64,000 nt of DNA. Source: Sinohyriopsis cumingii (taxonomy: Eukaryota > Mollusca > Bivalvia > Unionida > Unionidae). The DNA lies in contig CM068826.1 in assembly GCA_028554795.2 (NCBI GenBank), positions 100,151,846 through 100,215,845 of the forward strand, given 5' to 3'. A program made the translations under genes and the position numbers. Of the stretch, positions 1-64,000 are shown piece by piece. Below the pieces are notes generated by a model. That model had not been told where the DNA came from. It searched no databases and worked only from the letters and a program-made list of their open reading frames with translations. The stretch's first letter is position 1; each line of letters starts with the position of its first letter.

Positions 1-2
1 CT

Positions 3-2566
3 ATCTTCAGTCATTGCCCTCACTGCAGCAAGATTCCTGGAGGACGTGAAAAAATCTTTCGGGGACCAAACACGTTAGCCGATTTTGCCTAATGGGTCTT
101 AGACCCCATCGACAAGACGTGGAGCCAAGGGGACATCGAACGTTACGGAGATTGTCATCGTCATGCCACGGTGATGGCTCACAATTTCTCCGGATACGAT
201 GGACAGTTTCTTTTGAGGTACTATACGGAACATGGCACCGAACGTCCTAAAGTGATTTTGAACGGAGCCAAAATCATTTTCATGCAAGTGGGACAAGTAC
301 AGTTTAAAGATTCGATGAGTTACTTGGCCATGCCTTTGAGCCGAATGCCTAAAACGTTTGGAATGACAGAAATGGCTAAAGGGTACTTTCCACACTTTTT
401 CAATACGGAAGCCAATCAACATGCTGTTCTACCCCATTTGCCTGAGGCTCACTATTACGACCCCGACAACATGCGTACCGAACAACGAGAAGCTTTCTAC
501 GCTTGGTACCAAGCTCACGCCTCGGACCCTTTCGACTTTCAGGAAGAAATGTTAAAGTATTGTCGTTCCGACGTGGACATTTTACGGCGTTGCTGTGGAA
601 AATTTCGAGAACTGTTCATGGAACACGGAGGGGTCGATCCTTTGAAAGAAGCTTGCACCATTGCCAAAGCGTGTTCCTTAGTGTACCGGCAACGATTCAT
701 GCCTGAAAACACCGTGGCTGTCATCAGTCCTCAAACGACCCACTATGTCAAGCGTCAATACTCGGTCAAAGCCCTACGTTGGTTACATTACTTGTGCGAC
801 AAGGAAGACAAATGGATTCAGCATGCCCGCAACGGAGGAGGCGAAAAGACCATCGGAACGTATTCGGTAGATGGCTGGGACTTAGAAAACCCCAAGATCG
901 TGTACGAGTTTAACGGTTGCTTATTTCACGGATGTCCCGTCTGTTACCCTGACCGTGGCACTAAAAATCAGTTTTTGCAACGAACCATGGAAGACTTGTA
1001 CCAGGACACTTGTCAGCGACGCCTAAAGTTAGAACAGCAAGGATACCAAGTGGTGGAAATGTGGGAACACGAGTACGATCACCGTTTGAAAACCGATCCC
1101 GAGTTTAAACGCCTCGTGGAAAGTTACCAGTTCATGGACCCGCTGAACCCGAGGGATAGTTTGTACGGAGGAAGGACCAATGCCACCTGTTTGCTGTACC
1201 AAGCCGACGAAGAGAAAGGAGAAGAAATCAAATACTTGGACGTGTGTTCGCTGTATCTCTACGTGTGCAAATATTGTCGCTTTCCTGTAGGGCACCCGCA
1301 ATTGTTCACGGAACACATCGACCTGAAAAACATTCGACAATACGAAGGCTTGATCAAGTGTAAAGTTTTGCCTCCCACGAACCTATACCATCCCGTCTTA
1401 CCTCACCATTGTCAAGGCAAACTGATGTTTCCCTTGTGCCGTACTTGTGCTGAAACGTGCAACCAGGACCAACCTTGCCATCACAGCCAGGAAGAACGTG
1501 CCTTGACGGGAACCTGGGTCAGCGTGGAATTGTTCAAAGCTCTGGACATGGGATACCAACTGTTAGAAGTGTACGAAATTTGCCACTTTCCCAAGACACA
1601 ACAGTACCACAAGGGTGACCCTACTCAGAAAGGCATTTTCGCTGACTACGTGGATGCCTTTTTGAAACTGAAACAAGAAGCCAGCGGCTATCCTTCCTGG
1701 TGTCACACTCCCGAAGACCAAATACAATTCAAAGAGAAATACTACGCACAAGAAGGCATCTCTTTAGACCACATCGAAAAAAACGAAGGCAGGCGATCGT
1801 TTGCCAAAGTGATGTTAAATTGCTTGTGGGGTAAAATGGCACAACGACCGTGTTTACCCAAGACGGAATATTTGACAGAACCTTCCCGCTACTTCCAGAT
1901 GATTCACGACAAAACCAAATACATGAAACACGTGGACGTCGTTCGAGAGAATTTGATCTTGGTCAATTACGACGAAGATCTGGACTTTGTACAAGACGAC
2001 CCTTTTGGAAATGTCATCATTGCGGCTTACGTGACAGCTCATGCTCGCTTAAAATTGTACGAAGCTTTAGAACTGTTAGAAGAAGGCGTCCTGTACTTTG
2101 ACACGGACAGTTGCATTTACATCCATCACCCGATTCAACAGCACCCTGACATCGAAGGAGACCGTTTAGGAGCCTGGACAGACGAGCATCCCAACGACAA
2201 GATTCTAAGTTTCGTCAGTGGTGGTCCCAAAAATTACGGCTACGAATACCGGGACAAACAAGGAGAAGTGCACACGACGTGCAAAGTGAAAGGACTGACT
2301 CTGAATCATCGTACCAGTCGAGTGGTCAACTTTGGGGTATTGAAAGAAGCCTTGCAATGGGAGAGGATGGAAACTTTAAAGTGACCACCTATCAACCGAA
2401 CAAGATTGTACGTTTACCCACTCACCACATCGTCAGTCGACCCTTGGAAAAAGTCTATCAAATTGTATACCAGAAGCGAGTGCGACTTCCCAATCACTTC
2501 ACCTTACCGTACGGTCACGTTGGTATTGGTCTGTATATGAAAAGGAACCCTAGGCAAGATCGATAG
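3..2566 (+). pseudogene. Polinton/adintovirus protein-primed DNA polymerase B, disrupted, 5' end off window
   Basis: Family-B DNA polymerase that would replicate the element from a terminal protein primer. The longest intact frame is 171-2384. Visible motifs, numbered from 171: ExoII-type AHNFSGYDG (3-11), ExoIII-type YCRSDVD (~130), the Polinton-typical insert YEFNGCLFHGCPVC, LYGGRTNA, motif A YLDVCSLY (D357; the usual following Pro is Leu), motif B KVMLNCLWGK (K546), motif C YFDTDS (642-647), and the PKNYGY region. Homologous coding continues upstream of 171 to the window edge but is crossed by an in-frame TAA at 90-92. The conserved C-terminus (KRV..PNHFTLPYGH) lies in another frame after about 2360 and ends at 2566, so there is also a one-base-type frameshift near 2355-2375. 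The catalytic motifs are intact, so decay looks recent. Family assignment is firm; the disruptions could in principle be assembly errors. Confidence 0.92.
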
Positions 2567-2633
2567 TTCATTGTTCATTGAAGTAACTTACCATGTCGTT
2601 GACGAAGAAGAAACCAGATTGGTTAGGAGTCAA

Positions 2634-2840
2634 ATGTTGGACATCACCGAGACCAGTGTTTTGAGGCTTGGACACAAGAGGTGGCCCAGTATGCACGAGA
2701 GTTATTCAAGGAAAAAAGTTACTTTTCAACCTGAGTTAGTGACGGTGCCAGAAGAACCCGTCACCCAGGAAAGGACTGTCGTGGACAGGCCTGAAAGACC
2801 CTTTCGGGAGGACACTTGTGTGACCTTACCCCTACTATAG
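2634..2840 (+). CDS. small hypothetical ORF after PolB (68 aa)
   Basis: An ORF of 68 codons from an ATG at 2634, between PolB and the poly(A) signal at 2985. The product is charged (RKKVTFQPELVTVPEEP, RPERPF). The open frame extends upstream to 2571 without another ATG. I recognise no family. It may be a real small Polinton gene, a remnant, or chance; its position on the coding strand of a compact element is the main support. Confidence 0.25.
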   Translation: MLDITETSVLRLGHKRWPSMHESYSRKKVTFQPELVTVPEEPVTQERTVVDRPERPFREDTCVTLPLL

Positions 2841-2984
2841 AACTGGTTAGAACTTTACCCAAAACATGTTGTACAGACACTTGTGTTTATTCCACGTTCA
2901 TGGTTATCATGTGCCTTTTATTCTTGTACTTAAGCCTTTGGCTTTTATGCATTTTTGTCTTTCGTATTCATGTTTGAAACATTC

Positions 2985-3013
2985 AATAAACGTGTTCTGA
3001 AAAAGTATATAAA
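2985..3013 (+). promoter_or_regulatory. poly(A) signal (AATAAA) followed by TATA box of the ATPase gene
   Basis: AATAAA at 2985-2990 would end the polymerase-side transcript. TATATAAA at 3006-3013 lies 48 nt upstream of the ATPase ATG at 3061, a normal spacing for RNA polymerase II initiation near 3036. Terminator and promoter are only 15 bp apart, as in compact DNA-virus genomes. Confidence 0.6.
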
Positions 3014-3060
3014 CTCTTGTCTTGTTTGTTTTTCGTGTCACAAGTGACATTTCTCACACC

Positions 3061-3804
3061 ATGGCTACCTCTGCTGTCTCTGCTCCCTCTTCCTCTACTG
3101 TCAAAGTCATTGACGAACACTTAGATCGTGCCAGTTGGGAGGCTTTGTATCTTCGCCATCCCTTTAACATGCTCATTGCTGGACCTAGCGGTTCAGGCAA
3201 AACCGAATTCGTCAAACGTTTGATCGAACATAAACATCATTTGATCGATCGACCCCCTCAACGAATCGTGTGGTGTTACAAAGAGTGGCAATCGGCGTAC
3301 AGCCTCTTGCGAGAAAGTCAAGGCGATTCCATCGTGTTTGTGGAAGGCATTCCTAAAGAAAACGACGGCATCGTCTCTGACTCCCGTCTAACCCATTTGG
3401 TCATTTTCGACGACATGTTAGGAGAAGACGAAGAAGAAATTAAACTGTGGTTCACGCGCAACGGGCATCACCGTAATGCCAGTGTCGTTTACATCACCCA
3501 AAATTTGTTTCAACAAAGTAAAGCCCATCGCACCATCAGTCTCAATGTGCATTACGTGGTCTTGTTTAAAAGCCCTCGAGATAAATCGCAAGTGCAAGTC
3601 TTAGCCAAACAGTTAGGAACGCCTTGGCTGACTCAGGCGTACGACGATGCCACTAAAACTCCACACGCCTATTTACTCGTCGATTTGAAACCTACGACTC
3701 CCGAGGATTTGCGATTTCGTACCCACTTGTTTCACCACTGGTGCCAAGACGGAGGGCCCGTCCTGTACACGTCTCCGTCCTCGACTTCATTTCACTCCAC
3801 ATAA
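3061..3804 (+). CDS. Polinton A32/FtsK-HerA-type genome packaging ATPase (247 aa)
   Basis: P-loop ATPase of the A32-like packaging family, which in Polintons is thought to drive DNA into the capsid. Walker A is GPSGSGKT (41-48), Walker B is LVIFDD (113-118), and the polar strand/sensor segment SVVYITQNLF is at 141-150. Length is normal for Polinton ATPases (about 250 aa). The open frame begins earlier at 3022 with a non-ATG codon; I chose ATG 3061 because it is the first ATG with a good Kozak context (CACACCATGG) and sits 48 nt after a TATA box. No break is visible. The next gene starts 55 nt downstream of the stop with its own TATA box. Confidence 0.93.
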   Translation: MATSAVSAPSSSTVKVIDEHLDRASWEALYLRHPFNMLIAGPSGSGKTEFVKRLIEHKHHLIDRPPQRIVWCYKEWQSAYSLLRESQGDSIVFVEGIPKENDGIVSDSRLTHLVIFDDMLGEDEEEIKLWFTRNGHHRNASVVYITQNLFQQSKAHRTISLNVHYVVLFKSPRDKSQVQVLAKQLGTPWLTQAYDDATKTPHAYLLVDLKPTTPEDLRFRTHLFHHWCQDGGPVLYTSPSSTSFHST

Positions 3805-3811
3805 AAAAATC

Positions 3812-3818
3812 TATAAAA
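3812..3818 (+). promoter_or_regulatory. TATA box of the 306-aa basic protein gene
   Basis: TATAAAA just after the ATPase stop codon (3802-3804) and 42 nt before the ATG at 3860. Initiation near 3842 would give a leader of about 20 nt. Confidence 0.6.
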
Positions 3819-3859
3819 ACCTCAGACCCTTTTTCGTCTGTCTCACTCTCAGTGCGAAC

Positions 3860-4780
3860 ATGACGTCCCTTCAGTCGCATCTTCCCGTCAAATTGATTCG
3901 TGCCTTGTATGGCATCAGTCGAGAAAAAGATCCACAAACACGAGCTCGTGTCTTAGAAGCTAGTCTCAAAGAAGTCTTACGATGGTTCACGGTGACGGCA
4001 CGTCAATTACTCCAAGGAATCATTCAGATTCCTCATCAAACCAAACGCTTTTTCGATCCAAACAAAGTCGCTTTGGTCCAACTGGCCGATCCCCGCATCG
4101 ACACTCAAACCAAAAAACAAATCATTTTGAAACCTGGAGGGAGCGGTACTCTAGGAGGGGTCATCATTCGCTCACTCTTAAGATGGGATCCAAATGCCCC
4201 CAAAGTTATCCCCAAGACAAAAGTCCAACGAAGCCCCAAGAAGAAAAAGACCAGGTCCCCAAGGACAACTTCTCCAGTGGCAGGACCCTCCTCTGACCAG
4301 ACACCACCACCACCCCGGAAAAAGAAAAGAAGCCCCCAGAAAAAGAAAAGTCCACAGAAAACTAGTCGCAAGAGAGGCACTTCGGCCAGGACGCAACCTT
4401 ACACTCGCAAACCACGACCTGCCACGGCGGTGACTGCGTCTCCGGCAGCTTCACGTTTGTCCACTTCTCCGTTAATGACACCCAGAACTGAAGAGTACTT
4501 GGAGACGTTGATCACACCAAGAACTTCTCCGTTGATGACCCCCAAAAGAACTTCCCCAGTGGCAGGAGTTTCCAATTTAGTGGCAGTGGCTGCTGCTCAC
4601 AAAGTACCTTCTCCCAAAATCAAAGTTCAAGAAAGATCGGGCATGTTACAAAGTTTACTGGATTTGTCCAAGCAAGAACTGGTTCGATTTAGTCCGTTAC
4701 GTACCCCTGCACGACGTGTCATGCCTGTCCTCAAACTGATACGACGTAAAGACAATCAGTGGCGACGCGTTCCAGTATAA
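3860..4780 (+). CDS. Polinton basic core-like protein with SPKK-rich tail (306 aa)
   Basis: Likely DNA-binding virion core or packaging protein; function is inferred from composition. Residues 1-107 form a conserved-looking domain ending in a Gly-rich segment (LKPGGSGTLGGVIIRSLL). From about 120 the protein is disordered, Lys/Arg/Pro rich, with histone H1-like (S/T)P-K/R motifs such as RSPKKKK and RSPQKKK, and repeated RTSPLMTP-like blocks, giving many proline-directed phosphosite candidates. The N-terminal domain aligns with the product of the next gene (4840-5226), so the two appear to be tandem paralogues, this one with a long basic extension. The stop codon overlaps the TATA box of that next gene. 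ATG 3860 is the first in frame and follows a TATA box at the right distance. No enzyme motif is seen. Confidence 0.75.
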   Translation: MTSLQSHLPVKLIRALYGISREKDPQTRARVLEASLKEVLRWFTVTARQLLQGIIQIPHQTKRFFDPNKVALVQLADPRIDTQTKKQIILKPGGSGTLGGVIIRSLLRWDPNAPKVIPKTKVQRSPKKKKTRSPRTTSPVAGPSSDQTPPPPRKKKRSPQKKKSPQKTSRKRGTSARTQPYTRKPRPATAVTASPAASRLSTSPLMTPRTEEYLETLITPRTSPLMTPKRTSPVAGVSNLVAVAAAHKVPSPKIKVQERSGMLQSLLDLSKQELVRFSPLRTPARRVMPVLKLIRRKDNQWRRVPV

Positions 4781-4787
4781 AAAAGGC
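4776..4787 (+). promoter_or_regulatory. TATA box overlapping the upstream stop codon
   Basis: TATAAAAAAGGCC at 4776-4788 includes the TAA stop (4778-4780) of the 306-aa gene and lies 64 nt before ATG 4840. A near-identical ATAAAAAGGCCT block recurs at 5223-5234 over the next gene's stop, suggesting a repeated core-promoter module. Confidence 0.55.
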
Positions 4788-4839
4788 CTGTGACCAAGTC
4801 GGGTATCAGTGTTTTTTTGGTGCTCCTGAAGACTCAAAG

Positions 4840-5226
4840 ATGTCACCCTCCAGAAAACCCCAAGGAAAGAAAAGGAAAGGACTGCCACCACGTTTAGCCA
4901 AACATGGGGACATGTTATCTGTCCTGTCCAAAGCTTCTCCACCCCTACGAAAAAAACTCATTCAAACAGCCTCCAAAGAGGTCATCGATACCGTGTGCGA
5001 ATGTTGTTTGAACGTTTTGAAAGGCACGATCCCTTTGTCCAAACACCAGAAACAATGCTTAGGCAAACATCGTCACGTTCTTCGCCAAATGGTTCAAAAG
5101 AAAATTCCCATTCGTCAAAACAAGAAGATGTTAGTGCAACGTGGAGGTATTTTACCTCTCTTGTTAGGCCCCATACTGAAAGGAGTCTTGGGAACCATGT
5201 TGGGAGGACTGGTGGGAGCAAGATAA
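4840..5226 (+). CDS. conserved small basic Polinton protein (128 aa)
   Basis: A short basic protein of a type recurrent in metazoan Polintons (recognised from family memory; function not established). Residues 1-20 are a basic head (RKPQGKKRKG). Residues 24-100 are helical with Cys pairs (CECC at 53-56). The end is a Gly/Leu-rich hydrophobic tail (RGGILPLLLGP, then MLGGLVGAR), reminiscent of adenovirus pVI/pX-like capsid cement peptides; MLGG fits the adenovirus protease site form [MIL]xGG, but this is only a short motif match. The start was chosen at ATG 4840 rather than the open-frame edge at 4759, because 4840 follows the TATA box at 4776. Its core aligns with the N-terminal domain of the preceding gene product. 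Confidence 0.75.
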   Translation: MSPSRKPQGKKRKGLPPRLAKHGDMLSVLSKASPPLRKKLIQTASKEVIDTVCECCLNVLKGTIPLSKHQKQCLGKHRHVLRQMVQKKIPIRQNKKMLVQRGGILPLLLGPILKGVLGTMLGGLVGAR

Positions 5227-5234
5227 AAAGGCCT
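5222..5234 (+). promoter_or_regulatory. TATA-like GATAAAAAGGCCT over the upstream stop codon
   Basis: GATAAAAAGGCCT covers the TAA stop at 5224-5226 and lies about 45 nt before ATG 5275. It shares ATAAAAA(A)GGCCT with the module at 4777-4789. The first base is G instead of T, so it is a weaker TATA match. Confidence 0.4.
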
Positions 5235-5274
5235 AGGAAGTTCCAAGATCTCAGAATCGACCCCTGACAACCCC

Positions 5275-5901
5275 ATGGAAGGACGAAAACTAGCTTTAGT
5301 GCCTTACAAACGATGGATGGAATACCATCGGTGGCAAGAACAACACACCCCGCATTTACCTCCCTATCCCCATTTGAGCGAGATGTCCCAGTTACAACAC
5401 GAATTGCAGTCCTTAATGGATCGCCAAGATTTGTCCGAAACAGAAAAATCGCAAAAGTACGCTCAACTCTTGCAACGACTGCAACTCTTTCACCAGAAAG
5501 CTTTAGACGAAACAGCTCTACCCACTCTGAAAGATTTTAAGACCTTGATGAAAAGTCCAGCACCATCACCAGTACCAGTACCAGTACCACCAGTACCCGT
5601 GACCAAGACAGAAAAAGGAGAAGAAGAGGAAGGGTTTCAAACTCCACCAGAAAAAGTACGCAAGTTAACAACACCACCTACCTCCAGAATTGGATGGATT
5701 AAAAAGATGATGGCCACCCCTTCTTCATCACAAGAGAAAAAGAAAGTGAAGACAGAAGTGAAACAAGAACCGATATCCCCCGCTCAGACATCCTTCTCCT
5801 CTTCGACACCTATTGCTGGCCGCACACGCAAAGCATTGCAATCCAAGAAAATACCCCAAGAGAAAAAGAGTAGCATCCTCCAAGAGTGGGTGTCTTATTA
5901 A
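5275..5901 (+). CDS. conserved Polinton Pro-rich protein of unknown function (208 aa)
   Basis: I recognise the overall type from metazoan Polintons: a short N-terminal LALVPYKRW-like motif, a helical middle (residues 35-90, L-S-E-T-E-K-x-x-K-Y-A-Q-L-L), then a low-complexity linker and a C-terminal IGWIKKMM segment. The linker has a PVPVPVPPVPV run (99-109) and an acidic patch (EKGEEEEG). Two overlapping SUMO-consensus sites, VKTE (158-161) and VKQE (162-165), lie in a Lys-rich stretch that could also be a nuclear localisation signal. No enzyme motif is visible. The integrase ATG follows 21 nt after the stop with no obvious TATA box, so the two may share a transcript. Confidence 0.7.
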   Translation: MEGRKLALVPYKRWMEYHRWQEQHTPHLPPYPHLSEMSQLQHELQSLMDRQDLSETEKSQKYAQLLQRLQLFHQKALDETALPTLKDFKTLMKSPAPSPVPVPVPPVPVTKTEKGEEEEGFQTPPEKVRKLTTPPTSRIGWIKKMMATPSSSQEKKKVKTEVKQEPISPAQTSFSSSTPIAGRTRKALQSKKIPQEKKSSILQEWVSY

Positions 5902-5921
5902 CACACCAACCAACACAAAAA

Positions 5922-7031
5922 ATGGAAAAAGTCTTAGCCAGCATTTACTACGATCCCTCCCATCCTGCAGGTTACGCAGGAGTTCAAAAATTGTATCGTG
6001 CTCCCAAAACGCGACTGAAAAGTCTCCGTTTACCTCAAGTGCAACGATGGTTACAAGAACAAGCTACCTACACTTTACACAAACCCATTCGACGCAAGTT
6101 TGCCAGAAGTCGCACCCGAGTGGAAGGCATCGATCATCAATGGCAAGCCGATTTAGCCGATGTCTCTCATTTGGCCAGCTACAATCGTGGCTACAAATAT
6201 TTGTTCTGTGTCATCGACGTCTTTTCCAAATTTGCCTGGGTCGTGCCCTTGACTTCCAAATCGAGCAGCGAGTTAGTGCGAGCCCTGCAACGGGTGTTGA
6301 AACAAAGCGGTCGTCACCCTCTTCGATGGCAAACGGACAAAGGCACCGAATTTATGAACCAAGCTTTCCAAAAAGAATTAAAGAAACGTGACATTCATTT
6401 TTTTACCACCGAGAATCCCGAAACCAAAGCCAGCATCGTGGGACGTTTTCAACGCACTTTGAAAGAACGCATGTGGAAATATTTTACGCATCACCACACT
6501 CTGAAGTACATCGACATCTTACCGCACCTGGTGCAAGCGTACAACCAATCTTACCATCGAAGCATCGGACGTGCCCCGCAAGACGTGACTCCCGAGAACG
6601 AAGTGTTGGTGTTTGAGCGCCTGTTTGGTACGTCCCCGACGAGGGCTGTCCCCGAGAAAAGTGGAATGTTGGCCGTAGGAGATTGGGTGCGCATTGGCAA
6701 AACCAAACGCACTTTCGACAAAGGTTACTTACCTAACTGGACGACCGAATTGTTTCGCGTCACTGGACGAGTGCATGGCCGTCATCCTGCCATCTATAAA
6801 TTGGAAGACATGAACGGAGAAGTGCTCAAAGGAACGTTTTATTTGCCCGAGTTACAACGTGTCACCAAAAAAGAAGACGACGTGTACGACATCGAAAGCA
6901 TTCTCGAACGCAGAACCCGTAAAGTGGGCAAACGACGTGTCAAAGAAGTCAAAGTACGTTGGAAAGGATATCCACCCAGTTTCGATTCTTGGATCGACGC
7001 TTCGCAAGTCATCGACTATAAAAAGAAGTGA
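5922..7031 (+). CDS. Polinton retrovirus-like integrase with chromodomain; catalytic Glu position is Gly (369 aa)
   Basis: Integrase for insertion of the element DNA. The N-terminal segment (1-65, IYYDPSHPAGYAGVQKLYRA) is typical of Polintons. The rve core has WQADL (D77) and WQTDKGTEF (D139). At the position of the third acidic residue the sequence reads SIVGRFQRTLK with Gly174, codon GGA at 6441-6443, where family members have Glu. This would abolish strand transfer if the sequence is correct. An SH3-like C-terminal domain (~248-312) precedes a chromodomain (321-367, YDIESILERR...VRWKGYPPSFDSWI), which in related elements may steer insertion to methylated chromatin. ATG 5922 was chosen over the open-frame edge at 5886 as the first ATG. 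The rest of the frame is intact. Confidence 0.93.
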   Translation: MEKVLASIYYDPSHPAGYAGVQKLYRAPKTRLKSLRLPQVQRWLQEQATYTLHKPIRRKFARSRTRVEGIDHQWQADLADVSHLASYNRGYKYLFCVIDVFSKFAWVVPLTSKSSSELVRALQRVLKQSGRHPLRWQTDKGTEFMNQAFQKELKKRDIHFFTTENPETKASIVGRFQRTLKERMWKYFTHHHTLKYIDILPHLVQAYNQSYHRSIGRAPQDVTPENEVLVFERLFGTSPTRAVPEKSGMLAVGDWVRIGKTKRTFDKGYLPNWTTELFRVTGRVHGRHPAIYKLEDMNGEVLKGTFYLPELQRVTKKEDDVYDIESILERRTRKVGKRRVKEVKVRWKGYPPSFDSWIDASQVIDYKKK

Positions 7032-7036
7032 CCATC

Positions 7037-7450
7037 ATGCCTTTTCACACAGACGCAGCTACGTCGACCACTCCTCCTTCACCCAGTTCTTCTGTGCAAG
7101 ATTTACAAAAAGAACCCTTGTGGGTGTGGTGTGGAGAACGTGTGCCTAAAACGCAAATCGTCTTTTTCTGCCAAATCTTCGTGGTGTATTGTGTCATCGG
7201 GGCAGCCATCGCCAATTTGAGTTTGCAACAAGGAGACAAACAATTGTGGACCATTTTATTGAGCAGTTGCATCGGTTACCTGCTTCCTAATCCCTTCCTG
7301 AAATTCACCTCGAACGGGAACCACGGGAACCTTGTGTCCAGTGCCAGTGCCAGTCACCACTCCAACCACAACCAGAACCCCATTTTGGGCGGAGACACGC
7401 CTCTGACGTCCACTAACCCCTCGGACAGCCACAGAACTCTGGAATTATGA
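7037..7450 (+). CDS. Polinton small membrane protein with two TM segments (137 aa)
   Basis: Residues 1-35 are Ser/Thr/Pro-rich. TM1 is about 41-62 (IVFFCQIFVVYCVIGAAIANL) and TM2 about 70-85 (WTILLSSCIGYLLPNP), followed by an Asn/Ser/His-rich tail. The IVFFCQ...NLS...LLSS..GYLLPNP pattern recurs in metazoan Polintons; its role (virion membrane, assembly or lysis) is unknown. The ATG lies 5 nt after the integrase stop. Its stop TGA (7448-7450) overlaps the next gene's ATG (7447-7449) as ATGA, so reinitiation or a shared transcript is possible. TATAAAAAG at 7017-7025 is too close to this ATG to be its own TATA box. Confidence 0.75.
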   Translation: MPFHTDAATSTTPPSPSSSVQDLQKEPLWVWCGERVPKTQIVFFCQIFVVYCVIGAAIANLSLQQGDKQLWTILLSSCIGYLLPNPFLKFTSNGNHGNLVSSASASHHSNHNQNPILGGDTPLTSTNPSDSHRTLEL

Positions 7451-8370
7451 GTCACCAAAACCAATTTTACTTAACCTTACCCAGTGACAGTTCCATGGAG
7501 GTGTTTCCCAAGAACACGTTGTGCTGTTACACGGCCAAATTACCTCAAGCCATCCCCTTAGATCACGAAGCCCATTGGGAAGTGGCTTTAGTAGAAATGA
7601 TTCACCCGACCCAAGTCCTCAATGTCCTTCCCAATCAAAAGTTTTTTGATGTGGAAGTTCATGACGAACAATTGCAACAGTGGATGGATAGCAATGTCAA
7701 ATATGACAAGAAAACCCGTACACAAAAGTACACCACCTATCACTTGTTCATTTCCCCAGGCTATTATTTTAGTGGTCAACATTTTGTCAGCACCATAGCC
7801 TCCAGGTTTAATGCCGTGTTTCTGAAAGCTTTGGAGCATGTTAACAAAAGTGTCACCATGGAGTACCACAAAACAGCTCGTCGCTTCTTGATGAAATTTG
7901 AACGGAGTAAAATCCTGTCCATTTTATTTTGTCCTGAATTGTATGACATGTTGGGCGGAGACATGAACCTGAGAATGAGCATGATGAAGAAAAGCGAATT
8001 ACCCATCGTTTACGACAACGAGTCTTTTAGCAAGTTATTTCGTGCCCCGGTAGAACTGAACCAAGGACTGAATTTGATGTTTGTGTACTCCGATGTGGTG
8101 GAGTATAACGTGGTGGGACACACCTCCGTACCGTTACTGCGTGTCATTCCTTTCAAAGTGGATTCTGCCACGAACACTGACGAGGAAGGTGGAAACACTT
8201 ACCACGTCCACCGCGAATTTGTACATCCTCACTATTTGCCTGTCAGTAAGTCGTATTTGGACACGGTCAACATTACTATAAAAGGAGATTTGGGACAAAA
8301 TATTCCATTCACCAAAGGAAAAGTCACGGTGAAACTCCATTTTCGAAAACGGTTTTCTCACGATTCGTAA
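7447..8370 (+). CDS. penton-like minor capsid protein candidate (307 aa)
   Basis: The N-terminus FYLTLPSDSSMEVFPKNTL followed by a Thr/Ala-Lys-Leu-Pro strand and HWEVALVEMIHP is a well-recurring signature of metazoan Polintons. I assign it to the single-jelly-roll minor capsid (PX/penton) from gene order and length. Beta-rich segments run through the protein and the C-terminus GKVTVKLHFRKRF is a typical last strand. It lies between the two-TM protein and the pX-like protein, upstream of the major capsid gene. No break is visible. A TATA box (8277-8285) near its 3' end probably serves the next gene. The family match is good; the exact structural role is inference. Confidence 0.75.
   Translation: MSHQNQFYLTLPSDSSMEVFPKNTLCCYTAKLPQAIPLDHEAHWEVALVEMIHPTQVLNVLPNQKFFDVEVHDEQLQQWMDSNVKYDKKTRTQKYTTYHLFISPGYYFSGQHFVSTIASRFNAVFLKALEHVNKSVTMEYHKTARRFLMKFERSKILSILFCPELYDMLGGDMNLRMSMMKKSELPIVYDNESFSKLFRAPVELNQGLNLMFVYSDVVEYNVVGHTSVPLLRVIPFKVDSATNTDEEGGNTYHVHREFVHPHYLPVSKSYLDTVNITIKGDLGQNIPFTKGKVTVKLHFRKRFSHDS
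8277..8285 (+). promoter_or_regulatory. intragenic TATA box upstream of the pX-like gene
   Basis: TATAAAAGG, a near-ideal TATA box, lies inside the 3' end of the penton-like gene, 97 nt before ATG 8374. Initiation near 8307 would give a 5' leader of about 65 nt. Confidence 0.4.
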
Positions 8371-8373
8371 GTC

Positions 8374-8790
8374 ATGTATCCAGTGTACCGAGGGGTTGCT
8401 CGACAGCGAGGACACGGATTAGGAGATATGTTAAAATCGGCCTTTCGTTCGGTGGCCCCGGTGTTGAAACCGATGGTGACACGCGGATTGCACGCCTTGA
8501 AAGATGCGGCACTGACGCAAGGCAAAGAATTTCTCCAAAATGTCATCATCGACAAACAAAACCCTAAAGAAGCCTTCATGAGGGCAGGCAAAAATGTCTT
8601 GCTGCAAACGGGCAAAGACATTTTGGGTCACCGAGAAACACCTATAAATGCCCTGCATGCTACCGAGTCAGGCATTCAGCAAGGACAAGGCAGAAAGAGA
8701 CGACGAAGAAAACACCCTTTCACCAGACTTCAAGCGAGAAAGGTCAAGAAAAGAAGAACCGTTCGAGACTTAGACGTTTTCGATTATTGA
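8374..8790 (+). CDS. adenovirus pX/pVI-like basic virion protein (138 aa)
   Basis: The N-terminus YRGVARQRGHGLGDMLKSAF (5-24) matches the recurrent GxGLG hydrophobic head of small Polinton virion proteins likened to adenovirus pX/pVI. Residues 25-85 are amphipathic helices. The tail is strongly basic (RKRRRRKH at 107-114, KVKKRR at 123-128), fitting DNA condensation in the capsid. It starts 3 nt after the penton-like stop and ends 16 nt before the capsid gene. A possible TATA box for the capsid gene (8643) is inside it. A small protein of similar pattern precedes the second capsid gene at 63.1 kb. Confidence 0.72.
   Translation: MYPVYRGVARQRGHGLGDMLKSAFRSVAPVLKPMVTRGLHALKDAALTQGKEFLQNVIIDKQNPKEAFMRAGKNVLLQTGKDILGHRETPINALHATESGIQQGQGRKRRRRKHPFTRLQARKVKKRRTVRDLDVFDY
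8643..8649 (+). promoter_or_regulatory. possible TATA box for the major capsid gene
   Basis: TATAAAT inside the pX-like gene, 164 nt before the capsid ATG at 8807. It could start a separate capsid mRNA near 8673; alternatively it is a chance coding match. Confidence 0.25.
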
Positions 8791-8806
8791 GAAAAGAGAC
8801 AAAAAA

Positions 8807-10120
8807 ATGATGCACCGAGAATCTTGCGCTTGTTCCAAGACGGAACTGGATCTGTTTGCCATGCCCCCCACGATGATGACGATGCAAGAATCCCAGTGGG
8901 TGGAATTTCACCCCGTCTCCTCATTGACCGATTCCGCTCCCATCGAGTTTGAAATCAAAGGACAGCCCGAAGATTACATCGATCTGAATAGCAGTTACTT
9001 GTTCCTGAAAGTCAAAATTCTAGATAAGACTGGAGGTGCTATAGACGATGAAGCAGTAGCTCCCGTCAACAATTTCATGCATTCCTTGTTCAGTGGAGTG
9101 GACTTGTACTTGAATAACAAACTGGTCAGCAGCAGCATGGATACTTACCCTTATCGTGTCTACCTGGAAAATCTCTTGACGTACGGAATAGATGCCAAGA
9201 ACACTCATCTCAATGCCTGTGTGGTATGGGAAGCTGACGAACCTACCAAGTTTGAAATATTGGAAACTGATGAAAAGAAAGACAACAATGATGGATTTGT
9301 AGAACGAAGAAAGAGAATCACGGGAGCCGACACAAGTTTAGAACTGATGGATCGTTTGCATTTGGACATGTGGTTGCAAGAAAAGTATTTGCTGAACGGG
9401 GTGGATGTCCGCCTGAGACTGAATCGTAGCAGTGCCGCTTTCCATTTGATGGCTGATAGTGACGGTTACAAAACCAAAATCCTAGAAGCCAGACTCTACG
9501 TACGCCGTGTGGAAGTGTTACCTAAAGTGGGAAACGACATCAGTCAGACGTTGAGCAGAACGACTGCCAAGTATCCCATACGACGCGTGGAAGTGAAAAC
9601 CTTCACCATTCCCAAGGGACAGCGATCCATGATCGAAGATCATCTGTTCCAAGGACAGTTACCCAAACGTTTGATCGTTGGTATCGTCGAGAATACAGCC
9701 TTCAACGGAGCTGCCGAAAAAAATCCTTTCTACTTTCAACACTTTGGCGTGTCCAAAATCGAAGTCAGTCGCGATGGCAAGACCTTGTGTACCCGACCTT
9801 TCGAACCTGACTTTACCAAGAAGAATTACTTGAGATCGTACTTGTCCCTGTACGAAGCCACCGGACAGTTAGGAACCAATACCAGTCGCGGTATTACGTA
9901 CGAGGATTATGCAGGAGGCTACGCTTTGTGGGCTTTCGATTTCACTCCAGACCAAGGCAGCGACGAGGGACATTTCCACCCTATAAAATCCGGCCAGATT
10001 CGTGTGGAAATTCAGTTTAAAGACCGAGACCCTGATGAAACGGTGAACGTCATCCTGTATGCAGAATTCGATAATACCATAGAAATCAACAGTTTGAGAG
10101 AAGTCATCCTAGATTACTAG
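8807..10120 (+). CDS. Polinton major capsid protein, double jelly-roll type (437 aa)
   Basis: Corresponds to the Polinton PY/hexon family, known in metazoan annotations as F54H12.2-like. The start has a strand pattern IEFEIKGQPEDYIDLNSSYL (46-65), followed by VNNFMHSLFSGVDLYLN (~86-103), both signatures of the family. The remainder is beta-rich and ends in VNVILYAEFDNTIEINS. Length matches the family (about 430-480 aa). No stop or frameshift is visible, although the element's integrase and polymerase are damaged. Two ATG codons stand together (8807, 8810); I use the first. The gene is followed by a small open frame (27 codons at 10127) of doubtful status and by a poly(A) signal at 10287. Confidence 0.88.
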   Translation: MMHRESCACSKTELDLFAMPPTMMTMQESQWVEFHPVSSLTDSAPIEFEIKGQPEDYIDLNSSYLFLKVKILDKTGGAIDDEAVAPVNNFMHSLFSGVDLYLNNKLVSSSMDTYPYRVYLENLLTYGIDAKNTHLNACVVWEADEPTKFEILETDEKKDNNDGFVERRKRITGADTSLELMDRLHLDMWLQEKYLLNGVDVRLRLNRSSAAFHLMADSDGYKTKILEARLYVRRVEVLPKVGNDISQTLSRTTAKYPIRRVEVKTFTIPKGQRSMIEDHLFQGQLPKRLIVGIVENTAFNGAAEKNPFYFQHFGVSKIEVSRDGKTLCTRPFEPDFTKKNYLRSYLSLYEATGQLGTNTSRGITYEDYAGGYALWAFDFTPDQGSDEGHFHPIKSGQIRVEIQFKDRDPDETVNVILYAEFDNTIEINSLREVILDY

Positions 10121-10419
10121 AAACCATGGAAGACTGTTATCCCTCTTTACCTAGTGGAGAAAATTTAAAGATGGAATGTGATGAGACTGGAAAAAATGTT
10201 GTGTTTTGAAAAAAATTGTTTGATGTTATGATGTTGGATTATTGTTAAAAATGTTAGAGTTGTTGTTTAGTGTTAAGTGATTTTTGAATAAAAAATGTTG
10301 TGTTTTGAAAAAAATGCCTTTGTCTTTTGTTTAGCTATAAGAATGTTGGATTGATGCTCTTTCATTTCTTACTATCCCTCTCATGACACTCACTAAACGT
10401 TGCGACTCAAAAACCGTGT
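10121..10419 (+). terminator. 3' region of the capsid transcript with poly(A) signal
   Basis: AATAAA at 10287-10292 is the first canonical poly(A) signal after the late gene block, so 7.0-10.1 kb may end here. The stretch is A/T-rich with a partial internal duplication (GTTGTGTTTTGAAAAAAAT appears twice). It contains only a 27-codon ORF from ATG 10127 that I do not recognise. Confidence 0.5.
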
Positions 10420-10458
10420 GGGGGATGTTTTCCTTCACGTCCGCGCTTTGACTTTAAG
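10420..10458 (+). promoter_or_regulatory. shared 30-bp promoter block, copy 1
   Basis: Bases 10420-10449 (GGGGGATGTTTTCC, then TTCACGTCCGCGCTTT) are identical to 11273-11302. Here they are followed by ACTTTAAGA, a weak TATA match. The ATG of the first accessory gene is 62 nt after the block. The core CACGTCCGCGC looks like a factor-binding site. Confidence 0.6.
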
Positions 10459-10511
10459 AACCGGGTTGTTTCCAGTCTAACCATCCATTGTCGACTCATC
10501 CTCCTAAGAAG

Positions 10512-10871
10512 ATGTGCTCCAAACTAGCTAAACTCAACGAAGCCTACGTGAATTTGCATAGGGTCAGACACAGTCTGATACCGAAGCCAGAAGAAATAGA
10601 GAATGTGAGAATGTTAAAAATCACTGAAGACCTGATAGAAGAGCTCTTCAGAGAAGAAATGAACAGGGAGAAAGAAGAATGGACAGAGAAGTACAGACTT
10701 CAGAGACAGCAGCAACAGCAGCAACAACAGCAGCAGCAGCAGCAACCTGAACCTGACAGAGGCTTTGTCGATTGCCGTATCGACACCAAAGAGTTCTTCT
10801 TTTCTTTCCGAAGAAGCAGACCTATCGCCAGAAAGTCTATCCTCAGAGGACATCGCATTCTTAGAAACTAA
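10512..10871 (+). CDS. accessory gene A, poly-Gln coiled-coil protein with histone-type 3' end (119 aa)
   Basis: Function unknown. Residues 1-70 are predicted helical and charged (KLAKLNEAYVNLHRVRHSL), followed by about 13 Gln encoded by mixed CAG/CAA at roughly 10708-10745, then an Arg-rich tail (FRRSRPIARKSILRGHR). Its N-terminus aligns with the product at 11364 (KL-K-L-x-E-x-x-V-x-L pattern), so they are paralogues. The open frame begins at 10488 without an ATG; I use ATG 10512. It has the shared 30-bp promoter block and a perfect histone-type stem-loop 32 nt after the stop, with no AATAAA nearby. It is intronless and adjacent to the Polinton capsid gene; whether it belongs to the element or to a host insertion is not settled. 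Confidence 0.6.
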   Translation: MCSKLAKLNEAYVNLHRVRHSLIPKPEEIENVRMLKITEDLIEELFREEMNREKEEWTEKYRLQRQQQQQQQQQQQQQPEPDRGFVDCRIDTKEFFFSFRRSRPIARKSILRGHRILRN

Positions 10872-10903
10872 AAAAAGAATGCCATAGCAAACAAAAAAAA
10901 AAC

Positions 10904-10942
10904 AGCCCTTTTCAGGGCTACCCCAATACTCTAGAAAAGAAA
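10904..10942 (+). terminator. histone-type 3' stem-loop and downstream element, copy 1
   Basis: AGCCCTTTTCAGGGCT at 10904-10919 forms a 6-bp stem with a TTTC loop, exactly the replication-dependent histone consensus. The 3' flank is ACCCCA (consensus ACCCA) and the 5' flank is A-rich with AACA. About 12 nt downstream is AGAAAAGAAATAA, resembling the purine-rich histone downstream element that pairs with U7 snRNA. The stem starts 33 nt after the stop, the usual histone spacing. Confidence 0.85.
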
Positions 10943-11272
10943 TAACGATCGATTTGTCAATGTGTGTAGGTAGAGTAGTGTGAAAATAAACACTCTTTTA
11001 TAAAAAATGTGAGGGTATGTGTTTGTGTGTTAGTAAGTGCTTAAGTAAGTTGGTATGAATAGTAGATTAAAATCATGTTTTTTTGGTGTTTGAGGTGTAT
11101 ATTTGGAGTTAGATTGGATTGCTTTGCGTATGTGGATAGTCTATTGAAGTGATTTATAAAAAATTTTAAAATAGTGATGGGTAGCATAAAAAAGTGAGTG
11201 AGTGTTTCTTTTAGGCCCGCGCGTTGTTGTTTTTGGTCATGATGTAGGTAACATCAATTTTATGTTTTTTTA
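10943..11272. other. intergenic spacer between accessory genes A and B
   Basis: AT-rich spacer with no convincing gene. Its first ~100 bp (to about 11035, including GTGTAGGTAGAGTAGTGTGA and GTGAGGGTATGTGTTTGTGT) are repeated after accessory gene B at 11815-11910, where the TTTGTG part has expanded into a minisatellite. The duplication unit therefore included the 3' flank. Confidence 0.6.
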
Positions 11273-11312
11273 GGGGGATGTTTTCCTTCACGTCCGCGCT
11301 TTCACTATAAAT
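11273..11312 (+). promoter_or_regulatory. shared 30-bp promoter block, copy 2, with TATA box
   Basis: Bases 11273-11302 are identical to 10420-10449. They are followed by CACTATAAATTG, a good TATA box (11306-11312) 52 nt before the ATG at 11364. A TSS near 11336 fits, and CAGTCTA in the leader is also found in copy 1. Confidence 0.65.
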
Positions 11313-11363
11313 TGAAACTCGCTGGGCAGTCTAGCTACCCTTGTTGATTGATCAACACCAAAA

Positions 11364-11750
11364 ATGAACACGAGACTGTCTAAACTGTTGGAACTTCATG
11401 TGCATCTGGAATATGCCAGGCGCCTGTTGAATGAACTGGCCGCGGAAGCCATTGTGGAGGAGGGAAGGATAAGAGAGGAGGAGGAAAGAAGAAAAAAAGA
11501 AGAGGAGGAGAGAAGATATAAAGAAGAAGAAGAAGAGGAAAGAAGATACAAAGAGGAGGAGAGAAGAAACAAAGAAGAGGAGGAGGAGAAGGAAAAGAAG
11601 AGAAGAAGAATAAATTTGAGAATCCCAGAGAGCGAAAATTGGGATTCTGAAGCGACATATCCTGCCTCTGCTCTCTCCCCCAAAAGAGTAAAAAGTAACT
11701 GGGGGATAAGATGTGTATGTGGCGCCAGGCCTGGAAGGTGCCACCATTAA
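11364..11750 (+). CDS. accessory gene B, E/R/K single-helix protein with histone-type 3' end (128 aa)
   Basis: Function unknown. The N-terminus (MNTRLSKLLELHVHLEYARRLL, given here as a pattern of helical heptads) aligns with gene A. Residues ~32-88 are almost purely E, R and K (EEERRKKEEEERRYKEEE), the composition of a stable single alpha-helix. After it come LRIPESENWDSEA and a Ser/Pro/Lys tail with a C-x-C...C near the end. It shares the promoter block with gene A and has a perfect histone-type stem-loop 28 nt after the stop. The position of its E/R/K run corresponds to the poly-Gln of gene A, so both paralogues expanded different triplets at the same place. Confidence 0.6.
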   Translation: MNTRLSKLLELHVHLEYARRLLNELAAEAIVEEGRIREEEERRKKEEEERRYKEEEEEERRYKEEERRNKEEEEEKEKKRRRINLRIPESENWDSEATYPASALSPKRVKSNWGIRCVCGARPGRCHH

Positions 11751-11778
11751 CCAGGTGTCCATGAAGTTCCAAAAAAAC

Positions 11779-11820
11779 AGCCCTTTTCAGGGCTACCCAA
11801 TACTCTAGAAAAGAAATAAC
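11779..11820 (+). terminator. histone-type 3' stem-loop and downstream element, copy 2
   Basis: AGCCCTTTTCAGGGCT at 11779-11794 is identical to copy 1, with 3' flank ACCCA (exact consensus) and TAGAAAAGAAATAAC starting about 12 nt downstream. The stem starts 29 nt after the stop of gene B. The next ~100 bp are similar to the flank of copy 1. Confidence 0.85.
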
Positions 11821-11894
11821 CATCAATTTGCTAATGTGTAGGTAGAGTAGTGTGAATATAAACACTAACTCTTTTTTTAAGATAGTGTGAGGGT

Positions 11895-12680
11895 ATGTGT
11901 TTGTGTGTTTGTGTTTGTGTGTTTGTGTTTGTACCCGCTCACGTACGATTGTGTGGATAGTAGATTATGGATTTGTTTATCGTTTCTTAGCGTACGTGTT
12001 TGTGTGTTTGTGTTTGTGTGTTTGTGTTTGTACCCGCTCACGTAAGATTGTGTGGATAGTAGATTATGGATTTGTTTATTGTTTCTTAGCGTATGTGTTT
12101 GTGTATTTGTGTTTGTGTGTTTGTGTTTGTGTGTTTGTGTTTGTACCCGCTCACGTACGATTGTGTGGATAGTAGATTATGGATTTGTTTATTGTTTCTT
12201 AGCGTATGTGTTTGTGTGTTTGTGTTTGTGTGTTTGTGTTTGTACCCGCTCACGTACGATTGTGTGGATAGTAGATTATGGATTTGTTTATTGTTTCTTA
12301 GCGTATGTGTTTGTGTGTTTGTGTTTGTGTTTGTACCCGCTCACGTACGATTGTGTGGATAGTAGATTATGGATTTGTTTATTGTTTCTTAGCGTATGTG
12401 TTTGTGTATTTGTGTTTGTGTGTTTGTGTTTGTACCCGCTCACGTACGATTGTGTGGATAGTAGATTATGGATTTGTTTATTGTTTCTTAGCGTATGCGT
12501 TTGTGTATTTGTGTTTGTGTGTTTGTGTTTGTGTGTTTGTGTTTGTGTGTTTGTGTTTGTACCCGCTCACGTACGATTGTGTGGATAGTAGATTATGGAT
12601 TTGTTTATTGTTTCTTAGCGTATGTGTTTGTGTATTTGTGTTTGTGTGTTTGTGTTTGTGTGTTTGTGTTTGTACCCGCT
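11895..12680. repeat. ~91-128 bp minisatellite with (TTTGTG)n segments
   Basis: Seven full copies and a partial eighth of a unit containing GTACCCGCTCACGTACGATT, GATAGTAGATTATGGATTTG and GTTTCTTAGCGTATG, separated by variable runs of TTTGTGTG. Unit starts are near 11929, 12029, 12142, 12241, 12332, 12431, 12559 and 12671. Length differences come from the TTTGTG runs. The open frames across it (Cys/Val/Leu-rich) are artefacts of the repeat. It lies between accessory genes B and C and appears to have grown from the duplicated flank of gene A. Confidence 0.9.
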
Positions 12681-12708
12681 CATTGAGTCATCCACCCTTG
12701 TGTCTTCC

Positions 12709-12906
12709 ATGATGTTTAGGACGGACATGCTCATGTATGTCAGGTCCAAGTGGACTGTTGTTGATAGGACAGATACTAGTCAATGGATGAGGAGAGTTTA
12801 CATAGAAAGACAAGGATGTCTCAAGAGGGTACTTGTGTATGGACCGGTAGTTAGAAGGAGTTTAAGAAGAAGAAGAAGAAGATGTGACAGATGCCATCTA
12901 TGTTAA
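12709..12906 (+). CDS. accessory gene C, small Arg-rich protein with histone-type 3' end (65 aa)
   Basis: An ORF from ATG 12709 (second ATG 12712) to 12906. The product is basic and ends in an RRSLRRRRRRC run with CxxC (CDRC). I do not recognise the family and it does not clearly align with genes A or B. Its main support is a histone-type stem-loop 24 nt after the stop, as for A and B. The open frame continues upstream into the minisatellite, so the true start is uncertain. Confidence 0.4.
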   Translation: MMFRTDMLMYVRSKWTVVDRTDTSQWMRRVYIERQGCLKRVLVYGPVVRRSLRRRRRRCDRCHLC

Positions 12907-12930
12907 TATTAATATTAACATAAACCCAAA

Positions 12931-12972
12931 GACCCTTTTCAGGGCCAGCCATATTTCTCGAAAAGAGATAGC
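12931..12972 (+). terminator. histone-type 3' stem-loop, copy 3 (one mismatch)
   Basis: GACCCTTTTCAGGGCC at 12931-12946 keeps the TTTC loop and five of six base pairs, with an A-C mismatch at the second pair from the base. The 5' flank ACCCAAA and 3' flank AGCCA resemble the histone consensus, and TCGAAAAGAGATAGCC follows about 12 nt downstream as in copies 1 and 2. It is preceded by a TTAATATTAATATTAA palindromic stretch. Confidence 0.65.
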
Positions 12973-12994
12973 CTTTCCATTGCCTACCCCTTTT

Positions 12995-13262
12995 CTAAAT
13001 TTAAATTTAAATTTAAATTTAAAAAAACTTTAAAAAAAAAAATAAAAAATCCCATATTCAATTCCCCTTGTCCCTAGACAAACCCAAACTCTATTCCCAT
13101 GTTAATTTCCCTTGTCCCTAGACAGACCCAAACTCTATGTTAAATTCCCATTGTCCCTAAAGTGGCCCAGCGTTTTTCTCCATGTTAAATTTCCATTGTC
13201 CCTAGAGTTGCCCAGGGGTGTTTTTAATGCTAAGTCCCATTGTCCCTATGGTGGCCCACTTA
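12995..13262. repeat. (AAATTT)n run and ~50-bp degenerate tandem repeat
   Basis: 12995-13048 is (TAAATT)n grading into A-rich DNA. 13057-13262 holds about five degenerate copies of a unit with TGTTAAATTCCCATTGTCCCT and GGCCCA. No gene is seen. It may mark the right edge of the Polinton-associated block, but I found no terminal inverted repeat. Confidence 0.7.
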
Positions 13263-13606
13263 ACTACTCGTGTATGTATGACTGACTGACTAAATGACAC
13301 TTTTACCTTTTCAGCAAAAATTACATCAAGTTAATCAAAACACTGATTGTATATGATACAAGATCATGAGAAACAACAATGAACCGAGAACATGTACAAG
13401 AGACATACTGCTCGAACTAACGCTTTTACAAGATGAAACATATTAATACATACAATCATATAATTATATCTTGGTAATTTGGAAACTAAATATTCCTTGG
13501 CATAATATGGCTCCAACATTTTTCACACATGTGTGTACTACATGTATGCATTGTTACATGATTAACAATAACAAGGACACTGAATTTTATGGGTTTTTTT
13601 ATTGTG

Positions 13607-13648
<42 letters not shown>

Positions 13649-15419
13649 GAATGACATGAAACAAGCCCCGTACGGTAAAAGAGAACCACAGGTGAAAATC
13701 TGTAATAAAAATTATACTATATGAGCTAAAGAGTTTAAAATTTGTGGACTTTACGACAAGACGTTCTACAAATTTCGGTTTATTAAAAGATGATGTGATA
13801 CGTATTATATATGTAAACGTTAGGATATGTTGGTTGATAGTAGGGTATGCATTTTATTGTAGAATGAAGTTATACTGATTGCAGTCACCAACATGAGTTT
13901 ATTCCATACATGATAATCAGCTGACTACAGTCTACCCTGCATTCAAGAAGTGGCTCCAACAATGTATCGTCTTCCTGATTGAATACGTCAGCCATTTCTC
14001 TCACCTCTAAAGTGCCAATCACTCTCTCAAAGAAAACATTACGTTTTGCACGTAGCATTTCGCAACCTAAAATAAGATGTTTCGTCAGTTTCCTTTCCAC
14101 AGTTTTCATATCATAGCTTTACCAACAAGCATGATAGATAGTTTCACTATTTCAGACAGAGGCCATAACATTGATGGAAATTTGCGTCCAAAAAAACATA
14201 TATTGTACTACTAGATTTTCAATCCAAATAATTGTTTCTGAAGTGAATTAAGTCGTCCCTTAATTCCATATTTGCTTTCCAGGTAGTTTCTTCATGATTT
14301 TGAATAACACCGATAATGTGCCGATTCCAAACACTTTTGCCTTCTGGTTGTACTCTTACTGCGTAGTTTAAAAGAAGGCCCCTAGACCATTTTTCATAGG
14401 TTTTTTGTTGATGTTTCGTATAAAATCCGTCTGTTTTAAAGGGTTTGTCGGATACTGACAAACGTATAGTGAATATCTTTTTCGAAGATAAAAGACCAAT
14501 CGCCCCTACACAGTCGGTTCAAAAAGAACAATTTGCCGTAGTTATGTATGCTTCCATTAAGTCCTAAAGTACTGCACGTTGCCTCATCTGGCGATATTGA
14601 TGTAAAGCTTGCGTACGTCGAGCCGCATACCTCTTACATAACTCGAGTTCTTCCATATTGGAGTTTATGCACCTGACCTGTCGTTCGCATAAAAAGATGA
14701 GCTTTTTCTCTCATTCGATGACTCTCATTCATTCTCTCATTCATGTTGATATAAAGTACTATGCAATAACAGGTTGGAGGTTTGATACCGATCAAGGTCA
14801 AAGCCTGCTACCCGCACCCTTAGTTTTGTCCTCACACCACACACGAGTGCACGCTTGCCCACTCGCGAACCCGCCAAACAAAGTCATCTTGAAGCACCCA
14901 TGCCAGAGGATGTTTATGTGGAGAAGAAGACTTAAACTAGGTCAGTAACCAAACAGAACTGCTTTTATAATACTCACGTCTCTGCGATTGTAACGTAAAC
15001 TCTGTTGACGAGACAAAGACAAATATAAAGCAAATACAGACACAAGCACATACACGTTCTCGTCAACGTACACCTCCATGTACACGGTTGTGATTTATAT
15101 CAACGTTCGCGTGGTGAACATATCGACCATTATTTTTAGAACTGTATTACACACACAAACGACACACACACACACCTGAAATTTTCAGTCAGGCCTGTAT
15201 TACTGAGTGTAACTATACTGTTTATGTGGAGATTCCTAGCACGTGAGTTCAATGGAATAGGATTATATCTCTACTATATTGTATATACCATACTCTGCTG
15301 ATATTTTCTTTGTGTGTCTTTATTATGCATTGACTGTGGCAGGGATGTTCTAAGAATATTATATTAAACAATTACCAATTACAGCGGATAAATGTATGTA
15401 TGTATTTATAAATGATGTC

Positions 15420-15422
<3 letters not shown>
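13263..15422. other. AT-rich intergenic DNA with (CA)n and weak ORFs
   Basis: Contains a (CA)n microsatellite at 13610-13645. On the - strand are two ORFs of 74 and 80 codons (13885-14109 and 14219-14461), and further upstream a 30-codon ORF starting near 14655, all with non-repetitive composition. They could be pieces of one decayed gene, but I recognise none of them. Confidence 0.5.

Positions 15423-15487
<65 letters not shown>
15423..15487. repeat. (TA)n microsatellite
   Basis: Uninterrupted AT dinucleotide run of about 65 bp. Confidence 0.95.
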
Positions 15488-15490
<3 letters not shown>

Positions 15491-15628
15491 TGTACAAGAA
15501 ATCTTCAAGTCGATGACGTTTGCAACCCAACCTAGTGACGAAGACAGCGAATGTAGTGAGCAGAGCATTGATAATGAATGTACCTAGGATAATTATAACT
15601 GAAGAAATACTTCAGAATTAATATAATA

Positions 15629-15850
15629 ATGGCATCCACACTCACTAAATGGGAGAGATTTTATAAAACCCTTTCTATACCCAGAGGCGCAGGAACCATA
15701 GTTGACATGTACAAACAGTCCAAAACATTTGGAAGTAGTGTATTTGACGATGCAAACAAAAGAATGCGGATTTGGGCAGAATTCAATGATGGATCAATTG
15801 GGCTTAAATGGGTCGACATTGACTTAAGACACATTTTACCGAAGTTTTGA
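15629..15850 (+). CDS. hypothetical 73-aa ORF
   Basis: An ATG-initiated ORF with normal protein-like composition (WERFYKTLSIPRGAGTIVDM near the start, IWAEFNDGSIGLKWVDIDL near the end). No family is recognised, no TATA box or poly(A) signal stands out, and no splice evidence is clear. It may be a small gene, an exon or chance. Confidence 0.25.
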   Translation: MASTLTKWERFYKTLSIPRGAGTIVDMYKQSKTFGSSVFDDANKRMRIWAEFNDGSIGLKWVDIDLRHILPKF

Positions 15851-16914
15851 GATTTGCTTATTAGTTATTATTCAGACTGCGGCTCCGTACGTTTGCACAC
15901 GTTACTTGGACTCGACCATGTCTTGTATGTAATATCGAAGTGAAGTCGCGTGATCAGCTTTGCCGACCATGCGGATCTGTTGGTGGGTGATATCGTGTCC
16001 GCCATCGAAGACTGACTAAAACCATGATTGTAAAAATACCCGACGATGTCAGCACCGATACGCTGTGTGTCAGTGGTTCTTCCCTTGGTTTTATATAGTT
16101 GTTTCTAAACCAAATATAATGGCCACAATGTATATATCATGTGCTGAAAAATGTCGTTAAACCAGTAACGATAAATAGCAACGTTAAACATCTACTCTGA
16201 TAGTTACCTTTATTTTCCTTTATGTACATTTCGGTTTGCAATTCTTTCGATTTCTTTTTTTTTTTCTTCATTTTTGCTCATTATTTCTATTTTTGATAAT
16301 TAGGCATTTTTTTGTTTTCTCTTGATGAATCTTGCAGCATGATCAAAATTTGTTTCAAAATATTGAAGTGGCATTAACATAGTTAAACACTTTAATGTAG
16401 AGGACCTATATTTTTGATGGAGTTTTTAATCTACATTATTTTAACGTTCCTAAAATGTAAAAATTCGTTCTATTGCCAAACAGTAACTATTCCAACAGTT
16501 TTGATGCAAGTAATTGGCGTCTCCCCAAACATATTTATGTAGTAGATATGTGCCCTTGCCAAAACACTTCTTTATTTATTTGTCTTTGCAAATCTGTCTG
16601 CTCGTAATTCAATGTTATTTTTAGTGTTATGCTATTCAGTATGACGTTTCATACGAAAGTTTGGTGTGTATCCAGTCATTTTAAGTAAAGATATGTTACA
16701 GTGTCTCAGATTTTGCAGGGGTGGGGTGGTGGTGGGATGGACAAGCCACTTTTGATTTGCAAGTCGTCATTGAAGTCTTGATGTAAGATGACTATCTCTA
16801 TCTTGCATTTTGGACGCTCTATGGTAAACAAATTCTATTTCCTAAAATCCTCACAAGTTTAACGAGTTGAAAATAAAAAAATGTATGAAATCTCAATACC
16901 GCCTACTTATAAAA
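15851..16914. other. intergenic, nothing recognised
   Basis: AT-rich unique sequence without convincing ORFs. A segment near 16120-16165 (AAATGTCGTTAAACC) resembles ends of common mollusc dispersed repeats, but is too short to call. Confidence 0.4.
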
Positions 16915-17075
16915 ATGGTACTAACAGCTGCCGCACTTGGCGCTCAGCATTAAGAGGTTAGTGTTAGGACTGGTCGGCCTGGTCTTAGGATAATGTGCAT
17001 GGGTGGGAAATCATGCTACATGTCTGCGGCATGATGCCACAGTGATAGACATCACTATAAACGTCCACACTTCAG
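16915..17075. mobile_element. dispersed repeat of mollusc type (SINE/MITE-like)
   Basis: The sequence CACTTGGCGCTCAGCATTAA, then GAGGTTAGTGTTAGGAC, GATAATGTGCATGGGTGGGA and TGCGGCATGATGCCACAGTG, resembles a dispersed repeat I associate with gastropod and bivalve genomes. The boundaries are approximate. Assignment is from memory of the family and is a main clue to the host phylum. Confidence 0.5.
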
Positions 17076-17116
17076 ACATAGTAGCGATATGACTGAAAAA
17101 CTGTTAAAAATTTAAA

Positions 17117-17117
<1 letters not shown>

Positions 17118-17157
<40 letters not shown>

Positions 17158-17165
17158 CACACACA
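17118..17165. repeat. (CA)n microsatellite
   Basis: CA run of about 48 bp with one G interruption. Confidence 0.95.
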
Positions 17166-18409
17166 TTACCTAAATATGATTAACCGCTAGAAGTTTTTGC
17201 CGTTTTCGCCTGAAATTCGAGTAGGAAATACATTTTGAAAGCTATTTCTGAATAGATCCGAAAACACCAAAATCCCAGGTGATCTTTCAATAACATACTG
17301 CCTAGTTGTGTTAGAAACATCGTTTTTCATTAGTTATTTGGCTCGCGTATTAGTAGAGTATTAAAAGTTGGATTTTTTGTTGTTTGTTTGTTTGCTAAAC
17401 GGAGCCATTATTGTTGTATCAAGACCACTCTTTATTCCAAATGCTACTTTTTGAAAAGGTTCATCTGTCTGTTTGCAGTTCATACCGGATTGCCTTAGAT
17501 GTGAGACCAAAAATTCTAAAATCCGGACACAAAATCAGATTCCGACCACGGACGAAGTTTTGGTAGTAAAAAATCGGGTCCAAAAAATGAGGTTTTTCCC
17601 TCTGTATTTTGTTGTGCAACTAGAAATTTCAGATTATTTGGTATCATTGTAGACCTACAGCTGTCTACCTTTCTATAATACCACCCACTTTACTGTATAT
17701 CATGCATGACCATAACGCTACAGAGCTCGGGAGTAGGCTACTAGCGCCTGCCACGTTAACTCGTCGCTAGGGGTTAATGTGTTAAATATTCGAAATAAAC
17801 ACCAAGACACCAAACCTCGATGCACTCACCTATCAGTAGCATTCAAATTTAAGTAAAGCTAACTATACATAAGTCAATAGTACATGCAATACAAACTGTT
17901 CAACTTAATGTTAACCACAACATACTGATGACATGTTTCTTTGATGGAATAGGCTGAAACTTAGCGTAATAATTAATCGCAATGGCGATTAATTTCCGTT
18001 TAGCTGGTTTTAATTTAGTGCGGGATTGTAAGGTCAGACGACAAAAGAACTTGATCGATGTTCACTTGTAGAAGTGCGTCTATTATGGCAGACGACAGGC
18101 GAGAAAACAACCACATATTCGACACATTGATACTCACAGAAAATGTTATGTGATAATGTCATTCATAAAACAGACAAGAGATTTTTGGCTGGAATGTGTT
18201 TTTATTGGTTACATATAGGTGCACATCCATCAGTGTTAAATATTTTTTTCTCTGCTATTTCCATGTTTTTTTAAAAAATTCATAAGAATTATAGGATTTG
18301 CTTTATCAGCTTTTTATTTATGAACCTCAGAATAAGCTCAAGAATATTTATTAGGATTATTAAATACTTCTGGAGACTTATCACTGTGATGATGTACAGA
18401 AAGAGGGGG

Positions 18410-18411
<2 letters not shown>
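17166..18411. other. intergenic, nothing recognised
   Basis: AT-rich, non-repetitive; no supported gene on either strand. Confidence 0.5.
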
Positions 18412-18497
<86 letters not shown>

Positions 18498-18801
18498 ATG
18501 TGCGTGTGTGTGTGTGATGAGGAACACATGGAAATTGAATATTTGTTTTTCAAATGGCAAAAGATTTAAACATTGCGTTTTGTTCTGACTGTGTTCTCAG
18601 GCGCCCGTAAAACATATGTTATTAATGACATTTGTATAATATCAACAGGTTTCCGTGCCATGCTATAAAATAAAACAAATGCAATCATAAAGGATTCTAC
18701 AGTTCTTAACATCTATGGAGTTATTTCGTACCCTCAAAATGTTTGCATCATAGTTCATAATTGTAGAATATGTTTTTTTATTTATCGTTTAGTGCAAAAT
18801 A

Positions 18802-18832
<31 letters not shown>
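18412..18832. repeat. (TA)n at 18412-18493 and (ATT)n at 18803-18832
   Basis: Two microsatellites separated by about 310 bp of unique AT-rich DNA in which I see nothing. They lie 0.3-0.7 kb downstream of the secreted-protein gene on the - strand. Confidence 0.95.
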
Positions 18833-18833
<1 letters not shown>

Positions 18834-19124
18834 CTGGTCTTCAATTTGTCATATTAAACTTCAAAGTGAAATAACATTTTCCCACTGCCAAGGGGTTGTC
18901 TGTATCAGGCATATTTATACTAGTTAAAACTTCCAGTTACGAGCATCCTTTTAAAGGTTTTGCTCATTAATACTATAGACAAAGCTCTTGTTGAAAATAG
19001 TATTTGATCTCATGCATTTGCCAAAAGCTTCAATTTTGTAAAGAGCAAGCAATCTAGCAAATGTATCACTAATGAACATACTGCTCTTGTTCGTCCAATC
19101 CAAGGACGACAATATTATATTCGG

Positions 19125-20966
19125 TCATACAACAGTCTCATTTTTCCCAAGAATATGGATTTTTATGTCAGGACTTAGTGTATTGTGCTTTGAGATGCAC
19201 TTGCGGAAAAACACAGCCGTCGTGCCATACAGTTGTTCCCAGCCCGATACAATGTGGCGCGACCTGTCGCCATTGATGGTTATGTGATCCACATCTGCAT
19301 TGCCGTCTGCTTCCCACATGGATTTAAATGTTAGAACAGGGTGTCTCTGCCTGTCTTTCTTAAAAATGCATTCTTTAATTAGCAGCTTTGTTTGGGTGAA
19401 ATAGGTCTCTAAGCGAAGAATACAGCTACCGGTATCATTAAATACAAGCTTTATATACTGCCGATAGGGGTCCAGGTCAATCCTGCTAATCAAAGCATGA
19501 GGTCTTCCATTGCTCATTGTCGTCTGCCCGATGATGACTGAGGAACCAAAAGGAACCCAGTCAAGACCGTGTGGTGTTACTGGTTGTAGCTTTGTTGTTC
19601 CATCTTGGTAAATAACAAAAACTTGAGAGTATCCTTCATCCCATGGAATTTTCGAATAAACAATTAACACATCAACATCTTGGAACAATCGATTGTTATC
19701 CATTCTATTGATTGTCATCGTCTGGGGTGCTAAGTACCAGAAGTCAAGATCCAATCCTTCAATGATAATATTATCATCATCATAAATATGTATCTGTCTG
19801 TCTTTCGTGGATCTTCTATCCAAGCGAATCGATTCGATGACGACGTCATGCTTGTTGGGCATAACCACGAGACGGATCATGTTTGGTCCGCTGTAAGCCC
19901 ACGTTTTGTCAGGGATGTTCCAAGTTCTTTCACTGACCTCAGACGTGAAATGTTGTTGTCCAAGATCATTCCAGGTATCATTCGTCTCTTTGTATCGGAC
20001 ATTGTATAGGACATTCACACTAATATTGCTATCTTTCACTTGAGGCATACGTATGCGAAGAACTGACCCTATCATCCTGTCGTCCACTCCCCTGGTTGGG
20101 GTAAGCATGTCCAATGAAAATTTTATAACGATCTGCACGCGGTAGCCAGATCCAGAAAACGTCATCAGAGCTTTTGAAGTTTGTATTTCAGGTCTGACTG
20201 GAGATAAGGATACATTTTCAAATATCCAATATGGGCTTGCAAGATTGCAGCCAGCAAAGTTTGGAGCCTTTTGGTTAGAAAAAGACCTGTAACGTGGAAG
20301 ATTTGCAGTAATCATGAAATCCGTGGCAGTATCGTGGTAGATATCTATTTTCACGTTATCCTCTTCTGTGCATGTGGTTGAAGTGGAGTTCTGAACAAAC
20401 CTGGCACTTGGAACTGAATCCTTCACTGGGAAGTGTATGTCCTCATACCTGATATCATCAAAACAATAAAGAACACAGAGAAAATGTGAATAGTCCAGTA
20501 GTTCATCGGACACATCAACATTCACAAGGTCTACCTCAACTCCCCATGGATCCGAGTCTGTAACGGTAAGATTAATCTCGTGGCGGCCAGGTGGAAGAAG
20601 CTTTCCTTCACCAAGAGCCCCTGTAGAATGAAATGCGTTCCATCCTTGACCAAAGTTAGTATCAACCACTGTCGTATGTTTTCCTATGTATTGCCCATCT
20701 AATATGAATGACACTTCGTCACTTGGACCATCATTTGAGTAGCGCAGGTCCTCGACCCGCACAAAGCTGTTTCTTTGAAGACAGAATTGCAAACGAACAA
20801 CGTCATTTTTGAAAAGAAGCAAAGTGCGGTTCATCGGTTTGGAGGCCTCTGACCTCTGCATTAGTTTGTGTCTGTTTGATTTGAAATCCTCGACTTGCAG
20901 GTTAAATCTCTTAGACATAGCACACGCTGAACAGAAAAACAGAATACACAAGCGAAAGTAATGCAT
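19125..20966 (-). CDS. secreted 613-aa protein, uncharacterised metazoan type
   Basis: A single long coding exon. The N-terminus (FRLCILFFCSACAMS) is a signal peptide. The body is beta-rich with several N-glycosylation sequons (NRT, NLT, NST, NVS, NDT), paired Cys, and segments such as GYRVQIVIKFSLDML, WNIPDKTWAYSGPNM and MWEADGNADVDHITI. I cannot name a domain; repeated beta-sandwich modules are likely. No TM segment or GPI tail is evident, so it is probably secreted. The start is supported by a splice acceptor 22 nt upstream (AG at 20989-20988) and a matching donor at 21378, giving a 5'UTR intron. This is the only convincing host gene in the window and shows no breaks. No poly(A) signal was assigned. 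Confidence 0.8.
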   Translation of the reverse strand: MHYFRLCILFFCSACAMSKRFNLQVEDFKSNRHKLMQRSEASKPMNRTLLLFKNDVVRLQFCLQRNSFVRVEDLRYSNDGPSDEVSFILDGQYIGKHTTVVDTNFGQGWNAFHSTGALGEGKLLPPGRHEINLTVTDSDPWGVEVDLVNVDVSDELLDYSHFLCVLYCFDDIRYEDIHFPVKDSVPSARFVQNSTSTTCTEEDNVKIDIYHDTATDFMITANLPRYRSFSNQKAPNFAGCNLASPYWIFENVSLSPVRPEIQTSKALMTFSGSGYRVQIVIKFSLDMLTPTRGVDDRMIGSVLRIRMPQVKDSNISVNVLYNVRYKETNDTWNDLGQQHFTSEVSERTWNIPDKTWAYSGPNMIRLVVMPNKHDVVIESIRLDRRSTKDRQIHIYDDDNIIIEGLDLDFWYLAPQTMTINRMDNNRLFQDVDVLIVYSKIPWDEGYSQVFVIYQDGTTKLQPVTPHGLDWVPFGSSVIIGQTTMSNGRPHALISRIDLDPYRQYIKLVFNDTGSCILRLETYFTQTKLLIKECIFKKDRQRHPVLTFKSMWEADGNADVDHITINGDRSRHIVSGWEQLYGTTAVFFRKCISKHNTLSPDIKIHILGKNETVV

Positions 20967-20987
20967 AACTCAGTTTGTCGACGGTAC

Positions 20988-21378
20988 CTGGAAAGAAACA
21001 CGTAGAAAATCAGAAAATAAGTTTAAATTAATATCGATTTGCAAATGGATTAATTTTAGATATAAATTTACGTTTCTGGGAGTAATTAGAATTTTTTTTA
21101 AAAAAATAGTTATTATTTGAGCACAAAGTTTTCTACACACCAAAACAATAAGTTCAAAACTTAATTATGGTGAAAATCATGAATGTAAACATACATGTAT
21201 ATTTTTCTACCAATGCTTATTTTTAAAAAAATCTTGATTTAATAATGTAGTCTTCGTTAAAATGATTTGAGCAGAATCTTAAAATTAACAGAAGCAGATG
21301 AAAAATAATCAAATTGTACAAATTGTACAATTGTACGGCATTCTTAACTACAACATTGAGTGGTACTTATTTTCTTAC
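20988..21378 (-). other. 5'UTR intron of the secreted-protein gene (391 bp)
   Basis: On the - strand the donor reads CAAACAG|GTAAGAAAA (intron begins at 21378) and the acceptor TTTCTTTCCAG|GTACC (exon resumes at 20987), both strong matches. The non-coding first exon would lie just above 21379; its 5' end is not defined. Confidence 0.65.
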
Positions 21379-21744
21379 CTGTTTGAAACTTAGTAACAGT
21401 GTTCATGTCAACAGATCACGGAATTATATACTATATGCTTGGACACTTGTTTTGAACATGCTTACAACCTTTAAAGTAATTTGTGATTGATTTTACCTAT
21501 CACCATGCAGGCGTGACAGTTTAGATAAATGAAGGGGCGTTTCACTATATTTACTTTTGTGATTTTCTCTATCAATCACAATAATTCAGAGATGACAGCT
21601 CATGTATATAACTACCGGTGGAATGTGGTAATTATGGGAAAGAATTAAGGCTGTATATTGCATTTCTTATAGTTTTTTTTTTATTACTAACGCCTTTGAT
21701 ATGAAATCACACAGGCTTTCTGTTCCATTTTGTCACTTCATTTC

Positions 21745-22552
21745 TCTATCATCGATAAAGCGTACCCACTGGTAAAGTGTAAGTTCAACCGATGCAAAAA
21801 GTTGACCTTCAGTTTTCCCATAAAAATATTAGCATACGAAGGAGCCATTTTTGTACCCATTACGGTTCCATTAATATGTAGGTAGTTTTCTTCATTAAAT
21901 TCAAAGTTATTAAGTTTTAGGACAAGCTACAGGAGTTGGACTAGGCAGGGCCGTCTTAACAACATTGTAGGCTCTGGGCAACTCTGGGCAAAGCAATGCA
22001 CTGGGGCCCACTAGCGGCCCTACCCACCCACAGGAATTCCGCTAGATGCCACTATTTTTTTAAAATTGGGAAACGTGCTTCCCATTGCACTTTTAAAGCA
22101 AATTAAATTGCCAAAAGATCTTTCAATATCTATGAACAATATGGGCAGCATGATGCCCCTAGAAGCGTGAGGCCCTGGGCAACTGCCCAGTTGTCCATGC
22201 CTTAAGAGGGCACTGGGACTAGGAAGTGTGTGGGTGGATTTTTTTGTGGTTTGTCTACAATTCTAGTTTCCCATGCTTCTCTACTCGCCTGTATCCCTTC
22301 GTTGTGTGGTATGTTAGTACACAAAGATGTGACGTCTACGGAAACAAACAATGTATCTGGCAGTAATGGTTCGCTTGTTGTGCTTTTTATGAGGCAATCT
22401 GTCGCGTCCTGAAGATATGATGGTAATTTGTGGACATGTGGTCTCATAAAATGATCCAAATATTCTGATATCCTTTCTGTGCGATGCCCATTAGCGGATA
22501 TTATAGGTCTGCCCGGGTTCCTTTCTTTGTGGTTGTTAGGATCAACCTTCAT
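21745..22552 (-). pseudogene. Penelope-like element reverse transcriptase fragment
   Basis: Frames on the - strand give HKERNPGRPIISANGHRTE, LFVSVDVTSLCTNIPHNEG, then, after an inserted [24 protein letters not shown] and WVRFIDD. These are RT motifs of Penelope-like elements, with FIDD as the catalytic Asp pair. The fragment is interrupted by a 270-bp hAT MITE (21946-22215) and a frameshift before the FIDD motif. Upstream it ends abruptly near 22552, where a GIY-YIG piece in the opposite orientation begins. Confidence 0.85.
21946..22215. mobile_element. hAT-type MITE, 270 bp, with 8-bp TSD
   Basis: Terminal inverted repeats CAGGGCCGTCTTAA and TTAAGAGGGCACTG (12/14 complementary). Exact target duplication GGACTAGG at 21938-21945 and 22216-22223. 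It is inserted in the Penelope RT frame and has no coding capacity. Confidence 0.93.
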
Positions 22553-22740
22553 AGATCAGTACAGAAGCCCTGTCGCAAAACACTTCTCCTCCCCTGACCA
22601 CACTTTCAGTGATATATCACTTATTGCAATTGCTCACAACCCCAACTGGAGTCTCCAAAACAACAAATAAAAGGGATCTTACTGGATACGCCGCCTTAGA
22701 ACATTGAAACCAAGCAGTTTAAACCAGGAAGACTAGATGA
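22553..22740 (+). pseudogene. Penelope-like GIY-YIG endonuclease C-terminal fragment
   Basis: On the + strand: YRSPVAKHFSSPDHTFSDIS, then AIAHNPNWS, then, after a frameshift, YWIRRLRTLKPSSLNQED. This is the end of the GIY-YIG domain that follows RT in Penelope-like elements. It is in opposite orientation to the RT fragment and abuts it near 22552, so the two are an inverted, truncated arrangement typical of these elements. Confidence 0.75.
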
Positions 22741-23082
22741 AGAAAACCATGCACAAATAAACTGATCTTTTGCAGCCGACACGTTTTCTTTTAAATAATT
22801 CTCTTAATTGCTTAATAGCCTATGACGACTATAACAATAAAATATCCGAGATATAATCTGCGCTTACAAAAATTTACATAAAATAACATATGACGTTATG
22901 GCTCATCAATTTCTAGGTCAATATAAATATTTTCCAGTAGCAGCACCAAGCTGAAATAAATTAGTTGACATATAATAGAGTTAAAAGGTTGAATTCCTGT
23001 AGAATCAGCCATGTAAAGTTTCGCAAACATAACCGGTTTTCTATTTTATTTGTTTGTCTTGCCTATGTTTTGTATTTGCCTT

Positions 23083-23125
23083 TGAAAAAGACTCATTAAA
23101 GAGTCGAAAGCGCTTAGGCTAGCTA
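23083..23125 (+). ncRNA. possible degenerate hammerhead ribozyme motif
   Basis: The string GCC-TTTGAAAAA-GACTC-ATTAAA-GAGTC-GAAA-GCGC-TTA-GGC fits the order stem I, core, stem II hairpin, GAAA, short palindromic stem III, stem I'. The CUGANGA core is mutated at two positions. Penelope-like elements are known to carry hammerheads with weak palindromic stem III, and Penelope fragments lie about 0.4 kb away. Confidence 0.35.
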
Positions 23126-23156
23126 GATACTAGTTTCGCACTGTTCGTTGTCAGTT

Positions 23157-23160
<4 letters not shown>

Positions 23161-23233
<73 letters not shown>
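23161..23233. repeat. (TA)n microsatellite
   Basis: AT run of about 73 bp just downstream of the hammerhead-like motif. Confidence 0.95.
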
Positions 23234-23236
<3 letters not shown>

Positions 23237-24694
23237 GAAGTGTAGATTCTCTTTTATGGAATTGCTTTAATGGAGCGGGGCACATTTTCAGATATGGAAT
23301 TATTCATAAAATCGTGAGAATGAAGTTTTCATACATACCAATGCGTGGATCAAAAGAGATCCACATACAATATTATCCTGTTCGTGCTGGAACGTTCACT
23401 CCAAGAACAGTTTGGCCCGAATAAATTCGCAGTACTGAGTATTTACGTCAGTGCGCACATGACACATTATTTGATCCAAATAAATTTTACCTTGGTTGAG
23501 ATGCTCTCTGGTGCTATCATAGCCAACATAATTAAAACATATATTATTTGTAAACGTTTGTCGATGCAAAACTGCTGACTGGTATTTTCTTCTTTAAATA
23601 AGTAACATTAGCAAGAGATCTCCGTACGAGAATCAACAGTCATATTCCTATTGAGAAGACTGTACAAGATCTCAGGCAAAACGTACAGTATCTCTTCAAT
23701 GAAATATACAATTCGAAAGTTGTAATTTTGTGGTACAGAACCCGATGCAAGGTTTCCCTAACTCCCTAAGCCTCCGCCTTTCACTGACTTACGTTGTGGT
23801 CGTAATTTCTTACATCAGGGGTGCACAACCCCCGGACCGCTTACCCATCTGCTTACCCATCTCTACAATATCTTTTAGTGATACCATGTTTTATACTGTT
23901 TATATATGGACCAATTCCAGGTACACTCCTATGTGAAAATATAGATTTACGGAATTTCACAAAACCAACCCTATCTTCCTTCTTAGAAGACAACAAAAAC
24001 ATATGACATATGTATATCAGAAAACTAAACTTAATATCAACGGTACATGAGGTAATTACTCAACCTCTCAAAGTCTTGTCAGGAATGCCACTGTCTGAAA
24101 TATACAAGTAAAAATATAAAACTTATGAAAAGTAACGTTAGTGCTCCGTTGAATCTGATCCGACTACCGACACCATTGGAACATATTGTATATATACATA
24201 TGTGTATTTATACAGATGTATATTTATGTACATATGAATATAAAAAGTATCAATAGTCCCTGTTTTCTAAATGAAATTAAAATGGTACATAATTGCATCG
24301 GAATCCATTTTTTATATTCCCCTCTCCCATCTCGTGCGTAAGGGACAAACTGCGAAAATCTGGATTGAGATAGAAAAACATATCGCGTTTGACGAAAACA
24401 TTAAAATTGAACCAAGTAACCTACAGTAATCTGGTTCGTCGTGACGGTATTTTTACACTTTCCTTCGGATATATAAAGGGTTCATAATATCAATGATACA
24501 CAGTTGCAATCGCCAGTCGACACTAGGCCTACCTGTTAAATTTGTCGGTTACAAGCTTACGAGGCACACATACTGTAGCCTATGTAATGCTTTGTTGTTT
24601 TTGATTCGTAAACCTATCATAATGTTCTAAAACTCGATTATTAATTATTAAATATAAAAATGTCTTAATGCTTTTCTCCGCTCCCCCTCGCTTT
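23234..24694. other. intergenic, nothing firm
   Basis: AT-rich unique DNA. CAGGGGTGCACAACCCCCGG near 23816 looks like one hAT terminal repeat, but no partner was found. Confidence 0.4.
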
Positions 24695-24715
24695 TTCTCT
24701 CTCTCTTTCTCTCTG

Positions 24716-24755
<40 letters not shown>

Positions 24756-24874
24756 TGGATTATCGTAGCTAGATAGGGGCCAATTCATGAAAATACGAGC
24801 GTTGGGGATTTTCGCTTGTGTCATACGACGATGCCTCTGGACCTATGAATGATGAATGATGGTAAAGTTTAGTC

Positions 24875-24924
<50 letters not shown>

Positions 24925-25078
24925 AGTGGCATCACCATTGGTTCGGATCGCACCGAGTAACACCATCAGAGGGGGTGACTCCAAATGACTGTCTATAAAT
25001 TTTTTGAATTTTTATGCAGGATGGAGGTCGATGGGGGCGACACCATTAGCCACTGGGTGACACCAACCCTAGTGACGC

Positions 25079-25120
<42 letters not shown>
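24695..25120. repeat. (CT)n / (GA)n microsatellites split by a MITE-like insert
   Basis: (CT)n-rich 24695-24757, (GA)n 24879-24923 and (GA)n 25083-25120. The sequence between the two GA runs begins CAGTGGCATCAC and ends GTGACGCCAC, so the two GA runs are probably one microsatellite opened by an insertion. Confidence 0.85.
24924..25082. mobile_element. hAT-like MITE inserted into a (GA)n run
   Basis: Terminal repeats CAGTGGCATCAC and GTGACGCCAC are inverted complements with one mismatch over ten bases; the last two bases expected on the right are altered. Both flanks are GAGAGAGA, consistent with an 8-bp duplication, though the repeat makes this uninformative. Confidence 0.5.
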
Positions 25121-27140
<2,020 letters not shown>

Positions 27141-27704
27141 CAATAATTTAAAGTCTGAGTATGTTAATTAAGTTGTACAAAATATACATTGGCTCTAACT
27201 CATCTACAACTTTGCCGGTTTTTATTTTCCTTTTAAAATTGTTGCTAAGATTTCATTCCCCGACATTTATCGTGCGCTTGAAATTTGCACTGATATACTT
27301 TAGTCGCGGCACAAATTACGTACAAACACATTATGGATCACAGCGCTGCAGAAAAATATGAAATAAAAACAACAACAACAGCAACAACAAATAACAAAAT
27401 AACGAACTTAAATTTTCGTTTAAAAATTTTGTTTGTAATGGTCATTCGTAATTATGTGCTATGCCTCAGCCACTATCCTTTGTGGTGAGCATTCATCAAA
27501 ATACCCGTGTTTAAAGGTTTTGTGACATTTCAAATCATGAATCTTTAAACAAATACTGAATTTAAACATGTACATGTACGACAAAGTGAAATCACTTTGA
27601 GTATTTTAAAGCTCTCAACCTTTGTTGTTGTAAGAGTTGTTTCCCTTGTCAAATTCATTGTGACTTTGGCAATTCCTAAGGACTAACGGTACTAATTAAG
27701 TCTC
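27141..27704. other. intergenic, nothing recognised
   Basis: AT-rich DNA with a short (AAC)n-like run near 27370. No gene supported. Confidence 0.4.
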
Positions 27705-27870
27705 CAGGCCCGGCCGTAAGGCAAGACGAACGAGGCAACCGCCTTGACCCTTGCACTTTCAGGAAATCAACTCCGCAATGCAATTGTTTTGCTCGGGGCA
27801 TCACTCATCGCTTGCTGCTTTGGTACTCAGCATGCTGCCTTGGGCCATGCACATCCTCGGGCTGGTCCTG
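27705..27870. mobile_element. hAT-type MITE, 166 bp, decayed TSD
   Basis: Starts CAGGCCCGGCC and ends GGGCTGGTCCTG. Flanks TAAGTCTC and TCAGTTTC match at 6 of 8. Its reverse complement is clearly similar to the element at 30665-30838 (shared GGCCCAAGGCAGCATG-like and GGAGTTGATTTCCTGAAAG segments), so both belong to one family in opposite orientation. Confidence 0.75.
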
Positions 27871-30013
27871 TCAGTTTCCATAGTAAAACTATGCAAACAC
27901 CATGATAATAAAACTTATAACTTTAATTTTCTTTGTGCTCATGATCAAACCTATATTTTTCAGTATAGATGCATCCTGGATGACAGCTTCTGTGTAGAGA
28001 AAACCATATGAACGGCGGAATTTTTTAAAATATGTGCTTTCAATTCCGAGTTTCGCACTTAGGAGTCGGCTGCTAATTTCAGTAATGAATGTATATAACT
28101 CGAGTATGTGAAAGGACTGAAGTTTCATCTATACAATAACGTCTCTATTTTTTCTGATTACAAATAGGATAAACTCTCAATTTTTTAAAATACTAAAATC
28201 TAATTTTCATTATGAATCGATCCTGGACATACTCTATTTCCACCCATTTCTAGACTGGTTCCCAATTTTCCATACCATTTATACAGTGAGTCCTTAAGGA
28301 CTAACTGTACTAATGACGCGGAACACTTGTGAACCAGCCTTGGAATGAAGGAACATACAATAGAGGGTTGTTGATTGAAAAATGGTTAGGGGACGCTCAC
28401 CAGTTAATATGTACTTTTGAGAGAGTGGCGTATGTAAGGTGAAGTAGTTCGCATTTAAAACATGCACAATTGAGAGAATGTTGGCATACCTATATGCTAC
28501 ATTAATGTAATGTGGATGATATTTCTTTGGATATTGTACTTTGCGAAATTTTACATGATTTAAGAACACTGCTAACTAAAATGACTGCTCCCATGTGTTA
28601 AGAAAATCAGCCTGAATTAGCCTAAAGTACACTATACATAGTAGCTATTAAAATAGGAAAAATTAATTTTGCCAGACTAGACAATACCAGCTTCTGAAAG
28701 TGCAATGAATGAATTACCAAATATCTAAAATGTAAAAAAAGTTATCGGCTCTTTTTTATACAATTTACCTCTGAAGTTCAGGAAGTGAAAATGACCAAGT
28801 AGAGCTAGCAATTTTTTGAAAGGTGCACATCTGGAGTAAGGCCAAGCTGTATACTCTATAAACACCCATAGAACACCCCTCAATCATACACCAATCATAG
28901 GTCTTTTTTAAATAGCCAGTATAACCAGTGAGGAAAGCTGGGGAAATTCTTTTTCTTGAAAATCCTATGTAAAATACGAAACTGTAGAGCGCCACCCTAA
29001 TAATGAAAAGTACAATTTTATTATACAAAAAACAAAAGGCCACTAAAATCTTATCCTATCTGTAGTTGCAGAGACAATATTCTATTGATTAAAGTTTAGT
29101 AATTTTACAGATTTGACTAAGGAAGAATCAATAATGAAAGTAGCACATGATTTATTAGGATTAGAATGGATAACACATGTTGCATGCACGTGTAGATTAC
29201 AAAAGAAGCCGCAGCTCTTATGTTTTTCTCCATTCAAAAGGTTGCATCAAGGATGGGTCTATAATTAAATTGGTCATGATCATCCAGAAATGTTAAGATA
29301 CTGAATGCTGAATATGATATTGTCTCCATACGTTTATTATTGGAGTTGAATTAGTAGAGCGATACCTTAAAGGACATTACATAATTTACAAAATAGAAAA
29401 CCTTTTGTGCAAAAGAGAAGAATGCTACAGATATATGTCTTGTAGTAAAAATATATGGAAACGCGGCATACAAGGTTATAAAAACATTCGGAAGACAAGG
29501 AAGATGAGTGATGCCCCAAGCAAAAGAATTGCGAAGTTTGAAAAAATAAAAACATCTGAGAATTTAAATCGTGCTTTGCCTAATAAAACAGGGTGTTGTC
29601 TACGGGTTTCTTTGCGCACCAATAACCTAATTGTGTGATATTTTTGTTTGTTATGAAAGTAAGCATTTTAAAAAAATTAAATCATTGTTTATTTCTAAGG
29701 ACTTGGGTTTCCAAGATGAAACAAAATTATCCTTCTTTAAGAGATATCTGCATGCCAAGTTCTTCGATGCACTTCAAAGGGATATCTATCATCTCTCTTC
29801 GGAAAAGAAAAATATAACAAGCACGATAAATTATTGCTTTATATGCAATTAGTACATTTTCGATATCTTTCATGGATCAAATCTAGCAAAAAATGCTTGA
29901 TAACTTAATAAACCTTCCGTTTTTTAATCGTGTAGATCGGTAATACTACACTAGGAAAATGGAGCACTGAACGTTATTATCTACTTTTCTATTTTTTGTA
30001 TGTCAGTGTATGT
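27871..30013. other. intergenic, nothing recognised
   Basis: AT-rich sequence with several short ORFs (under 95 codons) on both strands that lack recognisable motifs. CCTTAAGGACTAACTGTACT near 28293 recurs in slightly altered form at 27676, suggesting an old dispersed repeat. Confidence 0.4.
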
Positions 30014-30165
30014 CAGTGGTTCCCAAAGTTGGTGGTACCGCACCATGGTATGATGGTGGGTTATGGGGGGGCGCTAATGCTTAATAATACTTTTTAATGG
30101 GTAAGGTAAGGGGCACTGACGATAACCAATTGAGCGGTGGCCCGAAAAAAATTTGGGAACCACTG
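30014..30165. mobile_element. hAT-type MITE, 152 bp
   Basis: Perfect 14-bp terminal inverted repeats CAGTGGTTCCCAAA and TTTGGGAACCACTG. Flanking GTGTATGT and TTGTATAT match at 6 of 8, a decayed target duplication. Confidence 0.85.
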
Positions 30166-30514
30166 TTGTATATGATACGAGTGTTTTCACAACGCAAAAT
30201 AAAATTGAAAAAAAAAATGAACATAAAATAATGAATAAGAAATACAACTATACATATCAAATATGAAATTTAAGAATGTTACAATGTAATCAAACCTGCA
30301 AATCACCAAGCAAGTTTGTGAAAGTAGTTTCCACTTATTTGGATAGGTCCACTGACAGGAATCTTTTTAAGAAGAAAAATGGGCTTCCATCAATGACGTA
30401 ATCTAGATGATAATGTATGAGGTTTATTGTTAAGTATTGTCTTTGAAGCCTATGTTATGTTCGGCTGCTATTTTTCGGTTCTTACATTTCTCTTGAGATC
30501 CGCTTTTATGCAGA

Positions 30515-31060
30515 TTGTTCAATTCTCTTGATATTTCATACAATTTATCCTGCCACGTTTTCACTTAAATTTTCTTGATATTTCTTACGATTGATCCGCG
30601 AACTGTTACACTTCATTCCTATGGATATTTCATACGAAATATCCGGGAATGGTTACACTTCATTCAGGCCCGGCCCTAGGATGTGCGAATCCCAAGGCAG
30701 CATGCGGGACTCAAAGCAGCAAGCGATGAGAGCGGGCCCCCAAGCAACAACAAAATAAATAGTTTCGCGGAGTTGATTTCCTGAAAGCGCGGGGCCCAAG
30801 GCGGTTGCATTGTTCGCCTTGCCCTAGGGCCGGCCCTGACTTCATTTCTCTTGATATTTTATACGTTTGATCTTGGAACGTTTCTTCTGATATTTTATAC
30901 GATTGATCTGTGAACTGTTTACACGTCGATTCCCTTGATATTTCATATATTTCATCCTTAAACAGTTACACCTATTTTCTCTTGATATTTCATACGATTA
31001 ATCCGATCGCATTTTTGCTACATTTTTCTTGATATTTCACACGATTTACTAAATTTTTCA
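30515..31060. repeat. ~50-bp degenerate tandem repeat interrupted by a MITE
   Basis: About eight or nine degenerate copies of a unit built on TCTTGATATTTCATACGATT followed by GATCC..GAACTGTTACACTTCA. The array is split by the hAT MITE at 30665-30838. Confidence 0.8.
30665..30838. mobile_element. hAT-type MITE, 174 bp, with exact 8-bp TSD
   Basis: Terminal inverted repeats CAGGCCCGGCCCTAGG and CCTAGGGCCGGCCCTG (15 of 16 complementary). Exact target duplication ACTTCATT at 30657-30664 and 30839-30846. Same family as 27705-27870, inverted. Confidence 0.93.
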
Positions 31061-32154
31061 AACGTTTTCGTCAAATTGAGACCTGATACTATCTACCTAA
31101 TGATAATTCTGACAATATTGTCACTTTGTTAGAGGTTGATATAAGAAAAACATAATATCTGTAAAATGATTCACTTTGGAATCTTTGTGTTCTTCATACA
31201 TTAGTGACGAATTCCTTGAATTCGATGAAATCCTCTTCTTTCTTCGCAGAAATGTAACAAAATATATTATGATTCTATTGGAAAACAGGTTAATTGTTGC
31301 AAAGAAATCGGTAGGAACATTAATCCAAATGACGAATATTGGACTGAAGTATTTTGTGACACTGGGAACAGGTAAAGATATCTTGTAAATTTAAATACAT
31401 TTTATTTAAACATGTACAATCTTATCAGACAACGCTGTTATTTCCTTTGTTGCACACAGAATGTAACGTATTTCGTCATTACACCTGGGATAAGAAAGCA
31501 ACCTACTGTTTAAAAGAAAAACAAACAAACAAACAAACAAAAATACAGAACGATGCAATCTCTGAGCAGAATCGTTATTTTGTCGATGCCTATTTTATAT
31601 AAAGTGAATATTTCTTCATTGCTTTTAAGAATAATAACGACGTTATCGTGTCGTTGATCAAAAAGAGAACTGCTGCAACCGGTTTCCGCTTCAATCCGCT
31701 GCATTTCCTAAGTGACTGCATGTCATTCTTTACTCTGCAACCCCACAATTTGTATTTTAATCAAGAACAAATTACCATGCTTGATGGTTGTCTTTTTAAT
31801 CTCAAGCAACTTCCTGAAGCTTGCACGTTGTCTGATTATTCCCAATAAACAAGACAGACTGCAACAGTTCAGCCAGTTTTCATTAGAGGCCAGCTTTTAT
31901 GGGATCGATAGAACCTAGGACAGAGAATAAGAACCCACGCTAACAACAAGTGTAACGGTCGGCAAATCCGTAATGTAATCAGCATATAAAACAGTCTTCG
32001 AAATGGCACCATGCAATCAACAAGAAAGGTTATAAATTTGATTTCTATCTACGGAACCAACATCGATAACGGCTTCGGCAACAGTCGAAAATATATGCGA
32101 GATGGAGATTGGCATTAGCATATGACTTGTATTTGATATGGAGATGGGGCCATG

Positions 32155-32194
<40 letters not shown>

Positions 32195-34248
32195 ACTAGA
32201 GAGAGAGCACTCTTTCCCAAACAAATACTAATTGTGTTCCCTTTCACCTTAAGTCAGACAGTAGTATGACTAAATATTATATGCATGTAATGGATACATA
32301 GTTATAACTAATTGTCACACAAGAATGCAAGAACAAACTTAAAGACCTAATAATATTTCCTACCTTAAATATTTTCAGCATTTTTTTAATGTTTTCTAAT
32401 TTCAAACTGTTTGGTTTTTGTAATCATATATTATTTATGTTTTTTATGTTATAGGTGTTGTCTAATGTTGTAAAGTGCTTAGAGCTTCTAAAGATTAGGC
32501 GCTATGCAATGTCCTCATTATTATTATTATTATTATATAGACATCTGCATTTTTCCCATACCGCATCAGCAAAGTCCGAAAACTTTAAACACTTCATGAC
32601 AGCTCATTAATTACTCCCGCTACCCCACCCACCTCATAGAGATCGAAAATAGTAATTATTTACAGAATATAGCAAATGCGCTTTTCAAAACATTATGTAT
32701 GGTTCTTATTTGCTGGTACTGTAAGGCATGACTAAAATTATCAATTGAAGCATACCGTGCACCAATTAGAAGTAACAATATTCAAAGTATAAGTCAGAGA
32801 TAACACTATTCAAAACCAATTAGAGCATCTAAATCACAGATTTTGGGAAACATTTAATCAATATTCAATGTTCTGAGAATGTTAAAAAACTGAATTGCTC
32901 TTTGTAGAAAGCCTCTAAATTGGAGCAATTCAAAAACTGCAGTTTAAATGATTATTACGCAAATCTAGAATATTTGACAACACAAATACAATCAAGCACT
33001 AGTTAAGCCGAAAAATATAAGCAAAGAACAGTTAGCTATACAAATAAATCTGACGAAATTCAGCAGATTTTACCATTAAATAGCAGAAAATGAATAATTT
33101 TAAACAGAATACTTTCATTTCTCTAATCTATCAGAATTGCTTTGGAATTGATCTTTATCATAAAAAGGAAAATAGGATTTGATGCGATATGAAACTGTTA
33201 TCTCATATACTAGTACAAAGACATAAACATGTATGTGCCTGAACTTTGTTTTAATTATTTACATGTATTGCTTTTCCTGGAAATGCTCTTTCCTCTGGTG
33301 CCATTTAATGCAAATTTTAATGTTGTTTTTTCCTGCTTTTATCGTGGCATAAACTATCAATTACAGAACCACACATTAAATAACGCCCGAGAAAGCGCAT
33401 TTAAAGTAGTGTGGTTCGACAACTGACAGTTTATATCACGAAAAACGCAGAAGAAAACCCCATTCCACTCAGGTAACTGCAATCGTACATTGACTTAATT
33501 TTATCCTTGATTCTTTTTATTCTGTTTTCCATTTCTGACCTTCTGAACCATGCTGAATCAGCCATTGCTTGATGAAATTCCAAACAAAAACAGACATCAA
33601 ACTGATTTCTGCTTTCAGTGTCAAATTCAGTGTGATATTTATAGTTAGTTGCCAATTCGGATCGATCCGAATATTGAAAAATGTCAGCTTTGGTCAACAT
33701 TTCTGTTTATAACTTCTCCCGGATATTTCTTTGCACAAGGAATTTTTAGCGATGGAGACATAAACACAAAATCAAATAAAACTGTCAGGGTACCATAGTT
33801 GACTTTTTGCACCCCCTCCAGACATTTAAAAAAAAAGAGGATTTTCTCTTACATTCCACTCGACGTCAATAACTGAGCCAGGGTCACGATAAGCATAAAC
33901 CATTTACGGACCGTTCGAGTAGTAGTACTCTGGTTAATGAAAGGACTAAAACTATTTTGTAATATTTAATGATGGTTTTCTCCAGCAGACACCATTGATC
34001 ATATCTGATATTTAATTACACTTGAGCTAAAATATCAACCTTGCCATCTGTTTATCATAATGTATTCGCTTTCATGTCTTTTAAAAACAAGAACTTTGTT
34101 CCTATAAACAATAAATGTTGGCGAATCTTCTGAGAAGCTAGTCACCGATACTAATGTTCTTAGCGTGTTAGCAAGACAACTTCTCACTCTTCTATTTTCC
34201 TTCTCCCCTCTCTCTCTCTCTCTCTCTCTCGCACACACAGAGAAACAG

Positions 34249-34282
<34 letters not shown>

Positions 34283-34779
34283 AGCATGCTAATATAAGTC
34301 TTAAAATAATCTGTGTACGTGGTAATATTGAAAATCTTCGGTCTGCATTTAGTGCACCTGACATCGGGGAATGTTCCCGTTAGCTCGATTTAGATTTAAC
34401 AACATGGGGAAACTTTCTTGGTAGCCGTATTCTGATTTAATAAGCTGCTTATTGAACAAAGACTTGAAAATGTAGATTTTTATTTTATTCATAACATTTT
34501 TAAAAAAAAAAAATAGGAATTTATGTGTTCCAGTCACAAAGCTACAACTTCCACCATTTTCTTAGTGTTCATTTCTCACGACTCTAATTTTAGCACCTAC
34601 AATATTTTTATATCAAAGTTTATTTAGCAATATTAACAGCTGACTTGTCACATTATATAGTTTCAATCAAATAAAATTACGACATATGTGGTGTGTTTAT
34701 TATGTTATGAAATCGCCAGACTTTCCATAGGTTAATTAAAGGTCAAAACCACACAAGAACAGGTTCATGACTTCCCTGG

Positions 34780-34784
<5 letters not shown>
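31061..34784. other. intergenic with small microsatellites
   Basis: Contains (GA)n at 32158-32193, a short (ATT)n at 32518-32536, and (CT)n/(CA)n at 34205-34276. ORFs up to 109 codons are mostly repeat-driven; an 89-codon ORF on the - strand (33431-33700) has normal composition but no recognisable motif. No gene is called. Confidence 0.5.

Positions 34785-34860
<76 letters not shown>
34785..34860. repeat. (TA)n microsatellite
   Basis: AT run of about 76 bp. Confidence 0.95.
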
Positions 34861-34862
<2 letters not shown>

Positions 34863-36312
34863 TTCACAAAAAATTAGAAGATAAAAATGATGGTCAGGAT
34901 GAGTTCCGATTATTTAAGTAATGCAAACTGTATTCATCTAAGATTTTTCAAAAGCCTTTAAAAAACGTATGCTACTGGATCTCATGGGTGCTTCACTAAA
35001 GCCAACAATGTTCTCAAGTAATTTCCTCAGACATTTGTACAGAATATGTTTAGACAAGGCGCAAAACGTCCATTGGTAATTATCACGACGAGAATAATCA
35101 CGTGATTTGACCTTTCATCACAAGATTTATCAGGATCCGGAGATCGGTACAACGACATGCTTATCGTTTGTTGCCAATGTACGGGCAACGTGCGCCGTCT
35201 GTTACGAGCATTTATTAAGCATGCACACCATCCTACCAGTTTCATAAGAGTACAAAGCCAGATGGATACTCTAATAAAATATCAAACGTCTTAGATATTC
35301 TCATAGACTTTTTTCTCCTGTGCCACACATGTCTTGTGACCTAACTTCCCAACTTTTCTTGAAGCCGTTCTGCATGATTTAAGAATATCGCTGGAATAAC
35401 TGTTTAATGTTTGAAGATACATGTGTTATCAGCCGTTCAAAACGTTTTGGATGAAAATTCCAGGAACTGTTTTCAGGTATCTCGAAATGTCTAAAGCAAA
35501 TACGACTCTTATTTCCTCCTAGTAAATAGCCAAGAGTTTATTCCACAGTCGACATTGCGATAATTGGACGCGAAATTGCTCTTATTTATAACATTTCTGT
35601 AACCATTGTGTAGAGTTCGAAGTAAATTTGACAATTATGCATAGATAAATCATTTAAACCGAACGATACAGTTCATTTTCAGCATTATAATACACTCAGT
35701 TAGCACTGCTCTAGGAAAGATTAGCTAACAGATATGAACTGTGTAATTACATTTACAATAATTTTGTTTGCCTTTCTCGGGCTTTTTCTGTGATATTGTA
35801 TTGATTTTGTGAAACGACGGAGATCCGCCGTTTTATGTGATATATATTGTCAATTGCTTTGCTGATGATTCAACTGGTTAGGAAATAAAAATCTACGCTA
35901 GTGAAAATAGTACATCCTCAATAAAGGAAAATCTATTTTTACAAACTATAATTTGTTCGTCCTGTTTGAACTTTATAATTTCGGACAAACTAAATATTAT
36001 TTTATTGTTGATTGGACTGTCACAAAATCGTTTTCTTCATGTTTACTTTTACTTATAGTGACATTCATTTCTCTTGTTTTTTTCAAAGACAAATATAAAC
36101 AGTTTTGGATTAAAGAATCACGCAAAGTAAAAGCAAAACAATTGAGTTTAAGCATTTTAATCGTGTCGATAAGCACTAACGGCTCCTTTGTTCTTTTATA
36201 TTACGAATGGTGGGGGTTATCGCTGTTGTCTGGAAGGAGTTCTTGTTACATTCACAAGTAAGCTTTTGTTAGCACCAACTGACGATTTCCACGAAGTGGA
36301 CTCAACTAATGC

Positions 36313-36313
<1 letters not shown>
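34861..36313. other. intergenic, nothing recognised
   Basis: AT-rich unique sequence. A 102-codon ORF at 35953-36261 is Leu/Ile/Phe-rich by base composition and is not convincing. Confidence 0.45.

Positions 36314-36384
<71 letters not shown>
36314..36384. repeat. (TA)n microsatellite
   Basis: AT run of about 71 bp. Confidence 0.95.
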
Positions 36385-36387
<3 letters not shown>

Positions 36388-36719
36388 GTTTTGATATTTC
36401 ATAACTCAAAGGAATTAATTGGATTTAGTTAAAAATTTGAAATTGGCTTATTTTTCATTTAAAACAATAAAGTTAATTATTTATGCGCATTTAGGACAAG
36501 ATAATGTCATAAGAAGATGAGGGTGAAACGTATACATTTATATTTCGACAGTGAGCTATAACGAAAAGGGGGAGAGACTGAACTATGCAAGGAATTCAAT
36601 GAATGAGAAAAACTATAAACTTGACTGTTTTATAAACGAAAAGCCACGTTAGATAGTTTTAGTTTAAGGTAATAAATAAATAGCTTCAGTGAGCTGCTTG
36701 CCCATTATTTTATGATGTC

Positions 36720-37330
36720 TTGTCAGCCATAAATGTGATTACAAATCCCGTGTGGTGAGGATCGAACACGTGAACATTTTAATATATATCGTGTGTGAGG
36801 AGCCAATAAGTGACTATTTATATAAATATGGTCATATGTCGTGTGGGAGAAGCGAACAAGTGAATATTTATATAGATATGATTATATGGCTGGGTGGAAC
36901 AAGTGTACATCAATAGATTTAATAGCTCTTAAGCTTTGGGGTCTATATTGTTTTATTACTTTAATCATTTTCTAGTTAAAACAGGTGAACCAGTCGGATC
37001 TAACAACGCATATTGGTCTTCATAAATTCATGACAATTCCTCTAGTATCAGACCGATTACATGGTCATTCTTATAGTATCAGACCGATTACATGGTCATT
37101 CTTTCAGACAAATTACATATCCATTCGTATACCATCAAACCGATTACATGGTCATTCTCATTGTATCAGACAGATTGCATGGCCATTCTTTCAGACTGAT
37201 TACATGGCCATTCTTTCAGACAGATTACATGGTCATTCTTGTAAATTCAGACCAATTACATGGCCATCCTTTCAGACCGATTACATATCCATTCTTATAG
37301 TATCAGACCGATTATAAGGCCATTCTTATG
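36720..37330. repeat. two short tandem arrays
   Basis: 36745-36905 has about three degenerate copies of a ~64-bp unit with GTGTG(G/A)GAGAAGC and AACAAGTGAATATTTATAT. 37044-37330 has about ten copies of a ~25-35-bp unit CAGACCGATTACATGGTCAT plus TCTT, some extended by ATAGTAT. Open frames through the second array (SDRLHGHS repeats) reflect the repeat. Confidence 0.85.
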
Positions 37331-40105
37331 TATCGAACCGACTGAAGCCTTTTTTGAGCTCTGTTATGTAGTGAAGAAAACAGCGTAAAATTTCTAGGCA
37401 TGCCAGAATACTGTTGAATAAATATCCTTGTTTTTTCTTAGACTTTTAGGCATGTTACATTATTTGGTAGTTCTATGCTAGATCGTGTGACACTTAATAT
37501 GTGGCGTAGTAATAGTCTTTGATTATGTTTCCATATTGGAAAGAAATGATATTCATGAATATTTCTAATAAAATTGTCATGTTTGGAAATGCGATATGTC
37601 AAAGTCACAGCATTGGTTTGGGGTCTAAATATTCATTAATACTTACAAACTTTCCAGTACAATAGATATCGCCTCATTGACGACTTGAACAATAAACAAT
37701 TTTTCAACACATTTACAATAAACTTTGCATGACAAACTGTGTTTGTTAATACAACTACTTTCTAGTGTAATGCCACAGTTACAGAAAAAAGTGATGACAT
37801 TCAAAGTGGGGATTTACAAAATGCTTGATAAACGATTACCCTCTTATCGACTCGTCTGATACCCATAAATGAGCTGAGATTGACAAAAAAAATTTGCGCT
37901 GAAAACTAAAGGGTCTACTCCAGGGCTTTAGAGCGCCGCTGAAGAGAGGTAGGCACTTGGCAAAGTGCTTGCTCGTAAACTCTCACAATGCAGAGAAAGT
38001 TAATACACACTGTCCTTTGGACTGACATTTGCTATTTTTTGTTTCAGTATTAAGAGCACCATGTGCTGTCTATAGCAGAAAGATGATGAAATATCCGATC
38101 CTGAAATCTTAGAAAACGAACGTGAAATAGTACAAGTAGTCGAAAGTTGTCTGCTTGTTAAATACATAATTTAATTTTCATAGTGTTGGCGGCAATATTT
38201 TCTAAAAGTGTTGTTAGGATATTTTAAAAATGAAAGAACTAATGAATGTTAATGGATCTATTTTCTTCATAATTTATCCATTCAGATGAGAATGTAAAAA
38301 ATAGCCGTGCAATATTTAGTAATCTTCTGAGAGAGACGTAGCAGAGGAAAATCCAAGATATGTATTCTCAGACCGAAATCAACTTCCACCATTCAGATAT
38401 TAAAGAAATTTGTAAGTCTCTAGACCTCGCTGAAGATATATATTCTGCTGTTTTGAAACAAGGATTGCTAGAGAGCAAATCCAAGGAATATATTTTCTTT
38501 AAATTTTCAAACTTGTCCAAAATATCGAAATCGTCGGTGTTAATATATTACAAGGCACGCTTAATTCTTTCAGAGTTAGTTCGGTTTGGAACAACCTCTG
38601 AGTCTTCTAGGATGTCGTTTGCCACCCTAGGGGTGCCTTTGGGTTTATTTTCACACGGTCATAATTGACGGGACACGTCTTTTGATTAGGAAAAAACGTG
38701 TAACAGATTAAGTTAGCAGAGTGCCCATCAATCTCAATACAATCGATAAGTACAGCTTGAGCGGAACTGTTTCCTTTTTAGCGAAAATAATGCGGGTATA
38801 TTCTAAACAGGTATTAACTCTGCGATTGAAAAGGTGTACTTAAATGATGAATATTAAAGAAATATAAAATATATAAAACATGCACGTTGACAAAATGATG
38901 CTGATACGTCAGGAAATTGAAAATCTGCAAAAGAGAAATCATACAATTCACCGAAAATTAAGCATCGAATCCACATAAGAGAAGTCTGAACACAGGCTTT
39001 TCATGCAATTGCAGTCTCACTTGACCGAGTCAAAAAAACCGGTGAAAGGTTCCAAACAACACAATAAACGAAACATCAACGAGTCAAGAAAATGTGGAAT
39101 TTTGTTATTCCTGGGATTGTTTTACAAAACAATTAACTTTCATCACAGAGTACGTGAACGAAGCTGCACGCTACAACAGCGATGAAGGACAGAACACAAA
39201 CCAAAACGAAAATACGTAACACGTGGCAAATATCGTATTTGATGACGTTTTATTTGATTTACCCTTTATGATATTCCCCACGACCTAGAATCAGAATTTA
39301 ATATAAATATGATCTGACAATTTAATGTGTTAAACTTCTGCATTCTAACGTCATGGTCAAATTTGGTTCACTCGCTGTAATGTGCTGTCTTCCAATGCCC
39401 TTGATTACAGTTAAGAAATTGTCGACAAACTGCTTACTGCAGCGGTCATAATTTTTATGTATTTTCTCGCGTCTGTATGCAGTCATGATGATTAAATTTT
39501 ACCGCCTTGGAGACTAACCAGGCTGCTATCAAAATAGTACTGACAGCGATCCATACCGGGACAATAATAATTGTCACTGTGGTTGCAATTCCTGCAATCC
39601 CACAAGCGGTGTCAACAATTTCGTTCAATTGTTTATATCTATAGACCAGTTTCAAAACTATTTTAGCTGACCAAACATATCCCATAGCCGCATCCGGTAC
39701 GGTCATGCGGATTTGACGCAGGGCAACTCGAGTGACCTACACTTCTTACATGAATATAACATTTGTCATTTTAGATCGCCGCAGATAGTAGTAAACACTA
39801 ATATGCCAGCCCACAAGTATATGAGTTGAACTGTACGATTTCATCAAGTACTTTTAACAACAAATGAGTATATATTGCTTTATGTTACTGCATCGTGACT
39901 CTCATCGTACCCCCCCCCCCCCGGACTGCATGGTAATGAATAATCCGAAAATAAACAAGTTAACTTGTCTAATTAGCTGCAAACAATGAACACCAAAGGC
40001 GGCACATCACATGTTAAGCAGATTCCTCAAAGATTTGCCATTTAGTTAATAAATTAAATGTGAATCCCAATGCTGTTTATGATACATTGGATTGGCTAAG
40101 GAATT

Positions 40106-40146
<41 letters not shown>

Positions 40147-41155
40147 CTTGAACAAATATGGATAATAATGATGAGTTAACTCATCCTGCGATACATTTGC
40201 AACGGCCAGTTGCCTCAGTACTATCAGCTATGTGTAACTCATGTGGCTTCTCGGATTGGGCTTGGGATCTGATTACGTTGGCATTAATAATGTTGTGTTC
40301 ACATGTATGCACCCATTCACTATGAAATTACTTATATGCAACAAAGAGATTTGTAGGTGCTCATGTTTTTGCGAGTATATAGTCTTGAAGAGTCATCTAA
40401 ATACATGTAGATTTGTACAATTTGTAGTCCTGGTCACATAGGAAAATCGTCCACCTACCCCTTTCCTTTCAGAAATGGATCATCCAACTGTGTAAGTCCT
40501 ACCAAGGACCACGGACAGGGTAGAATAAATTCCGGGGGACCACAACGGTCAGAAGGTCCACCGTTGTTTCAATTTGTGATTCGTTGGGGCCTACTGGATA
40601 TTTTTTCCTAGGGCCCACAAAATCCTGTCCGCTGTTCTGGTCCTCTCTGATGCTTTTTGTGCTCATATCTACTTTTCTCTTTTAGGCAGATTACTGAACT
40701 ATTCATTAATTAATTTTAAACACACTATTCCTTTATAAATTTGTTTGAAACGTTTTCACGAACATACACTATGTTAACGACAATCACTTAAAAAGTTGCC
40801 CTACGTTGATTGCGCATGCGTTAAATATTGGAGTGGAAAAATACAAATTCGACTTCCTGAAAAAGGTCTATACAGCAAGTTCACACGCGTATTTGTCTCT
40901 GTACGCTGCTGATCGTCGTTCATTTTATCACGTCGGTTGTGTTGTGGATAAATATCAGAAATGTCCATCATGTTATTAATATTAAAAGGGAGAGAAATCA
41001 TGGCATCTTTACAGGAGATGTACTTTATCATAATGAGAGTTTATTGAAGTTTTAGCAATACCTAGAATATACTTGTGTGTAACAAGTGATTGTAGTTCTA
41101 TCCAGCTATTATTTTTACTGGCAGTACCTTGACCATAAACTCATATACAATATCT

Positions 41156-41158
<3 letters not shown>
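37331..41158. other. intergenic with poly-C and (CT)n runs
   Basis: A 102-codon + ORF at 38360-38668 and an 83-codon - ORF at 39455-39706, the latter with a hydrophobic stretch (TIIIVPVWIAVSTILIAAWL), are the only protein-like frames; I recognise neither. Poly-C lies near 39910-39922 and (CT)n at 40108-40143. Confidence 0.45.

Positions 41159-41238
<80 letters not shown>
41159..41238. repeat. (TA)n microsatellite
   Basis: AT run of about 80 bp. Confidence 0.95.
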
Positions 41239-41240
<2 letters not shown>

Positions 41241-42000
41241 TTAGCCATCTCGTCTCACATAAAGACTATTACATTTTTCGGTCACGCATTAGTGCACATC
41301 AAAATTCCCATACTTTCTTGTATGGTAAGCAAAGTCGTAATAAAAGCACGGTATCAACTACGTATCAAACAGACATCAATAAATTGCGTCACATCAGTAT
41401 ATATATTCTTAATCTCTTCATACTGAACAATAGCAAAGCAATCAGACGCATTTCTGTACATTACACTCCCACAAGTGTACACAAATATTCAAATATCCAT
41501 ATTATCTAATTCTACACACAATTCAATTCAACAGTTGCAAAATCTAGAATATCACATGAATAAATGCACTAGTTTACTACGAAGAAACCAAATAGCGAAT
41601 TACAATATTAATTCTAACCACGAGCTAGCAATCTGCATAATTCTTTACATAATCATAGCTGATTTCTCAAATACGCATGTAAATTAAACACTACAAAGGT
41701 AATTCTACGTACTAACGATTCTAGTAATGAAGTATACATACTGCACATAGTTACAATTACAATGCCGTAATATTATGCAACAATCTAGCAAATAATTCAT
41801 TGACTTTTACGAAGCTTTGTCTTTCCTTAGAATTTTCTAAGTTTTCCCGCCAATTTACGAGTGGCTTTCCCGGAATTATTACTTTAACTTTCCAACACGA
41901 TGTTTCACAGTTACTGAAGTTTCTACTACTACTTTGGATTAAAGTCGCGTGCACCATTTGGTATGTGCGACTGGTTAATTTGTACACACTATTAGTACAA

Positions 42001-42170
42001 TGCCTCCCAAGCAAGCAACCAGAAGCAGAGGAGCCCCAAAGGCCCCGCCAAGGCTCCCGTCACAGCTACCTCCTCCATCGTTGTCTTCCGGGGGTGGTTT
42101 GCATCCCCGTCTTCTCTCATTCCAGTTTGTCACCAAGTATACTACTAGCAGCAGTGGTTTATTAAAAAAT
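42001..42170 (+). pseudogene. possible histone H2B-like relic
   Basis: The + strand reads MPPKQATRSRGAPKAPP at 42001 and VTKYTTSSS near 42130. These resemble the start (MPPK plus Lys/Ala/Pro tail) and end (AVTKYTSSK) of histone H2B with the whole histone fold missing between them. About 260 nt further, TTTTCAGGGCCAGCCA (42433-42448) resembles the right half of a histone stem-loop without its left arm. All matches are short; a chance resemblance is quite possible. Confidence 0.25.
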
Positions 42171-42519
42171 TCATGTTTCAAATTAATGCCCAGTTTTCTA
42201 TTTTTATTGGGCTATTCCTTCACTATTTTGCCAAACATGTGATTGTCAGATTCGATTCAGATATTTCTGAGTTGTGAATTTTCCTATCTTATTTTAGTTC
42301 TTTTAATTTTGTGTACTGTGCGTACTTGAAACTTCCGAAAAGTTTGTCACGTGGTGTAGGCTTAAGTAGCCTTCTTTTGAGATCTCAATCTTGGTAAATA
42401 TTTCTCAAGTGGGAATTTAAACCAAACATTGTTTTCAGGGCCAGCCAAGTTGTTGGTCTAAAGAGGGCTTTCGTGGGTCGGAATGAAAGCCCTATGTGGT
42501 AAACTTGTGAGCATGCTAT

Positions 42520-45015
42520 ATATTTATTTATTTTATTTATTTATTATTTTTTTGGGGGGGGGGGGAAATGGGTAGGTGTGTGTGCTATATTTGTGTGGTG
42601 GCTATAGATATTTTTGTTCGTGTATATGCTAGTTTTTACATATATTCGGACAACACCCATTCACGCACACTTTCTCGCATACATGTGTGGGTTCAGTTGA
42701 GTTGGTGTTGGCCTTGTTTTTTGTTTCGGGATGGCAATTGTTTTCAAACTGGGGTTGAATATTTGTGGCAAAATCATTTCGATTATTCTTTCCTTCCCCC
42801 AAGTCTGCAGGAGGTTTCTGTCAGGTGGTCTGTTTTTTCTTCTCTTCCTTTAGGCCTTCTTCTTTACTTCTTGCTGTGTCTTTTCCTGCTCTTCTTTATT
42901 TCAACTCTTTTCTTCTTTTCCCGTGCCTGTTGATGTTTTTGGTCTTCTTTTTGTCTCCTGATCTTCTTTAATACTGCCACTCTCGCTATGAGATATCTGC
43001 TTCTAGGAGGGGTGCTTGTTTTTTCCCCTTGACCAAATGTTATTTTGTTTAACTTAGCTTTTCATTGTTTTTTGTTTGTTATTTTATATACAGGCTAAAT
43101 CTAAATTGCTAAGACAGATATCTTTGCCGATTCCTCGGGTCCCTACGACGAGTCAAAGACATCTGATCTTACTTATTGCCTAATTTTAAGTTTGTTAGCC
43201 TGTCTGCTATTTATGGTATGTTTGATCCTACTTCCTTTTGATTTTAATTGTATTTTTTTAAGTTCACTTTTTAGGTATACTGGTTTTAACTTTGTACAAG
43301 ACATATCTTTATTTCTAACACAACTTTGTACAAGACATATCTTTATTTCTAACACTACCTTAGGCTAAATTTGTCCCCTTTTGCCTATTTTGTTAATGAA
43401 TACCAGGATGTTGTTATAGGTCTTTCCTGTGTTATTGTTTTATGCCACTAGTAATTCCGGGTACGTGCACCTTTCTCCTATTAGTTCCTGTTGGGTTTTT
43501 AGTTCAGCCCTTTCCTGGTTGTAGTTGGGGCATATATTTAGCACATGCTCGATTGTTTCTGGAGGTGGGCAGTTTTTAGTTGATCTCCTTTTTATGTGTT
43601 TCCCTGCGCATCCTGCCAATAGGGTTTTATCTGCTCTTATTCGATTTATTATTGTTATGTCGTATGGGTTTTTGAAGGTCGGATACTCGACTTTTCTACT
43701 TACTTTTTTCTCTATCTTGTGTATTTGGCTATTAGCGTCGGATTTGTCCCATTGTTCTTGCCACATGGCATTGATCTTTTCCCGGATAATACTATTGATT
43801 TCAGTGACGCTGTATGCTATGTTTTTGGCCATGGGTTCATTTGTGGAGTTTTTTTGTGCTTCTGCGTCTGCTTTGTCATTGCCCGGAATTTGGATGTGGA
43901 AGGGTATCCATTCGAATTCAACGTGGTTTTTTTTATTTTATTTTTTTTTAATTTTTTTGAGTAGAGATCTTGCATGGTTAATCATATTAGGTCTACTCTT
44001 GGATTGGTCCGTTGCCAAAGATTGCGGTACACTGTACGAGTCGCTTAAAATGACCGTGTTAGTTGTTGGATATGTTTTTACGTAGGTTAATGCCATTAGT
44101 ATTGGCATGAATTCTACTGTGTATATGGCACACTGGTCTAGTAGTCTTTTTCCAAAGGTGATTTCTAATTTTGGGATCACTATCCCTGTTGCCGTTTTAT
44201 TTGGATTTTTCGTTTTTGATCCGTCTGTGAAAATTTGCGTGTATGTCTCGTGTTTGTTATCTATATACGTTAGTATTGATGCCCTTAGTCCTATCGGATC
44301 TTTTTTTGTATCCTAATGTATCCTAAGGTCGATTTGTGGGGAAGGGCAGGTCCACGGGGGATCTGGGTAGTACCGTATTTTTCTGGGTTTATATTCGAAA
44401 TTTGAAGTTTTCTTTCTAGATCTATAATTATTTTCCCACTAGGTATTTTTTTATTTTTCCTTTTTATATCTAATGGTTTGTCGCATACTGCGAGGGCTTG
44501 TACCGTAAGATGGTTGGATTGGTGTATTGATATTCTGGTCGAGAATCGCAGCATCAATTCCTTCCGCCTCAATTCTAGCAGGGGTTCTCCTGATATTATA
44601 AAGATATCTTGTGTGGGGGTACTATTTAGGACTCCGGTGCATGCACTTAGATCTTTTGATTGGACTGTGTCCAGTTTCCTGAGCAATGTGGCGGTCACCG
44701 ATCCGTAGACCTGGCATCCGTAATCCCTATAAAGAGTAACGAGTGTTTTTTGGTCAGCCCCCCAGTTCACACCTCTGAGGTTTTGCAGGAGGTTGATGTT
44801 TCGAGTTCTTGAATGTGGGCTGCCCACGTGAGTTCGTGATCAAATACCATGCCTAGGAATGTTGCTTGTTTTTCGAATTTTATGTTTAGGGTTAATTTGG
44901 GAGGTGGTGGGAGGTGGCCACCTCCCGGATTGAAGATTATGCCTACTATTTTTAGAGGTGACACCTTAAATCCCCATTTATCTGCCCAATTTCCTATATC
45001 GTTTAACTGAAGTTT
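42520..45015 (-). mobile_element. 5'-truncated LINE with RNase H (I/Jockey-type)
   Basis: On the - strand, successive broken frames give the RT thumb (NWADKWGFKVSPLK, FLGMVFDHELTWAAHI), the RT-RNase H connection (CQVYGSVTATLLRKLDTVQS), an RNase H domain (IYTVEFMPILMALTY, VILSDSYSV), and a C-terminal zinc-knuckle-like segment (NCPPPETIEHVLNICPNY). Everything 5' of the thumb is absent, and several frameshifts separate the pieces. The 3' end is marked by an (AATA)n-rich tail at about 42520-42553. A 34-bp tandem duplication (43289-43357) lies in the 3' untranslated part. Confidence 0.85.
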
Positions 45016-45335
45016 CTAGTCTAAATTACTCAGTTAAATTCGGATAGAAATGGTGACCACACCCTCTCTCAATTCCGATTGGATATCGATACTACCCTGT
45101 TCTATTCAACTTTGCGGACAATGCTCCGACTGTCTGTCAACGTGGTGAGATTTACGACGCCAAAGAGTGTACTTTGTTCTTGAACAAAGCTTTCAACGTC
45201 CACATGTGATTTTTGACACCCAACAAAGCTGGTTCTCGTAACAATTACGAACAGGACCACTATAGCCGCGGGGTCTAACATATATACATGGTTTCTAACC
45301 GATTCCTTTGTTTTTGACTTACTTAATCGCGGGCA

Positions 45336-45338
<3 letters not shown>

Positions 45339-45404
<66 letters not shown>
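45339..45404. repeat. (TA)n microsatellite
   Basis: AT run of about 66 bp. Confidence 0.95.
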
Positions 45405-45406
<2 letters not shown>

Positions 45407-48400
45407 TTTTCACAGCGATAGTCTAGTCAACGTATCTCGCCTGACATCTAAACCAGCAGCACCGAAAGACGTCGTGTTTTCGTCGCTTCCTCAAGTTAAC
45501 ACAGCTGTGCTTTTAGCGCCAAAGATAACTTTCCTAACTCCTCTGCAAAACCAGAAGATGTGTTAATCCTCAATCGAGGCGCTACAAATCCCAGGCTACA
45601 ATCTGGAATGGTGCCATCAAATTAGGCAAAATTACAAGTCGGTCTCGGTGCCATCCTGTGTGATTTGGGATCAGCAGTTGTAGCTCATGTCATTGCAAAT
45701 CTAAGACAGTAGACCTCAACGCGGTGACCGCGTACGCCATGGCGCCCTAAGGATTTTTGAGTGTCCACGCTTTAGGCTCCTAAATTTAGTAATAAAAATC
45801 ATACATTTTTACAGAAAGATATTATGATGAATAATGAGGGCCGTAATATGGGTAGGGAGCGAAAATTAATATCATGAACTCGCGATGTATGTCTACACTA
45901 CGCGTAACCAAAGGCATATCAAAATTTGTATGTAAGCAGTGTCTCCCGTTTGCTGTGGACATTGTGGATATCATGTTCATTCGTTTGCTTGGTTGAAAGT
46001 TTCTTTTGTGTCTCAGTGAACTCATCCACATCGTCAACTTTATCATCTCTCTTTTCAAATGGACCAAAAAGGTTATTTAGTTATTTACAGAGAAATATGA
46101 TAAATCATTAGTTCTGGGGTCTGCTGCATGAGCGTACATTGTTCGTTTACAATCAACAGTAGTACCTAACACACAATATTAGTTTTAAACAAACGTGTTG
46201 TGCAGCATGAACCAGTGCAGTATATAAAATTTCTGCACGATTCTGACAATGTAAAGTCAACGGAGAAATAAATAAGCATATAATAATGAACTGAATTCTG
46301 CAGCAACAGTGATAATGTAAACAGAGCAATAAATATTAACAAAATGACATCTCGGAAGCATTACAGACTTTTAATCAATCATTTCGGAACAAGTTTGCTT
46401 TAGTCTGAGAATAACTCCATGTGTAGAGGATATGAGGTACTTCAACATCCTTTAGGACAAGGGAAATTATTCAGTTTATTTCTTTAAAAAATGTTTCAAA
46501 ATCGTTGCAGCAGTAAATGAAGAGCAACCATCGAACCCTTAGGAATCAGAATATAGCAACGATAGTGCTACAAACAAAAGTTTGTCCTCAATAACATATG
46601 TACATAATATATATTTGCTAAAGCCTTTAATCATGCTTAAAAGTGTTTGAGTTTTATCAAGCAATATTCAGAAGTTTACTAATTCTTCAGATTGCATTAA
46701 GATAAAAAGGAAAAATCAATTAATTTCTCTCTAAGGAGACTAGCTCATTTATCTCCCTTTATTCTGAAGGCTGAAGAGTTGTGATGCAAGGCATGGTGGA
46801 TCAAGAGACTTGAAGGAACGTTACTTTCTTGTCAGAAAGATTAAGTATTTATATTTGCTCATTGCAAGACTACACCAGTAACAGTAAAACAAACTGAGGC
46901 AGTACCAGCCATTTATTGCCTGTATACTTATAGAAATGAAAATCTAATTCATCCGAAGTTTTAAAAGGGTTTTATAATAACCTTGTTTTATGTAAATCCC
47001 CAGCGTATATAGCCACCGGCTATAACAGAGATCTGCCTCTTCTTGTTCGTGTCCCTAAATTGTTCCAACTGACAGAAAAGAGACAGACACAAATACAGTT
47101 CAAGTGAAATGTAATGATTAACGCTCAGCCTCGTGATAAGCATGGCAGTGGTTAGCTTTTCAAGAAAGATATGTTTTTTTCTCTTGTATAGTTTTAACAA
47201 ACTGAGGTAAGTAATTTTTCAGTAAAGTTCTATAATTGTACCAGAATTTTAATCTTCGTGCAGACTATGATACTTGTCATATTAATCTCGTAAATAAAAT
47301 GAATTATATAATTATACATATGAAAAGTGGCGCCAATAACGTCACGCTAGGAATGGTAACTGCAAATCTTAAATGAATCGGCTGCGTTTTCATTGCACAG
47401 GGTGGGGGTAGTTATTTAAAAAAGTATTTATATTCTTTCTTACATTTACTGAAGAAAAGCGACTAATTAGACGTGTTTAATGAGAAATGAATAACGGTAT
47501 TTTATAGCAAACATTACTTCATTCGGTTGAAGTTTGGAGGATATACATCGAAAACTGGGACAGGTTAAAGACGTTCACTCTAATATATATACATTACTAA
47601 ATCTCACTGTTCTAGAAAGGTTTTGGTATTATATAAAAGATTTCTACAACCGACTTGAAATTGCGTCAACACTCTTACGAATCTTTGTAAAAAGACCTGT
47701 CAATGTCTGTGATTATTTGGCACCAACTGGAATCGGATAATGATTACACGACGATAAAGCTAGCTCTAGAAAATTATGTTGCATTCCAATACATTTTATT
47801 GCATATAACTATCATGCACAGAGTTTTCCACCAGGAAATATGATCGGTTTCATTACAGCCATATAAATCGTCATATAATTATACAAATATTTGATGAAAT
47901 ACTGGTGTTGAAACAATCTTGGTGTCAATCTCGTAATATGTATCCCAACCTCATACTGTATCACAAAATCAATTTGAATGACTAGGCACAAGTCCACAAT
48001 TAATTACAAGTGGAAAGTTCAAGTCTTGTAGAGGCATGGAAAATGGTCCAGATCATTACTTTAAACTCATTCCGTTGATTTATTGCAACCATAAAGCATA
48101 TTCTAGTGCAGGTGATTTACCATAAAATTTGGACCGTATTGTCCATGTGAAAACAATTTCTTACAGATTAATTACGAGAATGACCTGAACGTTCAGGGAG
48201 ATAATGATTCTATATCCTTCTACCTTAACACACAATTATCTTACATTCTTCATAGCTATTTACAGTGTGTAAATAGCTATGAAGACTAATCATGGTCTGA
48301 CTACTTTTCAGTGCCTTTCTAACTCCCTTATGTGGCTATATTTAATTGCGGACAAATTTCATCGGTTGCAGAATCAGGAAACACATTATGCCAAATTTTG

Positions 48401-50256
48401 ATTCAGAAGGACCGAAACTCAATCTTCTTTAATGGCTGCAATAAATCAATGGAATGGTTAAAAAGCATGTTTTGGAAGTAATGGCTTTAATCTTTTTTCC
48501 ATATCTCTGAAGGATTTTAAAATTGCTTTTGTACGATTCTTGTATTATATGGCATACTCTGCGACCGTCACTAACACCGTTCAAGTGATTCAGTCCGACA
48601 CATCAACCAGGTTATGTGCTGAGTGGTTAAAAATATATGTATTATGTTTATCGGGTTTTGTGTTCATAGTCATGTACATTTAATTACCAAGAGCAGTTGA
48701 CATCATTACGAATATATTTCTTCAAATGCTCTAATGTCTTCCAGATAAAACGCAAATTGACTTTTAGAAAATTCAAACTATCTTTGCCCCTAGCAAGCAA
48801 TCAAAAATGAACAATAAATGTACTCTCGAGCGTTTAAGAAACCTGTTCTCACTTGATTTGACACCAACATAATTTTCATTAACACAGTACCATGCACTCA
48901 TTTTTAAAAACGAATCTCTTATGCTTGTACCATAAATAATATATTGGAGGGTTTTTTTACCAGAGAGTTTTCTGTATATATGTTTAATCTTTTTTTAAAA
49001 GAAATGAACATTCGACAAAAGGGCAACTAACTCTTTCTAAATATTATGTTGCGCTCTTGTCTTTAGAGGTTGAAAACATTCAGTATCTAAACTGATTGTA
49101 TGATTTTGGTTCAGTGCTTTTTCAAATTCTGAGAGATTGTCACTACATTGAAAATTAGATGACAACGAATACAATCATGAACTATTTTATCCTAAGTTGA
49201 TGCGCAGAATGAAAAAGAAACATCGACTTATACTTTTTACACGCCAAAATAACACACAATATAAATGTATGGCTTCCAGCAATAAAACACATAAAACTAT
49301 TGTCAAAGTGCGTAAAGAAACTGTTGCAATCGCGTTTTAATCATGTTTATAGCCAGAAGGTCACATTTTGTTTTAATGAAAACAAGTGCTGTTCAAGCTT
49401 GAGGCCGTAATTAAAAAAACCGCTGGGAAATGCTATGAGAAACATTAAATTCACTTTTCTTGAATATCGAACTGCGTGGAGATATTACAATACGCGAGAT
49501 AGCATTTTACTGGTCTAAAATATATTTGTGCAGAAAGAATCCGGGCCTAGGTTTTACAAGGTAGACGTCGATCTAATCCGTAATGTGCTTAATTATTCAG
49601 TTAATAGGCATCATGATTTGCGTGCCTTCCAATCGGCTGCAAACGACTATAGTCTACGTTATTACTCGTATGATGAACAAGATAAAGAAAACAAATCGGT
49701 TGATTTTCAAGCCTGAAAGAAATTTAGTAATGTATCCGTATTTGTAACTATTGGTTGGCTTCAGATTCCACTTGCATACTTTTAAAAAGCAATTGCATAT
49801 TTTATAACTCCATGTGCCTCGACAAAACAGCCAGCTCTGATAATTTCGATATTTCATCATTCTTGACGTTGTGGTCTACACAAGGAAAAGTTCTACGCGG
49901 GTTAAAACAACATAACATACTGACAGAATCAGCCTGAATTATATGTACATGCCACCATTAACAATGGCATAATACACGCATCAGTTGATTTCAGAGACTA
50001 TTTTAAAAAAGTATTTGCCCTTTTTGTAATTAATAGAATCCAATCAGCATTACAAAGTAGGGCCGTCATCACAATTCGTCCCCGACAAGTTAGTCAAGCT
50101 GCATTACAAAGGAGGGTTATAAAGATACCCCCCTCCCCCAAAAACCCACACAATCAAAGAACAGAAAAAGCAACAATAAAAAATACAATAAGCCACACAA
50201 ACACATAAAAGAGAAACACTAAGCAAACTATTAACACTAATAAGATATTAGTGTTG

Positions 50257-50259
<3 letters not shown>
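45405..50259. other. intergenic, one perfect hairpin, no gene recognised
   Basis: AT-rich unique DNA. The only structure that stands out is a 17-bp perfect inverted repeat at 48248-48284 (arms CTTCATAGCTATTTACA, 3-nt loop). ORFs are all under 85 codons and lack motifs. Confidence 0.5.
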
Positions 50260-50324
<65 letters not shown>

Positions 50325-50380
50325 CATACATACATATATATGTGTGTGTGTGTGTGTGTGTGGGTGTGGGTGTGTGTGTG
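50260..50380. repeat. (TA)n-(CATA)n-(TG)n compound microsatellite
   Basis: AT run to about 50320, CATA repeats, then TG run 50341-50380. Confidence 0.95.
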
Positions 50381-51759
50381 CACGCTGTATCAATGATATA
50401 CCACGAGACGTATTAATTTTTCATAAAAAATATATATTATACCACCATGTAGCAAAACCGGTACGATGTTCCTGTAAACATTGGAGCACGTGTTGTTTTT
50501 GGTCGAAAATGCAGTTTGTATCAAGAAAGAACAATAGACCTTTTATTAAAGAAGCGATATTAATAAAGTGTACAAAAATTACCTACATTTCAACCCTAAA
50601 TGCATATGAAAATATGATTTCTAAATGTCAACATGAATATCCACTCCATAACCGTCTTGAACTTGTAACCCAGAAAATCCTATTTATTATGTATATTTTA
50701 GAATCATAAAATAAATACGTTATGTAAAAGGTGGAAATGTATACCTTAAAACAATACTGTATTTTAATCCAAGTTTCCAATTTTGCAAGTTGTCCCACAT
50801 GTAATTTTATCTTCTACATTAACAACATGCCAACTTACCGCTAGAACTGGATCCTCAAGAAATTCCCCTGCGTATAGTCTATTTATAAATTCGTTAGTAA
50901 TTAGTAACGAGAAGTTGTAAACACATTACATCCTATTCATTGTTTGGTTCTCTTATTCTCTCTTATATTCTTTTATGAAATGCTGAAGTTTACACATTTT
51001 TGTACACGATCAGTTTTGTTTGCTTAATATCTATTGCTATTTATTGGCATTGTTATATTTAATTTGTAAAACCAGCTATAAACCTGACCTAATTACCCGA
51101 CCGGAATTCTGATAGAAAGAGTCCGGTATCGCAACAAGCGGTATGTTTAACAAATAAACAAATATTGGATCAAATGACGTTTGCAGTTCATTTATATTCT
51201 GGACAATTTTTTTCTTTGTAACGGTAGGAGTTGTTCATTGACATAGAGCATAATGTAGTACTTCTCTATTGCATATTTGCATAATTATAATACATTTAAA
51301 CAAGAGCCCATGCCATATACTTTGTCTCATCTGCCGACTACATATAGCCTATCTAGAAAATGCCACCGTCGTCTGGTTATTAGACGGAATACAACAATAC
51401 AAACGTATAACAATGGAAATGTGGAGTCTTTTTGTCATCTGTAAAAATGCTAACTATCCTGCGTTGTTGACGAGCATAGAAATAAAATAAAATATCTGTC
51501 AGTGAACTATTTTATTTTCCGTACAACGCACTTGCACAGCAATTTCTGAACAATATAATTTGTGTCGATATTATATTTTGCTGTACCAACCCTCCATGCA
51601 AATTAGAAAATAAATGAAAAGCCGATGACGCTGTTCGACTGAATATAAGTTTATAATATATAGTTTGAGAAGATCCCTAATAATTCTGGAACAATGTCTA
51701 CCGACACTTGTCAGATACTGACTATTCTCTTGATGAAAAATCGGGAATCTGCACTTGGC
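50381..51759. other. intergenic, nothing recognised
   Basis: AT-rich; only short ORFs without motifs. Confidence 0.5.
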
Positions 51760-54030
51760 CCGTACTTGCCTTGGTGTTCTTGTGATAGCTCTTGCGATCA
51801 ATTTCACATCTGGTGCGTACTTGTCTTTGTGTTCTTGTGACAGCTCTTGTGATCAATATCACATTTGGCGCGTACTTGTCTTTGTGTTCTTGTGACAGCT
51901 CTTGTGGCCGATTTCACATTTGGCTTTTGTTGCTTTTATAACAGTTATTTAGATCAATCTCAGACCTAAGCGTTAGTGTGTGTGTGTGTGTGTGTGTGTG
52001 TTCTTGTGACAGATATCACATCTGTTCTGTTCTTGTTGTGTTCTTGCGACAAATTCCACATCTGGTGCGATCTTGTTGTTGTATTCTTGTGGCTTCTTAA
52101 TACCATTTTCAGTTATGAACCGTTATCATTTCTGTCTTTTTGTGACAGTTCATGTGTCAGTTTGTCATCTGGCCTGTTCTTGTTTATGTTTTTCGGACAG
52201 CTCTGGTATTTTTGTGTCAGATATTGTTACCAGTTTCACATCTGCCCCATTCCTTTTTTTATTTTTGTGTTCTTTCGACAGTTCATGTGTCAGTTTCGCA
52301 TCTGTCCCGTTCTTGTTCTTGTGTCGTTCTAACGGCTCTTATGACCAATATCACATCAGTTTCGTCCTTGTTGTTTTCTTTCTGTGACAGTTCTTGTGAC
52401 CAATATTACATCTGACTATTCTTCTTTTGGTTTTTGTGACAGTTCTGGCGACCAGTTTCACATCTTGTCTGTTCTTGTTTTTTGTTCTTGTAACGGTTCT
52501 TGCGATCAAATTCTCATTCGGCCCGATCTTCGTTTTCTGTTGATGTGACCAATTTCACATCTGGTCCGTCCTTATTTTTGTGTTTTTGTGACAGTCCAAG
52601 AGTAAGCTTCACATCTGGCTCGTTCTTTTTTGTGTTCTTCTGTTAGCTCTCCTGAGAAATCTCATATCAAGGCTGTTCTTGTTTTCCTATTCTTGTGACA
52701 GTTATTGTGTCTAATCCCACACCTGACCGTTCTTTTTTTTGTGTTATTGTTGCAGTCATTGTGATCAATTTAAAAACTGTCCCATTCCCACTTTTGTGTT
52801 CTTTTGATAGTTCATGTGTCAGTTTTCGCATCTGAATTGTTCTTGCATTTTTGTTTTTCTGAAAGCGTTAGTTACCAATCTCATATCAGGTCCGTCGTTC
52901 TTGCTGTTTTGTTCATGTGACAGGTATTGTGATCAATCTTACATCTGACCGTTCTTGTTATGCGTTTTGTGAGAGTTTTTGTGACCAATATAATATCTGG
53001 CTCGTTCTTGTTTTGTGTTCTTGTAACGGTTATTGTGGCCAAATTCATATCTGGTCCGATCTTCTTTTTCTGTTCTTGGGACCAATTTCACATCTGGCCC
53101 GTACTTACTTTGTGTTCTTGTGACAGTTCGTGTCAGTTTCGTATTTGAATCGTTCTTTTTTTTTTTTGTTCTTTGGATATCTCTTGTGACCAATCGCATA
53201 TCAAGACCTTTCTTATTTTTGTGTTCTTGTAACATGTATCATGATCTGTCTCACATCTCGCCCTTTCTTGTTTTTGTCCTCTTGTGATTAATTTTACACC
53301 TGGTCTGATTTTGTTCTTGTTTTCCTGTGACAGTTCTTGTGAATTATTTCACATTGGGCCCGATCTTCCTTTTCTTTTGTTATGACACGCTTTGCGCCTG
53401 GGGCGTTCTTGTTTTTGTGTTCTTATGTCTCTCGTGAGATTTTTTGTGTTCTTGTGACAGTTAGTGTGTCCAATCCCACATGCGACAGTTCTTGTTTTTT
53501 GTGCACTTGTGACAGTTATTGAGACCAATTTTACATCTGGTACGTTCATATTATTGTGTTCTTCTGACAGTTCATGTATCAGTTTCGCAGCTGGCATGTT
53601 CATGTTTTTGTGGTTGTTCATCTGACAGCATTTGTGACCAATCTCACATGGATCTTTCTTGTTTTGTGTTCTTGTAAGTTATTGTTACCAATCTCATATC
53701 GGACCCAATCATGTTTTCGTGTTCTTCTGACAGTGTTTCTGACCAATTTCACAACTGGCCTAATCTAGTTTCTTTGTTCTCGTGATAGTTCATGTGACCC
53801 CTTTAACATCTGGCTTGTTCTTGTTTCGTATTCTTGTGACAACTTTCGTGATCAGTTTGACTTCTAGCCATTTGTTATGTTTTGCGTACCAATGACAGTT
53901 CATGCGTTTTTTTCATACCTGGCTTGTATCCATCTGACACTTTTTGTGACTAATCTCACATCTGTGCCTTTCTTGCTTTGGTTTATTTGTGACAATTCCT
54001 TTGACCAATTACTTCACGTCTGATAGAGTG
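51760..54030. repeat. large degenerate minisatellite (~55-60 bp unit)
   Basis: About 2.3 kb of a diverged unit with consensus elements TTCTTGTGACAGTTCTTGTG, ACCAATTTCACATCTGGCCC and GTTCTTGTTTTTGTGT. From length I estimate around 40 copies, with heavy substitution and indels, so it is old. Long Phe/Cys/Val-rich open frames on the + strand are repeat artefacts. Confidence 0.9.
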
Positions 54031-56059
54031 CTTCAATTTAAATTATGATTCAGATACATTTAAACGAGTATGCTTATATGTAACCGAAATCTTGCGATTC
54101 TTGCGATGTATTGGAAGAGCAGGATAATTGCATTTATCCTTTATTACACTAAATGAGGAACTTTCTTTGAATTTTATCATTTTAGACTTTACAAGTGCTA
54201 ACTTCGCAAAGTAATGGACAGTATGCTGTTTCAGAAGGATGGAAAGAAACCATCTTTTAATTTCCTTTAAAGATAAAACTTTGCATTGTGTTATCAGGTT
54301 GCAAAAATCACGAAAATAGCAGAGCTCTGAAATCCCACGATGGAATGAGCAGTGTGGACACCAAAATTGTTCCCATTAATATTTTTGGATAAAACTGATG
54401 AAATAATTAATGTTCTTTACGATCTGATGGAATTTTAAATTTATTCGATTAAATGTAGGGCAAGTGAAAAACCTATGCAGCAAAGCTCATAAGTAAAAAT
54501 ATTAGTACATCGAGATATTTTCATAAATTTAAATACAAGTTCTCTCAATATATTAACTTCCCTCAAAGGTACTTATAAGTTAGTCTTAGATTCGAGTAGT
54601 TCACAACATTTGCTGTTTTTAAAAGCCCAGTTCATCTAGACCATGAAACAAATTTCTAGTTCAACCTGTCAGTTTACTTTAATAGGTATAATTAAAATGA
54701 AAAATCTTAATGATGTAAATGATTTACATCTCTTCAACACGTGAAGCTGATACAATTTATGTTTACAGTGTGCTGGTCATTGAGCCCCTCTTGTCCGGGT
54801 TTGGTGAGGGCACAAATGAATGGTCATTGTGTTTTCAAATGCCAAGACAACTTCGTAGGATGCTTGATTGTTGTTCGCATTGTGTGCAAGTAACTACGAC
54901 AAAGTCCGTATATGTTCACCGTGATGAATATTTCGTTAAATAATGAAATTCATGTTTAACGGCTGAACAGATTAAAGAGTACATCAGCATTTATATTATT
55001 GCTTTGATTCTTATAATTGGCAAAAGTAAAATTTAGTTGTATGAAAAATGTTCATTAAGTTGAATAAACCTTTGAAGGAAGACTGTTTAAACATCTGTCT
55101 TCTTTACAAAACTTATACATTATGTAGGTATTTAAATTTATGTACTAAGCATCTGGGTGTAAGGTTGACAGTCTTGGTGGACCATCAACCTCACCTCTAA
55201 AGAAACTATGAATCACTCTTTTTAAAGGTTGCTTGTAACTCACTCTTCAAATAATTATTTGTATTATATAATAATATTATTACTATATTATTGTCAGAAT
55301 CCAGGTGGTCAACCAATACGGGTGTTGACTTTGTTATCAGGGTTGATACAGCTTATTTCAGTTCTATCTTTCTTGAAATTTAATCTGTTAATTTGCATCT
55401 TTCTGAAGCATTAAAATCATCGTTTATGATGAGTAAAATCAACAATACTGTTATTGTGGAGATTCTTATTTTTCAGCACAAAATGCTTTTAACACGCTTT
55501 TATCCCGTCCAAGCCTAAGAATAAAAATACATTCTCTCTAGATACTGTCATTGCCGCTTTCACGTGAAACTCTTGAAAGATTGCAATCACCTCTCTAAAC
55601 ACTGTTCAATTCAATACAGTGTATTTTTCTGTCATTATCTCTCTTGTGTAAAAATGATATTATTAATTATTTGTGTTCATTAAATGTATTTATAGATTTT
55701 TTGGCCTAGTAATTTTCTTGTTTTGTTAATACTTAACCCTGACTGGCCTAGTGACGTTAAAAATAGTTGATATATCTCAGAATAGGTATTTGAAGTTCTC
55801 CAAATTTGCATTTTTTGCGAATGGTGAAAACCTATTGGAGCAAAACGGATTGTACTATTTTACGAAGATAACAAAATGTCATTCTATACTCAACTGATAT
55901 GACTGCATAAAATATTTGTCTGCATAAACCAAATGAACATTAATAGAGATTTTTATCCCGTGAAATAACATTTCAGACAGTTTCTAAGGGATGACAAATG
56001 TTGGTGATTCTTTCTTTCCCCCAAAACGTTTGCCTTTAGAACATGACATAAATTGAAAG
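54031..56059. other. intergenic, nothing recognised
   Basis: AT-rich unique DNA between the two arrays. A short palindrome GATGTAAATGATTTACATC lies near 54712. Confidence 0.5.
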
Positions 56060-56295
56060 AAATACACGAACACGATTCAATTTCAAGGGGAAAATATGTG
56101 TGCTAACATGACACAGCAACATACCCTTTGATGCCTTATTACCATTGGTCTGATGCATAAAATAACATACTAGCATACTCATGCTTGCCTTATTACCACT
56201 GGTCTGATACATAAAATAACATAGTAGCATACTCATGCTTGCCTTATTACCACTGGTCTGTTACATAAAATGCAACAGTAACATACTCTTGCTTC

Positions 56296-56306
56296 CAGGG
56301 TCGGCG

Positions 56307-56342
<36 letters not shown>

Positions 56343-56700
56343 CTGATTTCAGGGGGCGCATTTCTCCAAATCAACAACAGTTTTGAAAAATAAATAAATT
56401 TCAGTTTTATTGAGGGTCGTTTTTTATCCTGGTTTATTTCATACAGGGACAAATAATCTGGTAGATTCAGTCTGACCGAAATACCAGGCTCACCGGAACA
56501 AGCAAAATTAGTGAGTGAAAATCGCGCGTATACGAAACTTTCAGGACGTAATTACGTTCGCGTGATTTTATAGTCCACGAGTTTTTCTGTGGAATTACGC
56601 GTATACGAAACCTTCAGTTTGCCGCGGGGGGGGGGGGGGGGGGCGGGAGCTCCAGAATCTAACCTTGGCTAGGGCGCCAGACAGTCTAGCGCCGGCCCTG
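56296..56700. mobile_element. hAT-type MITE copy 1 (405 bp) within the 54-bp array
   Basis: Terminal inverted repeats CAGGGTCGGCGCTA and TAGCGCCGGCCCTG (one mismatch). Target duplication CTTGCTTC at 56288-56295 and 56701-56708. Includes a poly-G run near 56627-56643. Confidence 0.93.
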
Positions 56701-57790
56701 CTTGCTTCCCTTATTACCATTGGCCTGATACATCAAATAACATAGTAGCATACTCATGCTTGCCTTATTACCATTGGTCTGATACATAAAATAACATAGT
56801 AGCATACTCATGCTTGCCTTATTATCACTGGTCTGATACATAAAATAACATAGTAGCATACTCATGCTTGCCTTACTACCACTGGTCTGATACATATAAA
56901 TGACATAGTAGCATACTCATGCTTGCCTTATTACCACTGGTCTGATACATAAAGTGACATAGTAACATACTCATGCCTGCCTTATTACCACTGGTCTGAT
57001 ACATAAAGTAACATAGTAGCATACTCATGCTTGCCTTATTACCACTGGTCTGAGACATAAAATGACATAGTAACATACTCATGCTTGCCTTATTACCACT
57101 GGTCTGATACATAAAGTAACATAGTAGCATACTCATGCTTGCCTTATTACCATTGGTTTGGTCTGTTACATAAAATGCCACAGTAAGATATTCATGCTTG
57201 CCTTATTACCATTGGTCTGATACATAAAATAACATAGTAGCATACTCATGCTTGCCTTATTACCATTGGTCTGTTGCATAAAATGCCACAGTAACATACT
57301 CATGCCTGCCTTATTACCATTGGTCTGATACATAAAATAACATAGTAGCATACTCATGCTTGCCTTATTGCCATTGGTCTGATACATAAAATAACATATT
57401 AACATACTCATGCTTGCCTTATTACCACTGGTCCGAGACATAAAATGACATAGTAGCATACTCATGCTTGCCTTATTACCACTGGTCTGTTACATAAAAT
57501 GCCACAGTAACATACTCATGCTTGCCTTATTACCACTGGTCTGATACATAAAATAACATAGTAGCATACTCATGCTTGCCTTATTACCATTGGTCTGATA
57601 CATAAAATAACATAGTAGCATACTCATGCTTGCCTTGTTACCACTGGTCTGATACATAAAATGACATAGCATACTCATGCTTGCCTATTACCATTGGTCT
57701 GATACATAAGGTAACATAGTAGCATACTCATGCTTGCCTTATTACCACTGGTCTGTTACATAAAATGCAACAGTAACATACTCTTGCTTC

Positions 57791-57801
57791 CAGGGTCGGC
57801 G

Positions 57802-57837
<36 letters not shown>

Positions 57838-58184
57838 CTGATATCAGGGGGTGCATTTCACCAAATCAACAACAGTTTTGAAAAATAAATAAATTTCAGT
57901 TTTATTGAGGGTCGTTTTTTATCCTGGTTTATTGCATACAGGAACAAATAATCGGGTAGATTCAGTTTGACCGAAACACCAGGCTGACCAGAACAAGCAA
58001 AATTAGTGAGTGAAAATCGCGCGTATACGAAACTTTCAGAACTAATTACGTTCGCGTGTTTTTATAGGCCACGAGTTTTTCTGTGGAATTACGCGTATAC
58101 GAAACCTTCAGTTTGTCGCGGGGGGGGGGGGAGCGCCAGAATCTAACCTTGCCTAGGGCGCCAGATAGTCTAGCGCCGGCCCTG
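57791..58184. mobile_element. hAT-type MITE copy 2 (394 bp), duplicated with the array
   Basis: Same terminal repeats, same CTTGCTTC target duplication (57783-57790, 58185-58192) and the same flanking array variants as copy 1. This points to segmental duplication of array plus MITE, not a second insertion. Sequence differs by scattered substitutions and a shorter poly-G. Confidence 0.92.
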
Positions 58185-59900
58185 CTTGCTTCCCTTATTA
58201 CCATTGGTCTGATACATAAAATAACATAGTAGCATACTCATGCTTGCCTTATTACCACTGGTCTGAGACATAAAATGACATAGTAGCATATTCATTCTTG
58301 CCTTATTACCACTGGTCTGTTACATAAAATGCCACAGTAAGATACTCATGCTTGCCTTATTACCACTGGTCTGATACATAAAATAACATAGTAGCATACT
58401 CATGCTTGCCTTATTACCATTGGTCTGATACATAAGGTAACATAGTAGCATACTCATGCTTGCCTTATTACCACTGGTCTGATACATAAAATGACATAGT
58501 AACATACTCTTGCTTGCCTTATTACCACTGGTCTGATACATAAAATAACATAGTAGCATACTCATCCTTGCCTTATTAGAATTGGTCTGTTACATAAAAT
58601 GCCACAGTAACATACACATGGTTGCCTTATTACCATTGGTCTGTTAAATAAAATGCCACATTAACATACTCATGCTTGCCTTATTACCATTGGTCTGTTA
58701 CATAAAATGCCACAGTAACATGCTCATTGTTGCCTTATTGCCATTGTTCTGTTACATAAAATGACACAGTAACATACTCTTGCTTGCCTTATTGCCATTG
58801 GTCTGATACATAAAATGACACAGTAATATACTCATGCTTGCCTTATTTCCATTCATCTGTTACTTAAATTGACACAGTAACATACTCTTGCTTGCCTTAT
58901 TACGATTGGCCCGTTATATAAAATGCTATAGTAACATACTCATGGTTGCCTTATTACCACTGGTCTGTTACATAAAATGACACAGTAACATACTCATGCT
59001 TGCCTTATTACCATTGGTCTGTTACATAAAATGCCACAGTAACATACTCATGGTTGCCTTATTGCCATTGTTCTGTTACATAAAATGGCACAGTAACATA
59101 CTCTTGCTTGCCTTATTGCCATTGGTCTGATACATAAAATGACACAGTAATATACTCTTGCTTGGCTCATTTCCATTCATCTGTTACTTAAATTGACACA
59201 GTAACATACTCATGCTTGCCTTATTACTATTGGTTTGATGCATAAAATAACACAGTAATATACTCATGCTTGCCTCAATACCATTGGTCTGATACATAAA
59301 ACGACACAGTAACATACTCATGCTTACCTTATTTCCATTCATCTGTTACTTAAATTGACACAGTAGCATACTCTTGCTTGCCTTATTACCATTGGTCTGA
59401 TACATAAAATGACACAGTAGCATACTCTTGCCTGCCTTATTATCATTGGTCTGATAAAAAAAATGACACAGTAGCATACTCTTGCCTGCCTTATTGCCAT
59501 TTGTCTGTTCAATAAAATGACACAGTACCATACTCTTGCCTGCCTTATTATCATTGGTCTGATAAATAAAATGACACAGTAGCATACCCTTGCCTGCCTT
59601 ACTGCCATTGGTCTGTTACATAAAATGCAACAGTAATATACTCATGCTTCCCTTATTACCATTGGTCTGTTACATTAAATGCCACAGTAGCATACTCGTG
59701 CTTGCCTTATTTCCATTCATCTCTTACTTAAATTGACACAGCAGCATACCCTTTGTTGCCTTATTACCACTGGTCTGTTACATAAAATAACATAGTAGCA
59801 TACTCTTGCTTCCCTTATTACCATTGGTCTGTTACATAAAATGGCACAGTACCATACTCATGCTTGCCTTATTACCACTGGTCTGTTATATAAAATGTTA

Positions 59901-60950
59901 TCTTATAGAAAAATAAAGCAAAGTAATTTTCTATAAATTAAGCGAATCACAATATAAAATTGAAGTAGAATAAGACATGATTTATCGTTAGTTTCAAGAA
60001 ATAAATTTTACCCTATCTGTGTCAAGTGTTCTCGTAATATTTGACTGAATAAAGTCCTTGCAAATACAAGGGACAGTTAATTATCTCACTTTCATTTATC
60101 GTCAATCTCTATCTTCTCACACCCACAAACTAGTATAGGATTTCATTTTTACTCTGCCGGAAGAGATTTCCTGTAAAATATTTCTTTTAAAGAACATCGT
60201 ATATTGATAGTTGCTACAGACACAAGAAAATGATAAATGAACTTCTAGAGAATTTCATCATATAAAGCCAGTCTAGCCATATGTTTTGACACATGAGTTG
60301 ATGCTACAATAAGGACATATTTACTGCCTCCACTTGCACAGGAAACGGCAGAGACGGCAGCAGTGACAGACAAGATATTATAGGTTTGGGTTTTAAACAT
60401 AATGTCTTTGGTATAACGGTACCAATTGCGCAAGTCCAGGTGGTCGGAGCATAAGGTGTATGAACATTGCATTCAGAAATAAAGAACAACACTAGCTGTG
60501 ATTGGTGCATTATGTAAGAGTTGTACTTTCTGTTAGGCTTTAAAAAAGGTCGTGCCTCTTGGCAACATGCGAGATTATGTTAATTCATGTCTAGATCATA
60601 TTTTGTATTTTTTATGATTTTTTAAAAAAATGTGGTATACATGGCTGAAACTGTGTCTGTTGTGACTAAACGAGTTGTACCCCAGTCTAGTTCCAGCAGA
60701 GCTATCTCTCTTAAATGCAATGGAGTACCTGGTTTTGTCCTTGTCAAATTGACAGTCTAGCATTGTTCTCTATGACAGTGTGTGACATGCATGCTGAGGT
60801 AGGATAAAAAGTATATTTACTTCACAAAACATTAGCATTGAGGTCTATGGAAAAAACAATTGGTACCGTGATACCCGTTAGACATTGCTTCATACATGCT
60901 AGTGAAAACTTAGCCGCATCTATGATAATCACTGAATTTATTCAGCAATG

Positions 60951-60990
<40 letters not shown>

Positions 60991-61027
60991 GAGACAGATA
61001 CAGAGAGAGAGTAATAATTCTTTATTG
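59901..61027. other. intergenic with (GA)/(GACA)n run
   Basis: Unique AT-rich DNA, then GA/GACA repeats at about 60953-61010. No gene supported. Confidence 0.5.
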
Positions 61028-61108
61028 GCAGAAATCGAATCTGGGTGGCAAGTAACGACAACTATCTCCTGTATCATGCACCTGCGCCTTAACCCGCTAG
61101 GACATGCG
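61028..61108 (-). mobile_element. tRNA-derived SINE-like remnant
   Basis: On the - strand, CTAGCGGGTTAAGGCGCAGG resembles an A box and, about 45 nt later, CAGATTCGATTTCTG a B box, in tRNA-like spacing but without a foldable anticodon arm I could verify. It is followed by AATAAAG and simple repeats, as in SINE tails. Confidence 0.4.
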
Positions 61109-61299
61109 TTAATCAACAAAGATGGAACAAGGTTTTAGGTAGGGACTCAGGTGCGTGAGAAATTAACACTTGGCTATATGCACAACTCCACTTGTTCTCA
61201 ACTTAGAAATGCAAGTTATATATGAGAACTTATTTTATCAGTGGACACCTATTTACTAAGAAGAGCATTAGGACCAAATCGATTGATTTATCCTGTAGA

Positions 61300-61412
61300 A
61301 ACTAACTCGATATTTCAACCTGTCATCTCGAAATTTCGTTGTATTATCAGAAAATTTCGTGCTATTGCTCGAAAGTTCGACTTACTAACTCAAAAATTCG
61401 ACTCGTTGGACC
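61300..61412. repeat. 21-bp degenerate tandem repeat (CTCGAAATTTCG type)
   Basis: Five adjacent units of 20-21 bp: CTCGATATTTCAACCTGTCAT, CTCGAAATTTCGTTGTATTA, CAGAAAATTTCGTGCTATTG, CTCGAAAGTTCGACTTACTA, CTCAAAAATTCGACTCGTTG. Each holds a near-palindromic CGAAATTTCG core. Confidence 0.75.
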
Positions 61413-61657
61413 TATTCCACCCCTGAAAAACCTTTAGTTAAGTTAAAGGTAATGAAAAACGTTTCATGTGTAAGGGAAACAGTTCATTATCTTATTCGCT
61501 TAAACTTAGGGATGTATAGACAGCCACATATCGATGCTATGATTTCAAAATTTCGCCATCTTATGGTTTATAAGAAACATTGTCAGAAATGTGAACTTTC
61601 TGGACGAAATACCAAACCTGATTCACGCCTCTCCCTTTCAAACTTCAGCTTTGCCCT

Positions 61658-61939
61658 CCCGCAGCAGCAGAGGGGCTGTACAGACCGAAACTTTTTGCAC
61701 AATAAACCCCTCCAGGAAACTATTCCTCGATAGAGGGCTTATTTCGACGAAATAAACCCTTCTATTCAGAATACAGGACAAAAAAAAATGTCCCCCGAAA
61801 ACTCGAAGAGTTTCCAGGGACAAACTCGTTGAGTTTGCACTGACAACTTGGGTTACTTCAATAAATCTGAAACAGTTTCCGTGGCGGGGTCGTTATTGAA
61901 AAATCCATGGGTCGGGTCCATCCCCTCTGCTGCTCTGGG
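61658..61939. other. inverted-repeat-bounded segment before element 2
   Basis: CCCGCAGCAGCAGAGGGG (61658-61675) and CCCCTCTGCTGCTCTGGG (61922-61939) are inverted complements at 16 of 18. Inside is a hairpin GGGCTTATTTCG-A-CGAAATAAACCC (61735-61759). It may be a small non-autonomous element or part of the left end of the second virus-like element. Confidence 0.45.
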
Positions 61940-62001
61940 AAATGAGTTTCCAAGGAAAAACATTTTTATGTTAGCGGAATTAAATCATTGACAAATAAAT
62001 A

Positions 62002-63036
62002 ATGGCAAATATTGGAGAAGCACATACGACTAGATTAGCTCGAGAACGTCTCGAAGCAATTCAGAAATTTCTTCCTGTCCGTGATAGTGTCAGACAAAAA
62101 TTACAACTAAGACAGCAAGCACGGGAAGGCTTTGCAGAGACTACGGAGGAATTATTTAAACCCGTGACCAAAGCTACTGAAAAATCCGCAGCTGTTACCA
62201 AAGAGGCTTTAATAGAGCAAAGGAAAATTTTACAGGATATTTCAGCTGGACTTAAACCCCCGCCTCCACCCGATGAAGTTGTTGTGTCAGTACCTGCTGG
62301 TAAGCGAGTAACAGGGAGAATTACTGACCCCGCCAAAAGATTTACGCCGGATTATATTGAACTTCTTAAAAATGTACCAGAAGAGAAATTACCTGAGACA
62401 ATACTGTTAGGATTGATTAGAAGAGATGTGTCTTTAAACCCAGAACACGGTTCTATGACAGATGATAATTTTATCAAATATTCGTATCGTATACGTGAAA
62501 ATAAAAAACAAATCAGCAGGGACGATACAAAATACGATAGACTTGTAGATGCTATACGTAAACTTGAAATTCCACCATCGCAACCTCAAGAAGAAAAATC
62601 ACCGTTGCAACACACAGAACGACAACAATATCCTTCACGGCGAAGAGCAATAGATCCTGACCTAACTCCGTTAAGTGAATACGAGGCTGCATCTGAAGGA
62701 AGTCCGCGGGGCCAAAAATTCAAACAAACTAGGTCGCCGATAATTAGCTTAACAACATCTTCTGAAAGTTTGCCTCAAGACATTTTATCCCCAAGAATTG
62801 TACCATCAACAGGGGAGGGTTTAGGATCCGGTTTTATTGCCTGCCCTAATAATATCATCGATGATGTATCACGGTTGGAAGTTCTCATCGGAGGAAGACG
62901 TGCCGGAAACAATTCTCCGGAAATTATAAATGAAGCCGCAGATATCTGTCAGAGACTATTTCAGCGTGGCATCATGGATATCAGCATCTACCGGGGGCTC
63001 ATTGATGAACTCGCAGACGGTTACCACAGCGACTAA
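62002..63036 (+). CDS. element 2: conserved virus-like element protein of unknown function (344 aa)
   Basis: Residues 1-80 are predicted helical and charged, followed by a poly-Pro segment (KPPPPPDE, ~85-92). The middle (117-190) carries LLKNVPEEKLPETILLGLI and TDDNFIKYSYRIRENKKQI, then a Ser/Pro/Gln-rich linker. The C-terminal domain (~294-344) has VLIGGRRAGNNSPEIINEA, a motif I associate with proteins encoded beside capsid genes in metazoan polinton-like elements. No catalytic motif is seen. ATG 62002 follows a stop-rich AT leader; the next gene starts 49 nt after the stop. Role in virion assembly is inferred from position only. Confidence 0.65.
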   Translation: MANIGEAHTTRLARERLEAIQKFLPVRDSVRQKLQLRQQAREGFAETTEELFKPVTKATEKSAAVTKEALIEQRKILQDISAGLKPPPPPDEVVVSVPAGKRVTGRITDPAKRFTPDYIELLKNVPEEKLPETILLGLIRRDVSLNPEHGSMTDDNFIKYSYRIRENKKQISRDDTKYDRLVDAIRKLEIPPSQPQEEKSPLQHTERQQYPSRRRAIDPDLTPLSEYEAASEGSPRGQKFKQTRSPIISLTTSSESLPQDILSPRIVPSTGEGLGSGFIACPNNIIDDVSRLEVLIGGRRAGNNSPEIINEAADICQRLFQRGIMDISIYRGLIDELADGYHSD

Positions 63037-63085
63037 TAATTAAATTTGCTAGCAAATTCAGTTAGATAAACAATAATTAAATAAA

Positions 63086-63544
63086 ATGATACTACACGAT
63101 TCTTTTCGCAGACCAAGAAGTGTCAGAGTAGTAAACTCACGATTACCAGTATACGAGGTTGTTTACGGAGATGGAGTCGGTGATGTTGTTAGGGATTTAG
63201 TCACAAGAATCGCTCCGAAAGCTGGACCGTTAGCAAAACAATTCGCGATGAAAGCCGCTGATGTTGTCAAGGATAAAGCCATTGGCACTGTTGGTAGTCT
63301 TGCCGGGAAAGCATTTCAATCAATCAAAGATCGACTAGCACAGCTGATACGAAAAAAAAACCCAGTCGAGAGGTTGGTGCCAGTAAAACTACCATCCACT
63401 GAAGCTATGCCGGCAAATGTTAGTAGCGTAGTAAATAAGGCCGTAAATCAGAAATTAGCTGAGATCGCAACAGCAGGAATTACCTCCAAAGCGTTGCAAG
63501 ATAGTGTAACTGCTAATTTGATAGCTGGTAGTGGTTTCCGGTGA
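63086..63544 (+). CDS. element 2: pX/pVI-like small virion protein (152 aa)
   Basis: The segment YEVVYGDGVGDVVRDLVTRI resembles the YRGVARQRGHGLGDMLKSAF head of the protein before the first capsid gene: an aromatic residue, then a G-x-G-(V/L)-G-D core and an amphipathic helix. Ala/Lys-rich helices follow (AKQFAMKAADVVKD, LAGKAFQSIKDRL). The last ~50 residues are less basic than in element 1. It lies directly upstream of a capsid gene, 37 nt away, as in element 1. Homology is supported by pattern and position rather than strong identity. Confidence 0.62.
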   Translation: MILHDSFRRPRSVRVVNSRLPVYEVVYGDGVGDVVRDLVTRIAPKAGPLAKQFAMKAADVVKDKAIGTVGSLAGKAFQSIKDRLAQLIRKKNPVERLVPVKLPSTEAMPANVSSVVNKAVNQKLAEIATAGITSKALQDSVTANLIAGSGFR

Positions 63545-63581
63545 CGATAACATTTTAATTAGATCATCACAAATAATAATA

Positions 63582-64000
63582 ATGTTTGCACGAAAATCCA
63601 ATGACGCGTTTGATATGTCCAAACCAGTACTTAAAGATGATTCTGTACGTGATTTTCAATATTATTCTTATGAAGCACGTGATCCTAACCAACGCGGAAG
63701 AATTGAACTACAGGTCCAGGATACAAGTAGATACTTCTTGCCCGCTGAGGCCTTCATCGAAGTTGAAGGTAGGCTTTTAAAGAATGATAACACTAACTAC
63801 GGAATCGGCGACCGAGTTGGATTTGTTAACAACGGCATCATGGCGTTATTTAAATCCGCTATTTACATGATAGATGGAAAAGAAATTGAAACAATTCATG
63901 ATAACGTCGACGTTGCCACAACAATTCTCGGGTTGGCGAGATACTCGGATGATTACACCAGATCAGCCGGACCATCAATGATGTTTGCAAAGGATATAAC
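63582..64000 (+). CDS. element 2: double-jelly-roll-type major capsid protein, N-terminal 139 residues, runs off window
   Basis: ATG 63582 opens a frame to the window end. The pattern RIELQVQDTSRYFLPAEAF (first strands), VGFVNNGIMALFKSAIYMI and LGLARYSDDY matches a capsid family found in metazoan genomes. It is alignable in outline with the element 1 capsid (IEFEIKGQPEDYIDLNSSYL, VNNFMHSLFSGVDLYLN), but clearly a separate lineage. The frame overlaps a 64-codon spurious ORF in another frame. Only the N-terminal part is visible, so integrity and length are unknown. Confidence 0.75.
   Translation, partial: MFARKSNDAFDMSKPVLKDDSVRDFQYYSYEARDPNQRGRIELQVQDTSRYFLPAEAFIEVEGRLLKNDNTNYGIGDRVGFVNNGIMALFKSAIYMIDGKEIETIHDNVDVATTILGLARYSDDYTRSAGPSMMFAKDI

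Follow-up and report, generated by a model that had tools for sequence, protein, structure and literature searches.

Closest described systems

To our knowledge, histone-type mRNA ends are regarded as almost exclusive to histone genes, and we know of no earlier mobile element or virus that uses SLBP/U7 processing as a switch for a class of genes. The family described here, a virus-like DNA transposon with thousands of dispersed genomic copies, has the hallmarks of Polinton/Maverick elements (a family B polymerase, an integrase with rve and Chromo domains, an ATPase, long inverted repeats, AG...CT ends and a 6-bp target duplication), but adds to them a class of accessory genes under histone-type signals. 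These genes resemble the host's replication-dependent histone genes in their stem-loop, purine-rich downstream element (HDE), stop-to-stem distance and H2B/H1- and H4-type promoter motifs, and like them they are short and consist of a single ORF. However, their products are not histones, and their carrier is a dispersed mobile element.

Adomaviruses encode histone-like ‘Histoid’ proteins (PMC11071296) and so also borrow from the histone world, but in that account it is the protein that is histone-like, whereas in the Polinton it is the regulation. A 2025 paper counted six histone 3’UTR stem-loops in polinton-like virus (PLV) and virophage genomes, with cryptophyte elements yielding only tRNAs and group I introns (PMC12220804). 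The portion of that paper dealing with these hits gives a count only, with no HDE, promoter or gene context, and does not discuss them. This count qualifies the preliminary description of this DNA, which knew of no account of such signals for Polintons.

A Polinton with accessory genes

We analyzed a 64,000-nt stretch of DNA from Sinohyriopsis cumingii, referred to as the window. Its first 13.3 kb (1..13268, + strand) are the right-hand part of a 17.04-kb Polinton (G000:C3:100148077-100165113), the left 3.8 kb of which lie beyond the window in locus L029. The element has AG...CT termini, is flanked on both sides by the 6-bp duplication CGTGTA, and carries inverted repeats that are 99.3% identical over a 587-bp alignment, the right one (12683..13268, + strand) matching the left end at L029 2732-3317. 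Pfam searches identified a family B DNA polymerase, putatively of the protein-primed type (PF03175 DNA_pol_B_2, E 7.6e-41), a retroviral-type integrase (rve, E 2.5e-14; Chromo, E 1.3e-7) and a putative packaging ATPase (Pox_A32-type, E 1.2e-7). The putative capsid genes, labelled MCP and penton by gene order, had no Pfam match above cut-off, no PHROGs match in a comparison that covered six core genes, and no credible PDB profile match.

In this family, accessory genes A, B and C are placed at the right end, and D and E at the left. The window contains gene A (119 aa; 10512..10871), gene B (128 aa; 11364..11750) and a right-hand copy of the arginine-rich gene E (65 aa; 12709..12906), all on the + strand; the left-end copy of gene E encodes 78 aa and is transcribed divergently from gene D. 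Most of the right-hand gene E, along with its stem-loop and HDE, is held within the right terminal inverted repeat. These genes had been called Polinton-adjacent, which is wrong, as the element ends and inverted repeats place them inside the 17.04-kb element. The statement that none of them encodes a histone held: genes A and B have no known domain, Pfam matched none of genes A-E above cut-off (one representative each of A, B, D and E, two of C), and tblastn with H3 and H4 found no match in loci L001-L028.

Histone-type 3’ ends

Searched over the whole window at E<=1, the Rfam family Histone3 (RF00032) matched three places alone, all on the + strand: 10904..10919 after gene A (AGCCCT TTTC AGGGCT; 29.3 bits, E 2.7e-4), 11779..11794 after gene B (31.0 bits, E 6.4e-5) and 12931..12946 after gene E (25.3 bits, E 0.0081). 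When positions 10000-13500 were searched alone, the E-values were 1.5e-5, 3.5e-6 and 4.4e-4, with 46/46 positions matched each time. The Rfam gathering scan of the window was empty because all three scores fall below the gathering score of 34. The gaps from the stop codons are 32, 28 and 24 nt for A, B and E, in line with the 24–32 nt given earlier. As also described, the first two stems are perfect and a purine-rich element follows all three stem-loops; the third stem has one A.C mismatch, while its left-end twin has none and scores 35.6 bits. The HDEs lie on the + strand at 10930..10943 for gene A (TCTAGAAAAGAAAT, with the core CTAGAAAAGA), 11804..11817 for gene B (again TCTAGAAAAGAAAT) and 12956..12969 for gene E (TCTCGAAAAGAGAT). 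With two more stem-loops at its left end, the Polinton carries five of the histone type, where three had been reported. In all five gene classes of the family, the stem-loop is followed by an ACCCA-type stretch and an HDE resembling those of the host histone genes, an arrangement that diverged copies retain. The core genes of this copy have neither a histone-type ending nor a histone promoter motif.

The stem pattern by itself is weak evidence: with up to two mismatches it was found 3 times versus 1.33 expected, and three or more times in 12/100 shuffles. The combination of stem, flank and HDE is not weak. The exact string of stem-loop, ACCCA and HDE occurs 27,547 times genome-wide and the reversed pattern 0 times; the gene B stem-loop fits this string, and the first and third stem-loops of the window deviate from it in the flank. 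All 75 genomic Histone3 matches that were scored, out of 589,472 first-look candidates, lay above the gathering score, and a Polinton accessory gene precedes the match in every one of the 28 that we read.

Comparison with the host histone genes

The host histone genes form a tandem unit of 8.27–8.29 kb (one unit read) with H3, H4, H2B, H2A and H1, each of which ends in a histone-type stem-loop after a stop-to-stem gap of 27–38 nt. In the same RF00032 search, these stem-loops scored 35.0–39.4 bits and Polinton stem-loops from three loci 31.0–43.8 bits. Four of the five host genes (H3, H4, H2B and H1) have the same HDE core as genes A and B. The loop differs, being TTTC in 67/68 Polinton stem-loops, TTTT in host H3 and H4, and TTTA in host H2A. 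Aligned with the 3.1-kb Polinton tail, the host unit shared only the promoter motifs and the gene E stem-loop and HDE; with the left end it shared the stem-loops of D and E, and no likeness was found to the 9.9-kb Polinton core or 11.7 kb of flank.

The promoter match is a second likeness to histone genes, absent from the preliminary description. Genes A, B and C share a 24–26-bp motif with host H2B and H1. Before gene A it is found at 10422..10447 (GGGATGTTTTCCTTCACGTCCGCGCT), matching the host H1 promoter at 24/26 and host H2B at 23/24 positions. Gene B is preceded by an H4-type motif at 11205..11225, which agrees with the host H4 promoter at 20/21 positions, and then by a second motif of the H2B/H1 type at 11275..11300, followed by CTATAAATT (all on the + strand). 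With up to three mismatches, the H2B/H1-type motif has only these two matches in the 64 kb, before A and B, against 0.00 expected. No histone promoter motif was found for genes D and E in the comparison with the host unit. Genome-wide the motif has 31,228 copies, compared to 0 for the reversed control. We paired motifs with stem-loops in a sample of first listed places (100 motifs and 98 stem-loops, 56 of them A/B-type). Among these 56, as first listed on C1, 45 have a same-strand motif 300–800 nt upstream, in all cases at 422–515 nt, and 11 have none within 800 nt; an opposite-strand motif was present in 0/56, with 0.2 expected at random places.

Predicted use of the histone pathway

Given the host unit, the genome-wide counts and the promoter motif, SLBP/U7-type 3’ ends on genes of a virus-like transposon, as first proposed, are the best-supported reading of the sequence. 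We consider it very likely that the accessory genes are a class whose expression runs through the host pathway for replication-dependent histone genes. SLBP would bind the pre-mRNAs of genes A-E, and the U7 snRNP machinery would cleave them past the stem-loop. The resulting mRNAs would lack poly(A) and may build up during S phase, or wherever early embryos and germ cells make histone mRNA. The element could benefit by having its early or regulatory genes tied to the timing of host DNA replication. With the 3’ end found in five gene classes and the promoter in three, it is probably a whole regulated gene class that the host histone programme would govern, as genes of S phase or the cleavage-stage embryo that escape poly(A)-based control. 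The accessory genes thus form a natural collection of non-histone candidates for SLBP/U7 substrates, and they suggest a concrete hypothesis in which Polinton activity is timed to early embryos or to the replication of host DNA. RNA-seq libraries selected for poly(A) could overlook such genes.

Poly(A) signals near the stem-loops

Some histone genes have dual 3’ ends, at the stem-loop or at a downstream poly(A) site. The accessory genes might likewise end at the stem-loop when cells proliferate and in other settings extend to poly(A) sites further downstream, an option that we find conceivable though doubtful. An AATAAA does lie at 10985-10990, 65 nt beyond the gene A stem-loop, and AATAAA or ATTAAA occurs within 400 nt in 3/9 A, 1/14 B and 9/15 D copies. 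However, 6/9 A and 13/14 B copies have no such signal within that distance, and six of the nine D cases, as well as one A case, lie upstream of the stem-loop, those of D in an A-rich spacer. The proposed contrast with the capsid side, said to have poly(A) signals where the accessory genes have none, proved weak in view of the AATAAA behind gene A, and we set it aside because only one of nine MCP copies, the window's own, has AATAAA or ATTAAA within 400 nt.

Conservation among copies

We also considered that an ancestral Polinton took up histone flanks as an idle fragment, whose unused signals then spread by duplication and copy number. The signals do resemble those of the host. Genes A and B have 3’ ends of almost the same sequence, probably the result of duplication of the signals inside the element. 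Conservation makes idleness improbable. Among 49 gene-anchored copies, 35 stem-loops are perfect, 7 have one mismatch and 4 have two, with none found in 3; the stem-loop is thus kept within two mismatches in 46/49, although copies from the same locus or related by descent are not independent. This count excludes the 28 sites by which loci were chosen, where conservation is inflated because L001-L028 were picked by high Histone3 score. Pairwise identity among copies is 0.95–0.97 in the stem-loop and 0.92–0.98 in the HDE but 0.64–0.89 in the spacer between them; coding ends (0.77–0.94) and sequence further downstream (0.76–0.85) are fairly alike too. This sample, also used for the poly(A) signals, had 9 copies of gene A, 14 of gene B and 15 of the 19 of gene D; the D copies omitted were two chosen sites and two without a stem-loop.

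The position and strand of the stem-loop relative to the stop codon are constant across the five gene classes, which again argues against an idle fragment, as does selection on the genes themselves. Median dN/dS was 0.27 for gene A (6 intact copies), 0.23 for gene B (8 copies) and 0.11 for gene E (14 intact copies, the window copy lying outside the set), and medians across the tested genes ranged from 0.11 to 0.47. Input copies were 8/9 for A, 8/14 for B, 17/19 for D, 15/20 for E and 7/9 for MCP, with 6, 8, 13, 14 and 6 intact ORFs, respectively. Judged by these ratios, the accessory genes are under purifying selection.

Covariation of the stem, proposed earlier as a check, is seen at pair 1, which changes from G-C to A-U among copies, and is modest overall. 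Pair 1 is the only one changed on both sides within Polintons, pair 3 being so changed in host H1 alone, and the count of further pair types was reached in 474/500 shuffles, with rows that were self-chosen and copies that are related.

Convergence offers a still less credible account, in which the stem-loops are DNA or RNA elements that do something else, for instance as terminators or as signals for packaging. Some signal copies do lie within terminal inverted repeats, but the HDE, which belongs to the U7 pathway, has the host histone core and is conserved at a fixed distance from the stem-loop in an alignment of 22 Polinton stem-loops (hand-picked to be diverse, some of them mismatched) and 5 from the host, and the promoters of genes A-C match histone promoters as well. 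A few copies, such as L002, have lost the HDE. An origin of the stem-loops in an unrelated host histone fragment was rejected, as they lie within the Polinton.

Searches for U7 and for relatives

An Rfam search found no host U7 among 65 scored of 801,960 candidates. A U7-like pattern had 23 matches versus 41 for the reversed control, and the 16 of the 23 that we read showed no convincing 3’ hairpin. Scans of IMG/VR with MCP, the integrase and alignments of MCP and of gene D detected no relatives; of two stem-loop patterns, one had no match there and the other a single one. That match, contig L048, was taken as chance, having phage-like ORFs and no tblastn match to Polinton proteins.

GTDB contigs included four from metagenome bins with related proteins (three related, one remote), which we take as animal contamination. 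The histone-type ending is not a general Polinton trait, because neither these four contigs nor another element of this kind, at the edge of the window, had a Histone3 match at E<=0.5. Separately, contig L044 stops 1.3 kb past its MCP-like gene.

Histone-type stem-loops lie within the Polinton

The Rfam Histone3 model matched the three histone-type stem-loops named in the preliminary description (10904, gene A; 11779, gene B; 12931, gene E) over all 46 positions each. In the window it matched nothing else at E<=1. They scored 29.3, 31.0 and 25.3 bits, all below the gathering score of 34. Genome-wide, 75 Histone3 hits were scored, every one above that score and 69 at 42.6–45.6 bits. At the 28 of these that we read, a class C, D or E accessory gene of a Polinton precedes the stem-loop in every case, and tblastn found no H3 or H4 sequence at these loci.

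Reading 6.5 kb to the left of the window (L029) gave the left end of the Polinton. The full element is 17.04 kb (C3:100148077-100165113, the right 13.3 kb within the window), bounded by AG...CT ends and a duplicated 6-bp sequence, CGTGTA. Pfam recognised its PolB, chromodomain-bearing integrase and Pox_A32-type ATPase; other genes are labelled, by gene order, as putative capsid genes. All three stem-loops are inside the element rather than adjacent to it, as first thought; the reading that they belong to an unrelated host histone fragment was rejected on that ground. The inverted repeats (window 12683-13268 and L029 2732-3317) form a 587-bp alignment with 99.3% identity. The repeat holds the gene E stem-loop and most of gene E, so the third stem-loop of the window is the right-hand copy of one at the left end (L029 3069, minus strand, 3' of gene E); gene D is followed there by its own (L029 4130, plus strand). 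An ORF on the opposite strand (L029 4398-4868) converges on gene D and has, by eye, repeated CCHC zinc-knuckle-like motifs. A tandem array (window 11893-12673; period 99, about six copies, 11893-12532; period 127, 12397-12673) separates gene B from the right inverted repeat; in several other copies of the element a further gene, of class C, takes this place.

Comparison with host histone genes

Host histone genes form tandem units of 8.27-8.29 kb. The one unit read (L042) carries H3, H4, H2B, H2A and H1, each with a purine-rich element and a stem-loop, the latter 27-38 nt downstream of the stop codon; stem-loops and, in part, purine-rich elements of one bivalve's histone mRNAs are already published (PMC6210712). 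Host stem-loops scored 39.4 (H2A), 38.2 (H2B), 37.7 (H4), 35.9 (H3) and 35.0 bits (H1), and the Polinton stem-loops scored alongside, those listed for three loci, 31.0-43.8 bits. The histone downstream element (HDE) has the core CTAGAAAAGA in four of the host genes (H3, H4, H2B and H1) as well as in genes A and B of the window's Polinton. Host H2A has CCCGAAAAGG, and most Polinton copies of C, D and E carry CTNGAAAAGA or something near to it. A further stretch 3' of the HDE is shared by host H2A (TCAATTTTGCCA, L042 4223 onward) and Polinton genes (for example D, TCAATTTGCCA).

Conservation of the stem-loops

Taking genes, not stem-loops, as the starting point, we counted stem-loops behind 77 gene copies from 29 loci and the window, 28 of which are the sites by which loci were chosen. 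Among the remaining 49, the stem-loop is perfect in 35, has one mismatch in seven and two in four, and is absent from three. Among copies of A (9), B (14) and D (15), pairwise identity is 0.95-0.97 for the stem-loop and 0.92-0.98 for the HDE, against 0.64-0.89 between the two, 0.77-0.94 for coding ends, 0.69-0.86 for the post-stop spacer and 0.76-0.85 further downstream; since neighbouring sequence is also fairly alike, the contrast is clear, not large.

Covariation in the stem is modest. In 26 distinct stem-loops of our choosing, five from the host, 93.6% of cells pair; pair 1 changes from G-C to A-U in seven, and pair 3 from C-G to U-A in host H1 alone. The covariation score (0.158 vs 0.102 shuffled) was reached by 2 of 500 shuffles, but the count of further pair types was not above shuffled.

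Median dN/dS is 0.27 for A, 0.23 for B, 0.47 for D, 0.11 for E and 0.31 for MCP. On inspection by eye the products of A-D seem to be charged and helical, and E is arginine-rich. Most named matches overall are to molluscs, bivalves above all (Mercenaria, 52%, and oysters for the capsid-type protein; Mytilus and oysters for host H1), which makes a bivalve host likely. Large sequence sets (jgi, lgn, ena, ncbi) contain 20 relatives of gene D, and 11 aligned ones (alignment A3) share a WDxVDFLxSQEF block.

A histone-type promoter motif

Upstream of both gene A and gene B is GGGATGTTTTCCTTCACGTCCGCGCT, followed by CTATAAATT in gene B and in gene A by no more than CTTTAAG; the corresponding host motifs are GATGTTTTCCATCACGTCCGCGCT (H2B) and GGGATGTTTTCAATCACGTCCGCGCT (H1). 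A second, 21-bp motif of gene B matches the host H4 promoter at 20 of 21 positions. In eight right ends the motif is present 25 times, class C genes included, and always lies 3' of MCP and before the element's right end. In short-word blastn against the host histone unit, the 3.1-kb tail matched only by its promoter motifs and the gene E stem-loop/HDE, those of A and B not being returned at the threshold used; the left end returned the stem-loops of D and E, and neither the core genes (9.9 kb) nor the flank (11.7 kb) gave a match. Among the first listed places, in 6.7 Mb of C1, the motif precedes 45 of 56 A/B-type stem-loops on the same strand, at a distance of 422-515 nt, and none of the 56 at 300-800 nt on the opposite strand; 0.2 would be expected at random places. 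The sequence CGTCCGC resembles a HINFP site. In humans, HINFP is reported close to the start sites of H4 and H2B and at two H1 genes (PMC5283814). The motif was not found in the 219-bp divergent promoter stretch common to D and E (L029 3331-3549), where CCAAT-like boxes and two TATA-like ones are present.

Across the 2.905-Gb genome there are 31,228 occurrences of the promoter motif and 27,547 of a string of stem-loop, ACCCA and HDE; either one reversed occurs 0 times. By these counts the Polinton family is very abundant. Because 100 motifs fall in 43 clusters on the C1 stretch, scaling by proportion suggests, as a rough figure, some 13,000 right ends; were most copies full length, the family would make up several per cent of the genome.

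Proposed expression and distribution

Histone-type signals are part of the anatomy of Polinton genes A-E, which most likely use the host histone mRNA pathway. Genes A-C would be transcribed from histone-type promoters, and D and E from their common promoter stretch. Judging from sequence, SLBP would bind the stem-loop, U7 snRNP would pair with the HDE, and cleavage would yield mRNA lacking poly(A), produced and stable when histone mRNAs are. Against this reading, a host U7 snRNA was not found in the genome with the Rfam model (65 of 801,960 candidates scored) or a U7-like pattern. Also against it, some copies of A (3 of 9), B (1 of 14) and D (9 of 15) have AATAAA or ATTAAA within 400 nt, partly upstream of the stem-loop.

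Related proteins are encoded on four contigs of metagenome bins (titled tubeworm symbiont, mussel symbiont, Breoghania and Rickettsiaceae). These contigs gave no Histone3 match, though one ends 1.3 kb past its capsid-type gene, nor did the part read of a second element beginning at window 62002. Histone-type ends therefore look like a lineage trait. The second element is a different one, Polinton/adintovirus-like by the look of its ORFs (window 62002-64000 and L043, C3:100213847-100224345); one ORF had no Pfam match.

That such ends are undescribed for Polintons holds among the matches listed in a literature search partly aimed at histone genes, where no title or abstract start concerned histone-type ends in Polintons or viruses. 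It needs qualifying in that one section of PMC12220804, without comment there, puts the number of histone 3'UTR stem-loops in genomes of polinton-like viruses and virophages at six. Adomaviruses have histone-like proteins (PMC11071296), a different borrowing from that of the Polinton.
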